A DNA stretch of 64,000 nucleotides. Source: Acinetobacter sp. XH1741. GTDB lineage: Bacteria; Pseudomonadota; Gammaproteobacteria; Pseudomonadales; Moraxellaceae. A model generated the notes under the pieces. That model worked only from the letters and a program-made list of their open reading frames with translations, did not search any database and was not told the origin of the DNA. The translations under genes and the position numbers were made by a program. This document shows, in pieces, positions 1 to 64,000 of this stretch. The stretch is taken from contig NZ_CP157428.1 of the NCBI RefSeq assembly GCF_041021895.1, positions 2,790,001 to 2,854,000 on the forward strand, read 5' to 3'. Positions within the stretch are counted from its first letter, which is position 1. Each line of letters begins with the position of its first letter.

Positions 1-1023
1 ATTTCCATGTTCTGGATTTTATCTTCCAATAGCTGGATGCAGACACCCCAAGGCTTTGCCATCGAAAACGGTATTATTGTGCCAAAAGACTGGTTGGCTA
101 TTGTTTTTAACCCTTCCTTTCCTTATCGCTTTGCCCATATGGGTGCAGCAGCCTTCTTGGTTTCATCATTATTGGTCGTAGGAACATCTGCGTGGCATTT
201 AGTAAAAGGCCGTCGTGATGAATTGGTAAAAAAATCGTTCTCGATGGGCCTTTGGATGGTACTTGTGACCTCATGTCTACAAGTGGTGATTGGCGATAAT
301 CATGGTTTAAATACTCGTGAACATCAGCCTGCCAAGCTTGCAGCAATGGAAGGTCACTGGGAAACCAATCATAACGAGCCTATGCCACTGTTACTATTTG
401 CAATTCCAGATATGAAAGAAGAGCGAAACCATTTTGAGGTGGGTGTGCCCCACTTAGGCAGCTTAATTTTAACTCACAGTTTAAATGGTCAAGTCACAGG
501 TTTAAAAGATTTCGTACCAGAAGATCGTCCTAACTCAACCATTATTTTCTGGAGCTTCCGTGTAATGGTGGGTCTTGGTGTACTCATGGTCACCTTGTCA
601 CTCATTGCCCTTTGGCTACGTAAACGCGGCAAACTTTATGATACTTCATGGTTCCATAAATTTGCCTTATTAATGGGTCCAGCAGGTTATGTAGCAATGC
701 TTGCAGGCTGGATTACCACAGAAGTAGGCCGTCAACCTTGGGTGGTATATGGCATTCTGCGTACTAAAGATGGGTTATCTCATACTGTATCGGCAGATCA
801 AGTCGGCCTCAGCCTCTTTATTTTTGTAGTGGTATACACCATCGTTTTTGGTAGCGGTATTTACTACACCTTAAAACTCATTAATAAAGGCCCAGCATTC
901 ATCGATACGCCAAATATCGAGTCTGGTGGTGTTGGTCACTTTAAAACACCAATGCGTCCACTTAGTGCCGTCGATGAAAACATTGACAGTAAACAAAACT
1001 CTGGGGAGAACCGTCATGATTGA
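1..1023 (+). CDS. cydA: Cytochrome bd-type quinol oxidase subunit I, C-terminal part (5' end outside window)
   Basis: This is the quinol-oxidising, heme-bearing subunit of a bd-type terminal oxidase in the inner membrane. It reduces O2 to water without pumping protons. The reading frame is open from base 1, so the N-terminus with the first helices lies upstream. About 340 residues are visible, starting just before SNSWMQTPQGF, a conserved subunit I stretch, and including the conserved GRQPWVVYG segment. Several hydrophobic helices are present. The region between the helices looks short, as in the cyanide-insensitive (CioA) branch, and the DUF2474 gene downstream fits that branch. The stop overlaps the cydB start by 8 bases, indicating translational coupling. 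The subunit I call is firm; the CioA subtype is inference. Confidence 0.93.
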   Translation: MSMFWILSSNSWMQTPQGFAIENGIIVPKDWLAIVFNPSFPYRFAHMGAAAFLVSSLLVVGTSAWHLVKGRRDELVKKSFSMGLWMVLVTSCLQVVIGDNHGLNTREHQPAKLAAMEGHWETNHNEPMPLLLFAIPDMKEERNHFEVGVPHLGSLILTHSLNGQVTGLKDFVPEDRPNSTIIFWSFRVMVGLGVLMVTLSLIALWLRKRGKLYDTSWFHKFALLMGPAGYVAMLAGWITTEVGRQPWVVYGILRTKDGLSHTVSADQVGLSLFIFVVVYTIVFGSGIYYTLKLINKGPAFIDTPNIESGGVGHFKTPMRPLSAVDENIDSKQNSGENRHD

Positions 1024-2023
1024 TCTTTCTTTAATATGGGTCGGTATTATCGGTTTAGGTGTCATGATTTATGTGGTCATGGATGGTTTTGACTTAGGAA
1101 TTGGAATCATGTTCCCTTTCATTAAGAACAGCCAAGAACGTGACGTGATGATGAATACCGTCGCCCCTGTCTGGGATGGTAATGAAACTTGGATGGTACT
1201 CGGTGGTGCTGGTCTATATGCAGCCTTTCCACTGGTTTATTCAACAGTTTTATCTGCACTTTACCTGCCTATTATTTTCATGGTGATTGCCCTGATTTTC
1301 CGTGGTGTAGCATTTGAATTCCGCTTTAAAGCTCATCGTACCAAACATCTTTGGGACTTAGCTTTTATTTGGGGTTCTGTTTTAACCAGTTTCTTGCAAG
1401 GGATTATTTTAGGTGCCTATATTCAAGGGATTAAAACCGAAAATGGTATTTTTGCTGGTGGTTCGCTTGATTGGTTATCTCCATTTACGATCTTCACAGG
1501 TATTGGCGTAGTAGCTATGTATGCCACTTTAGGATGTGGATGGCTCATTTTAAAAACTGAAAAGAACTTGCAGCAACGTATGTATGAGCTTATGCCAAAG
1601 CTGATTATTGCACTGCTCGTTATTTTTGGTGCTGTGAGTTTATATACGCCTTTGACTCATCCAGAAATTGCAGATCGCTGGTTCTCTTTACCAAATCTGT
1701 TCTATTTTAGTCCTGTGCCTATCTTGGTCTTATTATTTGTTGGCCTCATTTTATCAGCATGTAAAAAGCAGAATCATGACCTTAAGCCATTTGCATATAC
1801 CTTAGCCCTCGTTTTCCTTGCATTTACTGGTTTTGTGATTAGTTTATGGCCATATATTATTCCACCATCAGTCACCATCTGGCAGGCCGCAGCACCTCAT
1901 TCAAGCCAGATGTTTGCCTTGGTTGGCGCACTTATTCTGATTCCAATTATTATTGCTTACACCATTGTGTCTTACTGGGTATTTAGAGACAAAGTTCGTG
2001 TAGGTGATGAAGGCTATCATTAA
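1016..2023 (+). CDS. cydB: Cytochrome bd-type quinol oxidase subunit II
   Basis: Subunit II is the structural partner of CydA in the membrane oxidase. The ATG at 1016 gives 335 residues starting MIDLSLIWVG. It follows a GGGGAG ribosome-binding sequence and overlaps the end of cydA. A longer frame from 926 has no support. Family features seen are the YVVMDGFDLGIG segment in the first helix, the NTVAPVWDGNETWMVLGG motif, and about eight hydrophobic helices. Length fits the family (about 335-380). It is co-transcribed with cydA and the small gene after it. Confidence 0.95.
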   Translation: MIDLSLIWVGIIGLGVMIYVVMDGFDLGIGIMFPFIKNSQERDVMMNTVAPVWDGNETWMVLGGAGLYAAFPLVYSTVLSALYLPIIFMVIALIFRGVAFEFRFKAHRTKHLWDLAFIWGSVLTSFLQGIILGAYIQGIKTENGIFAGGSLDWLSPFTIFTGIGVVAMYATLGCGWLILKTEKNLQQRMYELMPKLIIALLVIFGAVSLYTPLTHPEIADRWFSLPNLFYFSPVPILVLLFVGLILSACKKQNHDLKPFAYTLALVFLAFTGFVISLWPYIIPPSVTIWQAAAPHSSQMFALVGALILIPIIIAYTIVSYWVFRDKVRVGDEGYH

Positions 2024-2037
2024 GTATGGAGGGTTTC

Positions 2038-2172
2038 ATGAAAAAGTCATCCGTTAAACTTAATCAAACCCAATGGTTTATTCTGTTATGGCTTGGTGGT
2101 TTTTTTGCCTTAGCTGTAATAGCGGGTTTGTTTAAAGTGATATTGATGTATGCAGCCCCTTACTTAAAGTAA
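2038..2172 (+). CDS. DUF2474-family small membrane protein, third gene of the bd-oxidase operon
   Basis: This 44-residue protein starts 14 bases after the cydB stop, behind a GGAGGG ribosome-binding sequence. It has a short basic N-terminus (MKKSSVKLNQTQW) and one transmembrane helix with the segment LLWLGGFFALAVIAG. Small single-helix proteins of the DUF2474 type are known directly downstream of CioAB-like oxidases and are the counterpart of CydX, which stabilises CydAB. A role as small oxidase subunit is inferred from position and shape. It ends just before a strong terminator. Confidence 0.8.
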   Translation: MKKSSVKLNQTQWFILLWLGGFFALAVIAGLFKVILMYAAPYLK

Positions 2173-2191
2173 AACCATTATCTTGATATAC

Positions 2192-2227
2192 AAATGCCGT
2201 TTGTAGATTCTGCAAACGGCATTTATT
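2192..2227 (+). terminator. Rho-independent terminator of the cyd operon
   Basis: A perfect 12-bp inverted repeat (AAATGCCGTTTG / CAAACGGCATTT) with a 9-base loop is followed by a short T-rich tail. It lies 20 bases after the DUF2474 stop. Confidence 0.85.
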
Positions 2228-2273
2228 ATTGATTCAGTGCATCTTTTATTTTTTTATTTCGCGCAGCTCCTAC

Positions 2274-3692
2274 ATGTATAAATCAGAACAACTCGCCCAT
2301 AGCATTCGCCAACTCATTGAAAGCGGCACTTTAAATGCACATGAAAAATTACCTTCGTTAAGAGATCAGGTACAACGCTCTGGTTTTAGTTTAATGACCG
2401 TGATGAATGCTTATCAAGAGCTTGAATCACAAGGTCTGATCTATTCAAAAGAAAAATCAGGATATTTCGTTGCGGAGCAAATTGCGCTTAAACCATTAGA
2501 ACAATATTCAGCCGTTTCACTGAACTCTAAAATTGAAATTAATTCATTAGTTTTTAAATATCTTAAATCGATTCAACATGAATCTATTGTACCTTTTGGT
2601 TCAGCTTTTCCAGATAGTCAGCTTTTAACTGCGCCTAAACTTATTCAAATTATGGGACAACTTGCACGGCAAAGACAAAGCTATAACCAAACAGCAAGCT
2701 TACCTCCCGGTAATTTATCCTTAAGAAAACTGATCGCTCAGCGCTACTGTATGCAAGGCATACAGACCGACCCAGATGACATTGTCATTACATCAGGCGG
2801 GCTAGATGCACTAAACCTTTCCCTGCAGGCGGTTGCTCAGCCCGGCGATTATATTTTATTACAGCAAACTGTGTTTTATGGTGCTTGGCAAGCCGCTGAA
2901 CGGTTAGGCCTTAAAGTGATTACCATTCCTGAACATCCTCAACATGGTTTTGACTTAGACGCTTTTGAACAGGTGATTAATACTTACCCCATCAAAGTAT
3001 GTTGGCTCATGCTAAACGCGCATAACCCGATTGGCTTTACAGTAAGCGATGACATTAAATATAAAATTGCCAAGTTGCTTCACGAACACCAAATTTATTT
3101 GATTGAAGACGATGTATATGAAGAGCTTTTTTATGGCGGCCAAAAACCACTTTCAATGAAGTATTTTGACCAACAAAATCTGGTGCTTCACTGCTCTTCT
3201 TTTTCTAAAACATTAGGTGCAGGTTTTCGAGTCGGTTGGGTCTATGCAGGTAAATTTTCAGACCATATTCAGCACTTACAGCTTATGAGTACGATTTCCG
3301 TCAATGCACTCATTCAAAATGCACTCGTTGAATTTTTATCGCATCATCATTATGAAAAACACTTACGTACCCTTAGACTTTCACTTGAACGTTATAAAAA
3401 GCAGTTTTATCGTTATTTGAAACAGCATCTGCCAGCATCTTGTGAAGTGTATTACTACCCAAGTGGTTACTTTCTTTGGGTTAAATTGCCAAATAGTTTA
3501 GATAGTATGCAAATCCATGAAGAGCTCATCCAACAAGACATTGGTGTTGCCCCAAGTCCACTATTTAGTGTTTTACCCACACAGCAGCATTATTTGAGAA
3601 TTAATTGTTCTTTTGAATGGAACACTAAAATTCAAAGTGCATTAGATCAAGTGATTAAAACCATTAAACAAAGGGTTAAATCAAATCCTTAA
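2274..3692 (+). CDS. MocR-type regulator: GntR winged helix fused to a PLP aminotransferase-like domain
   Basis: This is a cytoplasmic transcription regulator of the GntR/MocR family. Residues about 1-70 form the winged helix (LPSLRDQVQRSGFSLMTVMNAYQELESQG). The remainder, about 390 residues, has the fold of class I/II aminotransferases, with a likely PLP lysine in SSFSKTLGAGFRVGW. Such proteins usually sense an amine or vitamin B6 compound rather than catalyse transamination. The start was placed at the ATG at 2274, where the winged helix begins; an upstream TTG frame from 2229 runs into the terminator. No divergent or co-directional partner identifies the target, so the regulated gene is unknown. 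Confidence 0.85.
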   Translation: MYKSEQLAHSIRQLIESGTLNAHEKLPSLRDQVQRSGFSLMTVMNAYQELESQGLIYSKEKSGYFVAEQIALKPLEQYSAVSLNSKIEINSLVFKYLKSIQHESIVPFGSAFPDSQLLTAPKLIQIMGQLARQRQSYNQTASLPPGNLSLRKLIAQRYCMQGIQTDPDDIVITSGGLDALNLSLQAVAQPGDYILLQQTVFYGAWQAAERLGLKVITIPEHPQHGFDLDAFEQVINTYPIKVCWLMLNAHNPIGFTVSDDIKYKIAKLLHEHQIYLIEDDVYEELFYGGQKPLSMKYFDQQNLVLHCSSFSKTLGAGFRVGWVYAGKFSDHIQHLQLMSTISVNALIQNALVEFLSHHHYEKHLRTLRLSLERYKKQFYRYLKQHLPASCEVYYYPSGYFLWVKLPNSLDSMQIHEELIQQDIGVAPSPLFSVLPTQQHYLRINCSFEWNTKIQSALDQVIKTIKQRVKSNP

Positions 3693-3793
3693 AAGAGCTA
3701 CTTCGACCTAAGCACAATTTTATAATGGTTGTTTTATGCTAACTTTATAGTTCAAATCTATAGTATTAAGGGAAATAGGTTCAAAGGATTAAT

Positions 3794-4711
3794 ATGGAAA
3801 TTGATGAAGAACTCACCCTTAAAAAAATACAGATTTTTTTGGCTTTCATGCGCTGTGGAAATTTGTCTAAAACAGCTACAGAAATGCAGCTGAGTAATGT
3901 CAGTGTTCATAAGGCACTGCATTCTTTGGAAAGTGCCCTACGTTGTCCGCTATTTAAAAATGAAGGCCGTAACCTGATTCCTTTAAAAAGTGCTTATGTG
4001 TTTGAAGAACGGGCGCAAAAAATCGTACAAGACATTTTTATCACCGTAAATAAAACCAGAGAAGCCGCAGGTTTCGCAGCCAAGGTTTTACATTTGGGGT
4101 CTCTTTATTCTTTGACGGTAAATACAATTCCAAATGTGATTAGCGGTCTTAAACTCAGACGTAGTGAGCTTGATATTCAATTATTACTCAGTTCAAATCA
4201 GGACTTGGTGAAAAAGCTTAAAGCAACAGAGCTTGATGCCATTATCGTGGCTTTAAACGAAACCACTCAAGATGATGATTTTGAAATTTTGCCGATGTTT
4301 TCAGATGACATTTTTCTGGCAGTCAATAAAGATTCAAAATATGCTGACTTTAAAGACATTGATTTAAGCCTTTTAAAAGAAGAAACTTTTTTAACTTTAA
4401 CTAAGGGTTTTGCAACTCATAACGACAGTGACATCATTTTTAAAAAAGCGGGTTTTTCACCTAAAGTTGCTTTGCAGGTCAATGATATTTTTACCCTCAT
4501 TAGTATGGTCAGCTCTGGCGTCGGTTTCGCACTATTACCCGGTCGTATTTCTGCGGTTTATGAAAGTTCAGTTAAACTTATTCCGCTTAAACAGCAATAC
4601 CACATGCAACAAGAAATCGGTCTGGTCTTTTTAAAAAGTAAAGAGCGCGACCCGAATTTACTTGCTCTGATTGCTGAATGTCGAATGTTTGCCTCTAATT
4701 TTAAGAAATAA
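3794..4711 (+). CDS. mdcR: LysR-family regulator, probable malonate utilisation regulator MdcR
   Basis: This 305-residue LysR-type protein has an N-terminal winged helix (FLAFMRCGNLSKTATEMQLSNVSVHKALHSLE) and a C-terminal effector-binding domain. It converges on the malonate operon: its stop at 4711 is 57 bases from the end of madM, with one hairpin between them. LysR proteins named MdcR control mdc operons in other bacteria, and the position supports that role here. The name is therefore inference from context plus family. A LysR-type palindrome upstream of mdcA (12157-12175) is a plausible target. Confidence 0.78.
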   Translation: MEIDEELTLKKIQIFLAFMRCGNLSKTATEMQLSNVSVHKALHSLESALRCPLFKNEGRNLIPLKSAYVFEERAQKIVQDIFITVNKTREAAGFAAKVLHLGSLYSLTVNTIPNVISGLKLRRSELDIQLLLSSNQDLVKKLKATELDAIIVALNETTQDDDFEILPMFSDDIFLAVNKDSKYADFKDIDLSLLKEETFLTLTKGFATHNDSDIIFKKAGFSPKVALQVNDIFTLISMVSSGVGFALLPGRISAVYESSVKLIPLKQQYHMQQEIGLVFLKSKERDPNLLALIAECRMFASNFKK

Positions 4712-4715
4712 AAAT

Positions 4716-4750
4716 AAGGGCCGTTGTTTTGCTAACAACAGCCCTTTTGT
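4716..4750. terminator. Bidirectional terminator between mdcR and madM
   Basis: Inverted repeat AAGGGCCGTTGTT / AACAACAGCCCTT (one internal mismatch) with a 5-base loop. T runs follow on the plus strand and A runs precede, so it can stop both converging transcripts. Confidence 0.82.
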
Positions 4751-4768
4751 TTAAGCACTATATGCCTA

Positions 4769-5533
4769 TTAACCCACCAAAGCTTTAACCGCGAAGAACA
4801 AAACAGTCGGTCCCATTAAGCAACCAAGACCTGTATGGAACGTTGCTGTAAGTGCACCGTAAGGCACTAAACGGCGATCTGTCGCTGCTAAACCAGCCGA
4901 TACACCACTTACAGTTCCTGCTAAACCACCAAAAATCATGGCAGAACGTGGATTGTCTAATCCCATAAATTTTGCGGTGAGCGGCGTTGACACCATTACA
5001 CAAATTGCTTTCACTAAGCCCGTTGCAATTGAGAGCGCCATAACTTCAGAACTCGCACCAATTGCAGCCCCCGTCACTGGCCCCACAATGTAGGTCACAG
5101 CACCCGCACCAATTGTGGTAATACTTACCGCATCACGGTAGCCAAAAATCCATGCAAACATACAACCGACAATAAATGGCAAAATGGTCCCGAGAAATAA
5201 AGAGAAGGCGCCAATAAATCCGGCTTTTTTCGCCTCAGTTGCTTGTACTTCAAATGCTGTTGCTACAATGGTAAAGTCACGAAGCATTGCACCGCCCATA
5301 AGCCCTACACCTGTAAAGAGTGCAAGGTCGGTCAAGCCTTTTTCACCGCCAGTCATTTTTCCGCCACACCATGCCAAAATCAAACCAATCACAATCGCAA
5401 TTGCTGAAGCATGCACACGTCCATTGGTTAAATATTTAGATAGCTTAGTCGACAGCCACATAATTAGGGCAATTAAGGCGAAAGCTGTAATTAAACCTAA
5501 ATGGGTTAAGTCTTTTAATAATAATTCAACCAT
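4769..5533 (-). CDS. madM: Malonate transporter subunit MadM
   Basis: This is the larger subunit of the two-component MadLM malonate carrier, thought to be a Na+-malonate symporter in the inner membrane. The 254-residue protein is almost entirely hydrophobic helices with many glycines. The start was placed at the ATG at 5533 because GGAGGTAAAG lies just upstream; a longer start at 5548 would bypass this site. It overlaps the end of madL by 8 bases. It is the last gene of the nine-gene operon and supplies malonate to the decarboxylase. Confidence 0.9.
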   Translation of the reverse strand: MVELLLKDLTHLGLITAFALIALIMWLSTKLSKYLTNGRVHASAIAIVIGLILAWCGGKMTGGEKGLTDLALFTGVGLMGGAMLRDFTIVATAFEVQATEAKKAGFIGAFSLFLGTILPFIVGCMFAWIFGYRDAVSITTIGAGAVTYIVGPVTGAAIGASSEVMALSIATGLVKAICVMVSTPLTAKFMGLDNPRSAMIFGGLAGTVSGVSAGLAATDRRLVPYGALTATFHTGLGCLMGPTVLFFAVKALVG

Positions 5534-5942
5534 GAACTTTACCTCCAATGCGGTTTAATGTGGTGTCCTCTTCTTTAGGTAAAGGGCTGGCTTTGTTATA
5601 ACGACTTAAACCGGCAATAGTGAGTGTACAAACTGCAACTGATACTACAGCAGCAAACAGTGCCATATGACCACTAGATAAAGCGGCAACTACATTTTGT
5701 TGTGCTGCCATGGCAACAACAACCGGAATATACATGGTGCCCCAGAATGAAACGCCTTTTTCGGTTTCAACTGTCATGACACCGCGTTTTTCCATCCATA
5801 ACCGTATGCAAATGAGTAAAATCATGGCGATACCCACGCCACCAACGTTGGACTTTACACCCAATAAAACGCCCAACAAATCGCCGACAATAACACCCAC
5901 CAAGGTGCAAAGTGCGAGTAAACCAACTCCATATATAATCAT
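5526..5942 (-). CDS. madL: Malonate transporter subunit MadL
   Basis: This is the small subunit of the MadLM malonate carrier: 138 residues with about four hydrophobic helices (VGLLALCTLVGVIVGDLLGVLLG at the start and further segments). The start ATG follows a GAGGG site. It lies 56 bases after mdcH and overlaps madM, so the two carrier genes are probably translated together. Confidence 0.9.
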   Translation of the reverse strand: MIIYGVGLLALCTLVGVIVGDLLGVLLGVKSNVGGVGIAMILLICIRLWMEKRGVMTVETEKGVSFWGTMYIPVVVAMAAQQNVVAALSSGHMALFAAVVSVAVCTLTIAGLSRYNKASPLPKEEDTTLNRIGGKVHG

Positions 5943-5998
5943 GACAATCCCTCATATCCTTGGATCATTTATGCTTTTGTAAATCAGATTCAAAAAGA

Positions 5999-6928
5999 TC
6001 AATAATTCTGATGTTCTTTTTGCATCGCAATCTGAATGCTGTCTATACGTGTCCCTTGAAATGACAACACGGTTCCTTCTTTAAATGTTCGGCGTGCAAG
6101 TGTAGTTAGTACCGTTCCTGGTAAAGCTTCTATCTGTAACCTTACACCTCGCTCCCATGCAGCTTGGATGGTACTTTCCCAATCTACAGTTCGACTCATA
6201 TTAAAAGCCAAGTCATCACCAATCTGTTCTGGCCTTCCAAGCGCACGAGCCGTTGTACCACTTAAATAACGTATTTTAGGCTGCTTTAAAGTCACTCCCT
6301 CCATAGACGCTGCAAGTTGCGTTGCTTGCTGACTTAATAACTCACAGTGCGATGGCACCGATACATCTAATTTTTTTGCCACCACGCCTTGTTGTTTTGC
6401 TAAAACCGCAACTTGGTTCATGGCTTCAAAACTTCCTGAAATAACGATCTGGTTATGTGCATTAATATTTGCGACAAAAACCTGTGGCGTTATTTCATTA
6501 ATTTGTTTCACCCATCCTTCGACAGTTGCACGGTCTGCACCAATTAGGGCCGTCATGCCATAGCCAGTGGGGTAAGCGTTTTGCATGAGTTCACCCCGAT
6601 AGGCAACTAAACGAATAGCATCTTCATAGTTTAAAACGCCTGCTACAACCGCAGCCGACCATGCACCAATCGATAAACCCGCTACATAATCAGGTGTTAA
6701 GTTTTCAGCCGTTAATAGGGCTGAACTCACCACACCTGAAATCAGTAAACAAAGCTGTACTGCACGTGTCGATTGCAATGCAGCCGAACTGTCCAGCATC
6801 AAGACATCTTCTTTGAGTGCATCCGATGCACGCTCAAGGTATTCTTTCACCAGAGCGGTTTGTGGCAAGTCGTGCAACATATTGCTTCGTTGCACACCTT
6901 GTCCCGGATATACCCAAATTGAAGCCAT
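5999..6928 (-). CDS. mdcH: Malonate decarboxylase epsilon subunit, malonyl-CoA:ACP transacylase
   Basis: MdcH loads malonyl groups from malonyl-CoA onto the special prosthetic group of the acyl carrier protein MdcC, priming the decarboxylation cycle. The 309-residue protein shows the FabD-type fold: an N-terminal PGQG (VYPGQGVQRSNM), the nucleophile elbow GLSIGAWSA with its serine, and the conserved SVPSHCELL histidine region. It follows mdcG after 12 bases and precedes madL. Confidence 0.92.
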   Translation of the reverse strand: MASIWVYPGQGVQRSNMLHDLPQTALVKEYLERASDALKEDVLMLDSSAALQSTRAVQLCLLISGVVSSALLTAENLTPDYVAGLSIGAWSAAVVAGVLNYEDAIRLVAYRGELMQNAYPTGYGMTALIGADRATVEGWVKQINEITPQVFVANINAHNQIVISGSFEAMNQVAVLAKQQGVVAKKLDVSVPSHCELLSQQATQLAASMEGVTLKQPKIRYLSGTTARALGRPEQIGDDLAFNMSRTVDWESTIQAAWERGVRLQIEALPGTVLTTLARRTFKEGTVLSFQGTRIDSIQIAMQKEHQNY

Positions 6929-6940
6929 ACTATCTATTCC

Positions 6941-7543
6941 CTAATTCCATGGGTTTTCTACTAAAACAGCACCGTCCGGACGTTTCAATAGAACTTTTCC
7001 ACTATTTCTGGCCCATTCTTTTAACGCCAACCCACCTTGTGGAAGTTGTAGTTGTATATCCACATTCAGCCCTGCTTGCTGAAAATTTTCGAGTAACTCA
7101 ATCGCCTGCTTTTTGGCAAAAGGCTGTTCGGCTCGAATCAACAAATCTATGTCACTTTGCTGAGTGACTGCTTTAACGCCCGTTGCCAGTTCAAACCCGA
7201 AACTTCCTGTATATCCCCAACATCCTGAAAAGTTTTTCATAATGCTGGAAATGGTCTGTAAACGTTCTGCCAAGTGTGCAAACTGCTGTGTATCTACATG
7301 GGTCAGCGCTTCGGGTTTAAGCTGTTTGCTAATCGCAGATCGTGGCATTTGCGCTGCATATCGTTGATAGCGAAATTGCCCTCTTATACCCACAGCCACC
7401 TGATCTACAGGAGTAATTGCCCGTCGAACCACAACAGGATCACCTCGTAGCAGAACCTCTTTCACCCAAAGCGGAGCATCATTGGCCAAGCAATCGACCG
7501 TCATGCCCCACAGTAAATCATGGGCTTCAAGCTCAAGTTTCAT
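6941..7543 (-). CDS. mdcG: Malonate decarboxylase holo-ACP synthase (phosphoribosyl-dephospho-CoA transferase)
   Basis: MdcG transfers the 2'-(5''-triphosphoribosyl)-3'-dephospho-CoA group made by MdcB onto the serine of MdcC. The nucleotidyltransferase-like core is visible in the stretch QQSDIDLLIRAEQ, where the paired aspartates should bind metal. The ATG at 7543 forms an ATGA overlap with the mdcE stop; another ATG two codons upstream (7549) is possible. About 200 residues, as usual for the family. Confidence 0.9.
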   Translation of the reverse strand: MKLELEAHDLLWGMTVDCLANDAPLWVKEVLLRGDPVVVRRAITPVDQVAVGIRGQFRYQRYAAQMPRSAISKQLKPEALTHVDTQQFAHLAERLQTISSIMKNFSGCWGYTGSFGFELATGVKAVTQQSDIDLLIRAEQPFAKKQAIELLENFQQAGLNVDIQLQLPQGGLALKEWARNSGKVLLKRPDGAVLVENPWN

Positions 7544-8367
7544 GACCATTGCTCACGCAATAATTCACGGACCTTTTTAGACATCTGACGGTTTTGGCCG
7601 TGAAGTCTTTGTTCCAATCCTTTCGATTGCTCAGCATGAATCTCTTTAAATGCTTGTATAATTGCCTGCTTAACTAACGAAAGATCATGGTTTGTCGGTT
7701 GTTCAGGGTTTTCAACAGATAACAGTTCAGATAACAAACCCAGCGTGGCATAACTTTCAATGTCATAAGCCATTGGAGGAATGCTTGATGCCAATTGCTC
7801 TAACTCATCAACCGAGCGCAAGGTAACGCGTGCAGCAGATTCTTTACCCATCGCATGCACCATAACACCTGAATCTTTTAAGGCAATAATACGATTGGCT
7901 TGGTATCCATGCGCCAAGAAAGCACCCGACATCGACTTACCAACCAATAAACTGAGAATAGGATGACCTGCCAGTCTGGCTCTGGCATAGCTATCTACTG
8001 CACCCGCTAAAGCCTGATGGATACCTAATAATTCTTCACGGCGCCCATAGGCCTGACTTGGAACATCAACCAAACATAAAATAGCGCGTTTAATTTCAGC
8101 CTGTGCATCGGCTTGAATCACGTCATCAACTGCTTTTGCTAAACTCCAACCTTCCAAGAGTCCAACTTCACCTTGTCTCGCCCGAGGGAACAAATTATTA
8201 CTGTCTTGGACAACTGCAATCACACGTACCGCTTGCTGATCGACTTGACCATCAGCCACCCAAACAGAAGCTGGAAAACCTTCAACTGTCTTAAAGCCTT
8301 GCGTGAGTGATTTAAACCAATGTGCACCACGTGTAGATGCTTTTAATGTATCAACGGCGATATTCAT
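7540..8367 (-). CDS. mdcE: Malonate decarboxylase gamma subunit
   Basis: The gamma subunit works with MdcD as the decarboxylase that removes CO2 from malonyl-S-ACP, giving acetyl-S-ACP. The 275-residue protein has a crotonase/carboxyltransferase-like core, with glycine-rich segments such as LLVGKSMSGAFLAHGYQANRI. It overlaps mdcD by 4 bases at its start and mdcG by 4 bases at its end. Both overlaps are ATGA-type junctions, typical of coupled subunits. Confidence 0.92.
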   Translation of the reverse strand: MNIAVDTLKASTRGAHWFKSLTQGFKTVEGFPASVWVADGQVDQQAVRVIAVVQDSNNLFPRARQGEVGLLEGWSLAKAVDDVIQADAQAEIKRAILCLVDVPSQAYGRREELLGIHQALAGAVDSYARARLAGHPILSLLVGKSMSGAFLAHGYQANRIIALKDSGVMVHAMGKESAARVTLRSVDELEQLASSIPPMAYDIESYATLGLLSELLSVENPEQPTNHDLSLVKQAIIQAFKEIHAEQSKGLEQRLHGQNRQMSKKVRELLREQWS

Positions 8368-9215
8368 GCTTGCTCTCCTTGATACAAAGCGTGAACCTGT
8401 GCTGGGGTAATCTGCTCGGCAGTATCGACTTGTTGTAGCTTTTCTAAATAGAATGAGTAATTTGAACTACGATGCTGATGAGGTACGCCTTGGACTAAAT
8501 AATCGATGACTTGCTGACGAATTTTCTGGCGATCATCGTCTACATAAGCATCTGCCAAGCCACTAGTGAAGCGCTGATTACCACCAGTAATACTCCATAT
8601 AAATGGGCGATCTTTGGCGTTATATTCTTGTACACCGGCTTCTTGTTCGATCACTTGCGGGCCATTTAGGCCTAAACGTCCTTCTTGTGTCATTACAATA
8701 TAGCTACATAGTCCAGCTGCAATTGACATTCCACCGAAGCACCCTACGCTGCCTGCAACAACAGCAATCACAGGCTGATACTGACGTAAGTTCACAATTG
8801 CAGCCTGAATTTCAGCAATGGCTGCCAAGCCCAGATTTGCTTCTTGTAAGCGAACACCACCCGTTTCCAACAATAAAATTGCCGCTGTTGGAATACCTTT
8901 TAGATTGTCTTCAACTGCAAGTTCTAAGGCACCCGCAATTTTGGCACCGCCCACCTCGCCTAAACTTCCGCCTTGAAATAAGCCTTCAATAGAAATTAGA
9001 ACTACTGAGCGTTCTTGAATAGTTCCCTTTGCAATCACCACACCATCATCGGCTTGCGGCACAATATTCTGCTTAACGAGCCAAGGCGACATAACACGCG
9101 CAAATGGGTCGAGTAACTCTCGAAACGTCCCTTCATCTAATAACGCTTTGGCACGCTCTCTTGCACTGAACTCAATAAAATCTTGTTTATTTAACAAGCT
9201 CTCGATATCAGTCAT
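8364..9215 (-). CDS. mdcD: Malonate decarboxylase beta subunit
   Basis: The beta subunit of the malonyl-S-ACP decarboxylase resembles the carboxyltransferase subunit of biotin carboxylases. Seen are LLLETGGVRLQEANLGLAAI and VVAGSVGCFGGMSIAAGLC, which form oxyanion-hole loops in this family. The start was set at the ATG at 9215 because AGGAG lies 7 bases upstream; a TTG two codons earlier is unlikely. It overlaps mdcC by 8 bases and mdcE by 4. Length is 283 residues. Confidence 0.92.
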   Translation of the reverse strand: MTDIESLLNKQDFIEFSARERAKALLDEGTFRELLDPFARVMSPWLVKQNIVPQADDGVVIAKGTIQERSVVLISIEGLFQGGSLGEVGGAKIAGALELAVEDNLKGIPTAAILLLETGGVRLQEANLGLAAIAEIQAAIVNLRQYQPVIAVVAGSVGCFGGMSIAAGLCSYIVMTQEGRLGLNGPQVIEQEAGVQEYNAKDRPFIWSITGGNQRFTSGLADAYVDDDRQKIRQQVIDYLVQGVPHQHRSSNYSFYLEKLQQVDTAEQITPAQVHALYQGEQA

Positions 9216-9507
9216 GAGCAATCTCCTCTAATGCTTGTTCCAGACGTAAGCGAACAACGCCAGGAGTTGCACCAAAGTCATGAATATCAATATTGACCGC
9301 TGGTGGTATTTGAGCAGTAAAAATCCGTTCAAAAAGATTGTGCCAACGTGCTGCACTGCCATCTACGGAGGTGACGACATGAATAGAAGTTTTTCCCTTT
9401 TCACCGGGTTCCATCAGAATTTCTAAATCACCCGAACCCACACACCCCACCAACGCTTTTTTTACAGGTGGTTCTGTGCCCACAAATTCAAAATGAAGTG
9501 TTTCCAT
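9208..9507 (-). CDS. mdcC: Malonate decarboxylase acyl carrier protein (delta subunit)
   Basis: MdcC carries the covalently bound prosthetic group on which malonyl and acetyl are exchanged. The 99-residue protein contains the attachment motif VGSGDLEIL, with the serine at residue 25, the position known to be modified in this family. The ATG at 9507 is 2 bases beyond the mdcB stop and is preceded by GAGGGA. It is smaller than and unrelated in sequence to fatty-acid ACPs. Confidence 0.93.
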   Translation of the reverse strand: METLHFEFVGTEPPVKKALVGCVGSGDLEILMEPGEKGKTSIHVVTSVDGSAARWHNLFERIFTAQIPPAVNIDIHDFGATPGVVRLRLEQALEEIAHD

Positions 9508-9509
9508 AA

Positions 9510-10394
9510 TCAAAATCCCTCTTTATTTTTTAAAGATGACTGCTGAGCACGATCTATAAACAATGTTGCTGCCAACAAATCTGCGGCACCACCAGCGGAG
9601 GCTTTCATCCGAAGTAGATCAATCTCTAAAAGATGCAAAGCGCGACGACCTTCTAAGCTTGAGCTACCGCCCAAATCCAGTACTTGCTGAGCACCTTGTT
9701 GCATACGCTTTAAACCAGATGTTCCAGAGCGATAAAGCACACAGGTATCGGTCAGATCAGTCATTATTGCAAGCAAGGCATCTAAGCGAGCGAACTCTTC
9801 TTTCATGGGTTTACTACGACTTTGGTAAAGCTGTTTTAAGCCAAAATTTACGATGGTTGGAAAGCCCAGTTGCGCCTGTTCTTTGGCACCTAAGATGCCT
9901 AATTTCTTTTGTACTTGCTGACCATGACTTAAAGCCTGCACAGGCACAAAGCGGTCTTCAAGCTGAGCAATCTGGCCTGCTAACTGGCATAGCTCAACAG
10001 CTGATAAATATTGTTGATTGCTACGTGCCAATGCCGCCGCCGTCACCATTAAACCTAATGCCCAAATTGCACCGCGATGTGTATTGACGCCATCTGTCGC
10101 CAACATCATGACTTTTTCACCTTGGCGACCAATTTCACCAATGTCTTCGCGTAAGGCCAAACAAACTTCACCATGGTGTATGGCTGCTTGAGCCATTTCT
10201 TCAAACATCGGGCGTAAACTTTTTGCAGAGCGCTCCATTAACTCCAAAGTCAGGTCATCATGTGCACCATTACCACGGCGATCTACCAAGGCTGGTTTGG
10301 GTGTCAGATTAACTTCATCAATTAAAGCCTCAACCGCCATATCTGCCAAAAGATGACTATCACTAAGTGTTTGATATTGAACTTGTGCCATCAT
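9510..10394 (-). CDS. mdcB: Triphosphoribosyl-dephospho-CoA synthase
   Basis: This CitG-family enzyme makes 2'-(5''-triphosphoribosyl)-3'-dephospho-CoA from ATP and dephospho-CoA, the precursor of the MdcC prosthetic group. Family signatures seen are EVNLTPKPALVDRRGNGAH near residue 30 and the ATDGVNTHRGAIWALG segment in the middle. The start ATG at 10394 overlaps the mdcA stop (TAATG), with AGGAG 7 bases upstream. Length is 294 residues. Confidence 0.93.
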   Translation of the reverse strand: MMAQVQYQTLSDSHLLADMAVEALIDEVNLTPKPALVDRRGNGAHDDLTLELMERSAKSLRPMFEEMAQAAIHHGEVCLALREDIGEIGRQGEKVMMLATDGVNTHRGAIWALGLMVTAAALARSNQQYLSAVELCQLAGQIAQLEDRFVPVQALSHGQQVQKKLGILGAKEQAQLGFPTIVNFGLKQLYQSRSKPMKEEFARLDALLAIMTDLTDTCVLYRSGTSGLKRMQQGAQQVLDLGGSSSLEGRRALHLLEIDLLRMKASAGGAADLLAATLFIDRAQQSSLKNKEGF

Positions 10395-12073
10395 TACCAA
10401 CTCCTAAATTTTGCAGGAGGTTGATATAGCCCATCGGACCATGTCACTAAGTCGGCAATATTTTTTGCAGCTAAAAGCTCACGTGTCGCATCAGTGCGGC
10501 GAATACCTAAATCTTCAGGGAATACCACTAGGCCTTCGCTTCTTAAACGTGCTGTGGTTTTAGGGTCCTGAGTTAAACCAATACTGGTCACGCCTGCCAC
10601 CGCAGCAATCATGGCTTGGCGCTCTTCTTGGCTGCTTGCTTTATATAGATAAGCAATGCCTTCTTCGGTAAGTAAATGGGTTACATCATCGCCATAAATC
10701 ATGATCGGTGCTAAAGGCAAACCTGCTGTTTTAGCAACATCAATCGCATCAAGGCGTTCTACAAAAGTTGGTTTGCCACCCTCTTGGAAAGTTTCCACCA
10801 TTTGAACAACCAGCTTTTTACCACGTGCCAAATAAGTTTCTGTTTCATTAGCACCTTGCAAACGCATATCAAGCCATGCTGGCGTATCGTGACGACGGCC
10901 ACGCGGATCATGCCCCATGTTTGGTGCACCACCAAAGCCCGCTAAACGCCCTTTGGTAACAGTTGAAGAATGCCCCATACCATCAATTTGCAAAGTCGCA
11001 CCAATAAATAGATCAACGGCGTATTGACCTGCGAGCTGACACATCATGCGGTTGGAACGTAAAGCGCCATCACGACCTGTAAAGAAAACATCAGGCCGAG
11101 CTGCAACATATTTTTCCATACCGAGTTCGGTACCAAAGCAATGCACGCTTTCAACCCAACCTGTTTCAATCGCTGGGATTAAGGTTGGATGCGGATTTAG
11201 TGTCCAGTTTCGGCAGATTTTTCCTTTTAACCCCAAAGACTCACCATAGGTCGGTAAAATCAGTTCAATTGCTGCCGTGTTAAAACCAATGCCATGATTT
11301 AAAGATTGCACATTATGCTTTTCATAAATTCCGCGAATTGCCATCATGGCCATAAGTACATGTACTGGCTTGATGTGTTTCGGGTCACGCGTAAATAACG
11401 GTTCGATATAAAAAGGCTGATCTGCAACTACCACATAATCCACCCACGAAGCAGGAATATCAACACGTGGTAAATCGGTTACGTCATCGACCAGTTCATT
11501 GACTTGAACAATCACAATACCATCACTAAAAGCGGCAGGTTCAATAAGTGCTGGAGAATCTTCGGTACTTGGACCTGTATAAATATTGCCTTGACGATCT
11601 GCCATAAAGCCCGCCGAAAGCACCACATTTGGAATGAGGTCAACCACCAAACGCGAATACAATTCAATATAGGTATGAATCGCACCAATCTCTAATCGTC
11701 CATCTTCAATTAACTGGCTAATACGTAAACTTTGTGGGCCAGCAAAAGAAAAATCGAGCTTACGCGCAATGCCTTTTTCAAACAGATCAAGATGTTCCGA
11801 ACGTCCAACGCTTGGCATGATCATATGTAAATCATGCAAAACATCTGGATTGGTTTGTGCCAAAGAGCGCGATAAGAAATCGGCCTGCTTTTGGTTATTT
11901 CCTTCGAGTACAACTCTGTCACCCGGAGTAATCAGGGTTTCTAAAACTTTAATAATGTCTTGAGTTGGAATGACCACACCATCGGTATATTGGTTTGCCA
12001 TCTCTAGTTTTAGTTGTTTGGCATGACGCCGCTTTGTCCATAACCGTTCTTTATTCTGAACTGAACCTTCCAT
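10394..12073 (-). CDS. mdcA: Malonate decarboxylase alpha subunit (acetyl-S-ACP:malonate ACP transferase)
   Basis: MdcA exchanges malonate for acetate on the carrier protein: acetyl-S-ACP plus malonate gives malonyl-S-ACP plus acetate. The 559-residue protein is of CoA-transferase type and matches the usual size. The N-terminal WTKRRHAK block and internal glycine-rich stretches such as GRLAGFGGAPNMGHDPRGR are typical. The start was placed at the ATG at 12073, with AGG 8 bases upstream; the frame remains open for another 23 codons without a better site. It is the first gene of the operon, preceded by a 403-base gap with operator-like repeats. Confidence 0.92.
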   Translation of the reverse strand: MEGSVQNKERLWTKRRHAKQLKLEMANQYTDGVVIPTQDIIKVLETLITPGDRVVLEGNNQKQADFLSRSLAQTNPDVLHDLHMIMPSVGRSEHLDLFEKGIARKLDFSFAGPQSLRISQLIEDGRLEIGAIHTYIELYSRLVVDLIPNVVLSAGFMADRQGNIYTGPSTEDSPALIEPAAFSDGIVIVQVNELVDDVTDLPRVDIPASWVDYVVVADQPFYIEPLFTRDPKHIKPVHVLMAMMAIRGIYEKHNVQSLNHGIGFNTAAIELILPTYGESLGLKGKICRNWTLNPHPTLIPAIETGWVESVHCFGTELGMEKYVAARPDVFFTGRDGALRSNRMMCQLAGQYAVDLFIGATLQIDGMGHSSTVTKGRLAGFGGAPNMGHDPRGRRHDTPAWLDMRLQGANETETYLARGKKLVVQMVETFQEGGKPTFVERLDAIDVAKTAGLPLAPIMIYGDDVTHLLTEEGIAYLYKASSQEERQAMIAAVAGVTSIGLTQDPKTTARLRSEGLVVFPEDLGIRRTDATRELLAAKNIADLVTWSDGLYQPPAKFRSW

Positions 12074-12156
12074 GTGTTTACCTATAGATCGCAGTTTTGT
12101 TCTGAATCTATAAAAACGCTTTATTGACTTTCGATCAATCAACCTACATCAGCAGT

Positions 12157-12175
12157 CATTAACTTCAGGTTAATG
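12157..12175. promoter_or_regulatory. Candidate LysR-type operator of the mdc operon
   Basis: Perfect inverted repeat CATTAAC-5-GTTAATG centred about 93 bases upstream of the mdcA start. Its core reads T-N11-A with dyad symmetry, the generic LysR-type box, so it is a natural candidate site for MdcR. Binding is inference. Confidence 0.45.
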
Positions 12176-12280
12176 ATTTATTTTAAGGTGGCTAAAAAGC
12201 ATGTGGGAGACTAGATACATTCAATATTCTGTATAAAGAAGCTTATTTATAAAAACCAGTTTCAATTGTTTTGTATCAAA

Positions 12281-12317
12281 CTATCAGATGATAGAATATT
12301 AAGTCTGATTAATCAGA
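12281..12317. promoter_or_regulatory. Two small palindromes in the mdcA/MFS gap
   Basis: CTATCA-GA-TGATAG at 12281-12294 and the perfect 14-base palindrome TCTGATTAATCAGA at 12304-12317 lie 10 bases apart. They are about 160-195 bases before the MFS start. They could be operator half-sites of an unknown regulator, but in AT-rich DNA such short palindromes can arise by chance. Confidence 0.25.
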
Positions 12318-12476
12318 TACAATTACTTGATAAGAAATAGTTTATGCCAAAGAAATATTGTTATATCTGCCATCAAGAACATCTCAACCTCTCCAAACTG
12401 CACTGTTGATACTTTCTTCCTATATAAAAATTCAACATCCAGACTCATCAATTAACACATAAAGTTAAAGGCTCTT

Positions 12477-13664
12477 ATGCTTCAAAATACTATGCATCGC
12501 CAAGTGCTCATTTTGGCGAGCTCCCAATCACTTTTTCAAACCGTGTCAGTTATAGTGATGACTATTGGCGGTTTGGCTGGGGGCAATATTGCAAATACCC
12601 CAACACTTGCAACCTTACCTATTGCATCTATGTTTTTGGGTACCGCTTTAATGATGTTTCCAGCTTCCATGCTTATGGCACATGTAGGGCGGCGTAAGGG
12701 TTTTTTATTCGGTGCTTTTTTAGGTGTAATCGGTGGTATTATTGCAGCAATTGGTATTTTTTATAGCTCACTCCTATTTCTTGCCTTGGGAACACTATGC
12801 GTTGGCGCATATCAATCCTTTGCTCAGTTCTATCGTTTTGCCGCCAGTGAAGTAGCAAGTGATGCGTTCCGTTCACGTGCTATTTCTTGGGTTATGGCAG
12901 GTGGAATTGTTGCAGCACTGATTGGCCCGACTTTGGCTCGCTTTGGTCGGCCGTTATTCCAGCATTTAGAATATATCGGTTCATTTTTAATTATTAGCAT
13001 CATCTCACTTGTCGCAATGGGCATCTTATCTAGCCTACATATTGCCGATACAGTTGAGCAAAAAACTGATTTTAGTGCTGGTCGCCCATGGCACCAGATT
13101 GTCTTTCAACCGACCTATTTAGTTGCTCTGTTTGGTGCAGTCACAGGCTACGGCATTATGATTTTAGGTATGACCGCAACTCCTATTGCCATGCGACATT
13201 CACAGCATGAACTTGGATCTATTACAACTGTCATTCAGCTTCATGTGCTTGGGATGTTCCTCCCTTCATTCTTTACTGGAAATTTGATTGCCCGATTCGG
13301 TGTACTTAAAATCATGTTTACGGGGCTTTTATTATTTGCCTGCTATATTGGATTTGCCCTGTCAGGTATCGAATTTGCCTCTTTTGCCATCTCTCTGATT
13401 TTATTAGGTGTGGGTTGGAACTTTTTATTTATTGGTAGCACGTCTTTACTTACCAGAACGTATACAGTTGCTGAAAAAGCCAAGGCGCAAGCTATTAATG
13501 ATATGACTGTTTTTGTTGTCGGCTTAATCTGTTCGTTTAGTGCAGGTGCTTTACTCAACCTATTTGGCTGGAAAGTAATGAATATGGCGTTAATCCCATG
13601 GTTAGTCATTGCCGCAGCTTCTCTTTTCTGGCTAAGCCAAAAAAGAGAAAAACAACTGGTTTAA
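12477..13664 (+). CDS. MFS transporter
   Basis: This is a 395-residue major facilitator in the inner membrane with about twelve hydrophobic helices. The MFS loop-2 type motif is seen as AHVGRRKGFLFGAFLG, and a second-half equivalent is ARFGVLKIMFTGLL. The substrate cannot be read from the sequence. It is transcribed away from the malonate operon and ends 8 bases before the convergent GNAT gene. An efflux role is a guess from the family. Confidence 0.85.
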   Translation: MLQNTMHRQVLILASSQSLFQTVSVIVMTIGGLAGGNIANTPTLATLPIASMFLGTALMMFPASMLMAHVGRRKGFLFGAFLGVIGGIIAAIGIFYSSLLFLALGTLCVGAYQSFAQFYRFAASEVASDAFRSRAISWVMAGGIVAALIGPTLARFGRPLFQHLEYIGSFLIISIISLVAMGILSSLHIADTVEQKTDFSAGRPWHQIVFQPTYLVALFGAVTGYGIMILGMTATPIAMRHSQHELGSITTVIQLHVLGMFLPSFFTGNLIARFGVLKIMFTGLLLFACYIGFALSGIEFASFAISLILLGVGWNFLFIGSTSLLTRTYTVAEKAKAQAINDMTVFVVGLICSFSAGALLNLFGWKVMNMALIPWLVIAAASLFWLSQKREKQLV

Positions 13665-13671
13665 ATATTTT

Positions 13672-14265
13672 TTAACGCGGTTTATTCAACATCCATTCCA
13701 GATTTTGGCGTACCGCAGGCCACTCATGTTTTAAAATGCTGTAAACATGGGTGTCCCGCAAAATATCATCTTTCACAATTTGATGGCTTCTGAGTACACC
13801 ATCAAGCTTTGCACCTAAACGTACAATTGCAGCTTGGCTTTGAACATTTAAAGAAGATGTACGCAACTCAATTGCAATACAGTTTAAAGTCTCAAATGCA
13901 TGAGCCAACAATAGCTTTTTACATTCAGTATTAACGGGGGTTCTCTGTGCAGACTTGCGATACCAAGTTGAGCCAATTTCTACACGGCGATGAGCTTCTT
14001 CAATATGCATGAGAGTCGTCATGCCCAACGCCCGCCCCGTTTTTCGGTCTTCAATATAAAATGGCAACATAGAACCAGCATGTTGCAAACCAAGACGTCT
14101 TTCAATTTCCGCAGTCATCTGTTCAGGTCTTGGGACACGGGTATACCAAAGATTATAAAGTTCCCCATCACAAACAGCCTCTTTGAGCGCTTCAGCTTGA
14201 GTTAAACTTAGTGGCTTTAAAATAACGTGTTCGCCAACCAACTCAACTGGTGTAGTCAAAGACAT
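13672..14265 (-). CDS. GNAT-family N-acetyltransferase (RimJ/RimL-like)
   Basis: This 197-residue cytoplasmic acetyl-CoA-dependent acetyltransferase resembles the RimJ/RimL group. Seen are the N-terminal LVGEHVILKPLSLTQAEAL strand/helix, the VEIGSTWYRKSAQRTPVNTECK stretch (family WY-x-x-xxQGT-like region), and the IELRTSSLNVQSQAAIVRLGAK segment characteristic of these enzymes. The substrate may be a small amine or a protein N-terminus and is not determinable. It lies 42 bases after the PaiB-like gene on the same strand, probably one operon. Confidence 0.83.
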   Translation of the reverse strand: MSLTTPVELVGEHVILKPLSLTQAEALKEAVCDGELYNLWYTRVPRPEQMTAEIERRLGLQHAGSMLPFYIEDRKTGRALGMTTLMHIEEAHRRVEIGSTWYRKSAQRTPVNTECKKLLLAHAFETLNCIAIELRTSSLNVQSQAAIVRLGAKLDGVLRSHQIVKDDILRDTHVYSILKHEWPAVRQNLEWMLNKPR

Positions 14266-14307
14266 CTTTATCTCCTCAATAAGTACTAAAGTTTTATATT
14301 TTCAAAA

Positions 14308-14943
14308 TTATTTATTTAACTCAGCCACACTATACATAGCATCTGCTATGGTTTGATGACCAGATTTCGATAGGCCATCTGCTGCGCCTAAAATGTCACG
14401 ACGTTCTTTGTTTTGCCCAAGTTTTGATTTGCCTTGCAGCTTGGTAATTTCAATTTCGATACCCACAATGGCTTTTAACATCGGTTCAAGATAGTCTTTT
14501 GGAGCATCTGACATTTTCCATGGTTCTGGTTGAGATGCCTCGTGGGTACGAGTTAAACGAGCCACCACACCACGGACGTAACGTTCATCATCTCGAATGG
14601 TTACTCTGCCATAAGCATGCACAACCCTATAGTTCCATGTCGGCACTTGTCTGTGCTGTTCATGTTTGGATGGGTACCAATTTGGTGAAATATAAGCATC
14701 GCCTGCTTGAAATACGACCAACACCTCATCTCCATTTTTAATGTCCTGCCAAACAGGGTTAATTCTAGACACATGTGCATGTAATACGCCGAACTCCCCT
14801 TCATTTGCCTGCAACTCAAATGGAAGATGGTTTGCATCTAAACCATTGCTTCCATGAGTAAAAAGCACAGCAAACGGATACTCTTGAATAAGAGCATGTA
14901 ATTCCTCTAATCGGTTTTCTGCAAAATCGTCGGGGATATACAT
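14308..14943 (-). CDS. PaiB-like FMN-binding split-barrel protein
   Basis: Members of the PaiB family are FMN-binding split-barrel proteins called negative transcriptional regulators, although many may be flavin enzymes. The 211-residue protein begins with the family start MYIPDDF and contains HGSNGLDANHLPFEL and the VPTWNYRVVHAYG motif. The ATG at 14943 was chosen over a GTG five codons upstream because it gives the canonical N-terminus. A MocR-type regulator is divergent, 115 bases away, and a GNAT enzyme follows. PaiA/PaiB pairs likewise combine an acetyltransferase with this protein. Confidence 0.87.
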   Translation of the reverse strand: MYIPDDFAENRLEELHALIQEYPFAVLFTHGSNGLDANHLPFELQANEGEFGVLHAHVSRINPVWQDIKNGDEVLVVFQAGDAYISPNWYPSKHEQHRQVPTWNYRVVHAYGRVTIRDDERYVRGVVARLTRTHEASQPEPWKMSDAPKDYLEPMLKAIVGIEIEITKLQGKSKLGQNKERRDILGAADGLSKSGHQTIADAMYSVAELNK

Positions 14944-15058
14944 GGCTAAAAACCTCACTGTAAATATCAGGGTTATTTATATTTTGTGTTGTAAATTTTC
15001 TGGTTTATGTGGATTATTAAAAAGAACCACTTTGTGTTTTTTTAAGTAGACCAGAATT

Positions 15059-16552
15059 ATGGCAAGAATGGCAAAAGTTGTTGAACTTCCGTCTATTGCA
15101 AAGATTGATAAAAGCCAAGGAAAGATTAGTGCTCAATTGACTCAAGCCTTACGCGAAGCCGTACAAAATGGCGATTTGCAGTCAGGAGATCCCTTGCCAT
15201 CTTCTCGAGAACTGGCCCAAACACTTGGAGTTGCACGCGGAACCATTATTGACGCTTATGATCAGCTTTTGGCCGAAGGTGTTTTTGACTCTCAAGCACG
15301 GACTGGAACTTATGTATCTCATGCTTTAGTTAAACCGAGTCCTAAACAAAGCACCAAAAAAGATTCTGACATTCCTCCCGCTATATCTTTGACCAAATCT
15401 GCACGTTCTTATGCCAAAGTGCTCGAAGAATTTAAACCGCTTCCTCATGTTCCATTTGCCGTATCTGTACCCGTTGGGCGAGCCAAACCAAGTGATGTGT
15501 GGCGTAAGTTTGGCAATAAATTTAGATCTCGAGGAGCCGGTTCTCCTTCAGGCTATGGAGAACCTCAAGGTGTGTTGTCACTGAGAGTTGCTATAGCAGA
15601 CTATGTACGCCGATCACGCTCTGTACACTGTGAACCTGATCAAATTGTGATTACCCCCGGAATTCAACAAGCACTTTATATTTGCAGCCAGATTTTATTT
15701 GAAGCAAAAGATGAAGTCTGGATTGAAGATCCGGCTTATCGAGGGACCACAGCGATTTTTGAACATGCTGTACAAAACATTCGTATGGTTCGTGTTCCTG
15801 TCGATGAAGAAGGTATTGAGGTTGAAGCTGGTATTAAACTTTCTAAACATGCCCGTGCGGCTTTTGTAACACCATCCCACCAATATCCACTCGGCATGCC
15901 GATGAGTCTAGCAAGACGCACAAGTTTATTGGCTTGGGCAAAACAGCAAAATGCATGGATCATTGAAGATGATTATGACAGTGAACTTCGTTATAACGGC
16001 CAGCCCTTCCCATCTTTACAAGGTATGGCACCGGATCAAGTGATTTATCTCGGTACGTTTAGCAAAGTCTTATTCCCGTCACTAAGACTGGGTTATGCCG
16101 TATTGCCTAAAGAACTCGTAGCACCGTTTTGTGGGCTTAGAGTCTTAATTGATCGGCACCCACCCGCTGCCGATCAGCACGTTTTGGCTGCTTTTATTCA
16201 AGAGGGTTATTTAGAACGACATATTCGACGTATTCGAAATGTTTACGCCGAAGTCCGAGAACACATTATTGATTTAATTGAAAAATACATCCCTCAAGAG
16301 CTGGCTTGGTTACAGCCGGGTGATCAAGGCATGCACATGGTATTATGGCTTGCGCCTCAGATAAATGACATTGAAGTTGCAAGCACTGCAATCAATGCAG
16401 GTATTGCAATTAAAGCCATTTCACCTACATTTTCAAAAGAACGACAACGTTCGGGTTTAATTGTTGGGTTAAGCGATTTTGAACCCGAACTTCTGCAACA
16501 AGCTATAAAAAAGCTATCAATAATTATTCAACAACACGCCAAGTCAATATAG
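15059..16552 (+). CDS. MocR-type transcription regulator (PdxR-like)
   Basis: This 497-residue regulator has a GntR winged helix at about residues 20-90 (SGDPLPSSRELAQTLGVARGTIIDAYDQLLAEG), a linker, and an aminotransferase-like domain. The probable PLP lysine is in YLGTFSKVLFPSLRLGY. The YGEPQG and IIEDDYDSE motifs are typical of the group. It is divergent from the PaiB-like gene, which with its GNAT neighbour is the likely target. Which ligand it senses is unknown. Confidence 0.86.
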   Translation: MARMAKVVELPSIAKIDKSQGKISAQLTQALREAVQNGDLQSGDPLPSSRELAQTLGVARGTIIDAYDQLLAEGVFDSQARTGTYVSHALVKPSPKQSTKKDSDIPPAISLTKSARSYAKVLEEFKPLPHVPFAVSVPVGRAKPSDVWRKFGNKFRSRGAGSPSGYGEPQGVLSLRVAIADYVRRSRSVHCEPDQIVITPGIQQALYICSQILFEAKDEVWIEDPAYRGTTAIFEHAVQNIRMVRVPVDEEGIEVEAGIKLSKHARAAFVTPSHQYPLGMPMSLARRTSLLAWAKQQNAWIIEDDYDSELRYNGQPFPSLQGMAPDQVIYLGTFSKVLFPSLRLGYAVLPKELVAPFCGLRVLIDRHPPAADQHVLAAFIQEGYLERHIRRIRNVYAEVREHIIDLIEKYIPQELAWLQPGDQGMHMVLWLAPQINDIEVASTAINAGIAIKAISPTFSKERQRSGLIVGLSDFEPELLQQAIKKLSIIIQQHAKSI

Positions 16553-16559
16553 GCAAAAC

Positions 16560-17249
16560 TTACAACAGCAACCATAAATGAATGGCAAATGGTCCAACAA
16601 GAACCATTAAAATACCGGCAATAACCATGGTTAAACTGGCAATCACACCTTCTTCGCTATTGCGTTGTTGGGCTCTGACTGTACCAAAACCATGGGCTGC
16701 ATTGCCAAAGGCTGCCCCATTTGCCACATTAGAACGGATTTTAGTAATCGCTAAAATCGCATCGCCACAAATCATACCGACCAAACCCGTAATGACAGTA
16801 AATAGAGAAACCAATGCTGCCGACCCGTGAATATCTTCAGCTAAAATCATGGCAAACGGCGTGGAAATAGAACGAGCCATTAAACTATTGGTGACTTCAG
16901 GACTAAAATGGAACCACTGCGCCATTTCATAGGCAGACATCACGCCCACACTCATACCCACAATAATCGCAATCGAAAGAACCCCGAGATTTTTACGAAT
17001 CGTTTCCCGATAGCGATAAATTGGTACAGCGAAAGCAACCGTTGCAGGACCTAACAAATTCACAATCCACTGGGTATCTTCTGCATAGGTTTGGTATGAA
17101 ATTCCAAAAATCGTCATCAAAATAATGGTGAGTACCGGCACACTAATCGCAGGTGATAGCCAAAGTTTTGGATTTTTCTGATAGATCCGCTTTGCCACAA
17201 CATAAGCTGCCAAAGTCCAGATGAGACAAAGGATTGACCAAATATTCAT
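16560..17249 (-). CDS. LrgB/CidB-family membrane protein
   Basis: This 229-residue polytopic membrane protein is of the LrgB family, partners of holin-like LrgA/CidA proteins. In other bacteria they affect murein hydrolase export, and transport of small acids has also been reported. Signatures seen are LLGPATVAFAVPIYR, ARSISTPFAMILAE and GNAAHGFGTVRA near the C-terminus. It starts 13 bases after the LrgA-like gene, so the two form an operon, with a LysR regulator divergent. Confidence 0.88.
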   Translation of the reverse strand: MNIWSILCLIWTLAAYVVAKRIYQKNPKLWLSPAISVPVLTIILMTIFGISYQTYAEDTQWIVNLLGPATVAFAVPIYRYRETIRKNLGVLSIAIIVGMSVGVMSAYEMAQWFHFSPEVTNSLMARSISTPFAMILAEDIHGSAALVSLFTVITGLVGMICGDAILAITKIRSNVANGAAFGNAAHGFGTVRAQQRNSEEGVIASLTMVIAGILMVLVGPFAIHLWLLL

Positions 17250-17262
17250 GTCGTTTTGCTCT

Positions 17263-17694
17263 TTAGATATGCTTATGTTGAAGGCGTTTTCGAGCCTCTA
17301 AATAAGCTTTCAAACGATTGTAATAGTGAATGGTCAGACACGTACTGAGCATGACCGAAATGGTCCCTACTGCAATGCTCAAAACAATTTGCCAGCCTTC
17401 GGTCATGAACAAGGTTTTATACTGAACTACAGCAACTACAACAGGCACGAAAAACAGCAACAGCTCACCTAAAACTACAGTTGCTCCCATTGCCACCTGA
17501 TCCATTTTGATAATTTTAAAAAACAGGCATAAAAGCAATAAAAACATACCTAAAATACCTGCCGAGACAGGCACGCCGAGTTTTTGATGTAAGAGATATC
17601 CGACCCACCAAAATCCAGCCAAAATCAAAATTTGTTTAACTAACACGAATAGTGAAGGTTGTGTGGGTGTTCCAGAAGCAGATTCAGTACTCAT
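17263..17694 (-). CDS. LrgA/CidA-family holin-like membrane protein
   Basis: This 143-residue protein has four predicted helices and the family features GFWWVGYLLHQKLGVPVSAGILGMFLLL and LLFFVPVVVAVV. The small LrgA/CidA proteins are holin-like and act with LrgB/CidB. It is the first gene of a two-gene operon, 110 bases from the divergent LysR-type gene, the arrangement known for cidR-cidAB. A function in programmed lysis or in pyruvate/acetate handling cannot be separated from the sequence. Confidence 0.88.
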   Translation of the reverse strand: MSTESASGTPTQPSLFVLVKQILILAGFWWVGYLLHQKLGVPVSAGILGMFLLLLCLFFKIIKMDQVAMGATVVLGELLLFFVPVVVAVVQYKTLFMTEGWQIVLSIAVGTISVMLSTCLTIHYYNRLKAYLEARKRLQHKHI

Positions 17695-17771
17695 TTTGCG
17701 AAATTAAATGGTTAACTACACCATTATGCTAGCTTGGTTAAAGCTGCTAAATATGAATTATTCATGTTAAT

Positions 17772-17792
17772 ATTATTCCAAAATGGAATAAT
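17772..17792. promoter_or_regulatory. LysR-type palindrome between lrgA-like gene and its regulator
   Basis: Perfect inverted repeat ATTATTCCA-AAA-TGGAATAAT, with a T-N11-A core, ends 12 bases before the LysR gene start. It is well placed for autorepression and for control of the divergent LrgAB-like operon. Binding is inferred. Confidence 0.5.
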
Positions 17793-17804
17793 TTATTCTT
17801 TATT

Positions 17805-18710
17805 ATGCTTTCACTAAAATCATTACAGTGCTTCGTTACATTGGTAAAAACTAAAAGTTTTACCCGTACTGCTGAAGAGTTGTATCTGACTCAACCCACT
17901 ATTAGTAAAATATTACAGCAGCTTGAAGAGCAGCTTCAGGTACAGCTTTTGGTTAAACCCGATCACGGCCGTAAAAGACAAATTGAATTAACTGAAATTG
18001 GAGAGCGCATTTATCAACATGCGATCGAGCTTCTTCAGGCAGAACAGAACATCTTTCTTGAAATTGAAAATTATCAACAATTAAAAACAGGAACTTTAAA
18101 ACTTGGCGTTCCGCCTTTAGGCTCGCAGCTCTTAACGACTGCTCTATTTGATTATCATCAGCAATTACCAGATATTGAATTGGCTTTTATGGAGGTTGGT
18201 TCACGCGGTATTGAGCAAGCTTTGCTTAACAATGAGTTGGACGTTGGCGTGTTATTGCAGCCTTTTGATGAGCAAATCTTTAATAGCATTGAGCTATGTA
18301 ACTACCCTTTAATGGTTCTTTTACATCGTGATGCCACTTGGGCAACCCGTAAAAAAATAAATCTAGAAGAGCTACAACACCAATCATTTTTGATGTTTCC
18401 AGAAAATTTCTCTTTAAACAGTATTATTCTCGATGCCTGTAAGCAGCATGGTTTCTACCCAACCATTGCTTGCCGAACCAGCCAATGGCACCTCTTGGCA
18501 GATATGGTGTTACAACGCATGGGAATTGCTCTCTTGCCACAATATTATACTGACATGCTTGACCCTAGTTTATTTGCAGCAGTACCGCTTGAAAAACCAA
18601 ATATTCAATGGCACTTAGTCATGGCTTGGAAAAAGAATCTTCCTGTCTCACCAGCAGTGCAGGCGTGGCTTAGTATTGTTCGTCAGCATTTTCAGCACAT
18701 TAAGCCCTAA
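17805..18710 (+). CDS. LysR-family regulator (CidR-like)
   Basis: This 301-residue LysR-type regulator has the N-terminal helix-turn-helix LVKTKSFTRTAEELYLTQPTISKILQQLEEQL and a standard periplasmic-binding-like sensor domain (LKLGVPPLGSQLLT onward). Divergence from the LrgAB-like operon is the usual arrangement of CidR. It is therefore the probable activator of that pair. The operator-like palindrome at 17772-17792 lies in the shared control region. Confidence 0.85.
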   Translation: MLSLKSLQCFVTLVKTKSFTRTAEELYLTQPTISKILQQLEEQLQVQLLVKPDHGRKRQIELTEIGERIYQHAIELLQAEQNIFLEIENYQQLKTGTLKLGVPPLGSQLLTTALFDYHQQLPDIELAFMEVGSRGIEQALLNNELDVGVLLQPFDEQIFNSIELCNYPLMVLLHRDATWATRKKINLEELQHQSFLMFPENFSLNSIILDACKQHGFYPTIACRTSQWHLLADMVLQRMGIALLPQYYTDMLDPSLFAAVPLEKPNIQWHLVMAWKKNLPVSPAVQAWLSIVRQHFQHIKP

Positions 18711-18831
18711 CGTTGAACACTGAAATGGCTTAATTCAAAAACCGATAAAGCTTTTCCACAAAAAAGCTACCCAATCTTGGATCAGCTCACTTAGACTAGA
18801 TCCGAATTGTTTTATGACATGGACAATAACA

Positions 18832-19458
18832 ATGAATAATGAACATTTTAAGCTGTACACAGATTCACAATTTCTAAGCCCCTACGCGTTTACAGTTTTT
18901 GTAGGGCTACATGAAAAACAAATTCCATTTGAAATAGCGACCATCAACTTAGGCCAGCAAGGCCAGTTAGAAAAATCTTATGTAGCAAAGTCATTAACTG
19001 CCAAAGTGCCTGTACTTGAGCATAACGATTTTGCCTTATCAGAATCTTCTGCCATTTTGGAATATTTAGAAGAGCTTTATCCAAACACATCTATTTATCC
19101 AAAAGATATTCAAGCACGCGCAAGAGCAAGACAAATTCAGGCATGGCTCCGATCGGACTTAGTAGCACTAAGAACTGAACGTCCAACCGATGTTGTTTTT
19201 ATTCAGCCCACGTCCACTCCACTTTCAGAAGAAGGCAAAAAAGCAGCCGAGAAACTTTTCTTTGTTGCAGAAAAACTTCTCGCGCCTGATGCCGAATTTC
19301 TTTTTGGTTCATGGAGCATTGTGGATGCTGAACTTGCCCTAATGTTGCAACGCCTTATTCAAAATGGTGATGCTGTACCAGAGCGCCTAAAAAATTATGC
19401 ATTACAGCAATGGCAACGACCGACCGTACAAAAATGGCTTGCCTTACGACATAAATAA
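18832..19458 (+). CDS. yfcF: Glutathione S-transferase, YfcF-like
   Basis: This 208-residue cytosolic glutathione transferase is closest by eye to E. coli YfcF. The shared blocks include LSESSAILEYLEELYP, the RARARQIQAWLRSDL start of the helical domain, and RTERPTDVVF. YfcF has glutathione transferase and peroxidase activity. The start was set at ATG 18832 (MNNEHFKLYTD); an in-frame ATG six codons upstream is possible, and neither has a strong ribosome site. It lies 33 bases before a second, YghU-like transferase, so the two are probably co-transcribed. Confidence 0.88.
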   Translation: MNNEHFKLYTDSQFLSPYAFTVFVGLHEKQIPFEIATINLGQQGQLEKSYVAKSLTAKVPVLEHNDFALSESSAILEYLEELYPNTSIYPKDIQARARARQIQAWLRSDLVALRTERPTDVVFIQPTSTPLSEEGKKAAEKLFFVAEKLLAPDAEFLFGSWSIVDAELALMLQRLIQNGDAVPERLKNYALQQWQRPTVQKWLALRHK

Positions 19459-19491
19459 ATCCTTATATTTACACCAAACACGAGATAAAAA

Positions 19492-20340
19492 ATGAGTGAT
19501 TCAAACTATATTCCTCCACAAGTTTGGCAATGGACTGGAGAGAAAACCGATTTAAACCAACCTACTTCTGGTGCGCGTTACGAGCATACACTTCCAGTAG
19601 GGAAACATCCGCTCCAGCTCTACTCTTTAGCAACGCCTAATGGTCAAAAAGTCACTATTTTGCTAGAAGAGCTTTTAGCATTAGGACATCAAGATGCTGA
19701 ATATGATGCTTGGTTGATTAAAATCGGTGAAGGACAGCAATTTGGTAGTGGCTTTGTCGAAGTTAATCCAAACTCTAAAATTCCAGCATTGGTTGACCAT
19801 AGCCAAAACCCACCATTAAGAGTGTTTGAATCTGGCTCAATTTTGCTTTACTTGGCTGAAAAATTTAAAGCTTTCATTCCAACTGATATTGCAGCACGTA
19901 CTGAATGCCTCAATTGGTTATTCTGGCAAATGGGCAGCGCGCCTTACCTAGGTGGTGGTTTTGGGCATTTTTATGCTTATGCACCCGTTAAAATTGAATA
20001 TGCGGTTAACCGCTTTGCCTTGGAAACAAAACGTTTACTTGATGTGTTAGATAAGCATCTAGCAAAGCATGAATATTTGGCTGGTTCTGAATATAGCATC
20101 GCTGATATTGCAGCATTCCCTTGGTATGGTGGTCTTGTTAAAAACTGGGTGTATAACGGCGCGGAGTTTTTAGGCGTCGATCAGTATAAAAATGTTCAAC
20201 GTTGGGCAGATGCGATTTTAGCGCGCCCTGCGGTACAACGCGGGCGTATGGTCAACCGCACCTTTGGCGATTTAGCCACACAGTTGCATGAACGCCATGA
20301 TGCAAGTGATTTTGAGACGAAGACTCAAGATAAAGTTTAA
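19492..20340 (+). CDS. yghU: Glutathione-dependent disulfide-bond oxidoreductase, YghU-like
   Basis: This 282-residue Nu-class glutathione transferase acts on organic hydroperoxides and disulfides with two bound glutathiones. It matches E. coli YghU along its length, including the N-terminal VWQWTG block, LPVGKHPLQLYSLATPNGQK, VEVNPNSKIPAL, FESGSILLYLAEK, LGGGFGHFYAYAPVKIEYA and the terminal ERHDASDFET. It is the second gene of the pair and is followed by a strong terminator. Confidence 0.92.
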   Translation: MSDSNYIPPQVWQWTGEKTDLNQPTSGARYEHTLPVGKHPLQLYSLATPNGQKVTILLEELLALGHQDAEYDAWLIKIGEGQQFGSGFVEVNPNSKIPALVDHSQNPPLRVFESGSILLYLAEKFKAFIPTDIAARTECLNWLFWQMGSAPYLGGGFGHFYAYAPVKIEYAVNRFALETKRLLDVLDKHLAKHEYLAGSEYSIADIAAFPWYGGLVKNWVYNGAEFLGVDQYKNVQRWADAILARPAVQRGRMVNRTFGDLATQLHERHDASDFETKTQDKV

Positions 20341-20356
20341 TCGTCATTGTTAAAAT

Positions 20357-20387
20357 AAAACCCACTTTTGATCAGACAGTGGGTTTT
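20357..20387 (+). terminator. Terminator after the yghU-like gene
   Basis: Inverted repeat AAAACCCACT / AGTGGGTTTT with an 11-base loop. The T-rich ends allow it to serve both the yghU-like gene and the convergent DUF2000 gene. Confidence 0.8.
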
Positions 20388-20407
20388 ATAATCTTCCAAT
20401 AAAAACC

Positions 20408-20815
20408 TTATTGATGCAAAGAAAGCCCTTTAATTGCCTTATCAACTGCTTTTTTAGGCCCTCTTAACGCCACTCCAACTAAATTTAATTGATTCGCATC
20501 TTCAGCCAAAAAGACAGCTCGATTATCCTCATCATTTCCTGTAGAAAACATGGCATGTACATAGGGAACTATCGTTAAATCTTGCTCAATTCCTTTGCGG
20601 TGCGCTTTTTGTAGACCAGCTAACTCCCCCTCAAAAACTAAGATTGGCTGCCCTAGCATATTGCCATACTCATAACCATTGGCATCGATATAAGGCTTAC
20701 CCAACATTTCAGGTACAGCAGAGGCAATCCCCGTTGCCAAAAAAGCTACCACATTTAATCTCTGCCACGTCGCTAGATCATTACGGACAATCAACGCAAT
20801 TTTTGTGTCAAACAT
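20408..20815 (-). CDS. DUF2000-family protein
   Basis: This 135-residue protein has the DUF2000 start FDTKIALIVRNDLATWQRLNVVAFLATG and the middle stretch YGNMLGQPILVF. The family is of unknown function; its fold resembles peptidyl-tRNA hydrolase 2. It diverges from a LysE-type exporter across a gap with a perfect 16-bp inverted repeat. An AraC regulator follows the exporter. DUF2000 genes often sit near AraC regulators and exporters, so the three may form one response unit; this is inference. Confidence 0.82.
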   Translation of the reverse strand: MFDTKIALIVRNDLATWQRLNVVAFLATGIASAVPEMLGKPYIDANGYEYGNMLGQPILVFEGELAGLQKAHRKGIEQDLTIVPYVHAMFSTGNDEDNRAVFLAEDANQLNLVGVALRGPKKAVDKAIKGLSLHQ

Positions 20816-20875
20816 AACCCTCTATCCTGAGTCATAACTTTAAGTCACTCATCATGACTCATTCAGGTTTTTCTC

Positions 20876-20917
20876 GTCTTGTACGTTTGTGCGGAAGTCA
20901 TCACAAACGTACAAGAC
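20876..20917. promoter_or_regulatory. Perfect 16-bp inverted repeat between DUF2000 and LysE genes
   Basis: Left arm GTCTTGTACGTTTGTG and right arm CACAAACGTACAAGAC are exact reverse complements separated by 10 bases. The element starts 61 bases upstream of the DUF2000 start and ends 52 bases before the LysE start. It therefore lies in both 5' regions and is not a terminator of either gene. Length and symmetry suggest an operator, possibly for the AraC-type regulator nearby, or a hairpin in the 5' leader. Confidence 0.6.
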
Positions 20918-20969
20918 CATAAATTTACGAGTCACTATGCTGAGTTGTTTTTATTTCAGTAGATACGTT

Positions 20970-21572
20970 ATGGAAATCTTTTTTTATACCTTGAGTGTGA
21001 TGTATAGCCCCGGTCCAGTAAATTTTATGGGGCTAAACGCTGGGCTAACAGGACAATTCAAAAAAACGATTTATTTTTTTATAGGTGTCGGTTGTGCAAT
21101 GCTGATGCTATTCATGATTTTTGGATATATCGGCGCCGCGATCATTCCACAAAATGCCTTGCACTATATTGCCTTGTTCGGTGCACTTTATACGTTTTAT
21201 CTTTCATATCAAATGCTAAAGTCAGATATCGATATTAGGGATGAAGCTACTGAAGTTCAGGCACTTTCGTTCTGGAATGGTTTTTGGATACAAGCTTTAA
21301 ATCCGAAAGGAATTTTAGTGATTTTGCCTGTTACAACCATTATGTACCCCACAACACATATTACTGGCATTCAAATCTTTTTAGTGTCATTGCTCATTTC
21401 GATAGGTGCCGCAGGCGCACCCTGCCTTTACTCTTGGGCAGGTGCAGTGTTAGGTAAAAAAATTAAAAATAAAATCTGGTTTAATCGTATAAACAAAGCC
21501 ATGGGAACAATGCTGATCATTTCTGGCATATTTATGCTTTATGATTTTTTGAAAGGTATGCATCTAATTTAA
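20970..21572 (+). CDS. LysE-family exporter
   Basis: This 200-residue inner-membrane exporter is of the LysE/RhtB type, with six hydrophobic segments. The N-terminal motif SVMYSPGPVNFMGLNAGL corresponds to the conserved PGP motif, and FWNGFWIQALNPKGILVILP to the NPK motif of the family. Substrates are usually amino acids or small amines. The start was placed at ATG 20970; a longer frame from 20889 would begin inside the 16-bp inverted repeat. An AraC regulator is convergent downstream. Confidence 0.85.
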   Translation: MEIFFYTLSVMYSPGPVNFMGLNAGLTGQFKKTIYFFIGVGCAMLMLFMIFGYIGAAIIPQNALHYIALFGALYTFYLSYQMLKSDIDIRDEATEVQALSFWNGFWIQALNPKGILVILPVTTIMYPTTHITGIQIFLVSLLISIGAAGAPCLYSWAGAVLGKKIKNKIWFNRINKAMGTMLIISGIFMLYDFLKGMHLI

Positions 21573-21621
21573 GATAAAGTCTATGTCAGCCTAAAAACAA
21601 ATTGACTTTTGAATAGCTTGC

Positions 21622-22440
21622 TTAAGAAGATAGCTTATTGATCATCCGCCATCTGGCTGGCGTTAAACCGAACGCTTTTAGAAAATGACGTGTCATATGG
21701 CTTTGATCAAAAAAACCTGCAATTAAAGAAGCTTGAGTCAAAGACTCTCCATACATTAAACAAGACTTTACTACTTCCAATCTACGCATAGTCATATATC
21801 GATGTGGACTTGTACCAAATAGCAATCGGAAGTCCCGTGAAAGACTCCAGCGGTCTCGTCCAACATTTTTTTCAATATCATCTAAAGAGATATTTTCATA
21901 TAAAGAGGCATGTATAAATTCTCTAGCACGCTCCGCTGCGACATAGTCATAAGTATGTGAGGTACGCTGATTATTACCAGAAATATCGTAAAGCGTGGTT
22001 GCCAAATCATAGAGAGCATCTTGATTCTCTAAAAGGTCAATATGTTGATCCATTCCTTGCAATAAAACATCAGTTGCCTTAAATAACCGAGGGTCCTGAC
22101 TCAACCCATTCTCAAAAAATGGTAAAGGTTTACCCTTCATAATTTCCTGTAGCATTGCAGGTTTTATATATACCATCCGGTATCTAAAACCGTCTCGCGT
22201 ACCTGACTCTCCATCATGTTTTTCATCAGGATGTATAACCATGGTCATGCCCGGCTGGCTATGTTTCATCTCTCCGCGGTAATGAAAGCTTTGCACACCC
22301 GTTAATGTTCGACCAATTGCAAAAGTATCATGACGATGCGACTCGTAAGCATGATCGGTAAAAAATGCTTCTATTCTTTCCAGACTATCTGGGTCAGAGT
22401 CCCTGACAATCCAATCACTTGCATTGGGTAGTTCAATCAC
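21622..22440 (-). CDS. AraC-family regulator
   Basis: This 272-residue regulator has an N-terminal cupin-like sensor domain (SHRHDTFAIGRTLTGVQSF ... MVIHPDEKHDGE) and a C-terminal pair of helix-turn-helix units (SLDDIEKNVGRDRWSLSRDF and LTQASLIAGFFDQSHMTRHFLKAFG, followed by TPARWR). It lies tail-to-tail with the LysE-type gene and may control it and the DUF2000 gene. The inducer is unknown. Confidence 0.88.
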   Translation of the reverse strand: MIELPNASDWIVRDSDPDSLERIEAFFTDHAYESHRHDTFAIGRTLTGVQSFHYRGEMKHSQPGMTMVIHPDEKHDGESGTRDGFRYRMVYIKPAMLQEIMKGKPLPFFENGLSQDPRLFKATDVLLQGMDQHIDLLENQDALYDLATTLYDISGNNQRTSHTYDYVAAERAREFIHASLYENISLDDIEKNVGRDRWSLSRDFRLLFGTSPHRYMTMRRLEVVKSCLMYGESLTQASLIAGFFDQSHMTRHFLKAFGLTPARWRMINKLSS

Positions 22441-22500
22441 ATATTCACCAAAATTTTATATGTGCTAGAGAGCATTCTACCTATACGTTATACGCTATCG

Positions 22501-23403
22501 TTATTTTGAAAAATAGCCTGTATATAACTCACTCAGCCAAGCGACAAAAACTCGTACGCGTGGCGAGAGCTGCCTGTGCTGCGGATATAAAGCAGAAACT
22601 GACATCTTCGGGATTTGCCATTCAGATAAAACCTCAACCAGTTGCCCGTCTTTTAACTCATTCGCTACATGATAGCGCGGGACCTGAATTAAACCTGCCC
22701 CACGTAAAGCAGATAATACATAGTTTTCAGCATCATTTACCGCGATCCAGCTTTTCAAAAAATAATCTTGTTTTTTGCCATTCACCATCAATTCAAATGG
22801 ATAATTCCGCCCGCCAGATGTCGAAAAGAAATTAACACAATAATGTGATAACAAATCCTCTGGTTGCTGAGGTGTTCCATGTTTATTTAAATAGTCAGGA
22901 CTTGCACAAATGACTTGTGGCATATCAACCAAATGTCTAGCAATTAAAGTGGAATCATCCAAACGTCCCGCTCTCACCACACAGTCTATCCCTTCCCTAA
23001 TCAGATCAACCAAGCGATCACCCGTACTAATTACAAGTTCAATGTCGGGATATAACTCGTGAAATTGGTCGATATTCGGTAAAACAATTTTAGTCGCATG
23101 TGCACCTGATAAATCGATACGTAGTAAACCACGGGGCTGAGCAATTACATTACGTAAGGACGATTCGGCATCATCGAGTTCCGATAATATTTGTGTACAA
23201 CGCTCATAAAATGCCTGTCCATCTAGTGATGGCCTTACATGCCGAGTCGTCCGCTCTAGCAAACGACACTGTAAATTATTCTCTAACTCTTTAATGGCAT
23301 TACTTGCTGTAGCGCGTGGGATATTTAGCTGATCGGCTGCCTGACTAAAACTACCCAGCTCTACGATGCGGGTAAAAAGTTGCAAGGTATCAAATTTATC
23401 CAT
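22501..23403 (-). CDS. LysR-family regulator
   Basis: This 300-residue LysR-type regulator has the helix-turn-helix IVELGSFSQAADQLNIPRATASNAIKELE at the N-terminus. The sensor domain contains REGIDCVVRAGRLDDSTLIARHL, typical of the group that controls short-chain dehydrogenases and efflux genes. It is divergent from the SDR gene at 23529 across 125 bases, so that gene is the likely target. Confidence 0.87.
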   Translation of the reverse strand: MDKFDTLQLFTRIVELGSFSQAADQLNIPRATASNAIKELENNLQCRLLERTTRHVRPSLDGQAFYERCTQILSELDDAESSLRNVIAQPRGLLRIDLSGAHATKIVLPNIDQFHELYPDIELVISTGDRLVDLIREGIDCVVRAGRLDDSTLIARHLVDMPQVICASPDYLNKHGTPQQPEDLLSHYCVNFFSTSGGRNYPFELMVNGKKQDYFLKSWIAVNDAENYVLSALRGAGLIQVPRYHVANELKDGQLVEVLSEWQIPKMSVSALYPQHRQLSPRVRVFVAWLSELYTGYFSK

Positions 23404-23528
23404 GGTGCTCGCTTTTAACCCTGTCCATTATTAATAAATATGGAATTATCTTATCCAATTATGAAGATTTATCCCATATTTCTATATTATTAAAATAAGC
23501 CATACCTACTTAAACAGGCAATCTAAAA

Positions 23529-24266
23529 ATGAATATTTCAAAAAAAACAGCTCTTGTTACTGGTGCTTCACGCGGTATTGGTCGTGCTATTGCAGAACGT
23601 TTAGCTCAAGATGGTTTTTATGTGATTGTTAACTATGCTGGCAATGCAACTCATGCCCAAGCAGCTGTAGATCACATTATTGAGCAAGGTGGCCAAGCCT
23701 CTACTATTCAAGCCGATGTTGCAAATGAACATGATGTCAGCCGTTTATTTCAAGAAGCAAAAGCCATTAACGGTCAATTAGATGTCGTGGTTCATAGTGC
23801 GGGGATTATGCCTATGGCAAAAATTACACCTGAAGCTCTGCCTGATTTCGATAAAGTAATTCATACCAATTTACGTGGTGCATTTTTAATATTGGCGCAT
23901 GCAGCCGAAACAGTGCCAGATGGTGGTCGAATTATTACGCTTTCAACGAGTGTAATTGCTAAATCTTTTCCGGCATATGGCCCCTACATTGCTTCAAAAG
24001 CAGGTGTAGAAGGCTTGGTACATGTGTTAGCAAATGAGTTACGCGGACGCAATATCACTGTAAATGCAGTTGCGCCCGGTCCAACAGGTACTGACCTTTT
24101 TTACAATGGAAAAACTGACGAGCAGGTTTCGGCTATTGCAAAACTTGCCCCACTGGAAAGAATTGGAACACCTGAAGAAATTGCCAGTGTAGTTGCCATG
24201 CTAGCTGGTCCAGATGGACGTTGGGTAAATTCACAAGTCATTCGAGTAAATGGTGGATTTGCTTAA
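23529..24266 (+). CDS. Short-chain dehydrogenase/reductase
   Basis: This 245-residue NAD(P)-dependent oxidoreductase has a classical SDR layout. It has TGASRGIGRAIAERL for cofactor binding, HSAG in place of NNAG, the catalytic serine in LSTSV, and YIASK with catalytic Tyr and Lys. The C-terminal NAVAPGPTGTDLF loop fits FabG-like members that accept small carbonyl substrates. The substrate is unknown. The gene is divergent from a LysR regulator. Confidence 0.9.
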   Translation: MNISKKTALVTGASRGIGRAIAERLAQDGFYVIVNYAGNATHAQAAVDHIIEQGGQASTIQADVANEHDVSRLFQEAKAINGQLDVVVHSAGIMPMAKITPEALPDFDKVIHTNLRGAFLILAHAAETVPDGGRIITLSTSVIAKSFPAYGPYIASKAGVEGLVHVLANELRGRNITVNAVAPGPTGTDLFYNGKTDEQVSAIAKLAPLERIGTPEEIASVVAMLAGPDGRWVNSQVIRVNGGFA

Positions 24267-24503
24267 TTTTTAAAACCGTGTGGATTATTTTAATTCACAT
24301 GGTTTTATTAACTATTAATATTATTAATCCATCAATTTTAATTAAAGAAGGATATAAGCTTAATGAATACTTTTTTATAAAAATATCCCACATTCTTATT
24401 TATCAAAATAATATATATAAATAGATATTCCTTATTTTTGCTTATATTTAAAAACGCGTAAATTGAACAATAACAATCTGAATCGAAGATAAGGATATAT
24501 TCA

Positions 24504-25013
24504 ATGAATGCAAAATTAAATACAGAAGCTCCACAAAGCTTTATCTCAAATGATTCAAATACATCCTTTTCATCTGAAGAAATTCTTTCTCAAGCACAGC
24601 AATACGCACAAGACCATGAGCTGAATTTTAGTGGCAGTTTATCACCTCATGATGCATGGCAACTCGTACAACAAGGCGAAGCTGTTTTAGTTGATGTGCG
24701 TACCAATGAAGAACGTAAATTTGTGGGTTATGTTCCTGAAAGTGTTCATGTCGCGTGGGCAACAGGCACATCCTTTAACCGCAATCCACGCTTTTTAAAA
24801 GAACTCGAATCAAAGGTCGGCAAAGATAAAACCATTCTTTTGTTATGCCGTAGTGGCAACCGTTCAGCACAGGCAGCAGAGGCCGCATTTAATGCTGGAT
24901 TTGCGCACATTTATAACGTTCTTGAAGGCTTCGAAGGCGATCTAAATGATCAGCAACAACGTAATCAGAAAAATGGCTGGCGCATCCATCAACTTCCTTG
25001 GCAACAAGACTAA
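24504..25013 (+). CDS. Rhodanese-domain sulfurtransferase of the encapsulin locus
   Basis: This 169-residue single-domain rhodanese should move sulfane sulfur through a persulfide on its active-site cysteine (Cys115 in the loop CRSGNRS). Other motifs are VLVDVRTNEERKFVGYVPES and the final NVLEGFEGD. The first 50 residues are polar and probably extended. It has an AAGGA ribosome site and is followed 18 bases later by the serine acetyltransferase gene. Rhodanese and serine acetyltransferase genes are the known companions of family 2A encapsulin/cysteine desulfurase pairs, so a role in delivering or collecting desulfurase sulfur is likely. Confidence 0.9.
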   Translation: MNAKLNTEAPQSFISNDSNTSFSSEEILSQAQQYAQDHELNFSGSLSPHDAWQLVQQGEAVLVDVRTNEERKFVGYVPESVHVAWATGTSFNRNPRFLKELESKVGKDKTILLLCRSGNRSAQAAEAAFNAGFAHIYNVLEGFEGDLNDQQQRNQKNGWRIHQLPWQQD

Positions 25014-25031
25014 TACTTTAATCAATTTTCA

Positions 25032-25973
25032 GTGAATCAAGGAAAGCTTGTGACTCAATGGAACATTAATGCGGTTGTACAAGGTTTACAACAGGCAAGG
25101 CATGACTGGCGTCAGCAACAACACAGGACCAAAGAATTTGGGGGCCGTGAACTTCCATCTAAAGAAGCTTTAAAAGCCATTTTAGATGACCTGTGCGGAA
25201 TTTTATTTCCAATGCGTTTAGGCCCTGCCGACTTACGCCAAGAAACTGAAGATTCTTATATTGCCTATACTTTAAATCGTGTACTCACAGCCTTACATGC
25301 GCAAGTACAACTGGCTTTAAATTATGAAGCAAAACGTCATTTGAGTCATTCGAATACAGTCCAACAACCCGAGGAACTTGCTCAAACTATTGTGCAGGAT
25401 TTTGCCAACACCTTGCCCTCTATACGACGTCTTTTAGACGGCGATGTGCGTGCTGCTTATGAAGGTGATCCGGCGGCGCATAGTGTGGATGAAGTATTAC
25501 TTTGCTATCCGGGCATATTTGCGATTATTCATCATCGAATTGCGCATCAGCTCTATACCCAAGTGCCTTTATTGTCTCGCATTATTTCCGAGTTGGCGCA
25601 TTCTGCAACAGGTATTGATATTCATCCGGGTGCGCAAATCGGTAAAGGATTTTTTATTGATCATGGCACAGGTGTGGTGATTGGTGAAACCAGTGTTATT
25701 GGGGAACGTGTCCGTATTTATCAGGCCGTAACCCTTGGGGCTAAACGATTTGAAACGAATGATGATGGTGGTTTGAAAAAAGACTATACACGCCATCCAA
25801 TTGTTGAAGATGACGTGGTGATCTATGCAGGTGCCACTATTTTAGGTCGTATTACGATTGGGCGAGGGTCCATTATTGGGGGGAATGTCTGGCTTACGCA
25901 TAGTGTGTCCGCAGGTAGCCAGATTTTACAGTCACCGAATGAGTCTTATCAGAAAAATCATATTGCCGGTTAA
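25032..25973 (+). CDS. Serine O-acetyltransferase (EpsC/SrpH type)
   Basis: This enzyme makes O-acetylserine from serine and acetyl-CoA, the carbon precursor of cysteine. The 313-residue protein has an N-terminal helical domain and, from about residue 190, a left-handed beta helix of hexapeptide repeats. The latter includes DIHPGAQIGKGFFIDHGTG, VIGETSVIGERVRIYQ and ATILGRITIGRGSIIGGNVWL. It is longer than housekeeping CysE and fits the type linked to SrpI encapsulins. The start codon is GTG at 25032; a second GTG follows at 25050. Cysteine made from its product would be substrate for the encapsulated desulfurase. Confidence 0.9.
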   Translation: MNQGKLVTQWNINAVVQGLQQARHDWRQQQHRTKEFGGRELPSKEALKAILDDLCGILFPMRLGPADLRQETEDSYIAYTLNRVLTALHAQVQLALNYEAKRHLSHSNTVQQPEELAQTIVQDFANTLPSIRRLLDGDVRAAYEGDPAAHSVDEVLLCYPGIFAIIHHRIAHQLYTQVPLLSRIISELAHSATGIDIHPGAQIGKGFFIDHGTGVVIGETSVIGERVRIYQAVTLGAKRFETNDDGGLKKDYTRHPIVEDDVVIYAGATILGRITIGRGSIIGGNVWLTHSVSAGSQILQSPNESYQKNHIAG

Positions 25974-26041
25974 AACTATAAATGTGAAATAAATAGATAA
26001 GGAGATGAATAAACAAAATTATGTATTAATTAAATGCTTAT

Positions 26042-26169
26042 TTCTAGTTTAAATATATTTTTATTTAAAAAATAGATAACTCATTAATAAGCCCTCAATT
26101 TAAAAAATATACAACGCTATTTTTATTTTAAAACCAGAACTAATTCTAGTTTATATGCATCCTAGAATT
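26042..26169. promoter_or_regulatory. Operator-like repeats upstream of the encapsulin gene
   Basis: The 236-base AT-rich gap before the shell gene contains TTCTAGTTTA twice (26042-26051 and 26144-26153). It also holds a perfect inverted repeat AATTCTAG (26142-26149) / CTAGAATT (26162-26169). The arm centres are 20 bases apart, two helical turns, and the second arm ends 40 bases before the shell ATG. This suggests a separate regulated promoter for shell and cargo; the binding protein is unknown. Confidence 0.4.
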
Positions 26170-26209
26170 TTTATTTTCAAAAAGCCAATGTAATAAGGAA
26201 AAATGATTC

Positions 26210-27142
26210 ATGGCGAAAAATACTGACAAAGCCCAACTTGCTCTTGGGGACCACGCAGCGCGTCAACTGGCCAATGCAACCAAGACTGCTCCCCAACTTT
26301 CTACAATTACTCCCCGATGGCTGACTCACTTACTTCAATGGCTCCCTGTTGAAGCAGGTATTTATCGCTTAAACCGTGTCAATAATACCGATGATATTCA
26401 GGTGGCTTGTACACAACGTGATGAAGCAACTTTACCTCAAACTTTTGTTGATTATGACCCAGAACCACGCGAATACTTTTTAAATGGCGTATCTACTGTT
26501 TTAGATGTACATACTCGTGTTGCAGACCTTTACAGCAGCCCGCATGACCAAATTAAAGAACAGCTCCGCTTAACCATTGAAACCATTAAAGAACGTCAAG
26601 AAAGTGAGCTCATCAATAATCCTGAATATGGTTTATTGGCGAGTGTGACAGATGACCAACGTATTTCGACTTTAAATGGCCCACCTACTCCAGATGATCT
26701 TGATGATTTGTTACGTAAGGTTTGGAAAGAACCAGGGTTTTTCCTAGCGCATCCTGATGCAATTGCAGCATTTGGCCGTGAATGTACACGCCGTGGTGTA
26801 CCGCCTCCAACGGTTAGTCTGTTCGGTTCGCAATTCATTACATGGCGCGGTATTCCACTTATTCCATCAAATAAAATTCCTGTAGAAGATGGCAAAACTA
26901 AAATCTTGCTGCTTCGTGTTGGTGAAAAGCGTCAAGGGATCGTTGGTTTGTTCCAACCAGGTCTTGCGGGTGAACAGTCACCGGGGCTTTCAGTACGCTT
27001 TATGGGCATCAACCGTAACGCAATTGCGTCGTATCTAATCTCGTTATATTGCTCACTTGCAGTACTCACTGATGATGCGTTGGCAGTATTAGATGATGTG
27101 GAGGTGGACAAATATCATGACTACCCAGTTAACTACAAGTAA
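26210..27142 (+). CDS. srpI: Family 2A encapsulin shell protein (SrpI-like)
   Basis: This 310-residue protein is the shell protomer of a family 2A encapsulin, an HK97-capsid-fold nanocompartment. Blocks typical of SrpI homologues are LGDHAARQLANATKTAPQ at the N-terminus, ITPRWLTHLLQWLPVEAGIYRLNRV, and the P-domain region RQESELINNPEYGLLASV. Also seen are RKVWKEPGFFLAHPDAIAAFGRECTRRGVPPPTV and the C-terminal LSVRFMGINRNAIASYLISLYCSLAVL. It lacks the extra cyclic-nucleotide-binding domain of family 2B. The desulfurase gene behind it overlaps by 26 bases and carries the cargo extension. Shells of this family are reported to hold cysteine desulfurase in Synechococcus and, as I recall, in Acinetobacter, where sulfur storage was proposed. 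Confidence 0.93.
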   Translation: MAKNTDKAQLALGDHAARQLANATKTAPQLSTITPRWLTHLLQWLPVEAGIYRLNRVNNTDDIQVACTQRDEATLPQTFVDYDPEPREYFLNGVSTVLDVHTRVADLYSSPHDQIKEQLRLTIETIKERQESELINNPEYGLLASVTDDQRISTLNGPPTPDDLDDLLRKVWKEPGFFLAHPDAIAAFGRECTRRGVPPPTVSLFGSQFITWRGIPLIPSNKIPVEDGKTKILLLRVGEKRQGIVGLFQPGLAGEQSPGLSVRFMGINRNAIASYLISLYCSLAVLTDDALAVLDDVEVDKYHDYPVNYK

Positions 27143-29078
27143 TCTGCAAGGTAGTCCAACAGGGCCTGAAGTGACTGGTGTTAATCCACCAGCCAACTTC
27201 CCTGATGAGTCCACCATTGCTCGTCTTGCTAATGAGTTTTTTTCAGCATTACCAAGCTCAAGCAGTTCAGCTTCTCCATCGGGCCTTAATTTGGACTTAC
27301 CTGTCGGAGCACCACCTCACCCACCGCAACCGAGTGAACCATTTTCTGCACTCAGTGGTCGTGCGCCCAATATCGCCTTTCAGAAAAGTCTCAATCCGGA
27401 ATATCCTGAACATATTCCAAATTTGCCAGACTACCCTGAACGTCGAATTGTAGCGTCTGCGCCTGTGGTTGGTGGAGCTAATTTGCCACGCCCACCATTT
27501 GAGCCACATTTGCCACAAGCTACTCATAGTGAACCAAATGTGCCACGCATTGAACCCAGCTTACCCACTGGTGCTGGTGAATCACCTTATTATTTTTTAA
27601 ATGATTTTTCTGCTCCCAATGCAGCAGAACCGTCTGTTAAAGGTGTTGAAGATAATTATTCGGTTGCGCAGTCTTTTCAATTGCCACATGGTGACCAGCT
27701 GAAATCATTGCTGACAGAAGATCGTTTTGCAACGAATACGCCTCCCCAAAGTTCAGCAAGCTCTGCATTTTATTTTTTAGACTTGCCTCAAAGTGGACAA
27801 AGTTATAGTCACTATCAACCATCGCAACCCACTTTTGTAGCAAGTAGTGCTCAACCACTCGATGTACATGCTATACGTCGCGATTTCCCAATTTTACAGG
27901 AACGCGTCAATGGCCGCCCTCTAGTTTGGTTGGATAATGCTGCGACCACACAAAAACCGCAGCGCGTGATTGATCGGATTGCTTATTTTTATCAGCATGA
28001 AAACTCAAATATTCACCGTGCTGCCCATGAGTTAGCAGCTCGTGCAACCGATGCCTATGAGCATGCAAGAAATGTAGTTGCCCGTTTTATTGGTGCACCC
28101 TCTTCTAAAGAAATTATCTTTGTTCGAGGAACAACCGAAGGCATTAACCTGATTGCAAAAACATGGGGTGAGCAAAATATTGGTGAAGGTGATGAAATTA
28201 TCGTTTCTCACTTAGAACACCATGCCAATATTGTGCCTTGGTATCAACTCACTAAAAAAACTGGAGCGAAATTAAGAGTCATTCCTGTGGATGACACGGG
28301 CCAGATTATTTTAGAAGAGTTGCCAAAACTGATTAATGAACGCACTAAACTGCTGTCAATTACTCAAGTTTCGAATGCTTTGGGAACAGTTACACCTGTT
28401 GCTGAAGTCATTAAAATTGCGCATGCAAAAGGTGTACGTGTTTTAGTTGATGGTGCTCAATCCGTTTCTCACATCCCTACCGATGTACAAGCTCTCGATG
28501 CAGACTTTTTTGTGTTTTCTGGACATAAAGTGTTTGGGCCGACGGGCATTGGCGCGGTATATGCAAAACCAGAGTTGCTAGAAAGCATGCCTGTTTGGGA
28601 AGGCGGCGGTAACATGATTCAGGATGTGACCTTCGAACAAGTAGTTTACCAACCTGCACCAAACAAGTTTGAAGCTGGAACTGGAAACATTGCCGATGCT
28701 GTCGGATTAGGCGCTGCGCTTGAATATGTCGAGAGTCTAGGCATTCATAACATTGCTCGCTATGAACATGATCTACTCGAATATGGTCAAAATGCACTGA
28801 GCAGTGTGTCTGGTTTACGTTTGATCGGAACAGCGCATCACAAAGCCAGTGTTATGTCCTTTACCTTACAAGGCTATTCAACGGAACAAGTGGGCAAAGC
28901 TTTAAATCAACATGGTATTGCGGTACGTTCTGGCCACCACTGTGCACAGCCAATTTTACGTCGTTTTGGTGTAGAACAGACCGTGCGTCCGTCTTTAGCT
29001 TTTTATAATACGACTGAAGAAATTGATTTATTGGTTTCGGTGTTACATCAACTGACGCGTAATAGGCGTAGCAATTAA
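27117..29078 (+). CDS. Encapsulated cysteine desulfurase with disordered N-terminal cargo domain
   Basis: This 653-residue PLP enzyme removes sulfur from cysteine, giving alanine and a cysteine-bound persulfide. Residues about 250-653 form a complete SufS-like desulfurase. Lys471 in SGHKVFGPTG binds PLP, and Cys609 in RSGHHCAQPILRRFG is the persulfide carrier. The first 250 residues are rich in Pro, Ser and Ala and look disordered, as in the cargo domain that tethers such desulfurases inside family 2A shells. Short conserved patches stand out: IARLANEFFSALP (34-46), YPEHIPNLPDYPERRIVAS, YYFLNDF (158-164) and FYFLDLP (218-224). The ATG at 27117 has GGAGGTGG upstream and lies inside the shell gene's end. 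The extra upstream frame is not used. Confidence 0.94.
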   Translation: MTTQLTTSNLQGSPTGPEVTGVNPPANFPDESTIARLANEFFSALPSSSSSASPSGLNLDLPVGAPPHPPQPSEPFSALSGRAPNIAFQKSLNPEYPEHIPNLPDYPERRIVASAPVVGGANLPRPPFEPHLPQATHSEPNVPRIEPSLPTGAGESPYYFLNDFSAPNAAEPSVKGVEDNYSVAQSFQLPHGDQLKSLLTEDRFATNTPPQSSASSAFYFLDLPQSGQSYSHYQPSQPTFVASSAQPLDVHAIRRDFPILQERVNGRPLVWLDNAATTQKPQRVIDRIAYFYQHENSNIHRAAHELAARATDAYEHARNVVARFIGAPSSKEIIFVRGTTEGINLIAKTWGEQNIGEGDEIIVSHLEHHANIVPWYQLTKKTGAKLRVIPVDDTGQIILEELPKLINERTKLLSITQVSNALGTVTPVAEVIKIAHAKGVRVLVDGAQSVSHIPTDVQALDADFFVFSGHKVFGPTGIGAVYAKPELLESMPVWEGGGNMIQDVTFEQVVYQPAPNKFEAGTGNIADAVGLGAALEYVESLGIHNIARYEHDLLEYGQNALSSVSGLRLIGTAHHKASVMSFTLQGYSTEQVGKALNQHGIAVRSGHHCAQPILRRFGVEQTVRPSLAFYNTTEEIDLLVSVLHQLTRNRRSN

Positions 29079-29096
29079 ATCTATTTTTAGACTAGA

Positions 29097-29123
29097 AAAG
29101 ACTGCTTTTGAGCGGTCTTTTTT
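29097..29123 (+). terminator. Terminator of the encapsulin-desulfurase operon
   Basis: Stem AAAGACTGC / GCGGTCTTT (one G-T pair) with a 6-base loop is followed by six T. It lies 19 bases after the desulfurase stop. Confidence 0.85.
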
Positions 29124-29166
29124 ATAAATTATTTACTGAACCTTCTTGATCGCAACTTCATATATA

Positions 29167-29240
29167 GGAACAAGTCAAAGTAGCTATCACAGAGGAGTCT
29201 TATTATTTAAAATTCGATTTCTAGGTTAGCCTTCGGCTCG
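29167..29240 (+). repeat. Imperfect direct repeat, copy 1
   Basis: This copy shares GGAGTCTTATTAT, GATTTCTAGG and TAGCCTTCGGCTCGA, in the same order and spacing, with the copy at 29396-29469. About one base in six differs. It is directly followed by the CTTACTTTGG hairpin, which the second copy lacks. Confidence 0.7.
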
Positions 29241-29395
29241 ACTTACTTTGGTTTCGCCCAAAGTAAGCAAAAGCATTTTCATCTGCAAAACCTGTCCTCT
29301 TCTTATATCTAATCGATATATCGCAGAAACATAGATTGTTTAATACCACGCAGGTTGCAGATGATTTTAGCTCGAATTAAGAGTCATCAATAGTT

Positions 29396-29469
29396 CGGAC
29401 AACTCAAAGTGGTTATTACAATGGAGTCTTATTATCTGAAATTAGATTTCTAGGTAGCCTTCGGCTCGA
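29396..29469 (+). repeat. Imperfect direct repeat, copy 2
   Basis: Second copy of the unit at 29167-29240, about 229 bases downstream. The shared end TAGCCTTCGGCTCGA is itself a small stem (GCC-TTC-GGC) with a stable loop. Confidence 0.7.
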
Positions 29470-29713
29470 GCTAAGAGTCATCTACAGCCTGCCCATAATT
29501 TTTAAAAATAATGTTTTTGCAATATTTTCTGATAGATGAAAACTGTTAACAGGTTCTGTAGATGAGAAAGTTTTTTGGTTACTTTTTTCAAAAAAAGTAA
29601 CAGAATTAGCTACTTTCTATTGGTATATAAACGATAGGACTCCGCCTTGCTAATCTAAAAAACTTGCAGATAATTTTTAGGACCAGCAAATACTCAAAAC
29701 ATATCCAGCTTAT

Positions 29714-30352
29714 TTAAACAAACAATCCCCAAATCAACCTTAACGCAATCCCAATCAACAACACTCCCATCACCCGCTCAAAATAAACCCCAAATTCCAA
29801 AAATCTTTTACGTACAATAGGCTGTGCAAACAGGACACTTACCACCATAAACCAAATAGCATTGACCATACACATCCATATCCCATAAAAAACCTGAACT
29901 TTCATCGGTGTGGTCGTACTCACAATCGTCGTAAAAATTGCCAGAAAAAAGATGGTGGCTTTTGGGTTCAATGCATTGGTTAAGAAACCCATCGTAAAAG
30001 ATTTAAACAAACTTGGAGCATCACTATCAGTTTGGCTATTAATCTCAATATTGATATTCGGCTGGCTACGTAAACACTGCCATCCTAAATAAATCAAATA
30101 AGCTGCGCCCGCTGTTCTGATCAGTGACATCAGCCATTCACTTTGTTGAATCAAAAAGCCAATACCAACCAGTGTATAAAACACATGTACTGAAATCCCA
30201 ACACCAATACCAATTGCGGTCAGACATCCAATGAAGTAGCCATAACGTACACTTTGTCTTACCGTAATCACAAAATCTGGTCCCGGTAAAATCACCGCCA
30301 TAAAGTGAATAAGAGCTAGCGTTAAAAACTCATGTCCATACAACTGCCACAT
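29714..30352 (-). CDS. LysE-family translocator
   Basis: This 212-residue inner-membrane exporter of the LysE/RhtB family has the motif ILPGPDFVITVRQSVRYGY near residue 20 and TMGFLTNALNPKATIFFLAIF in the middle. Exported substrates in this family are amino acids or homoserine lactone-like compounds. It is divergent from a LysR regulator, 90 bases away, which is the probable controller. Confidence 0.88.
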   Translation of the reverse strand: MWQLYGHEFLTLALIHFMAVILPGPDFVITVRQSVRYGYFIGCLTAIGIGVGISVHVFYTLVGIGFLIQQSEWLMSLIRTAGAAYLIYLGWQCLRSQPNINIEINSQTDSDAPSLFKSFTMGFLTNALNPKATIFFLAIFTTIVSTTTPMKVQVFYGIWMCMVNAIWFMVVSVLFAQPIVRKRFLEFGVYFERVMGVLLIGIALRLIWGLFV

Positions 30353-30442
30353 AACAATTTAGTTCCTAAAAATCACCTAAAAGATTGTATTGCGATTTTT
30401 TAGACGCGATAATCCAATTAAAATCCAAATAACTTTTGCCTC

Positions 30443-31372
30443 ATGAGCACAAATCAAAGTCTGGTTCTGTTAAATGAAATGGCGACTTTCGTTAAGGTTG
30501 TCGAGTCGGAAAGTTTTTCTGAAACTGCAAGGCAACTTGGTACCACACCTTCTGCTGTTAGTCGTGCAATTGCTCGTTTAGAACGAGCTTTAGGTACCCG
30601 CTTACTCTATCGGACTACCCGAAAACTTCGTTTAAGTGAAAGTGGACAACAGGTCTATCAACGTTGTTTAGATATGGTCAATGCGGCACAAGCAGTGATG
30701 GAAAGTTCGGGGCAATTTCATGTCGAACCTGAAGGTATTATTCGCATGAGTGTTCCCAAAGCTGTCGGGCATTTTATGATTCATCCGCATTTACCCGAGT
30801 TTTTAGATCGCTACCCGAAAATTGATATACAAATGCTATTAGAAGATCGTTATGTAGACCTGATTGATGATGGAGTCGATTTAGCACTTCGAATTACAGA
30901 GCAACCACCGGGTGGCCTTATGGGTCGAAAGCTCATTGATATTGATCATTTGGTTTGTGCTACGCCTGAATATTTGGCCAAGCATGGTACACCGAAGCAT
31001 CCTCATGATTTAAAGCAGCATGAATGTATTTACTTGGGTGAGCAAGCCAGTGACTCAAAATGGAAATTTCAACAGGGAAATAAATCGATAAGTGTGGCTG
31101 TGCGTGGTCGTTATGCAGCAAACCATACCGGTGTGCGTTTGAGTGCTGCATTACAGCATTTAGGTATTGCGAGCTTGCCATACTTCGTTGCACGCCATGC
31201 ACTACAACAAGGTAGCTTAGTTCAGGTTTTACCAGATTGGTATTTTAAGACCTATTATAGTGGTGGGCTGTGGTTACTTTACCCACCGACACGACATGTT
31301 CCGCCTAAATTGAGTGTGTTGATTCAATATTTGGCAGATAAATTAGCAGCAGAGCCGACTTTAAAAATTTAG
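30443..31372 (+). CDS. LysR-family regulator
   Basis: This 309-residue LysR-type regulator has the helix-turn-helix VVESESFSETARQLGTTPSAVSRAIARLE and a sensor domain with DDGVDLALRITEQPPGGLMGRKL. Its location opposite the LysE-type exporter suggests control of amino acid export. It is convergent with the ABC importer operon downstream and is probably not its regulator. Confidence 0.87.
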   Translation: MSTNQSLVLLNEMATFVKVVESESFSETARQLGTTPSAVSRAIARLERALGTRLLYRTTRKLRLSESGQQVYQRCLDMVNAAQAVMESSGQFHVEPEGIIRMSVPKAVGHFMIHPHLPEFLDRYPKIDIQMLLEDRYVDLIDDGVDLALRITEQPPGGLMGRKLIDIDHLVCATPEYLAKHGTPKHPHDLKQHECIYLGEQASDSKWKFQQGNKSISVAVRGRYAANHTGVRLSAALQHLGIASLPYFVARHALQQGSLVQVLPDWYFKTYYSGGLWLLYPPTRHVPPKLSVLIQYLADKLAAEPTLKI

Positions 31373-31433
31373 ACGGCTCTTAGCTCAAGCAAATACTATC
31401 TAGAATCCTAGTCATTAAGGGCTATGAGTAAAA

Positions 31434-32300
31434 CTACTCAACCAATAGATCTTTTGGATTAATCGTATCGCCATAGACTGGTTTTAACGTTTTTTCATAA
31501 GCCTGATGAATCACGCCTTCCTTAGCCAGTTTCTCTAAATCTTGGTTTAACCAATCCAGCAACTCTTTATCACCCTTTTTCACTGCTGGCGCAATTAAGT
31601 CCTGCTCACCTAAATTGGTAATGCCAACGGTGTAATTTGGATTTTCTTTAGCCCAAGCTAAAACCAGCAAGTTATCATGTGCAAGCGCAGCACCACGACC
31701 ATCTTTTAAAGCATCAAAAGTTTCAGTGTTTTGTTCATACTTTTGTAATTTAATTTCAGGATGAGTCTTGGTGAAGAATGAATCAGCTGTCGTCCCTTTG
31801 TTTACCAACAAAGTTTTATCTTTAAGTTGAGCAACATCGGTAATCGGATGACTTTTAGGAGAAACCACACCTAGTGCCACTTTTAGGTAAGGCTTAGCAA
31901 AATCGACAACTTCTTTACGTTCTGGCGTAACGGTAAAGTTGGCAAAAATAATATCCACTTTATTGGCTTTTAAGTATTCGACACGGTTAGCCGCTTCAGT
32001 TAAAACAAACTCAACTTTATTTTCATCACCCAGCAAATCTTTAGCGACATGCTTAGCAATCTCTACATCAAAACCTTGATTTTTACCTTGAGCATCTAAA
32101 TATCCAAACGGCGGTTTATCACTAAATACACCAATTCGTACCACGCCGTTCTTTTTGATCTGTTCAATACTCGACACAGTTTGTGTGGTATCTGCCGTTT
32201 TTTCAGTAGACTGAGTTCCTTTGTCACATGCAACTAAACCTAAACTCAGTAAAGACGCAGCTAAAATATGCTTCACGTTTTGAAATGTTAATGTTGTCAT
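31434..32300 (-). CDS. Amino-acid ABC transporter substrate-binding lipoprotein, probably cysteine
   Basis: This 288-residue binding protein has a lipoprotein signal ending at Cys25 (LGLVAC) and the family 3 solute-binding fold. PFGYLDAQGKNQGFDVEIAKHVAKDL and FTVTPERKEVVDFAKPYLKVALGVVSPKSHPITDVAQLKDKTLLVNKGTTAD are shared with the cysteine-binding protein CjaA of Campylobacter as I remember it. Cysteine is thus the best guess for the ligand, but cystine or another amino acid is possible. It is a paralogue of the next gene, and both are transcribed with the two permeases and ATPase upstream. Confidence 0.82.
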   Translation of the reverse strand: MTTLTFQNVKHILAASLLSLGLVACDKGTQSTEKTADTTQTVSSIEQIKKNGVVRIGVFSDKPPFGYLDAQGKNQGFDVEIAKHVAKDLLGDENKVEFVLTEAANRVEYLKANKVDIIFANFTVTPERKEVVDFAKPYLKVALGVVSPKSHPITDVAQLKDKTLLVNKGTTADSFFTKTHPEIKLQKYEQNTETFDALKDGRGAALAHDNLLVLAWAKENPNYTVGITNLGEQDLIAPAVKKGDKELLDWLNQDLEKLAKEGVIHQAYEKTLKPVYGDTINPKDLLVE

Positions 32301-32382
32301 TATTTCACCCTATCATTCTTGTAAAAGTCTTATTTAAAATCGCAGCGCCTACTGCTAGACACTGTTTTAGCGATATCGAAAA

Positions 32383-33243
32383 TTATTGGCCTACATCTAA
32401 AAATACATTCGGATTGACCGAGTCACCGTAAATTGGTTTCAAGGTTTCATCATAAATTTTATTAATTTCACCACTTGTTCTGAGCTGCTTAATTTCAGTA
32501 TTAAGCCAATTCAATAATTGGGTATTGCCCTTTTTAACTGCTGGCGCAATAAACTCTTGATCACCAATAGACTGAATGCCTGCTACATAGCTTGGGTTCT
32601 TCGCGGCCCATGCCAAAGCATAAGTACTATCTTGTGAAATCGCGTCACCACGACCATCAGTTAATGCTTTGAAGGCATCCGAGTTTCTTTCAAACTTAAG
32701 TAAATTTACTTTTGGATAATGCTTGGTAAAGTAGGTATCTGAACTTGTGCCTTTGTTTACAATTAAGGTTTTACCTTCTAATTGAGCAATGTCAGTAATC
32801 GGCTTAGCTTTAGGCGAGACAATACCAAAAGCACCTTTTAAATAAGACTCGGCAAAATCGACAACCTCTTTACGTTCTGGCGTTACCGTAAATGTCGCGA
32901 ATACAACATCGGCGCGATTCGATTTTAAAAACTCCACCCGATTTGAAGCTTCAGTCACAATAAACTCAACTTTCTTTTCATCACCGAGCAAATCTTTAGT
33001 CACCCGTTTTGCTAAAGCCACATCAAAGCCTTGATTATTACCTGCACTATCAACGTAACCAAACGGCGGATCATCGGCAAAAACGGCAACGCGTAGAACT
33101 CCATTTTTTTTGACTTGCTCTAAAGAATGGTCTGCTTGAGCATTACTTGCCTGTTCAGTTGATGGCGTTTTACTACATGCAGTTAACAACACCCCAGCAA
33201 CAGCAAGACTGCTTAATATTTTTATCGAATTACGTTTAAACAT
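32383..33243 (-). CDS. Second paralogous amino-acid-binding lipoprotein
   Basis: This 286-residue solute-binding lipoprotein has a lipobox at Cys23 (VLLTAC). It matches the downstream paralogue over its whole length, for example DDPPFGYVDSAGNNQGFDVALAKR, ATFTVTPERKEVVDFAESYLKGAFG and VNKGTSSDTYF. Two binding proteins served by one membrane complex usually mean widened or tuned ligand range. It lies 30 bases after the ATPase gene, with 82 bases before the second binding-protein gene. Confidence 0.82.
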   Translation of the reverse strand: MFKRNSIKILSSLAVAGVLLTACSKTPSTEQASNAQADHSLEQVKKNGVLRVAVFADDPPFGYVDSAGNNQGFDVALAKRVTKDLLGDEKKVEFIVTEASNRVEFLKSNRADVVFATFTVTPERKEVVDFAESYLKGAFGIVSPKAKPITDIAQLEGKTLIVNKGTSSDTYFTKHYPKVNLLKFERNSDAFKALTDGRGDAISQDSTYALAWAAKNPSYVAGIQSIGDQEFIAPAVKKGNTQLLNWLNTEIKQLRTSGEINKIYDETLKPIYGDSVNPNVFLDVGQ

Positions 33244-33273
33244 TCACTTCCTCATGATTCAAATAATAAAAAT

Positions 33274-34005
33274 TTAGTACGACAAAATATTTAGAAAGGC
33301 TTTCGCTCGTTCTGTTTTTGGCTGTTCAAAAAATTCTTCTGGTGAAGCCTGTTCAATAATCTTGCCCTTATCCATAAAAATAATGCGGTCAGCAACCTTA
33401 CGTGCAAAGGACATCTCATGTGTCACAATCAACATGGTCATTCCTTCATTCGCTAACTTGAGTACTACATCGAGCACTTCCCTCACCATTTCCGGGTCAA
33501 GCGCAGCGGTAATTTCATCAAGTAAAATCACTTGAGGTTGCATGACCAGTGAACGGACAATGGCTATACGCTGTTTTTGTCCACCAGAAAGTTGTCGTGG
33601 ATAATCAAGTTTTCGCTCATATAGCCCGACTCGCTTTAGCAATTCATCTGCGACTTGTTCAGCTTCATCACGGTGGCGTTTTTGTACTTTGAGTGGTCCA
33701 AGCAAAATATTGTCAATGACGTTCATATGCCCAAATAGCTCATAGTTTTGAAAAACCATGCCAATTTTTTGACGAGCATTAGTCCAGTCCACATCTTTAC
33801 CAAGCACACCTGAGCCAGTTAAACGGATTTCACCACCCTGAATCGGTTCCAAGCCATTAATACAGCGCAATAAAGTACTTTTTCCGCAGCCCGATGGACC
33901 TAAAATAACAACCACTTCTCCTTGTTCTACATCCAGATCAATGCCCTGTAAAATATGACTTTGTGCAAATGATTTCTGTAATTGTTGTATCGATAACAAA
34001 AGCAT
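33274..34005 (-). CDS. Amino-acid ABC transporter ATP-binding protein
   Basis: This 243-residue ATPase of a polar amino acid importer has Walker [10 protein letters not shown], the Q-loop [14 protein letters not shown], signature LSGGQKQR, Walker [13 protein letters not shown] and the H-loop VTHEM. The start at ATG 34005 follows GGGAG and lies 2 bases after the permease stop. The longer open frame reads into the permease gene and is not used. Confidence 0.92.
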
Positions 34006-34007
34006 AA

Positions 34008-34673
34008 TTACTCCCAGACCTTTTCTAAATGTGCCGCCAAACGCGATAAGGGATAGCAAATTAGAAAATACAAAATAAAAATAAAGCCATAAATCCAAAG
34101 AGAAGCACTCGGCACGGTTAACAGCGAATTTTCAATAATTTGCTGGCCAACTTTAATGACCTCAACTACACCAATCAGGACTGCCAAGGAACTAGTTTTC
34201 ACCATTCGGGTAAATAAATTAATCGCGCCAGGAGTTACTCGTTTTAAACTTTGCGGAAAAATGACATAGACCAAAGCTTGAACATGGGTAAGTCCGAGCG
34301 CATAGGCCGAATCACGTTGATGCTGATCAATCGAAGTAATGGCAGCACGAACCAAATCGCCCATTTCAGCCGTACCCCATAAAACAAACACAACAACGCA
34401 AACCCACATTGCAGAAAACTGCCAGTTAAACCATGTCGCAAAGCCGAAATAAAACACAAACAGCAAAACTAAAATTGGAATGATTCGAATCGCTTCTAAA
34501 TACAGACGGCACAATGCTTTAACGACTATGTTTTTAGAAGTCATAATGACGCCGAAAACTGTGCCGAAAATTGCAGAGAAAAAGACCGAAATAAAAGCAA
34601 TTTTTGCAGTTGCCCAAAGTCCCCACATTAAACGTTCGAGGTGACTCGCTTGAAATAGATAATCAAGTTCCAT
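34008..34673 (-). CDS. Amino-acid ABC transporter permease 2
   Basis: This 221-residue HisM/GlnP-type permease has about five helices and the coupling loop around [32 protein letters not shown], with its conserved glycine and proline. It overlaps the first permease by 11 bases and forms the membrane channel with it. Confidence 0.9.
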
Positions 34674-35337
34674 GGCTCACCTTCCGACTTCTGTGCTCCA
34701 GATAACTGGTTAAAATAGACACGGGCAATAAAATAATCAGATAAGCCATGATGAGTAAAAACAGAGCTTCCGTAGTTTTATAATCCATGCCAATTAAGTC
34801 TTTGGTCACAAAAAGCAGTTCAACGACAGCAATGGCACTCACCACAGAACTTTCTTTAATTAGAAATAGGCAATTTGCCCCGATTGCCGGAATTGAAATA
34901 GCCAGTGCTTGAGGAAAAATGACATATCTAAAAATTTGAATCGGTTGCAGACCAATACTTTTTGCTGAGTCAATTTGCCCTTTTGCCACAGACTGTAAAC
35001 CTGCTCGGAAAGCTTCAGCCATATAGCTTCCGCCTAAAAAGGTCAGTCCGATTACACCGCAAGTGAAACCATCGATTTTGATACCGAGTTTTGGCAAACC
35101 GTAATACAAAAAGAAAAGTTGGATTAATAAAGGGGTATTTCGAGATAACTCAATATAGAACTGGGCAATTCTATTTAGCACCCGCACGCGATATGTGATT
35201 AAAATACTGCAAATCAGCCCTACAATAATCGCCAGAATAATGCTGATAATTGAAATTTTCAGCGTGGTCAAAGTTGCAGAGAAAAATTGCGGCAACACAC
35301 TATGGATATACTGCCAGTTCAAGGAAAATTCCAACAA
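34663..35337 (-). CDS. Amino-acid ABC transporter permease 1
   Basis: This 224-residue permease of the HisQ/GlnP family has the N-terminal TTLKISIISIILAIIVGLI helix and the NTPLLIQLFFLYYGLPKLGI block. The coupling loop is FRAGLQSVAKGQIDSAKSIGLQPIQIFRYVIFPQ. It is the first gene of the five-gene importer operon. The upstream 270 bases are AT-rich and must contain the promoter. Confidence 0.9.
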   Translation of the reverse strand: MLEFSLNWQYIHSVLPQFFSATLTTLKISIISIILAIIVGLICSILITYRVRVLNRIAQFYIELSRNTPLLIQLFFLYYGLPKLGIKIDGFTCGVIGLTFLGGSYMAEAFRAGLQSVAKGQIDSAKSIGLQPIQIFRYVIFPQALAISIPAIGANCLFLIKESSVVSAIAVVELLFVTKDLIGMDYKTTEALFLLIMAYLIILLPVSILTSYLEHRSRKVSHGT

Positions 35338-35555
35338 ATAATATTAAAACGTTATAAATATTTAGCTTTCGTCAGCCATTAAATATTTGTGTAACGAGTT
35401 TATTTTTTTCCCAATTGGTCTAAAACTATTTTTATTAGATAAGCTTTTCTATAAGTTTGATAAATTCGATTTGGTAAACGAAAACTGTTAACTCAGTTGA
35501 AGACAACTGCTTAAAACATATTCACTAAAACAAAGATGAATAATAAAACTAATAA

Positions 35556-35583
35556 AAAAATCGGACACCACGGCCCGATTTTT
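35556..35583. terminator. Terminator after the small GNAT gene
   Basis: Perfect inverted repeat AAAAATCGG / CCGATTTTT with a 10-base loop, 25 bases beyond the stop of the reverse-strand GNAT gene. It has A/T runs on both sides. Confidence 0.78.
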
Positions 35584-35607
35584 ATTAAATGATTTTCAAT
35601 TTATTGC

Positions 35608-35892
35608 TTATTTTCTAAGTACATCACCAATACTTGGGTCTTTATCAAAAACTGATTTTGCATATGGGCAAAGTGGAATTACTTTTACGTCTTTTTCACG
35701 AACAAAAGCTACCAAAGCATCCAGTAATTGTCGACCTACCCCTTGTCCGCGATAATTTTCATTCACATCTGTCGAATCAATAATCAGCATGCTTTCGCCT
35801 GCCCATGTATAAGTCATTTCACCTGCAACGGTTTCACCATCAAGTAAGCTAAAGCTGCCGTGTTTTGTATCATCTTTTTGTTGAATATTCAC
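35608..35892 (-). CDS. Small GNAT-family acetyltransferase (YjdJ-like)
   Basis: This 94-residue compact GNAT protein has SMLIIDSTDVNENYRGQGVGRQLLDALV, containing the acetyl-CoA-binding GQGVG motif, and IPLCPYAKSVFDKDPS near the end. This short type is widespread and of unknown substrate. It stands alone between the ABC importer and an MFS gene. Confidence 0.88.
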   Translation of the reverse strand: MNIQQKDDTKHGSFSLLDGETVAGEMTYTWAGESMLIIDSTDVNENYRGQGVGRQLLDALVAFVREKDVKVIPLCPYAKSVFDKDPSIGDVLRK

Positions 35893-36143
35893 AATGAATT
35901 CCTCGTATTACAACTCATATTTATTTAGAAATGACTTTGTATAATCTTTATCTATAAGAACAAATTTAACTGTAAAAAAATAGCCTGTTTTTAGCAGTGA
36001 GTCTGTATGCTTTTTAAATACAATTCATGCATAAAACTCATAATTCTATTCGTAATTCTGCGTCTAATCCTTTCAAATCATTGCTGTTAAGCTCTGCGAC
36101 CGGATTTTATTCATTTCATTTATGAAAATTAAATGGTTTTGAG

Positions 36144-37361
36144 ATGGGAAATTTTATGTCTTCTTTTCATCAAACTGAGCCAAGCAAACATGAGAATACA
36201 ACACCTGCATGGGGTGCAGTATTTGTAATGTCGCTCTGCTGCGCAGTATTAATTGCATCTGAGTTCATGCCTGTAAGTTTACTCACTCCCATTTCTGCAG
36301 ATTTAAACATGAGTGAGGGCCAAGTGGGGCAAGCTATCGCAATTTCAGGTATTTTCGCCGTGATGACCAGTCTAACAATTAGCCGTGTATTTAAGGCAAG
36401 GGATCGACGTCATATCATTTTATTACTCACCCTACTGATGATTGTTTCTGGCATAGTCATTACATTTGCCCATTCTGCGGCTTTGTTTATGTTGGGTCGT
36501 GCAATCTTAGGCGTAGTTATTGGCGGTTTTTGGGCGATGTCGACATCAATTGTCATGCGACTCGTTCCTCCGCTTTCAGTACCTAAAGCACTCGGGTTAT
36601 TAAATGGCGGAAATGCCTTAGCGACAACCATTGCAGCACCATTAGGCAGTTTTTTAGGTTCAATTATTGGATGGCGTGGCGCTTTTTTTTGTATTGTTCC
36701 TATCGCGATTGTTGCACTTATTTGGCAATTTAAAAGTATGCCCTCTCTTCCAGCAATCTTGTCGGCCGAGAAATCGAAAAACCCATTTGGTTTACTAAAA
36801 CGCCCAATTGTACTTTATGGGATGACAGGAATTTTATTGCTGTTTATGGGCCAATTTGCACTATTTACCTATTTACGCCCATTTCTAGAAACTGTTACTC
36901 ATGTCAATGCAAGCATGTTATCTATTTTATTATTAATCTTGGGTTTAGCAGGTTTAATCGGTACATTTGTAATTAGTTTAATCCTCCACCAACATGTTTA
37001 TCGTTATCTGATTCTTATTCCATTGATCATGGCAGCAATTGCTGGAGCTTTTGTGCTAGGTGGTGAGAATTTATGGTTCATTGCAATATTGATGGGTTTA
37101 TGGGGCTTTATTGGAACGTCAGCACCTGTTGCATGGAACACATGGCTTGCCCAGACACTACATCAAGATGCCGAAATTGGCGGTGGTTTGATGGTTGCGA
37201 TTATTCAATTTGCAATTACTCTAGGCGCAACTATAGGCGGATTATTATATGACTCACATGGCTATAGCACCACGTTCTATATGAGCGCAACGATTTTGCT
37301 ATTAGGCGCAATTACTGCTTTTCTCACATGGCGAAATGCTATTCACGTAGCACATCAATAA
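36144..37361 (+). CDS. MFS efflux transporter (SotB/AraJ-like)
   Basis: This 405-residue major facilitator has about twelve helices. The segment ASEFMPVSLLTPISADLNMSEGQVGQAIAISG is typical of the DHA1 group that includes SotB, AraJ and related sugar or drug exporters. Another ATG four codons in (36156) could be the real start. Its end overlaps the end of the convergent LysR gene by 23 bases, so the two transcripts are mutually antisense at their tips. Confidence 0.86.
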   Translation: MGNFMSSFHQTEPSKHENTTPAWGAVFVMSLCCAVLIASEFMPVSLLTPISADLNMSEGQVGQAIAISGIFAVMTSLTISRVFKARDRRHIILLLTLLMIVSGIVITFAHSAALFMLGRAILGVVIGGFWAMSTSIVMRLVPPLSVPKALGLLNGGNALATTIAAPLGSFLGSIIGWRGAFFCIVPIAIVALIWQFKSMPSLPAILSAEKSKNPFGLLKRPIVLYGMTGILLLFMGQFALFTYLRPFLETVTHVNASMLSILLLILGLAGLIGTFVISLILHQHVYRYLILIPLIMAAIAGAFVLGGENLWFIAILMGLWGFIGTSAPVAWNTWLAQTLHQDAEIGGGLMVAIIQFAITLGATIGGLLYDSHGYSTTFYMSATILLLGAITAFLTWRNAIHVAHQ

Positions 37362-38229
37362 CCAACCGTAACGCAGGTGAAAGTTGTCTTCGATGTGGAT
37401 AGTACAAATGGTATCCGGGAAACTGGATACTGTACTCTTCCAAAACTTGAATCAGATTTCCCTCTTTTATATCTTCTCGAATCAAATCTTCGGGAATATA
37501 AGCAAGTCCAAATCCAGCTCTAACAGCTTCAACAATATCGTAGCTTTCATTAAATATCCATTGTCCTTGAATTTTGATTTTTGACTCTTGACCATCTTTG
37601 ACAAATTCCCATGCGTAAACACTGCCTTGAGTCGTTAAACGAAAGCCAATACATTGATGACTTACTAAATCTTTAGGCGATTGTGGAATTCCATATTTTT
37701 CAAAATATGCCTGAGTTGCTATCACCACCATTTTGACATCTGGGCTAATACGTACCGCAATCATGCCATCAGCTACACGGCTTCCAAAACGAACCCCTGC
37801 ATCAAACCGCTCAGCAACAATATCGACCATCCCACTATTGGCAGTTAGTTCAACTTGCACATCTGGATATTCACCAGCAATCTTTTTAAGTTTGGGAATC
37901 AGCACTTCCCGTATTGCATGGCTACTGGCATTAATCCGAACTGTACCAGCGGGTTGGTCTCGAAATGAAGTTAAAAGGGATAATTCATTATCAATCTGAT
38001 CGAAGCTGGCACTAATCGTTTGTTTCAACCTTTCGCCTGCTGCTGTAGGTGAAACACTACGTGTGGTTCTGGTCAGGAGCAACATTCCCAAACGTTCTTC
38101 TAAACCTCGAATGGTATGGCTTAGGGCAGATTGTGAAATTCCCATTTTCCCAGCAGCCTTAGTAAAACTGCCCTCTCGAGCCACCATGAGAAAGGCATAA
38201 AGATCATTATAGTTTTCTTTATTTATCAT
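37339..38229 (-). CDS. LysR-family regulator
   Basis: This 296-residue LysR-type regulator has the helix-turn-helix MVAREGSFTKAAGKMGISQSALSHTIRGLEERL and a sensor domain including AERFDAGVRFGSRVADGMIAVRI. Regulators of this subtype often sit next to aldo/keto reductase, cyclophilin-like and hydrolase genes. Here the divergent neighbours are a decayed cyclophilin-like gene and an intact hydrolase, which probably are or were its targets. Confidence 0.86.
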   Translation of the reverse strand: MINKENYNDLYAFLMVAREGSFTKAAGKMGISQSALSHTIRGLEERLGMLLLTRTTRSVSPTAAGERLKQTISASFDQIDNELSLLTSFRDQPAGTVRINASSHAIREVLIPKLKKIAGEYPDVQVELTANSGMVDIVAERFDAGVRFGSRVADGMIAVRISPDVKMVVIATQAYFEKYGIPQSPKDLVSHQCIGFRLTTQGSVYAWEFVKDGQESKIKIQGQWIFNESYDIVEAVRAGFGLAYIPEDLIREDIKEGNLIQVLEEYSIQFPGYHLYYPHRRQLSPALRLVIDVLRE

Positions 38230-38515
38230 CTGCTTTTATCTCTGTTCAAGGTTCAATATCATTATAGAGTATAAAACTATTCATGAATATTACTCATAAG
38301 TCCATGTTTGTTTTTTAGACTAATTATTAAAAAGAAGATTCGTTAAAATCCATATCAAGCAGTAAACATGAAGATTTAAATAAACTGAGGCGATTATTAT
38401 GAGTCATTTTATTATTGTAAAAAATTAATGAATCACACTCATATCTTTACGTTAAAGAATAAATAGCTTCATTGCACTTATATGCTTTTTTCTTAAAGAA
38501 GTGAGGTGAGTTGAT

Positions 38516-38877
38516 ATGGCTAATTATAAGTTTTTTAGAGGCTTAGTCAGCCTATGTATTTTGTTCTCAATTACTTCCGCCTCTTATGCAATAAAGCCTC
38601 AAGGTAAAAATCAACAAAGGATATCAAAGATTATGACTCTACTGAAAAAATAGCTGATCTACCCAACAAGCTAATTACACAAAACGCGCCTCATGGATAT
38701 GCCGGAAAAGCGGGTGATCTTACCTATTATGCTCCTTGGGGCAATCTGGCTTTTTTCTATAAAGATTCACATGTTGGTTACGCCAATGGTCTCATTTTTC
38801 TTGGAAAACTAGATGCTATTCCCCAAGCATTCAAGCAAAACCAACCGATCAAAATTTCAATTTCTCAAATCAAATAA
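38516..38877 (+). pseudogene. Broken periplasmic cyclophilin-like protein gene
   Basis: The ATG at 38516 opens a 45-codon frame with a clear signal peptide (FFRGLVSLCILFSITSASYA) that stops at 38653. From 38629 a second frame, offset by two bases, reads DYDSTEKIADLPNKLITQ and continues for 82 codons to a stop at 38877. This second part, including GYAGKAGDLTYYAPWGNLAFFYKDS, is the C-terminal part of the cyclophilin-like fold family. In intact relatives as I know them, about 40 further residues lie between signal and DYxSTEKIADLP. A small internal deletion with frameshift is therefore the likely cause. Confidence 0.8.
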
Positions 38878-38922
38878 GCATGTAGCTATTCACCCATTCA
38901 CATTGTTTAAATTGAGGTATTT

Positions 38923-39993
38923 ATGAGTACATCTCCCTTGTTTAAAAAGCTAAAAACCCATACAGCGGCTGCAATTTGTGCAGCAACTATTGGTCTATTT
39001 TCTTCAACTTCTGCTATGGCGGCCGATATGTCTAATGGTGCAAATAACTTCTATCAAAGTCAGCAAGTGACTATTCAAAAGGTGACTTTTAAAAATCAAT
39101 ACAATATGGATATTGTCGGCAATCTGGTTATTCCCCAAAATTTGAATAAAAAGACTAAAGCCTCTGCAATTGTAATTGGTCACCCTATGGGGGCTGTAAA
39201 AGAACAAAGCTCTATGCTTTATGCACAAAAACTGGCTGAACAAGGTTTTGTGACCTTAGCAATTGATCAATCATTTTGGGGTGAAAGCGCGGGCCAACCA
39301 AGAAATGTGGTTGCACCAGACATTTATGCAGAAGCGTTTAGTGCCGCTGTAGATTATTTGGGAACACAATCTTTCATTGACCCTAATAATATTGGTGTAC
39401 TCGGTATTTGTGGAAGCGGGAGCTTTGTCATTAGTGCAGCAAAAATTGATCCGCGTTTAAAAGCTATTGCCACTGTAAGTATGTACGACATGGGTGCAGC
39501 AAACCGCAATGGCTTACGTCACTCACAAACCCTAGAGCAAAGAAAGCAAATTATTGCAGAAGCCGCTGCACAGCGTTATGTTGAATTTAAAGGTGGTGAA
39601 ATCAAATATACCAGCGGAACTACGCATGAGCTAACAGCAGATACACACCCTATTCAACGCGAATTTTACGACTTTTATCGCACTCCACGCGGAGAATATA
39701 CGCCTAAAGGCTCATCGAGAGAGCTTACAACTCACCCAACGCTCACAAGTAATGTCAAATTTTTAAACTTCTATCCATTTAACGACATTGAAACGATTTC
39801 ACCACGTCCGATGTTGTTTATTACAGGTGATCAGGCTCATTCAAAGGAGTTTAGTGAAGAAGCTTATAAACTCGCAGGCCAACCTAAAGAACTTTACTAC
39901 GTTAAAGGTGCTGGACATGTCGATTTATATGATCGGGTCGATCTCATTCCATTTAATAAATTAACCAGTTTCTTTAAACAAAACTTGAAGTAA
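38923..39993 (+). CDS. Secreted alpha/beta hydrolase (YcjY/dienelactone-hydrolase-like)
   Basis: This 356-residue alpha/beta hydrolase has a signal peptide ending near SAMA (residues about 30-33), so it acts in the periplasm or outside. The nucleophile elbow reads GICGSG with Cys163, as in dienelactone-hydrolase relatives that use cysteine in place of serine. Later residues GDQAHSKEF and GAGHVDLYD should give the acid and the histidine. The substrate is unknown. It follows the broken cyclophilin-like gene by 45 bases. Confidence 0.84.
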   Translation: MSTSPLFKKLKTHTAAAICAATIGLFSSTSAMAADMSNGANNFYQSQQVTIQKVTFKNQYNMDIVGNLVIPQNLNKKTKASAIVIGHPMGAVKEQSSMLYAQKLAEQGFVTLAIDQSFWGESAGQPRNVVAPDIYAEAFSAAVDYLGTQSFIDPNNIGVLGICGSGSFVISAAKIDPRLKAIATVSMYDMGAANRNGLRHSQTLEQRKQIIAEAAAQRYVEFKGGEIKYTSGTTHELTADTHPIQREFYDFYRTPRGEYTPKGSSRELTTHPTLTSNVKFLNFYPFNDIETISPRPMLFITGDQAHSKEFSEEAYKLAGQPKELYYVKGAGHVDLYDRVDLIPFNKLTSFFKQNLK

Positions 39994-40002
39994 GAAAAAT
40001 GA

Positions 40003-40030
40003 TAGAGGCTCTCTAAGGGCCTCTAGCCTT
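40003..40030. terminator. Probable terminator between the hydrolase and the response regulator
   Basis: Inverted repeat TAGAGGC / GCCTCTA with a 9-base loop, followed by CCTTTT. It lies between converging genes and is of moderate strength. Confidence 0.6.
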
Positions 40031-40039
40031 TTAATTAAG

Positions 40040-40999
40040 TTAATGAAACTCTTGCACCAAACTATTAATGTGCGCCACAGCAGCAGTTCGATTTTCAACG
40101 CAAAGTTTTTCAAACACATGCTCTAAATGCTTATTTACCGTCCGTGGACTCAGCTCCAAGATTTCGGCAATATCTTTATTGGTTTTCCCTAACAACAACC
40201 AGTGCATGACTTCTGCCTCACGTTGAGTCAACTGCGGACAATATTTCAAAATATCAGCCATTTCTAAGGCAGGTGTAGAAGTCTTAATCTGTATCAGATA
40301 GTTTTTTGCCACACTTGGGTTAGTCTCCCACGGCGTGAGCAATAAAAGCTGTAATTGCTGAGATGGTGTTGAATAAGAACAGCTGGTTAATTTTTTGGGG
40401 TCTTTTTCATGTTCCAAGTCTGAAAACCAAGCTTTTAAACCTGCTTCAAAACCCTCTAATTCAGATAAATATTGATTCAGTAAATCACTGGCTTTTTGAG
40501 TTTTCCACACAATTTTACCGTGAACATCTAGCGCGAGAATGGCTGTTTCCGTTGCATCAATCACCTGTTTTTGTTGTTGCAATAATTTGGCATGTGCCAA
40601 ATGCGTTTTCACTCTTGCCAGTACTTCTTCAATATTCAGGGGTTTGGTCACATAATCCACCCCACCCACCTGAAAACCACGCACTATATGTTCTGTTTCC
40701 GACAAGCCTGTCATAAAAATGACGGGAATAAACTGCGTAATTGGACTCGCTTTAAGCTGTATACAACTTTCAAAACCATCCATATGTGGCATATTGCCAT
40801 CAAGCAAAATCATATCAGGTAAGCATCGGTGTGCTATTTCAATAGCACTCAACCCATCGGTTGTGACAAGTACGCGATAACCTGCCTGATCTAGACTTTC
40901 ATGTAGCAAGCCTAAATTTTCAGGCACGTCATCCACAATCAGAATAACAGCCTGCTCGTTTGGCGAAGCTTGCTGAAAAGAAACATGTTGCGTACTCAT
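40040..40999 (-). CDS. Response regulator with LuxR-type DNA-binding domain
   Basis: This 319-residue regulator has a receiver domain at about 15-135, with phosphoacceptor Asp67 in ILLDGNMP. A middle region of about 110 residues resembles a PAS-type sensor (VIDATETAILALDVHGKIVWKTQKASDLL). The C-terminal LuxR/FixJ helix-turn-helix is LTQREAEVMHWLLLGKTNKDIAEILELSPRTVNKHLEHVFEKL. It starts inside the stop of the hybrid kinase gene (ATGA overlap), so the two form a coupled pair. The divergent permease gene beyond the kinase is the best candidate target. Confidence 0.92.
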   Translation of the reverse strand: MSTQHVSFQQASPNEQAVILIVDDVPENLGLLHESLDQAGYRVLVTTDGLSAIEIAHRCLPDMILLDGNMPHMDGFESCIQLKASPITQFIPVIFMTGLSETEHIVRGFQVGGVDYVTKPLNIEEVLARVKTHLAHAKLLQQQKQVIDATETAILALDVHGKIVWKTQKASDLLNQYLSELEGFEAGLKAWFSDLEHEKDPKKLTSCSYSTPSQQLQLLLLTPWETNPSVAKNYLIQIKTSTPALEMADILKYCPQLTQREAEVMHWLLLGKTNKDIAEILELSPRTVNKHLEHVFEKLCVENRTAAVAHINSLVQEFH

Positions 41000-43900
41000 T
41001 GCTTATCCTGAATTAATCGTTGGGCGTGTTTTAAATCAAACTTTTGAATAGCCTGTTCAAGCTGCTCCCATAACTCATCATGCTCCGGAAAACTTTGACG
41101 GCATTGCGTTAAAGTCTGTTGAATTCCTCGAATATAACCCTGTCCAATCAAATCATTTAACTGTTGCAAGCTTTGCGGTAAATCGAGCAGATCATTATTT
41201 TCAGTTTGTTTAATTGGTTCATGAACAAGGATTTCCTCTTGCTTAAACACATTTATATCCAGTGCTTGAACTTCATTATTTTCAAGGTGTACATCTGATT
41301 TAGAATCAATCCACACCAAGCCTAACTTATCTCCAATTTTACTGAGCAATAAATTGAGATCGATTGGTTTTAGCATAAAGTCTTCACTTAAGACGGCATC
41401 TTGTGGATTGACTTCACGCTCGCCTGCATTGGCTGAAATAATTAAGATCGGCACATTGGTAATATTATTCTGACGCAATAATCGCGCAGTTTCCCAACCG
41501 CCCATCATAGGCATATTTAAATCCATCAAAATCAGGTTAGGTTGAAAAATAGGTACTCGTCTTAAACAGTCAATGCCTGACTCGGCTTCTTCAATCATAA
41601 ATCCTAAAGGTTTTAGAAAATTAGCGACTAAGCCTCGATCCACCGCTTCATTATCGACAACCAAAATTCGTTTACGCTCACCTTGATAGCCTGTAATCTG
41701 GTTAGAGTAAACATTAGAAATCGGATGAACTACTTCTTTTGAAGGTAAGTAAAACTTAATCTTAAACTGTGAACCTTGATTGAGCTGACTAGTCACAGAT
41801 AGTTGACCACCAAGTAAATCGACCAACAATTTGACAATCGGTAGTCCGAGTCCTGTTCCGGTAAATCCACCTTGCACTACATTGCTGCCCCGTTCAAATG
41901 GATTAAATATTCGCTCTAAATCTGCTTCTGCAATACCACAGCCCGTATCTCTAATTTCAAAATAAGCCGTTTGAAAACGATACTCAACTTTCAAAGTAAT
42001 TGTACCGCTGGTCGTAAACTTTAAAGCATTGCCCAGTAAATTGATGAGTACCTGTTCTAAGCGTTTTTTGTCGGTACGCACATAGTGCGGTAGGTTCTCT
42101 CCAATTTCATAAATAAACTGTAAATTCTTCTGTTCAAACTGAGGCTGAAACATTTGAATAATCTGTTCAATAAAATTGGGAAAATGAACATCCACTACGT
42201 TTAAAGAAATTTTGCCTGTTTCAATTCGTGCTAAATCTAGTAAACCATCAATCAATGAAGTCAGATGCTGTCCACTGCGGCTAATCACCCCGAGCGCCAT
42301 TTTGCCTTGTTCTGAAAGCTGTTCTTGTTTTTGAAGTAATTGGCTATAGCCCAAAATACTATTTAGAGGTGTTCGTAGTTCGTGGCTAATACCAATGACA
42401 TAACGACTTTTTGCATCATTTGCCCGTTCTGCTGAAATTCTGGCATCTTGCAGGTCTTTTGAAGTGACTTCATGGGCAGCAATTTCATCAATCAATAATG
42501 CTGTTTGTTGGTGTGTCTCAATTTCGGCATTACGGCGGCTTTCATCGTTTAACACTAACCACCATGCAGCAACACTCATTAATAAAAATAAGATGGTGTA
42601 AATTTTGATAAACAGTGTAAATAGTTGAGGAACGGCTGCCGCATTAATTGTTTCTAAATAGGTTTTTTCTTGGATATAAACCAGACTTAAACTCACTGCC
42701 AAAACAATAGAAAGCCCTAGAGTCAACAATAGATACAAACTGACCCTGCTATTTAAACGGCTCGCCCAACGTTCTGGTAAATAGTGCCAAATGGCTTTTT
42801 TGAGTTGTACTGACCAGCGTGCATCGGGTTTACATAAATCGTGGCAGCGTGCTTCAAGTGAACAGCATAACGAGCAAATCGTACCGTTATAGGCTGGGCA
42901 GCCCGCCATATCGGCAAGTTCATAGTCCCGTTCACACACCACACAGTTTGCAACTGAGGTTGCCTGAATTTTTTCAGGCTGACGTGCGATGTAATATTTG
43001 CCTTTGGTTAAGTAAGCAATGATAGGAACACATAACACTGCACTCCCTAAAGCAATAAAACTCGCCAAGCCTTTCGCCATGAGTCCGAAAAAGCCCAAAT
43101 AACTCAGCATCGATAACACTGAGGCAATCAGTAATGCGCCCACACCTACGGGGTTAATGTCATATAAATAAGCACGGCGAAATTCAATTCCCTTTGGGCT
43201 TAAACCTAAAGGCTTACAAATAATTAAATCGGCAACAACGGCGCCAATCCATGCCAAAGCGATATTGCTATATAGTCCCAAAATGCGTTCAACTGCATGG
43301 CTAATTCCCATTTCCATCAAAACAATGGCAATAAAAACGTTAAAAAGAAGCCAGACAATTCGTCCCGGATGGCTATGAGTCAAGCGGGCAAAAAAGTTTG
43401 ACCATGCCAGTGAACCAGCGTAGGCATTGGTCATATTAATTTTAATTTGCGCCAAGCAAACCAGTGCTAGAGTCAAGATTAAGGCAAGCTGAGGGTTTGG
43501 AATAAATTGCCGATAGGCAACCCAATACAGATATGTCGGATTGTCTAGTTCAGAGACTGGAATAAACAGCTGAAAAGCCAAAACCATCAGCAGCATGCCC
43601 ATCAAAACTTTTAGAAATCCAAAAATAATCCAAGATGGGCCACCTAAAAAAACGGCAAAACGCCATGCGGTTCTATTTTTTTCTTGTTGGGGTAAAAAAC
43701 GTAAATAGTCGGCTTGCTCACCAATTTGGATCACAAACGAAAAAATAAGAGTGCACGCCGCACCAAAGTAATACAGATTAAAATCGGTTGAGTTCGAAAC
43801 CGCACCAACAAAATGCAGACTACTACTTAAAATTTGTGGCTGTTTCCAAAGTACAAAAAACCACGGCAATAACAGCAATAAAAGCCAGATTGGCTGAGTG

Positions 43901-44460
43901 ATTGCCTGAACTTTATTAATAAAACCAATGCCTTTGACCACTAAAGGCAAAATTACTAAGGCAGAAATTAAGTAACCAATAACTTGCGGGATACCTAAAG
44001 CAAGCTCAAGTGCCATTGCCATAATGGCGGCTTCAAACGCAAGCAAAATAAAGGTAAAGCTGGCATAAATTAGAGATGTAATGGTCGAGCCAATGTAGCC
44101 AAAACCTGCACCACGAGTAAGCAAATCGACGTCTACATTATATTTTGCAGCGTAGTAACTAATCGGCCAACTGGTTAAAAATATGATGGTACATACCACA
44201 ATTGCTGCCCAGACTGCATTGCTAAAGCCATACTGCCAAAGCATCGTCGCCCCAATGGCTTCCATCGCCAGAAAGCTAACGGTCGAAATTGCGGTATTGG
44301 TAACGGTCCAAGGTGACCACTTACGTACTGAGGTCGGTGCATAGCGCAGTGCATAATCTTCGATACTTTCATCTGCCACCCAAATATTATATTCACGGCG
44401 TGTTTTGATCACACGTTGTGGCGCTTGTTGGGGGCGTGAAGAATCTGGCATAACACTCAT
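40996..44460 (-). CDS. Hybrid sensor kinase with an NCS1 permease as sensor domain
   Basis: This 1154-residue inner-membrane protein joins a transporter to a kinase. Residues about 15-490 form a complete NCS1 (purine-cytosine permease) unit, with DLLTRGAGFGYIGS and NMTNAYAGSLAWSNFF. At about 500-540 a cysteine cluster follows (NCVVCERDYE ... GTICSLCCSLEARCHDLC), then two helices. Next are a HisKA domain with phosphoacceptor His693 (ISHELRTPLNSILGYS), an ATPase domain (DTGCGIAEADL, GTGLGLPI), and a receiver domain with Asp980 (ILMDLNMPMMGG). The last 100 residues may form a further output domain. It is analogous to CbrA/CrbS kinases, which use an SLC5 carrier instead. Whether it transports or only senses is unknown. 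Confidence 0.93.
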   Translation of the reverse strand: MSVMPDSSRPQQAPQRVIKTRREYNIWVADESIEDYALRYAPTSVRKWSPWTVTNTAISTVSFLAMEAIGATMLWQYGFSNAVWAAIVVCTIIFLTSWPISYYAAKYNVDVDLLTRGAGFGYIGSTITSLIYASFTFILLAFEAAIMAMALELALGIPQVIGYLISALVILPLVVKGIGFINKVQAITQPIWLLLLLLPWFFVLWKQPQILSSSLHFVGAVSNSTDFNLYYFGAACTLIFSFVIQIGEQADYLRFLPQQEKNRTAWRFAVFLGGPSWIIFGFLKVLMGMLLMVLAFQLFIPVSELDNPTYLYWVAYRQFIPNPQLALILTLALVCLAQIKINMTNAYAGSLAWSNFFARLTHSHPGRIVWLLFNVFIAIVLMEMGISHAVERILGLYSNIALAWIGAVVADLIICKPLGLSPKGIEFRRAYLYDINPVGVGALLIASVLSMLSYLGFFGLMAKGLASFIALGSAVLCVPIIAYLTKGKYYIARQPEKIQATSVANCVVCERDYELADMAGCPAYNGTICSLCCSLEARCHDLCKPDARWSVQLKKAIWHYLPERWASRLNSRVSLYLLLTLGLSIVLAVSLSLVYIQEKTYLETINAAAVPQLFTLFIKIYTILFLLMSVAAWWLVLNDESRRNAEIETHQQTALLIDEIAAHEVTSKDLQDARISAERANDAKSRYVIGISHELRTPLNSILGYSQLLQKQEQLSEQGKMALGVISRSGQHLTSLIDGLLDLARIETGKISLNVVDVHFPNFIEQIIQMFQPQFEQKNLQFIYEIGENLPHYVRTDKKRLEQVLINLLGNALKFTTSGTITLKVEYRFQTAYFEIRDTGCGIAEADLERIFNPFERGSNVVQGGFTGTGLGLPIVKLLVDLLGGQLSVTSQLNQGSQFKIKFYLPSKEVVHPISNVYSNQITGYQGERKRILVVDNEAVDRGLVANFLKPLGFMIEEAESGIDCLRRVPIFQPNLILMDLNMPMMGGWETARLLRQNNITNVPILIISANAGEREVNPQDAVLSEDFMLKPIDLNLLLSKIGDKLGLVWIDSKSDVHLENNEVQALDINVFKQEEILVHEPIKQTENNDLLDLPQSLQQLNDLIGQGYIRGIQQTLTQCRQSFPEHDELWEQLEQAIQKFDLKHAQRLIQDKQ

Positions 44461-44531
44461 GTTTTGGATGTGGCTGCATTAAACCCAGCAATCCTTATGC
44501 CAAAAGTCATTTATCATGGCGTTTTTTTCAA

Positions 44532-44560
44532 ATACGCACATATACGCAAAATAACGTATT
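44532..44560. promoter_or_regulatory. Direct repeats in the kinase/permease divergent gap
   Basis: ATACGCA occurs at 44532-44538 and again at 44542-44548, exactly 10 bases apart, followed by the related inverted AACGTATT at 44553-44560. Helically phased repeats upstream of a permease gene are a reasonable site for the LuxR-type regulator. This is inference. Confidence 0.35.
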
Positions 44561-44655
44561 TTCAATTTTTCCCAAAAATCACACACTCAAAACCATCAAA
44601 AAACAATGATCAATATTTGTGTTGATTGACCGAAAATGATTGGGAGATTGATGTT

Positions 44656-46272
44656 ATGAGTGTATCTGAACATCCAAATCTGGACACTGTGCAAGGTACA
44701 GATTCACAAAAAGCAGTGAATGAAACCTTAGAAGATTATACTTTACGTTATGCTCCACACAGCTTTCGGCGCTGGAGTCCCAAAGTTGTCGCTATTACTG
44801 CTCTTGGTGGTATTGCCTATCTTGCTGACTTTTCTATTGGTGCCAGTATTGGTATGTCTTACGGAACAACTAATGCTGTTTTCTCCATTTTATTTGCAGC
44901 GATTATTATCTTCTTAACAGGCATTCCTTTGGCCTACTACGCAGCGCGCTATAACATTGACCTTGACTTGATTACCCGCGGTGCAGGTTTCGGTTATATC
45001 GGTTCGGTTCTGACCAGTATCATTTTCGCCAGTTTCACATTTATTTTCTTTGCCCTTGAAGGTTCAATCATGGCGCAAGGGTTATTGCTTGGTTTAGGTA
45101 TTCCGCTTTGGGCCGGCTATCTCATCTCGACCATTATGGTTATTCCACTCGTCATTTACGGCATGAAAGCTTTAAGTAAATTACAAGTTTGGACCACTCC
45201 ACTTTGGCTCGTTCTGATGATTGGTCCTGTGGCTTATCTAATTTACCAAGAGCCTACCTTAGTTAGCCAGTTTGCTACTTTTACAGGTAAAGAAGGTTTT
45301 GCAACCATAGACATGGCAGCAATCATGTTAGGTGCGGGTATTTGTTTATCGCTAATTATGCAAATTGGTGAACAAATTGATTACTTGCGTTTCATGCCTG
45401 CTAAAACAAAAGAAAACAGCAAAGCATGGTGGGCAGCCGTTATTTCAGCGGGTCCGGGTTGGGTGATTTTAGGGGCAATCAAACAAATTATCGGGGCATT
45501 TTTAGGTTTCTATTTACTTACTAAAATACCGGGTGTAAACAGTACTGAACCTGTTCAACAGTTTAATGCAGCGTTTCATGACATGCTTCCGGGATGGGCT
45601 GCTTTAACACTTGCAGTGATTTTGGTGGTTATTTCTCAAATTAAAATTAATGTGACCAATGCTTACTCTGGTTCCCTTGCATGGACAAGTGCCTACACAC
45701 GTATTAGCAAACATTATCCGGGTCGGATTGTCTTTGTGATGGTGAACTTGGCAATTGCACTTGCTTTAATGGAAGGCAACATGTTTGCGGTATTGGGTAA
45801 AATCTTAGGGTTCTATTCAAACTTTGCGATTGCATGGGTTGTAGTTGTCGCAACAGATATTTCAATCAACAAATATGTTTTAAAACTTTCACCGAAAGAA
45901 CCAGAATACCGCCGTGATATGCTCTACAACGTAAACCCTGTTGGTATGGTTGCATTCCTTGTATCAGCAGGCTTATCAATTGCAGCATTCTTCGGTTTAC
46001 TTGGTAGCTTCTTGGCGCCTTACTCACCGCTTATCGCACTTGTGCTTGCTTTTGTCTTAACTCCAGTCATGGGCTTATTAACCAAAGGAAAATACTACAT
46101 CAAGTCACACGATGACGGCATTAAAGAACCACGTTACGATGCTGAAGGCACCCCAGTTGCAACGGTTTACCACTGCCGCGTATGTGAGCAAGGCTATGAG
46201 CGTCCAGATATTATGTTCTCTCACAAACATAACGGCACGATCTGTTCTTTGTGTAAAACACTCGATGCTTAA
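44656..46272 (+). CDS. NCS1-family permease (purine-cytosine permease-like)
   Basis: This 538-residue transporter of the nucleobase-cation-symport-1 family has about twelve helices. Seen are DLITRGAGFGYIGSVLTSI, SLIMQIGEQIDYLRFMP and VTNAYSGSLAWTSAYTRI. The C-terminal tail carries two cysteine pairs (YHCRVCEQGYE ... GTICSLCKTL) of zinc-ribbon type, which the sensor half of the neighbouring kinase also has. The start at ATG 44656 follows GGGAG; a TTG frame from 44626 is not supported. It is divergent from the kinase/regulator operon and is its likely regulated transporter. The substrate may be a nucleobase, allantoin or a related compound. Confidence 0.9.
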   Translation: MSVSEHPNLDTVQGTDSQKAVNETLEDYTLRYAPHSFRRWSPKVVAITALGGIAYLADFSIGASIGMSYGTTNAVFSILFAAIIIFLTGIPLAYYAARYNIDLDLITRGAGFGYIGSVLTSIIFASFTFIFFALEGSIMAQGLLLGLGIPLWAGYLISTIMVIPLVIYGMKALSKLQVWTTPLWLVLMIGPVAYLIYQEPTLVSQFATFTGKEGFATIDMAAIMLGAGICLSLIMQIGEQIDYLRFMPAKTKENSKAWWAAVISAGPGWVILGAIKQIIGAFLGFYLLTKIPGVNSTEPVQQFNAAFHDMLPGWAALTLAVILVVISQIKINVTNAYSGSLAWTSAYTRISKHYPGRIVFVMVNLAIALALMEGNMFAVLGKILGFYSNFAIAWVVVVATDISINKYVLKLSPKEPEYRRDMLYNVNPVGMVAFLVSAGLSIAAFFGLLGSFLAPYSPLIALVLAFVLTPVMGLLTKGKYYIKSHDDGIKEPRYDAEGTPVATVYHCRVCEQGYERPDIMFSHKHNGTICSLCKTLDA

Positions 46273-46286
46273 ATACTCTCGATACT

Positions 46287-46316
46287 AAAAAAGAAGCTTT
46301 AAAGCTTCTTTTTTTA
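46287..46316. terminator. Terminator after the NCS1 permease gene
   Basis: Perfect dyad AAAAAAGAAGCTTT / AAAGCTTCTTTTTT with T-rich end, 14 bases after the stop. The convergent Lrp-type gene ends 14 bases beyond it, so it may serve both. Confidence 0.82.
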
Positions 46317-46329
46317 TATTTGCTGATTC

Positions 46330-46785
46330 TTAGCCGATCGGAAATAAACGCTCAGGCACCACATCTTTCATCACAATGGTTGAGATGAGTCGTTGCACAC
46401 TTGGAATAGCAGATAATTTTTCATCATACAAACGCTGAAAAGCAGGTAAATCTTTAGCCACCACATGTAGCAAATAATCTGGCTCACCAAACAAGCGCTG
46501 CGCTTGAATAATTTGCGGGATATCAATTACAGCATTTTCAAACTTCTCGACTGCCTGTTTATCACCTTCTTTAAGCGTAATAAAAACAATCGCTGAAAAT
46601 TCAAATCCCACTAAGTTTGGGTCGAGTTCTGCCCGATAACCTTTGATGGCTCCCGACTCTTCTAAAGCCTTCACTCGTCTATGACAAGGTGAAATGCTCA
46701 AACCGACTTTTTCTGCCAACTCAGTGATAGATAATCGGCCATTTAATTGCAATTCAGCAAGAATCTTTTTATCTGTGCGATCCAT
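46330..46785 (-). CDS. Lrp/AsnC-family regulator
   Basis: This 151-residue regulator has the AsnC-type helix-turn-helix (DKKILAELQLNGRLSITELAEKVGLSISPCHRRVKALEESGAI) and the RAM ligand-binding domain (GFEFSAIVFITLKEGDK onward, with FGEPDYLLHVVAKDL). It should respond to an amino acid. The LysE-type exporter 156 bases away on the other strand is its natural target. Confidence 0.92.
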   Translation of the reverse strand: MDRTDKKILAELQLNGRLSITELAEKVGLSISPCHRRVKALEESGAIKGYRAELDPNLVGFEFSAIVFITLKEGDKQAVEKFENAVIDIPQIIQAQRLFGEPDYLLHVVAKDLPAFQRLYDEKLSAIPSVQRLISTIVMKDVVPERLFPIG

Positions 46786-46941
46786 TTAGAAAAATTTACC
46801 CCAAATATGTGTGATATGAGCAAACATTTAAAAGCACATTCTAAATACATGAGCATATTATTTTCAACAAGCTCGAATAAATAGGTTTTTTTTCTAAACC
46901 ACGAGTGAAACCTTTGGAAAATAGTTTGCCGAGATAAGCAT

Positions 46942-47553
46942 ATGGCTTTTAACATTTTTATTGCATTTTGGAGTGTCTCCATTCTTTTTATTATTACGCC
47001 AGGGGCAGACTGGGCCTATGCCATTTCGGCAGGTATTAAAGGTAAAGTCGTCGTACCTGCTGTTGCAGGTATGCTATTTGGGCACTTTATTACGATTTTA
47101 TTGGTAGCGGCTGGTGTCGGTTTACTTGTAGCAAATCATCCAACTGCACTCATGATTCTAACGGTTGCGGGTTCGGCTTATTTGTTATGGATGGGAATAA
47201 ATTTACTCATTACCCCACCTACTCCGAATCAGTCCGATTCTGAAAAAGCACAATCACGGTTAAGATGGGCAACTAAAGGTGTGTATGTAAGTGGCTTAAA
47301 CCCAAAAGTTTTTTTACTTTTTTTAGCGCTGCTTCCTCAATTTATTGACACTACCGCTTCATGGTCCGTGACGACACAAATTCTTGCCTTTGGTGTTGTT
47401 CACATGATTAGCTGCGCGATTATTTACTTAATGGTAGGTTATGGTTCAGAAGCTATTTTAAAAACCAGACCACAGGCAGCTCAGATAGTTGGCCGTTTTT
47501 CGGGTGGTTTGATGGTCGTTATCGCAACGTGCTTATTGATTGGGCAAATTTAA
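46942..47553 (+). CDS. LysE-family amino acid exporter
   Basis: This 203-residue exporter has the N-terminal motif IITPGADWAYAISAGIKG and the middle motif YVSGLNPKVFLLFLALLPQF, with six hydrophobic segments. It is paired divergently with an Lrp/AsnC regulator, as LysE is with its regulator elsewhere. This indicates export of an amino acid when it accumulates. It is followed by a strong terminator. Confidence 0.9.
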   Translation: MAFNIFIAFWSVSILFIITPGADWAYAISAGIKGKVVVPAVAGMLFGHFITILLVAAGVGLLVANHPTALMILTVAGSAYLLWMGINLLITPPTPNQSDSEKAQSRLRWATKGVYVSGLNPKVFLLFLALLPQFIDTTASWSVTTQILAFGVVHMISCAIIYLMVGYGSEAILKTRPQAAQIVGRFSGGLMVVIATCLLIGQI

Positions 47554-47568
47554 AAAGACATTTAGTAA

Positions 47569-47603
47569 AAAGTTACTGATCGTGATTTCAGATCAGTAAC
47601 TTT
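47569..47603. terminator. Terminator between the LysE-type gene and umuDAb
   Basis: Perfect 13-bp stem AAAGTTACTGATC / GATCAGTAACTTT with a 9-base loop. It lies between convergent genes and can act on both. Confidence 0.85.
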
Positions 47604-47625
47604 AATAAAAAATATAAGAAAAAAT

Positions 47626-48237
47626 TTATCTCATACGTTTGAGGTTATAAGTCACTACTCCCCAAATCACCAGTTCTTGGCCTTCTTCAATATAAATATT
47701 TTGATAATCAGGATTTTCTGCTTTTAACCAGATTTTAGGAGGCTGAAATTGACTATCTATCATTAAGCGCTTAACAGTAAAATCATTGTCGATGAGTGCG
47801 ATTACAATATCCCCCGATTTAGCGGAAATACTACGATCTACAATAAGTGGATCATCAATATCAATTCCAGCGTCTAGCATGGACAATGAATTGGCTTTGA
47901 CAATAAACGTGGCATTTTCATTTCTAATTAAATATTCATTTAAATCGAGTGCTTGCTCAATATCATCTTGTGCTGGCGAAGGAAAACCTGCCGCAACACG
48001 TTCTGTTGCTAAAGGAATATGGTAAATTTTGTCGTTGTTCGGATGGACTTGCTGAACTTTAAGTTTGGAGCTGAAGTCTGTCTGATTATCGGTTTTGACA
48101 TTATTCAGTAACCAATTTTTGATAAAGTTGACTTGAGATTCGGGAACACGAATGACTTTTGTGGGTTCATTGAACTGTGCTTTACGTCCGGCATTTTCTC
48201 GCGCACCACCATGCTCGAAGTCTTTTTTCTTTGACAT
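47626..48237 (-). CDS. umuDAb: UmuDAb, self-cleaving SOS repressor of Acinetobacter
   Basis: UmuDAb is the LexA-like repressor of part of the DNA damage response in Acinetobacter, a genus that lacks LexA. The 203-residue protein is longer than E. coli UmuD because of an extra N-terminal region with the probable DNA-binding segment. All diagnostic residues are in place: cleavage site Ala83-Gly84 (VAAGFPSP), catalytic Ser119 (NSLSML) and Lys156 (FTVKRL). The start follows GGAGAGG. It is divergent from ddrR, and a palindrome of the known UmuDAb box type lies 45 bases upstream, implying autorepression. Confidence 0.95.
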   Translation of the reverse strand: MSKKKDFEHGGARENAGRKAQFNEPTKVIRVPESQVNFIKNWLLNNVKTDNQTDFSSKLKVQQVHPNNDKIYHIPLATERVAAGFPSPAQDDIEQALDLNEYLIRNENATFIVKANSLSMLDAGIDIDDPLIVDRSISAKSGDIVIALIDNDFTVKRLMIDSQFQPPKIWLKAENPDYQNIYIEEGQELVIWGVVTYNLKRMR

Positions 48238-48281
48238 ATCCTCTCCATTTCACCGTTCAAGTCCTACACAAACAATGTAAC

Positions 48282-48302
48282 TTGAAAAAGTTACATTTTC
48301 AA
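48282..48302. promoter_or_regulatory. UmuDAb-box palindrome
   Basis: Arms TTGAAAA and TTTTCAA flank a 7-base centre (AGTTACA), giving a 21-base site. A nested second dyad, GTAACTT / AAGTTAC, overlaps it on the left. It lies 45 bases upstream of umuDAb and about 220 bases upstream of ddrR, and matches the published type of UmuDAb-binding sequence as I recall it. Damage-inducible control of umuDAb is expected. Confidence 0.78.
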
Positions 48303-48523
48303 GTTGACGAAATATTTTTTTTGCATAACAATAAATTTCATGATCAGATTTTAATCCATTTTGCTTTTAACAGGGATGTTTTAATCAAAATGGCAATTTG
48401 AAGAAAATCAAAACCTATTGCGAAATAGTCCTTATCACTGACTGTTTTTGATTTTTTATCAAATGAAATTCTGGACACTTAACATTTGGTTAAATTCAGT
48501 TTTTTGGTATGGAGACATGCGAA

Positions 48524-48757
48524 ATGAGAAATCAACGTGATGCTGTTTTAGGTTATGCAAATGAACAACATGCCTACTATATTCGTCTTATTGAAAATAA
48601 TGCCGTGCTAGGCGAAAGCTATGGAATATTTTGTGAAAATCCAGATAGCGAAGCAGCAGAAAGTATTATGACGACGCTATTTTTAAAGAAATCTTTTTGG
48701 TTAAACGGGTCTGAATACCTTGATATTGTAAAAGGCCTACAACCTCTCCCTCAGTAA
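48524..48757 (+). CDS. ddrR: DdrR, UmuDAb co-repressor of the Acinetobacter DNA damage response
   Basis: DdrR is a small Acinetobacter-specific protein, damage-induced, that acts with UmuDAb to repress the error-prone polymerase genes. The assignment rests on size, position opposite umuDAb, and sequence (NQRDAVLGYANEQHAYYIRLIE, then GIFCENPDSEAAESIM). The ATG at 48524 gives 77 residues with GGAG 9 bases upstream. An ATG five codons earlier (48509, 82 residues) has no ribosome site, but published lengths may use it. No known domain is visible. Confidence 0.88.
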   Translation: MRNQRDAVLGYANEQHAYYIRLIENNAVLGESYGIFCENPDSEAAESIMTTLFLKKSFWLNGSEYLDIVKGLQPLPQ

Positions 48758-48773
48758 ATACAGTAAATAAACT

Positions 48774-48807
48774 AAAAACAAAGGAAGCAAAAGCCTCCTT
48801 TGTTTTT
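48774..48807. terminator. Bidirectional terminator between ddrR and the KGG-repeat gene
   Basis: Inverted repeat AAAAACAAAGGA / TCCTTTGTTTTT with a 10-base loop, lying between two convergent genes. Confidence 0.82.
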
Positions 48808-48819
48808 AAAACATTCTGC

Positions 48820-50223
48820 TTAAGACGTAAAACGTCCGTAGGCATCACGTTTTTGATTACGAGAGTTTTGACCGCGGCCATCATAATCATCATCGTCTTC
48901 ACGGCTGCGACCGCGTCCTCGACCACTTGAACGGCCACCACGATCATCATCTTCGTCGTCATCATGACGGCTGCGACCGCGGCCTCGACCACTTGAACGG
49001 CCACCACGATCATCATCTTCGTCGTCATCATGACGGCTGCGACCGCGGCCTCGACCACTTGTACGACCACGATCATCTTCATCGTCGTCATCATGACGGC
49101 TGCGACCGCGGCCTCGACCACTTGTGCGACCACGATCATCATCTTCATCGTCGTCATCACGACGGCTGCGACCGCGGCCTCGACCACTTGTACGACCGCG
49201 ATCATCATCTTCATCGTCATCATCACGACGGCTACGACCACGTCCTCGGCCACTTGTGCGACCACGATCATCATCTTCATCGTCGTCATCATGACGACCG
49301 CGGCCTCGACCACTTGTACGACCACGATCATCATCTTCATCGTCGTCATCACGACGGCTGCGACCGCGGCCTCGACCACTTGTACGACCGCGATCATCAT
49401 CTTCGTCGTCATCATGACGACTGCGACCGCGGCCTCGACCACTTGTACGACCACGATCCTCATCTTCATCGTCGTCGTCATGACGGCTGCGACCGCGGCC
49501 TCGACCACTTGTACGACCACGATCCTCATCTTCATCGTCGTCGTCATGACGGCTGCGACCGCGGCCTCGGCCACTTGTACGACCGCGATCATCTTCATCG
49601 TCATCATCACGACGGCTACGACCACGGCCTCGACCACTTGTACGACCGCGATCATCATCTTCATCGTCGTCGTCATGACGGCTGCGACCGCGTCCTCGAC
49701 CACTTGTACGACCACGGTCATCATCTTCATCGTCATCATCATGACGGCTGCGACCGCGTCCTCGACCACTTGTGCGACCGCGATCATCATCTTCATCATC
49801 GTCATCATGACGGCTGCGACCTCGGCCTCGACCACTTGTACGGCCACGATCGTCATCTTCATCGTCATCATCACGACTACGGCCACGGCCTCGACCATTT
49901 GTACGGCCACCGCGATCATCATCTTCGTCGTCATCATAACGGCTGCGACCACGACCATTACGCTCATCGTTCTTATGACTTAACGCACCAGCTTCACGAG
50001 CCTCTTCCGAGGTAAATTCATGTGCATTACCACTTGCATGTGCAGCTCGTCCAGCTTCACGTGCTTCTTCTGAAGTAAATTCATGTGCATTGCCACTTGC
50101 ATGTGCAGCACGCCCACCTTTACTGGCTATTTCTCTAACTCTTTCAGGATCCATACTCGCAAATCCACGATTTGAAGTACCTGAACTATTGTTATCTTGA
50201 TCTTCATATCTAGCATTAGCCAT
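48820..50223 (-). CDS. KGG-motif, Arg-Gly/Asp repeat protein (disordered stress protein)
   Basis: This 467-residue protein has two parts. The first 90 residues carry stress-protein motifs of the KGG type (GFASMDPERVREIASKGGRAAH, then two copies of AHEFTSEEAREAG). The rest is about 17 tandem units of roughly 22 residues, each with a basic half (RTSGRGRGRSRH or similar) and an acidic half (DDDDEDDD). It ends in DAYGRFTS. No globular fold is expected; alternating blocks of opposite charge favour disorder or condensate formation. KGG proteins such as YciG are linked to stationary phase and drying. A desiccation-protection role like that of A. baumannii hydrophilins is possible but unproven. Confidence 0.88.
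   Translation of the reverse strand: MANARYEDQDNNSSGTSNRGFASMDPERVREIASKGGRAAHASGNAHEFTSEEAREAGRAAHASGNAHEFTSEEAREAGALSHKNDERNGRGRSRYDDDEDDDRGGRTNGRGRGRSRDDDDEDDDRGRTSGRGRGRSRHDDDDEDDDRGRTSGRGRGRSRHDDDDEDDDRGRTSGRGRGRSRHDDDDEDDDRGRTSGRGRGRSRRDDDDEDDRGRTSGRGRGRSRHDDDDEDEDRGRTSGRGRGRSRHDDDDEDEDRGRTSGRGRGRSRHDDDEDDDRGRTSGRGRGRSRRDDDDEDDDRGRTSGRGRGRHDDDDEDDDRGRTSGRGRGRSRRDDDDEDDDRGRTSGRGRGRSRRDDDDEDDDRGRTSGRGRGRSRHDDDDEDDRGRTSGRGRGRSRHDDDEDDDRGGRSSGRGRGRSRHDDDEDDDRGGRSSGRGRGRSREDDDDYDGRGQNSRNQKRDAYGRFTS
48890..49965 (-). repeat. Tandem 66-bp coding repeats in the KGG-repeat gene
   Basis: About 17 head-to-tail units of 60-66 bases encode the GRGRGR/DDDDEDDD blocks. Units differ mostly by silent changes and by loss or gain of single Asp or Ser-Arg codons. 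This is a variable-number tandem repeat, prone to length change by slippage or recombination without shifting frame. Confidence 0.9.
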
Positions 50224-50705
50224 AGTTATATCTTCCTATATTAAAATTATAGTCGCTACCGCTTCTATTTAACGGATAAATTTAAGATAAGAGATTTAAA
50301 ATATTTTCCCAACTATGCTATGTATCAAGCTTTTTAAATGTATATAAAATAATGCGCATACAAAAACCTAAGATCATTATTTAACAAAGATTTTATTAAT
50401 TAAAATATTTATAATTTATTTTTATTTTTACTTTTTAAATATTCCACATACCTATTATTACTCAAACCAACACACTAATATATTTTTACAAATACAGTTA
50501 AAAATTATTCTTAAATAACATAATCTTTCACAATGTACAAATCAATAAAAAGCAGAAACATCTCAGCTATTGAACAAACAAATCAAAATATAATTAAAAT
50601 TACTTAAAAACAATAACATAAAACATTACACTTTTAAAAAAAATTTGCTTGAGTGATAAAAATCACCATTTAAAATTAATTTATATAATTTAAAAGGAAT
50701 TAATT
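50224..50705. other. AT-rich intergenic region
   Basis: This 482-base stretch is very AT-rich and no gene or clear repeat is seen. It must hold the promoter of the reverse-strand KGG-repeat gene and of the forward hypothetical gene. The latter has a good AAAGGAATTAATT ribosome site directly at the end. Confidence 0.5.
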
Positions 50706-51107
50706 ATGCAATTAAATCATTTACAATCAACACTACAATACATTCATATTTCAGTTCCTGAAATTTTACTTAGTAATATTCAGATTAAAAGCTCTTGGCA
50801 AGATTTCAACCAAGAATGGAGCTATAGATTAGATCCACCTCATGCTAGCCACCCATTTCAAAGAGATTTACATATTATTAAATCAAAAAATATTGAAAAA
50901 GAAGACATAAAAGAGCTATTGAATAATCTAGTAGCTAAAAATAAATCTGAATTAACATCTATAGTAGAAGCAGAAACAGTAATAAAAGAAATTTTAGATT
51001 TATCAGCTTATATACCTATAGAAAATTGGCTAAATGATACAGGTAATCGATCAATTATTGAAAGTATGATTGATAAAAATAAAGTTAAATTATTAGATAT
51101 TATTTAA
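50706..51107 (+). CDS. Hypothetical protein, 133 aa
   Basis: I do not recognise this protein. It is hydrophilic, without signal peptide or membrane segment, and probably cytoplasmic. The first half has aromatic and histidine-rich patches (YRLDPPHASHPFQRDLHI). The second half is charged and helical, with runs such as NIEKEDIKELLNNLVAKNKSEL. The gene is more AT-rich than the metabolic genes nearby, and a strong ribosome-binding site supports translation. It stands alone between the KGG-repeat and SDR genes. The AT bias hints at recent acquisition. Confidence 0.7.
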   Translation: MQLNHLQSTLQYIHISVPEILLSNIQIKSSWQDFNQEWSYRLDPPHASHPFQRDLHIIKSKNIEKEDIKELLNNLVAKNKSELTSIVEAETVIKEILDLSAYIPIENWLNDTGNRSIIESMIDKNKVKLLDII

Positions 51108-51246
51108 CAATTTTAAACGTTATATTTTTTTACATCCTTATATATAAAATAACAAAGACAACTTTTTCAAAAAGACTATTTACTCATATTCACGTGCAGA
51201 TTAATCACTATAGAGGGACTGAAATTTAAATAGAGGTAGTCTAGAC

Positions 51247-52125
51247 ATGGAAAATACGACAAACCAATATCCATCAGAAGCTCCTGCACAAGTTCAATCT
51301 CACCAACCAGGTGATCAGGAAAAAATGTATCCTGAACCGGAAATTATCAAAGCATCACATAAAGGCAGTGAAAAACTAAAAGGTAAAGTTGCCGTCATTA
51401 GTGGTGGTGATAGCGGTATAGGCCGTTCCGTTGCCGTATTATTTGCCCGTGAAGGTGCCGATATTGCCATACTTTATCTTGAAGAAGAACAAGATGCCGA
51501 AATCACCAAACAGCTTGTAGAAAAAGAAGGACAACACTGTCTTTTACTCAAGGGTGATATTTCCGATCCAGATCTTGCAAAACAAGGCATTGATAAGGTA
51601 TTACAGCATTTTGGTAAAATTAATATCTTAGTGAATAATGCTGGAGTTCAATATCAACAAAAAGAAATTGAAAGTATTAGTAATGAACAATTAGAAAAGA
51701 CATTTAAAACAAATATTTTTGCATTGTTTTATTTAACAAAAGAAGCAATTCCATATATGGAAGAAGGCGATACTATTATTAACACCACCAGTATTACCAG
51801 CTATCAAGGTCATGATGAGCTAATTGATTATGCAAGTACTAAAGGCGCAATTACTTCTTTTACACGTAGCTTATCAAATAATTTAATGAAACAGAAAAAA
51901 GGGATTCGGGTAAATGGTGTGGCCCCAGGACCAATCTGGACTCCTCTCATTCCAAGTAGTTTCGATGCAGAAACTGTCGAAAAGTTTGGTAAAGATACTC
52001 CTATTGGGAGAATGGGTCAGCCAAGTGAAGTTGCTCCTGCATATCTGTTCCTTGCCTCAGACGATGCAAGCTATATTACAGGTCAGGTTATTCATGTTAA
52101 CGGTGGTCAAATCGTAAATGGTTAA
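51247..52125 (+). CDS. Short-chain dehydrogenase, YghA-like with N-terminal extension
   Basis: This 292-residue NAD(P)-dependent oxidoreductase belongs to the extended stress-type SDRs (YghA, general stress protein 39). A 45-residue polar leader (YPSEAPAQVQSHQPGDQEKMYPEPE) precedes the Rossmann fold. The motifs are GGDSGIGRS for cofactor binding, NNAGVQ, catalytic Ser in NTTSIT, and YASTKGA with Tyr and Lys. Members of this type are usually part of general stress regulons, as the neighbouring catalase suggests. The substrate is unknown. Confidence 0.9.
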   Translation: MENTTNQYPSEAPAQVQSHQPGDQEKMYPEPEIIKASHKGSEKLKGKVAVISGGDSGIGRSVAVLFAREGADIAILYLEEEQDAEITKQLVEKEGQHCLLLKGDISDPDLAKQGIDKVLQHFGKINILVNNAGVQYQQKEIESISNEQLEKTFKTNIFALFYLTKEAIPYMEEGDTIINTTSITSYQGHDELIDYASTKGAITSFTRSLSNNLMKQKKGIRVNGVAPGPIWTPLIPSSFDAETVEKFGKDTPIGRMGQPSEVAPAYLFLASDDASYITGQVIHVNGGQIVNG

Positions 52126-52143
52126 TTAACTCGATCATATTAA

Positions 52144-52177
52144 AAAAGCCCTGAAAGCATTAACTTTCAGGGCTTTT
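52144..52177. terminator. Terminator between the SDR gene and katE
   Basis: Perfect 14-bp stem AAAAGCCCTGAAAG / CTTTCAGGGCTTTT with a 6-base loop. It serves both convergent genes. Confidence 0.9.
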
Positions 52178-52188
52178 ATTTAAGTCAC

Positions 52189-54333
52189 TTAAGCTGGAAC
52201 ATGTACAGCTATTTGTTCTCGTGACCAAACACGATGAGCTTTAATCAAGTTTTTAAATTTTTCTGCAACATGCTGGAACTCATCTTCTATGAGAGTCCCT
52301 TCATCGGCGACTAAACCGAGTGGTTCAAGCAAATCAGATTTATTGCCTAAAAACACAATTGGTTTTAAGTGCTTATAAGCTTCTAATACATAATGGCGAG
52401 CTACCCCATCTTGCATTACTGCCTTTAAATTATCTCCATCTGGAACAATTACTGCATCATAAGCAATTGAAGGTTCGGCCATTTGCATGCCATCAGCCAC
52501 AATAATATTATCTTTATGATCTTTTACGGGAGCCAAACTCGGTGCAAGTAAATGGACAACAGCACCTTCTTTAATTGCCCAATTTTTAATGGCTTCAAGT
52601 GTATCTGACTTCACAAAATTATGAATAAGCACTGCAACCTTTCTACCTTGAATATCTTCAGGTGGGAAAGCCAAGAAAGATAATTTAGCTGATTTTTCAA
52701 CTGCGGTTTTTTTATAATCAAGCGTTAAATCAGGCACTTCAATTCCTAGGTTCGCTCCCACTTGACGCGCCAAGTCTAGATCGATATTTGCCAAAATTTC
52801 TTGTACCTGACGCTCACGAATATGTTTTCTTTGAACTTTACTTAATTCAAAAGTATAAGCATCGACTACATGCTTTTGTTCATGGGGTGCAAGGCTTTTG
52901 TAATAGAGTCGAGGTTGTGAGAAATAATCAGAGAATGTCTCACTTCTTTGACGAAGTTTGTGTCCGCTAATTTTTTCAGGATAACTTTCAAAACCACCAT
53001 TAGATGCCGCTGGCGGTGTTTCTACTGGCCAGTTTCCATCAATCGAATTTGGTTGATATGAAGCCTGCCCTTTATGAATCGTATGCTGATGAATACCATC
53101 ACGTTGATTATTATGGAATGGGCATACAGGTTTATTAATCGGTATTTGGTGGAAGTTTGGCCCACCTAAACGGCTTAACTGTGTATCTGTATATGAAAAT
53201 AATCGCGCTTGTAACAGTGGGTCGTTTGTAAAATCGATACCCGGTACTACATGCCCCGGACAGAAAGCCACCTGCTCTGTTTCAGCAAAGAAGTTATCTA
53301 CATTTCGGTTCAAAACAAATCGGCCAATTGGTGTAACAGGGACTAACTCTTCAGGAATAATTTTTGTTGGGTCAAGTAGGTCGAAGTCAAAGTTCATTTC
53401 ATCTTCTTCTTCGACAATTTGTACACCAAGTTCCCATTCTGGATAAAAACCTTGTTCAATTGCTTCATAAAGATCACGGCGATGGAAATCTGGGTCTTTA
53501 CCTGCGAGTTTTTGCGCTTCATCCCATACTAAAGCACTTAAACCTTGTTTTGGTGTCCAGTGAAATTTTACAAAATGAGATTTACCTTCGGCATTAATAA
53601 GACGGAAAGTATGAACCCCAAAGCCTTGAATTGAACGTAAATTACGTGGAATAGCACGGTCTGACATTGCCCAAATTACTGCATGAGCTGACTCAGGGAC
53701 TAAAGAAACAAAGTCCCAGAAAGTATCGTGTGCTGTAGCTCCTGTTGGCATTTCTGTGTCTGGCTCAGGTTTTACAGCATGTACAAAGTCAGGAAATTTA
53801 ATCCCGTCTTGTACAAAAAAGACAGGTGCATTATTACCGACCAAATCGAAGTTGCCTTCTTGGGTATAAAATTTAATCGCAAAACCGCGAATATCACGAA
53901 CAGTATCTGCCGAACCACGAGGCCCTTGCACTGTTGAAAAACGTACAAAAATTGGGGTCTGAATGCTTGGGTCGGTTAAGAACCCAGCTTTAGTTAAACG
54001 TTCATTTCCTTCATAAGCCTGAAAATAACCATGAGCCCCTACACCACGCGCATGTACGATACGTTCAGGAATACGTTCATGGTCAAAGTGCGTGATTTTT
54101 TCTCTTAAGATAAAATCTTCCAATAAAGTCGAGCCACGAATTCCTGCTCTTAAGCTATTTTGGTTATCCGCGATTTTAACACCTTGGTTTGTAGTTAATG
54201 CTTCATTAGTTGCATCATCTCTCACTGTGTCTAACTGTTCAGTTTTCTGGGTAGTATTGGCTTTATTTGCTGCATCAGCACCAGCCATTTCGCTTGTTTT
54301 ATTAGTTAATTTAGTTTTGTCGTTCATGTCCAT
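52189..54333 (-). CDS. katE: Catalase HPII
   Basis: This 714-residue large-subunit heme catalase destroys hydrogen peroxide. The catalytic His is in VHARGVGAHGYF and the proximal heme Tyr in LFSYTDTQLSRLGGPNF; NNAPVFFVQDGIKFPDFVH is also typical. The C-terminal 150 residues form the flavodoxin/class I amidotransferase-like domain of HPII enzymes (GRKVAVLIHNFVKSD onward). The N-terminal 60 residues are polar. KatE is known for stationary-phase and desiccation resistance in Acinetobacter. It is 53 bases after a heme-oxygenase-like gene on the same strand. Confidence 0.95.
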   Translation of the reverse strand: MDMNDKTKLTNKTSEMAGADAANKANTTQKTEQLDTVRDDATNEALTTNQGVKIADNQNSLRAGIRGSTLLEDFILREKITHFDHERIPERIVHARGVGAHGYFQAYEGNERLTKAGFLTDPSIQTPIFVRFSTVQGPRGSADTVRDIRGFAIKFYTQEGNFDLVGNNAPVFFVQDGIKFPDFVHAVKPEPDTEMPTGATAHDTFWDFVSLVPESAHAVIWAMSDRAIPRNLRSIQGFGVHTFRLINAEGKSHFVKFHWTPKQGLSALVWDEAQKLAGKDPDFHRRDLYEAIEQGFYPEWELGVQIVEEEDEMNFDFDLLDPTKIIPEELVPVTPIGRFVLNRNVDNFFAETEQVAFCPGHVVPGIDFTNDPLLQARLFSYTDTQLSRLGGPNFHQIPINKPVCPFHNNQRDGIHQHTIHKGQASYQPNSIDGNWPVETPPAASNGGFESYPEKISGHKLRQRSETFSDYFSQPRLYYKSLAPHEQKHVVDAYTFELSKVQRKHIRERQVQEILANIDLDLARQVGANLGIEVPDLTLDYKKTAVEKSAKLSFLAFPPEDIQGRKVAVLIHNFVKSDTLEAIKNWAIKEGAVVHLLAPSLAPVKDHKDNIIVADGMQMAEPSIAYDAVIVPDGDNLKAVMQDGVARHYVLEAYKHLKPIVFLGNKSDLLEPLGLVADEGTLIEDEFQHVAEKFKNLIKAHRVWSREQIAVHVPA

Positions 54334-54386
54334 TACCTGTGTTTTGAAAGTTAAACTTGGGGTTGAAATAAAAAACGTTTATCAAA

Positions 54387-55796
54387 CTAGTTTTTAAACG
54401 TACCTAAATAAGGAAAAAGAAGTTCTACGTATTTACGAGTACTCCAAAGACCAATACTTTTATGGTGAGAATCAGGGGCAAGAAACGGGGTAAGTTTGCA
54501 TATTTTTATTGCAAGATCATGTGATTGCTGTACGCGCTCTTGGAGTGCATCCAACTCACCATCAGAGATATAGCTAAAGAGATAATCTTGAATACGCTGG
54601 CTATTCTTTAGTTCTCTGCTGTATGCCAAGAAGTTAGAAGAATGATCACTACCAGCAATCCAGTCATGAATAATTTGACGCTCTAGAGGGTTAAATACCC
54701 CAAACATTTTTCCATTTTCTTCATTAATCATCCGCCAGAACACACTTTGTTCAGGGTCGGTATTAAATTTAATCCACTTGTGATTAATGAGATGTGTAAC
54801 CAAGCCTTTAACGTCTTCTGGGTTTGATAACCATTGATTAATCGTTTTGCATCCAAATTGTCTGGTTTCGTTATGAATCAACTGACCAACCAAAGCTTTT
54901 CTTTTAAGAATCTTAAGAACAAAGTCATCAAGGTTTAAATTATTGATAATGTGTGAAGACGAGACGCCACAATCATTAAGAGCAAATCCACGTTTTAACT
55001 TAGTGAGAAACTGCTCTTTGTCTCTGTATTTATTGTAAATATCTTCAATAACTTTAATGGCTTTATGCGCATGGCCATTGTCAATGTTATCAATGGTAAT
55101 GTGCAGGTTAAAGTATTTAGAATCGATTCCTAATTCAGCAAGCTCATAATTAGAAATCAGAAGATGCAGCGGCAGCTGTTCATATCCTAAATTAAAACCA
55201 ACAATTTCAGGGATAAATTCAGGCGGTGCATAACCCAATGCAAGTTGCACCACTGCTTGATAATAATATTCGTCTTCTAGAAGTAGATCGAAACTATCGA
55301 GGCCTAAACTTCGTAAAAGATCATCATAAATGCAGACATGATTGGCTTTTGGTTCACCTAATCCAAGCTCTTCCAAATAGGTAATGATCAACTCATGGAA
55401 CATAGGATCATTCCAATAGTGTACAGAGCTATACAACCACGCTCCATCTACTTTCTTAGTTGGAGAAACCTTAATAAGAAATTCAAATGCCTGAGCAACA
55501 TTATTAAAATATTCTCTGTCATGCCCTGCCTGTCTACGATTTAAATAAGACTGAAATTCCTCACAATTTTTTTTATTATCATTATCAAACCATGCTTTAA
55601 TGGAATTAATATCTGAAGGAAAATTAACTTCCTTCATATCTATTTTCTCAATTTCTTTAGTTAAAAAGTCTCTTGCCTTTTCTTCTTTTTCAAAACTCGA
55701 AACATCCGGATCAAGAAAAAAAACAAACAGTTCATAATAATTTTGTTGATTATCTTGTAATAAGTCTAATAATCGTTCTTTCACTACAACAGGCAT
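54387..55796 (-). CDS. Heme-oxygenase-like diiron (iron-containing redox enzyme family) protein
   Basis: This 469-residue protein is of the iron-containing redox enzyme family, all-helical with a heme-oxygenase-like fold and expected to bind two irons. The likely ligand-bearing stretch is EIVGFNLGYEQLPLHLL ... YFNLHITIDNIDNGHAHKAI, with Glu, His and Asp arranged as in the family. Relatives catalyse varied oxidations and none is known for this group. The start at ATG 55796 has GGAG 7 bases upstream. The next gene on the same strand is katE, so the product may consume or make peroxide; that is inference. Confidence 0.8.
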   Translation of the reverse strand: MPVVVKERLLDLLQDNQQNYYELFVFFLDPDVSSFEKEEKARDFLTKEIEKIDMKEVNFPSDINSIKAWFDNDNKKNCEEFQSYLNRRQAGHDREYFNNVAQAFEFLIKVSPTKKVDGAWLYSSVHYWNDPMFHELIITYLEELGLGEPKANHVCIYDDLLRSLGLDSFDLLLEDEYYYQAVVQLALGYAPPEFIPEIVGFNLGYEQLPLHLLISNYELAELGIDSKYFNLHITIDNIDNGHAHKAIKVIEDIYNKYRDKEQFLTKLKRGFALNDCGVSSSHIINNLNLDDFVLKILKRKALVGQLIHNETRQFGCKTINQWLSNPEDVKGLVTHLINHKWIKFNTDPEQSVFWRMINEENGKMFGVFNPLERQIIHDWIAGSDHSSNFLAYSRELKNSQRIQDYLFSYISDGELDALQERVQQSHDLAIKICKLTPFLAPDSHHKSIGLWSTRKYVELLFPYLGTFKN

Positions 55797-56111
55797 TTTC
55801 ATTCTCCGTTTGTGAGATATCAATTACCATACGTCACATAGACTATAATCAAATTTTAAGTTTGTTATCGTACGTTATAAAAAAAGAACACCAAAACAAT
55901 AAATCAAAAAAATTCAATTAGATACAAATTAACGCAAAATTACATTTAAACTTTTAGAATAACTTAAATCGCTGTTTTTATATAAAATTTGCAAAAATTA
56001 ATCTATCTTTACATTTGATATCTATAAAAATTATAACTATTAAAAAATTAACAAAACAACCGATTAAATGGTTTTATAACATTTTAAAAACAATTGAAAA
56101 AGGAATTAAAA

Positions 56112-56606
56112 ATGTTTAATACATGCTGCAAATTATTAGCCAAGGAAAAAATTAAAATTGCATTTTTTGAAAGTGCATCTGCTGGCTATCTTGCTTACCG
56201 TTTCTCCTTAAGCCCCCATTCTGGAGATATCCTTATAGGTAGTCTGGTAAGTTATGACCTGAGTGTAAAGGAAAAGACCTTACATATTTCCAAGGAACTT
56301 ATTGAAAAATATACTGCAGAATCAATGGAAGTCACTATAGAAATGATTAATAAAGGAAAAAAACTTTTACATGCTGACCTCTATGTGGCATGTACTGGCC
56401 TCTTAAAAAAAGGAGGGTCTGAAACTGAAGAAAAACCCGTCGGAACATTTTTTTATTCAATAAATTACAAAAATAACTTTTATAATTTTAGGCGTGTTTT
56501 AAAGGGGCCAGCTTTTTTAAAACTCCGAAAACTTCTCTATTACATTACTCAAGATATAAAAATCATTATTTCTGATGAAGCATTTGTTAATCTACATAAA
56601 AATTAA
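56112..56606 (+). CDS. CinA-like (PncC) amidohydrolase domain protein
   Basis: This 164-residue protein matches the C-terminal CinA domain, which in PncC deamidates nicotinamide mononucleotide. Motifs are AFFESASAGYLAYRFSL (usual form xxESxTGGxLA), GSLVSYDLSVKEKTL, and the YVACTGLLKKGGSE ... KPVGTFFYSI region. The usual TGG is SAG here, so activity may be altered. The gene is AT-rich and has an AAGGAATTAAAA ribosome site before ATG 56112. It is divergent from the diiron enzyme gene. No N-terminal CinA domain is present. Confidence 0.82.
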   Translation: MFNTCCKLLAKEKIKIAFFESASAGYLAYRFSLSPHSGDILIGSLVSYDLSVKEKTLHISKELIEKYTAESMEVTIEMINKGKKLLHADLYVACTGLLKKGGSETEEKPVGTFFYSINYKNNFYNFRRVLKGPAFLKLRKLLYYITQDIKIIISDEAFVNLHKN

Positions 56607-56874
56607 CAAATATACATTTAGACATATTCATTATTTTTCTTACCGCTTCTGTACCTAAATGTAATTTCTTAAACATTCATATTAATAATGTTTAAAATGA
56701 AAATTTGCGTACATTATAAAATCAATAAGTTATTTAAAGTTTATTTATTTTAAGTTTACAGTTAAATATAGGGTAACACCCCTACGCTTCAAATTTAAAA
56801 TAAGCATGTTTTAATAAACCTATCTGAAGTTCTCAGATAAAACACATCATCATAATTGATATGAGGTAATTAAA

Positions 56875-57066
56875 ATGAGCACTACTAATAATCAATCAAA
56901 TCAACGTAATAATCCGCAGCAGCAACAACAGCAAAATGACTCTCGTAACAATCAACAGCAGCAAAACAATCAGCAGCAGCAACAAAATGACAATCGCGGC
57001 CAACAACAAGGCTCTAACCAAAAAGATTCTGGCCAACAAAACTCAAATAACAACCAACAACGTTAA
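56875..57066 (+). CDS. Gln/Asn-rich low-complexity protein, 63 aa
   Basis: Almost the whole protein is Gln, Asn, Ser, Gly, Asp and Arg, with runs of up to six Gln and the recurring unit QQNDxRxNQQQ. No hydrophobic residue follows the start Met, so it should be an extended hydrophilin-like chain. The frame is supported by a GAGG site before the ATG and by the neighbouring stress-type genes. A role in drying or stress protection is a guess from composition. Confidence 0.72.
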   Translation: MSTTNNQSNQRNNPQQQQQQNDSRNNQQQQNNQQQQQNDNRGQQQGSNQKDSGQQNSNNNQQR

Positions 57067-57099
57067 TCGTTTGTAGTTGTTATTTGAAGCGGTCATTTA

Positions 57100-57127
57100 T
57101 TTAGGAAGGTGCAGTCACCTTCCTAAA
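57100..57127 (+). terminator. Hairpin after the Q/N-rich gene
   Basis: Perfect 12-bp stem TTTAGGAAGGTG / CACCTTCCTAAA with a 4-base loop, 33 bases after the stop. There is no strong T-run, so it may be a partial terminator or an mRNA-stabilising hairpin that lets some transcription reach the next gene. Confidence 0.6.
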
Positions 57128-57170
57128 TCCAATATAAGCATAAAATTCAATAAAATATGAGGGAATTCTG

Positions 57171-57488
57171 ATGACAGATCAAAATACAGATCATGCTCAA
57201 TTAGTAGCTGGCGATCATAACTATTCTGATTCTCGCTGGCGTGAAAGCTATCTGACTCGACCTTATTATCAAGAAGCGCAATTAACTACCCCAGATCTAG
57301 ATTATGATCGTGATTTTTCTGCCGCTTATGAACTTGGTCATCGAGCTCGTTCTGAATCTAAAGAAGGAACTCTGTTTGAAGATATGGAAGATAGCTTGCA
57401 GCAAAAATGGGAACACCTAAAAGCCGAGTCTCGTCTAAAATGGGAACATGCTAAACAAGCTATTAAGGATGCTTGGGACGATATGTAA
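57171..57488 (+). CDS. Hypothetical acidic protein, 105 aa
   Basis: This is a hydrophilic cytoplasmic protein. The first part has VAGDHNYSDSRWRESYLTRPYY and DYDRDFSAAYELGHRA. The last third is a charged helix with repeated KWEHxKxxxxxKWEHAKQA, which resembles CsbD-like or other amphipathic stress proteins. I recognise no named family. It lies 105 bases after the Q/N-rich gene and may share its promoter by read-through. Confidence 0.75.
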   Translation: MTDQNTDHAQLVAGDHNYSDSRWRESYLTRPYYQEAQLTTPDLDYDRDFSAAYELGHRARSESKEGTLFEDMEDSLQQKWEHLKAESRLKWEHAKQAIKDAWDDM

Positions 57489-57512
57489 TATCCTGAAGGG
57501 TCCAAAGTTATG

Positions 57513-57550
57513 AGCCTATTTCCTATTGGCCCTGGGAAATAGGCTTTTTA
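57513..57550 (+). terminator. Terminator after the 105-aa acidic protein gene
   Basis: Stem AGCCTATTTCC / GGAAATAGGCT with an 11-base loop, followed by five T. It lies 24 bases after the stop. Confidence 0.85.
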
Positions 57551-57729
57551 TTATTCTAAAATTATGTTTATTTAAAAATAGAGATGTATATTAAATTCAG
57601 AATTATTAATACATGTTTTATCTATAAAATACACAAACACATGCAACTTTCCTGAATATCAATAGTAATGATTGCTCTTGTTAAAACAAAAGTCTGACTC
57701 AAATTATCAGGTCAGATCCTTACTAAAAA

Positions 57730-58158
57730 TTAATTTTGATTTTTTTTAAAATACTCAATTATTTCCTCACCATTATTCACATTTTTTTTCGGCGAAGAAT
57801 AAGTTTCCTCATAAGCGTAGGCGGGTAAAGTAATTTTAGTTCTAATAGGCAGCAACTTCTCTTGCCCACCTGTGGTAATTCGTTCAATAAAACCAGCAAG
57901 CCAAAGTATAAATTCCTGAGAATTCTTACTTTTAGGAATAAGACTTAAATCCAATTTAATTTTAGACTCTTGTAAAGGTTTAATGAGCAGCTCAGCGAAA
58001 TCAATATAATTATATAAAAGCTTTAGATTTGTCCCCTTAATCTCACCTCTGAGTTCGATCATCAAGTTGTTAAGATCTTCCATTGGTTCATCGGTAAACC
58101 CTTTTTTTTCTTTAACATTTTGATATATTTTCTCAGCTATTTTTAAATATTGGGGCAT
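57730..58158 (-). CDS. Hypothetical protein, 142 aa
   Basis: I do not recognise this protein. It is soluble and charged, probably helical, with segments LKIAEKIYQNVKEKKGFTDEP and NLKLLYNYIDFAELLIKPL. It has no signal peptide. The gene is AT-rich and lies alone between two short stress-type genes. An AAGGTAAGG-like site precedes the ATG. Confidence 0.65.
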   Translation of the reverse strand: MPQYLKIAEKIYQNVKEKKGFTDEPMEDLNNLMIELRGEIKGTNLKLLYNYIDFAELLIKPLQESKIKLDLSLIPKSKNSQEFILWLAGFIERITTGGQEKLLPIRTKITLPAYAYEETYSSPKKNVNNGEEIIEYFKKNQN

Positions 58159-58378
58159 GTCCTTACCTTTTATATTTTGTTATTCCTAAAGTGAATTCTG
58201 GATGAATATAAGTAAACTATTGTGCTTGTTTTATTAATTTTTTGAAACGCCCCATTAGATTTGCAACAATTCGATAACACTAAAATTTTCAAATTACATA
58301 AACTCTCAACTCACTGATTAATATTATATTTTAAAATATTACGTTGTTTATTAATTCTATTTTTTAGATAAAATAGCG

Positions 58379-58413
58379 ATAAAAAAAGCCCACTTAAATA
58401 GTGAGCTCTTTTC
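58379..58413 (-). terminator. Terminator of the small lipoprotein gene
   Basis: Imperfect stem AAAAAGCCCAC / GTGAGCTCTTTT with a 7-base loop lies just beyond the stop at 58428 on the reverse strand. The A-rich left side gives a U-run in that transcript. Confidence 0.6.
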
Positions 58414-58427
58414 ATAAAAACTAATTT

Positions 58428-58571
58428 TTATGAGTTTTTATTCATATCATGTGATGTGGTCGGATCACTTGCTTCATGCATTCCATCATGTTTTGAATTT
58501 CGGTCTTGGCATGCACTCATACCCATAGCAATTGCCAATACCATACTTACTGCACAAAAGATTCTTACCAT
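58428..58571 (-). CDS. Small lipoprotein, 47 aa
   Basis: This short gene encodes a lipoprotein with signal MVRIFCAVSMVLAIAMGMSAC and lipidation at Cys21. The mature part is only 26 polar residues, rich in His, Asp and Ser (QDRNSKHDGMHEAS, TTSHDMNKNS). An AAGGTG ribosome site lies 7 bases before the ATG, and a hairpin terminator follows. The repeated His/Met/Asp could bind metal, but this is speculation. It has no operon partner. Confidence 0.75.
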   Translation of the reverse strand: MVRIFCAVSMVLAIAMGMSACQDRNSKHDGMHEASDPTTSHDMNKNS

Positions 58572-59008
58572 TTAAATCACCTTTATAAATATTAAAATGT
58601 AGGTTTATGAATAACATTAACTTGTGTTGGCCTACCGCAGTGGTTCTCTTAACTTTTGTAGATTATGCAAGCTTTTGTAAAAACCTAAAATTTTGATTAA
58701 TAAAATTATATTTCTTGCAATTGATATTTTAGTTATTTTTTGGCATGCGATGTTTAAATGAGCAGATTCATTATATAAAAATAGAATTACTAAAAAGTTT
58801 AATCATTCAACGTAGCTAATTAGTGGCATTTAAATACTCTACAAATAAACAATTAATAAATAATTGATATATAAGATTAAAAAGCAATACCACTACTAAA
58901 ATAAAAATTAATTATATCGATATAATATTTTTTAATTTTCCTATTTTCTAAATAAAAACAGTGAAATATTTATAACAAGTTATATAAACCAATCTTTTAT
59001 TTTTGCAA
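58572..59008. other. AT-rich non-coding stretch
   Basis: About 440 bases of AT-rich sequence without a supported gene, repeat or hairpin. The left end holds the upstream region of the small lipoprotein gene. The right end runs into the promoter at 59009. Confidence 0.5.
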
Positions 59009-59037
59009 TTGACCCACCCTAATGCTCAGCTTATGAT
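59009..59037 (+). promoter_or_regulatory. Near-consensus sigma-70 promoter of the structured RNA element
   Basis: TTGACC (-35, 59009-59014) and TATGAT (-10, 59032-59037) are separated by exactly 17 bases. One base differs from consensus in each hexamer. Transcription should start near 59044, just before the palindrome and the structured element. Confidence 0.65.
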
Positions 59038-59044
59038 GCTCGCG

Positions 59045-59061
59045 CTGACAAATTTTGTCAG
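59045..59061. promoter_or_regulatory. 17-bp palindrome at the predicted transcription start
   Basis: CTGACAAA-T-TTTGTCAG is a perfect dyad located at the expected start of transcription. It could be a repressor operator or a 5' hairpin of the RNA. Confidence 0.5.
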
Positions 59062-59063
59062 TC

Positions 59064-59196
59064 GGTTTTAGCAGACCGTCTACCTAAGAGCACTAAAAAC
59101 AAGTTTTTTGGTGTGTAGCCCCTCGTGCCTTTGATGGAGGAACGGGAGTGGGACACCTTCGGGTGTGCTGGTTTCTTAGGTATCAGTCTGCTAACC
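59064..59196 (+). ncRNA. Structured RNA element, candidate C4-type antisense RNA
   Basis: Two distant arms pair: GGTTTTAGCAGAC (59064-59076) with GTCTGCTAACC (59186-59196), and TACCTAAGA (59081-59089) with TCTTAGGTA (59174-59182). They enclose about 85 bases that include ACACC-TTCG-GGTGT (59153-59166), a stem with the very stable UUCG loop. The layout and the phrase GGTGTGTAGCCCC followed by GAGTGGGACACC recall C4 antisense RNAs of phages P1/P7 and their bacterial relatives, which block translation of a downstream gene. The family match is from memory and should be treated as a hypothesis; the pairing itself is visible. Confidence 0.55.
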
Positions 59197-59227
59197 CTCT
59201 TTCGTTTCACCACCATAATGATTAGCA

Positions 59228-59267
59228 ATGAGTGGGCGTAACTTCTTTTAATCAAGGAGTCACTCAT
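59228..59267 (+). promoter_or_regulatory. Hairpin sequestering the start of the 43-codon ORF
   Basis: ATGAGTG (59228-59234) pairs with CACTCAT (59261-59267). The right arm contains the first two bases of the ATG at 59266, and the loop holds the AAGGAG ribosome site. This could control translation. Confidence 0.45.
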
Positions 59268-59397
59268 GACGATTACTTTATATTCTTTATGCTTTTTTAC
59301 TGATTCAATCTCTATTCGACATCTTTTATTTATTCCCTCTTTTTTTAGAGATCTGCTCGATCATCTTTTAAAAAGAAATAGTGTCTATAGCACTTAA
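59266..59397 (+). CDS. Candidate small ORF, 43 aa, downstream of the structured RNA
   Basis: The frame starts MTITLYSLCFFTDSISIRHL and ends in LKRNSVYST. AAGGAG lies 6 bases upstream of the ATG, the best ribosome site in this gap. The peptide is hydrophobic in the first 30 residues and has no known match. If the RNA is C4-like, this would be the position of the regulated gene (icd or antirepressor-type in phages), so it may be a remnant or leader peptide. Coding is not proven. Confidence 0.4.
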   Translation: MTITLYSLCFFTDSISIRHLLFIPSFFRDLLDHLLKRNSVYST

Positions 59398-59541
59398 TCA
59401 ATTGTCCATTTAATCCATTTGCGTATTTGCCCACTTAGGCAAATTGGGGTCAGAAGTTTTATCTATTCAAAAAGCGCATAAAGATTAGAGTACCTATCTA
59501 TATCACTGAACGATAACAACAACTTTTGAAGAGTAACAATA

Positions 59542-59829
59542 ATGTTTTATCTCTATCGTTTTGTTTTGGTGAGCATTCTTACAATAATTTTTTTAAATTT
59601 AATGGGGTGTCGACCAATGAGTAAAAATGAATTTAATACACGATGCGTTTGGTCGGGACATCATCTGTCAGAGTGTAATTGTATCTACAACTCTTTAGAA
59701 CAGCACTATTCACCACAATTTGTAGAAAGCTTACCAAAAGTAAGCTTACAAAACATAGATGCGAAAATGAATTTTGTGGAAACGATGAATACGACAATTC
59801 AACAGTGCCAATTAAGCGCCAGACAATAA
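59542..59829 (+). CDS. Small Cys-rich lipoprotein, 95 aa
   Basis: A signal peptide (FVLVSILTIIFLNLMGC) leads to lipidation at Cys23. The mature part holds four further cysteines (RCVW, ECNC, QQC), which could form disulfides, and an amphipathic C-terminal half. No family is recognised. Its end overlaps the convergent LysR gene by 18 bases. Confidence 0.72.
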   Translation: MFYLYRFVLVSILTIIFLNLMGCRPMSKNEFNTRCVWSGHHLSECNCIYNSLEQHYSPQFVESLPKVSLQNIDAKMNFVETMNTTIQQCQLSARQ

Positions 59830-60735
59830 TGAATTTATGGTGGCATGCTCCACCAAAAAGTCTAAAAATGCCCGTACACGACGAGGGACATATTTATCAT
59901 GGCCAATCCAGACTGCATGAAATTCTTCAGATACATTGATATTCCAGTCTTCAAGAATTTTGACGAGTTGTTTTTGTTGAACTGCTCTTTGAATCTGAAA
60001 TTCATTGAGCTGTGCAATTCCTGCACCTGTCAATGCTAACTGTAAGATCGCTTCACCTTGGTTTACTTTTAAAACTCTAGAGGGTGTTAAGTTAATTTCC
60101 TGATCTGCTTTTTTAAATAGCCAAGTTTTATTCTGACGTTGATAACTTACATCTAAAAGCTGATGCTGCTGTAGTTCATGCGGATGTTGGGGGCAGCCAT
60201 ATCGAGCAATATATTCAGATGAACACACATAGTGCTTTGTTGTACTACCTAATGAACGAGCCACCAAATTTGAACTTTTTAAAGGGCCGGTTCGAATAGC
60301 GACATCAATTCTTTGCTCAACCAAATTAATAACTTCATCACTTAAGTGAGCTTCAAGTTCAATTTGAGGATAGCGCTCATTAAATAAAGTAATACAAGGC
60401 AATAAAAAGTAAGTCCAATAGGAAAAGCTAGTATGTATTCTAATTCGCCCTTGCGGGATGTGATTTGAAGTAACGGATTGCTCAAGCTCATCTAGATCAT
60501 TCAATATTTGAAGACCTTGCTCATAAAACTGGCATCCCTCACTGGTAAGCTGAAACTGACGTGTTGAACGATTCAGTAATCTAACTCCAAGTCTTTTTTC
60601 TAAACGTGAAATTAATTTACTTACCGCGGACGGCGTCATGTCACACGCTCGAGCGACTGCCGAGAAGTTTCCAAGCTCAACCACCCGAATAAAAATTGCC
60701 AACTCACCCGATCGATTTATATCAAAATAAGACAT
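59812..60735 (-). CDS. LysR-family regulator
   Basis: This 307-residue LysR-type regulator has the helix-turn-helix VVELGNFSAVARACDMTPSAVSKLISRLEKRLGVRL and a sensor domain with VEQRIDVAIRTGPLKSSNLVARSL. It is divergent from the SGNH hydrolase gene across 111 bases that include a TGAATTGTATTCA box. That hydrolase is the likely target. Confidence 0.87.
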   Translation of the reverse strand: MSYFDINRSGELAIFIRVVELGNFSAVARACDMTPSAVSKLISRLEKRLGVRLLNRSTRQFQLTSEGCQFYEQGLQILNDLDELEQSVTSNHIPQGRIRIHTSFSYWTYFLLPCITLFNERYPQIELEAHLSDEVINLVEQRIDVAIRTGPLKSSNLVARSLGSTTKHYVCSSEYIARYGCPQHPHELQQHQLLDVSYQRQNKTWLFKKADQEINLTPSRVLKVNQGEAILQLALTGAGIAQLNEFQIQRAVQQKQLVKILEDWNINVSEEFHAVWIGHDKYVPRRVRAFLDFLVEHATINSLLSGA

Positions 60736-60750
60736 AACAAAATTTATTTA

Positions 60751-60763
60751 TGAATTGTATTCA
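60751..60763. promoter_or_regulatory. LysR-type box between the regulator and SGNH hydrolase genes
   Basis: TGAATTGTATTCA is a perfect T-N11-A dyad (arms TGAAT/ATTCA), 15 bases upstream of the LysR start. It would suit autorepression and control of the divergent gene. Confidence 0.4.
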
Positions 60764-60846
60764 CAAATCTTATTCCGCTTAGCCCGCTATAACAAGCCAT
60801 CAATTTATTTCAAGATAACTTTAATTCGTTTTAAAGAGTTCATGAG

Positions 60847-62085
60847 ATGAAACTTTATCAAGCCACTCTATTTTCTTTTGTTTTATTTACAAGCTTTACA
60901 CGAGCAGAAGTACCAAATAACCAATGGGTAACGACTTGGTCTGCTAGCCCCCAAAAAGTCTGGAATAAAGACTTCGTTTTTCCAACATTCATTCCAGAGC
61001 AAATATCTAATCAGACAATTAGACAGGTGAGCCAAATTAGCTTAGGTGGTGAAGCTATCCGACTTGTTTTTACCAATCAATATGGCGAACAGCCGCTTTA
61101 TATTGATAAAACAACGATTGGTTTAGCAAACGCAGTAAGCCTGAAATCTAAGAGCGCCTATCCTGTTTATTTTTCTGGTCAGCTTAAAGCAAAAATTTTA
61201 CCAGGCAAACAACTGGTGAGTGACCCAATCGAGTTAGCTGTCCCTGACCATACTCAATTGGTGGTCAATAGCTTTATTCAAAAGCCTACAACATTTAAAA
61301 CTTTTCATTGGGATGCAAAACAAACCAGTTGGCTCATTAGTGGCAACCAGACAACAACTTTAAATACGCCAACCGATGCCAAAACCACAACGGCGCGATT
61401 ATTATTGTCGGCTATAGAAGTAAAACCAAAACAGAAAGCACATGTGGTTGCAGTCATTGGAGACTCGATTACCGATGGTGCAACCGCGACTTTAGATGCT
61501 AATAGTAGGTGGACCGACTTTTTAGCTAAACGTTTATCAGCACACCATGTGGCTGTGATTAATAGCGGAATTTCAGGAAATCGCCTACTTACCGAAGGTA
61601 TGGGCGATAGTGTTATAAAACGTCTAAACAGTGAGGTGTTTCAATATTCAGGTGTTAAAACTTTAATTGTTTTGATTGGTATTAATGATATTTCATGGCC
61701 CGGCACGGCTTTCGCTCCTAAACAACAAACACCTTCTTTTGAAGCCTTAACCCAAGGTTATCAACGTGTTGTGAATGAAGCTCATCAACACGGTATTCAG
61801 GTCATTGGAGCTACCTTACTTCCGTTTGCAGGTGCTTTACCGAACACCCCTTTAGATAATTACTATCAACCCAATAAAGATCAATTACGTGAGCGCATCA
61901 ACCAATGGATGAGAACCAGTCATACCTTTGATGGTGTACTTGACCTTGATCAAGGCTTAAAAGATCCTAAGCACCCTAATCGCTTAAATCCAGTTTATGA
62001 TTCTGGAGATCATCTACACCCCAATGATCGTGGAAATCAACACATGGCAGAATTGGTAAATTTAAATCAAATAATTCACAATTAA
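60847..62085 (+). CDS. Secreted SGNH/GDSL hydrolase
   Basis: This 412-residue protein has a signal peptide (FSFVLFTSFTRA). An N-terminal beta-rich domain of about 170 residues (NNQWVTTWSASPQKVW ...) is followed by an SGNH esterase domain. The four SGNH blocks are visible: GDSITDG, NSGISGNRL, IGINDI and GDHLHPND, giving the Ser, Gly, Asn and Asp/His residues. It probably removes ester groups from polysaccharide or another extracellular substrate; which one is unknown. Confidence 0.9.
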   Translation: MKLYQATLFSFVLFTSFTRAEVPNNQWVTTWSASPQKVWNKDFVFPTFIPEQISNQTIRQVSQISLGGEAIRLVFTNQYGEQPLYIDKTTIGLANAVSLKSKSAYPVYFSGQLKAKILPGKQLVSDPIELAVPDHTQLVVNSFIQKPTTFKTFHWDAKQTSWLISGNQTTTLNTPTDAKTTTARLLLSAIEVKPKQKAHVVAVIGDSITDGATATLDANSRWTDFLAKRLSAHHVAVINSGISGNRLLTEGMGDSVIKRLNSEVFQYSGVKTLIVLIGINDISWPGTAFAPKQQTPSFEALTQGYQRVVNEAHQHGIQVIGATLLPFAGALPNTPLDNYYQPNKDQLRERINQWMRTSHTFDGVLDLDQGLKDPKHPNRLNPVYDSGDHLHPNDRGNQHMAELVNLNQIIHN

Positions 62086-62092
62086 TGATTAG

Positions 62093-62121
62093 CCCATCAG
62101 GTGAGCATTTCACCTGATGGG
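62093..62121. terminator. Hairpin between the SGNH hydrolase and porin genes
   Basis: Perfect 12-bp stem CCCATCAGGTGA / TCACCTGATGGG with a 5-base loop. The U-run on either side is weak, but the position between convergent genes supports a terminator. Confidence 0.75.
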
Positions 62122-62130
62122 AGTATCTAT

Positions 62131-63417
62131 TTAGAAATCATAACTTGCTATCATGTTAAAGCGGTTATCAATGCCGTTTCGGCCATCGAAAGTTTCTCGT
62201 TCACCATATACATATTCAACACCTAAAGTAATGGGTTTGTATGGGTTATACATGGTATTTACCCAGCCCTGCCAAAGCTCTTTATTTTGAGTGGTACTAT
62301 TATGTTGTAATTCGGCAAAACGGTTATCATCTTTGGCTTTCATATAGCCATAAGCTAAAGTCGAGCGAATTTTCGGTGTAAATTGATGAGTTATGCCCAA
62401 AGATACCGTATCAAATTCATTGCTATGCATGTTGTTTTGATCATCTATTGCATAGCCACTGTTGCTCCATAACAAGAAACGTCCATCCCCCTTAACATGG
62501 TAATAATCGGCTTTAAGTAAAGTATCTGGGGTCATTTGGTATTTACCGCCTAGGCCTACACCCCAAGCCCATTCACTATCATTATTCGTTCTTTTTTCAG
62601 CAACAAAACTACGGCCTGAAAGCATCGAACCATTGGCAAATTTATGATTTAAACGTCCGACTAAAGCAGGTAAGCGCATTTTATTATCTGGGTCTGTGGC
62701 CGCTGTATATTTCGGGTCTTCAACCGATACTACAAAACTTGTATTTGCCGTTAAATTATCGCTATAGCGAACCATTGGCGATCTAAGTAAAGCACTACCT
62801 ACAAATGTACCTGCATCAATCGTTTCTGGATAATATTCAGGTGCAATAAATGTCGACCATGTTTGACCAATAAGCCATTTATCAAAAGTTAGATAAGCAT
62901 GGCGTATACGAAACTGATCACGAGTGGCGGCCCCAAAGAAGTCCATTTCCAATTTTCCGCCCACATCACCAGCAGTTGTTGGTGTTTTAAAATTCAACCC
63001 GAAACGCGTAACATAGACTGTACTGTGCAATTGGTCTTTCTGGGCAGTTTCCTCTGGCGTGTGTTCAAGTGGAACCCCGCTAATATTGTTATACATGGTA
63101 GATGCACCCTTAATTTGATAAGAAGCATCTGCTCGTATATATCCATATAAGTTAAATTCTGTACCAGACTTAGTTAATACTTGCTGTATAGATTGTGGTG
63201 CTTGAGTGACTACAGGAGTTGTCTGCTCTACGCTTGCCTGTGTTAAAGATTTTTGAGTTTGTATATTGGTTTGTAGCATTGCCCGTAGTTCGTTTACTTC
63301 TTGGCGAAGTTGTTCTAACTCAGGGTTTACTTGTTCTGCAAAGGCAGAAGACATAAGCAAAGACACAGAAACCGCCAAAGCACTTTTGTAAATCGTTGTA
63401 TTTAAAACTTTCATCAT
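62131..63417 (-). CDS. DcaP-like outer-membrane porin
   Basis: This 428-residue trimeric outer-membrane channel is of the DcaP family, common in Acinetobacter, for which uptake of dicarboxylic acids and of some beta-lactamase inhibitors has been reported. It has a signal peptide (ALAVSVSLLMSSAFA), then a coiled-coil stretch (NPELEQLRQEVNELRAMLQ), followed by a beta barrel. The barrel shows aromatic-ended strands (FNLYGYIRADASYQ, EWAWGVGLGGKYQ) and a C-terminal Phe (NMIASYDF). ATG 63417 was chosen because AAAGGA lies before it; the upstream frame is not used. Confidence 0.9.
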   Translation of the reverse strand: MMKVLNTTIYKSALAVSVSLLMSSAFAEQVNPELEQLRQEVNELRAMLQTNIQTQKSLTQASVEQTTPVVTQAPQSIQQVLTKSGTEFNLYGYIRADASYQIKGASTMYNNISGVPLEHTPEETAQKDQLHSTVYVTRFGLNFKTPTTAGDVGGKLEMDFFGAATRDQFRIRHAYLTFDKWLIGQTWSTFIAPEYYPETIDAGTFVGSALLRSPMVRYSDNLTANTSFVVSVEDPKYTAATDPDNKMRLPALVGRLNHKFANGSMLSGRSFVAEKRTNNDSEWAWGVGLGGKYQMTPDTLLKADYYHVKGDGRFLLWSNSGYAIDDQNNMHSNEFDTVSLGITHQFTPKIRSTLAYGYMKAKDDNRFAELQHNSTTQNKELWQGWVNTMYNPYKPITLGVEYVYGERETFDGRNGIDNRFNMIASYDF

Positions 63418-63654
63418 GAAATTTTCCTTTAGACCTTTAAACCGACTTAAAGATCTCGACATCCTTTTTTGTTATGCATCTATCTGAAATAGATCCTTGA
63501 AAATTTGCCTTTCTTTCACAAGAAAGAAGTTCCCTCATATTTTTTAGACCAAACCTCCCTAAAGCAGCACAAGGCTTTTAATTTTTCATTTTTATATTCT
63601 CATCCACATTGAGAATATTCGGTTTTAAGTCCTGATTTATATCCCCCAATCGTA

Positions 63655-64000
63655 TTATTTTTTTGCAATAAACCCCTGATAAGTCAAAATTTGCGTATAA
63701 GGTTCTACACTTTCAAAGCCAGTTTTTTCCAAAAGTTTTATATATCCCTCAGATGTCAGGCTAAAAAAGTCTTGTGCCATACGCTCTAACATTTTTTGAC
63801 ATTGTTGTTCGGTTAAACCTTGTGCCAAGCATAGATAACGTAAAGCTTGAAGCTGCTTTGGGTTTATACAAGTCATGAGGTCATAAGTAAGCAAAACTGC
63901 TTTCTCTTTTAAGCATTCATAAATGTCTTTAAAGAATGTGGGCTTTATCTCATCGGCAACGAAATGCGCCACAAGAATAGAAAGTGCAGCATCGAAACAA
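63655..64000 (-). CDS. SAM-dependent methyltransferase, C-terminal part (runs off window)
   Basis: The reading frame is open to the end of the window, so the N-terminus with most of the SAM-binding fold lies beyond it. The visible part starts FDAALSILVAHFV, the motif 4 region of class I methyltransferases, and continues with FKDIYECLKEKAVLLTYDLM. The end GFESVEPYTQILTYQGFIAKK is typical of small-molecule methyltransferases. The substrate is unknown. Confidence 0.8.
   Translation of the reverse strand, partial: CFDAALSILVAHFVADEIKPTFFKDIYECLKEKAVLLTYDLMTCINPKQLQALRYLCLAQGLTEQQCQKMLERMAQDFFSLTSEGYIKLLEKTGFESVEPYTQILTYQGFIAKK

Follow-up and report, generated by a model that had tools for sequence, protein, structure and literature searches.

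A probable family 2A desulfurase encapsulin operon forms a present-or-absent unit with a conserved upstream block in Acinetobacter

The stretch of Acinetobacter DNA analysed here (64,000 nt, hereafter the window) very probably carries a family 2A desulfurase encapsulin operon that is orthologous to the published Acinetobacter system. Four co-directional genes, for a rhodanese, a serine acetyltransferase (SAT), an encapsulin shell and a cargo cysteine desulfurase, occupy positions 24504–29078 of the + strand in the list of open reading frames, and all four were found where the preliminary description had located them. Membership of family 2A is supported at the sequence level by the profile models of shell and cargo, the loading and catalytic motifs, and the absence of a cyclic-nucleotide-binding (cNMP-binding) domain. 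The locus is already known, being a published and structurally solved system that is met here in a close relative. What we add is a bounded 5.4-kb unit with an empty site, two architectures in the genus, and a conserved 61-nt block upstream of the genes. These observations place the published sulfur-storing compartment in its genus, as a present-or-absent operon found in 50 of 149 sampled genomes.

The shell gene (26210..27142, +) encodes 310 aa and scores 542.8 bits against the NCBIfam model for family 2A shells (NF041162, cut-off 380), and it also matches Pfam PF19307. Its product is identical at 308 of 310 residues to PDB 8t6r, which we take to be the shell that Benisch et al. 2024 described from A. 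baumannii and which comes from another genome, a close relative; the two substitutions are at residues 45 and 83. The shell (510.7 bits) and cargo type of Synechococcus elongatus SrpI/CyD (6x8m, 6x8t) fall into the same families. The HK97 fold of the window's shell is thereby predicted from its identity to 8t6r and its homology to 6x8m, and the SrpI-type HK97-fold shell of the preliminary description holds as judged by sequence. Family 2B encapsulins, to which 9bje, 9bix and 9bhu presumably belong, also match the shell through their HK97 core. The 2B model even passes its cut-off on this protein (431 vs 400), with its best stretch at positions 209–449 of 450 and a second stretch that passes too. 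However, the 2A model scores higher, and the cyclic-nucleotide-binding domain of family 2B is absent from the window's shell, whose sole Pfam match at E ≤0.001 is PF19307. This domain is the criterion that separates 2B from 2A shells (PMC12407261).

The preliminary description had also stated that sulfur-storing versions were published for Acinetobacter. This agrees with the near-identity to 8t6r and with the title of Benisch 2024 (Sci Adv), which PMC10960027 cites. A. baumannii is likewise named among encapsulin-bearing pathogens (PMC8346489), and three A. baumannii records from a plasmid collection cover 91–96% of positions 24267–29713 at 91.7–92.4% DNA identity.

The cargo gene overlaps the end of the shell gene by 26 nt. 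Its start is probably the ATG at 27117 (27117..29078, +, 653 aa) rather than the start of the longest ORF at 27093 (27093–29078, 661 aa); an ATG stands at the position matching 27117 in all 37 of the collinear loci in which the match starts with query residue 1. The longest ORF reaches 924.1 bits with the family 2A cargo desulfurase model NF041166 (cut-off 800), so that the assignment to family 2A passed its profile checks for both shell and cargo, and the SufS model covers residues 260–655 of the 661. The motifs SGHK (51/51 loci) and RSGHHC (39/51), presumably the sites of the catalytic PLP lysine and the persulfide cysteine, are both present in the window. Residues 1–255 (27117..27881, +) form a Pro/Ser/Ala-rich head, and across 51 cargo heads these three residues make up 35%, a composition that would fit a disordered head. 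The long head and the overlap with the shell were both recovered as described before, as a low-complexity stretch of 255 residues and 26 shared nucleotides. In the window, the head contains IARLANEFFS at residue 34, SPYYFLNDF at 156 and SAFYFLDLP at 216. These are close matches to both published loading motifs of the Synechococcus SrpI/CyD system, LARLANEFFS and AASPYYFLDG (PMC8049743), the second one occurring twice. In a loose form, the first motif is found in 43 of 51 heads and the second in every head, with at least two copies in 43, compared with 101 of 10,200 shuffled heads in which the loose second motif arises by chance.

SAT and rhodanese, the accessory genes expected of a family 2A desulfurase system, are both present in the window, and acetyltransferases and rhodaneses are the most enriched accessory genes of such encapsulin operons (PMC8346489). 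The Synechococcus paper differs in this respect, since a search of its available text finds neither "rhodanese" nor "serine acetyltransferase" (PMC8049743). The rhodanese (24504..25013, +, 169 aa) has a single domain with the active-site loop CRSGNRS and Cys115, scores 59 bits against PF00581 (cut-off 22.2) and aligns end to end with PDB 8w14 (155/168 identical, E 1.4e-104). The SAT gene (25032..25973, +) has a GTG start and encodes a 313-aa serine O-acetyltransferase of EpsC type. It passes NF041874 (EpsC; 162.5 bits, cut-off 150), stays under the cut-off of the CysE model TIGR01172 (166.8 vs 210.65) and matches PDB 3f1x (E 2.2e-74); the motif DHGTG is kept in 48/48 loci with a SAT match. A separate housekeeping CysE, which exceeds the TIGR01172 cut-off, is encoded at a distance of about 55 kb (G000:C1:2760530). 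The operon SAT has no terminal isoleucine, and an argument from its C-terminus against cysteine synthase binding was dropped because the housekeeping CysE of this genome (L090, by eye) likewise has none. The available text of a transposon study names a cysE gene and a rhodanese gene, and neither of them could be linked to the encapsulin operon (PMC12604733).

The shell is under very strong purifying selection. In comparisons of the window with five relatives, the most distant of which (L043) is near synonymous saturation, the dN/dS of the shell lay between 0 and 0.03 and that of the cargo between 0.03 and 0.04; the ranges for SAT and rhodanese were 0.04 to 0.10 and 0.07 to 0.23, respectively.

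The 50 shell-bearing Acinetobacter genomes contain 51 loci, one in the window and the others on 50 fetched stretches. In 51/51, the end of the shell gene is overlapped by a cargo match, and rhodanese and SAT matches were each found in 48/51 in the stretches first fetched, which argues that the gene order is not chance. Among the misses, one rhodanese and one SAT fall at the cut contig L059 and one SAT at the cut contig L063. Two architectures exist in the genus. The SAT is collinear in 38/51 loci, with the order rhodanese, acetyltransferase, shell, cargo, and it is divergent and upstream of the rhodanese in 9/51. A tenth locus, L063, has divergent-type sequence before the rhodanese, where its contig ends; L059 stops at a contig edge, and the last two loci (L087 and L089) both come from the genome G093. 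For one shell of G093, wider stretches placed rhodanese and SAT about 9 kb upstream, and the shell and cargo frames are intact despite this distance. By eye, the ORFs lying between resemble a TonB-type uptake cluster. The second G093 locus comprises SAT, shell and cargo, and no rhodanese was found in its wider stretch. Because of this locus, and because the rhodanese frame stops after 54 residues in L073, the rhodanese may be non-essential.

The operon sits in a discrete present-or-absent module with sharp ends (24275..29696, +, 5,422 nt), made up of the upstream region, the four genes and a terminator-like hairpin. This follows from a blastn comparison with a related genome (G007, stretch L193), which matches the window at 89% identity as far as 24274 and at 93% identity from 29697 on, and which has 64 nt (L193 5197–5260) in place of the unit. 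G007 gave no shell match in the genus search; as the one related genome that provides the empty site, it is compatible with either loss or original absence there. The hairpin after the cargo gene (29093..29124, +) has a 14-pair stem with 4 G-C pairs and a T-rich tail. A terminator scan of 24200–29720 returned 2 sites against a shuffle mean of 5.4, so that the hairpin alone is weak evidence, and a promoter scan returned 13 sites, fewer than the 14.9 in shuffles. The gap between SAT and shell (25974..26209, +) is 80.5% AT and partly conserved in an alignment of 19 loci, and it possibly holds a second promoter, as the intact shell and cargo frames of the split G093 locus might also suggest. Within positions 20000–34000 of the window, no RNA family met its gathering threshold.

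Upstream of the rhodanese, where the sequence is 80% AT, a block of 61 nt (24399..24459, +) aligns without gaps in all 38 collinear loci. It occurs in 24 distinct versions with an invariant TTATTT core, and it is probably a promoter or operator. When a model built from sequence alone was searched in the home genome, its own site gave E 1.6e-11 and the next best match 0.136. Across the genus, 40 of 149 genomes have a match at E ≤5.7e-5, and all 40 are encapsulin-positive; the 10 encapsulin-positive genomes without the block are of the divergent type, including the genome of L063. The best match in an encapsulin-negative genome had E 6.6e-4 under stricter filters, by which weak matches are lost. 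Since 38 of the 40 block-positive genomes supplied the model, what is informative about its specificity are the matches in the other two, G108 and G093, and the lack of strong matches in the 99 negatives. In G108 the block sits on a different contig from the shell, and in G093 it directly precedes the distant rhodanese. The block thus appears specific enough to serve as bait for a regulator, and would in this way make the timing of compartment production directly testable.

On the reading that we prefer, shell protomers would assemble into a small icosahedral compartment, as has reportedly been demonstrated for the near-identical published shell. Motifs in the cargo head would load the desulfurase into this shell, and head-driven loading has been demonstrated in Synechococcus (PMC8049743). 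Inside, cysteine would be converted to alanine and sulfane sulfur, which may accumulate as elemental sulfur. By providing more O-acetylserine, the SAT may increase the supply of cysteine, while the rhodanese may accept or mobilise the stored sulfur; such a division of labour, cysteine supply for the one and sulfane sulfur for the other, would run along the lines drawn in PMC8346489. The genes would be expressed as one unit from the conserved upstream block to the terminator-like hairpin, and a second promoter may precede the shell gene.

That the shell is instead a remnant phage capsid, lying by chance beside unrelated sulfur genes, is extremely improbable. The HK97 fold is common to phages, but the family 2A model is exceeded by far, a cargo accompanies the shell in 51/51 loci, and selection on the shell is purifying. 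A more serious alternative is that sulfur is channelled and not stored, with the shell isolating the desulfurase so that its sulfur passes to the co-encoded rhodanese alone, to serve cofactor or Fe-S needs. We regard this as unlikely, since Benisch 2024 (Sci Adv) reportedly found elemental sulfur within the Acinetobacter shell, and since one G093 locus has no rhodanese found near it and L073 has only a short frame. The rhodanese matches in 48/51 loci, with one more in G093, do speak for channelling, which was proposed in PMC8346489.

The shell might also act mainly by boosting or restraining the desulfurase in sulfur starvation, the sulfur deposit then being a by-product of overexpression; to this we likewise give a small chance. 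In Synechococcus, the shell is up in sulfur starvation and encapsulation raises desulfurase activity, yet knockouts are described in the available text as having no growth defect under starvation (PMC8049743). In the window, this role finds some agreement in the SAT–shell gap, which gave z = 3.0 with an sbp promoter weight matrix made from 21 sequences, 1 of the 150 column-permuted control matrices doing as well; the corresponding gap of L080 gave 5.1, and z stayed at or below 1.2 in five other intergenic regions of the window. On the other hand, the rhodanese upstream region, which the matrix ranks high among all positions, gave z = 0.3 in the window, with 7/19 loci at 2.5 to 4.1, and opposite-strand controls in two relatives reached 4.7 for this region and 4.8 for the gap (L085). 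With the signal so mixed against permuted matrices, CysB-type or sbp-like sulfur control is not claimed. CysB-type control was also sought by means of the block model in the home genome, which returned a single strong site besides 25 weak matches (E ≥0.136); the ORFs flanking 17 of these weak matches were inspected by eye, and no sulfur gene was recognised among them.

Stress may bear on expression as well. In a tagP mutant of A. baumannii ATCC 17978, the shell was lowered by log2 −1.85 in RNA and −2.57 in protein, and katE, otsB and a KGG protein were lowered alongside it, among 31 genes, with H-NS up (PMC11348943). The window also carries a katE-type catalase gene and a haem-oxygenase-like gene, 23–27 kb from the locus, in the same arrangement as the dtpC-katE desiccation operon (PMC13232832). 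Across the sampled genomes, a KatE C-terminal domain is found in 22/50 encapsulin-positive and 45/99 negative genomes (p = 1, Fisher test); for a DtpC homologue (E ≤1e-60) the counts are 25/50 and 43/99 (p = 0.49). Neither katE nor dtpC thus co-occurs with the encapsulin, which leaves a desiccation or stress link unsupported by them, and the co-expression in the tagP mutant is kept as a hint. A speculative reading, which we would not bet on, is that a dedicated regulator acts on the 61-nt block, or that H-NS silences it and this silencing is relieved, so that sulfur storage would be switched on by stress or in stationary phase and not by sulfur starvation alone. If true, this would answer what triggers the operon, and the shell would join the survival equipment of Acinetobacter.

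In the relative G093, which carries two encapsulin loci (the second is stretch L195), the shell reading frame of stretch L194 is intact at a distance from the usual upstream block, the conserved 61 nt 5′ of the rhodanese gene, which hints that an internal promoter may serve the shell gene. The acetyltransferase and shell genes of L194 are separated by ~9 kb (1263-10287), and a 1013-aa ORF within this interval resembles a TonB receptor as judged by eye. In L073, a stretch from G144, the rhodanese frame stops after 54 residues while the match runs on beyond the stop; unlike this interrupted frame, those of shell and cargo are open.

Downstream of the cargo gene, imperfect direct repeats of 57 nt and 24 nt occupy 29170-29487, between the terminator-like hairpin and a LysE-type gene, and blastn with the window gave overlapping matches from several relatives near 29441-29655.

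Among other ORFs of the window, a haem-oxygenase-like gene followed by a large katE-type catalase gene (52189-55823, minus strand) resembles the dtpC-katE desiccation operon described in PMC13232832. In relatives, search output flagged TAA within the dtpC-like match at 12 places. That paper mentions a desiccation cluster, of which the KGG-motif protein of 467 aa encoded at 48820-50223 (minus strand) is perhaps a hydrophilin; ~16 tandem 66-nt repeats lie inside this gene (48901-49950). Malonate decarboxylase genes lie at 7540-12142 on the minus strand, including those of the alpha (10394-12142) and gamma (7540-8367) subunits.
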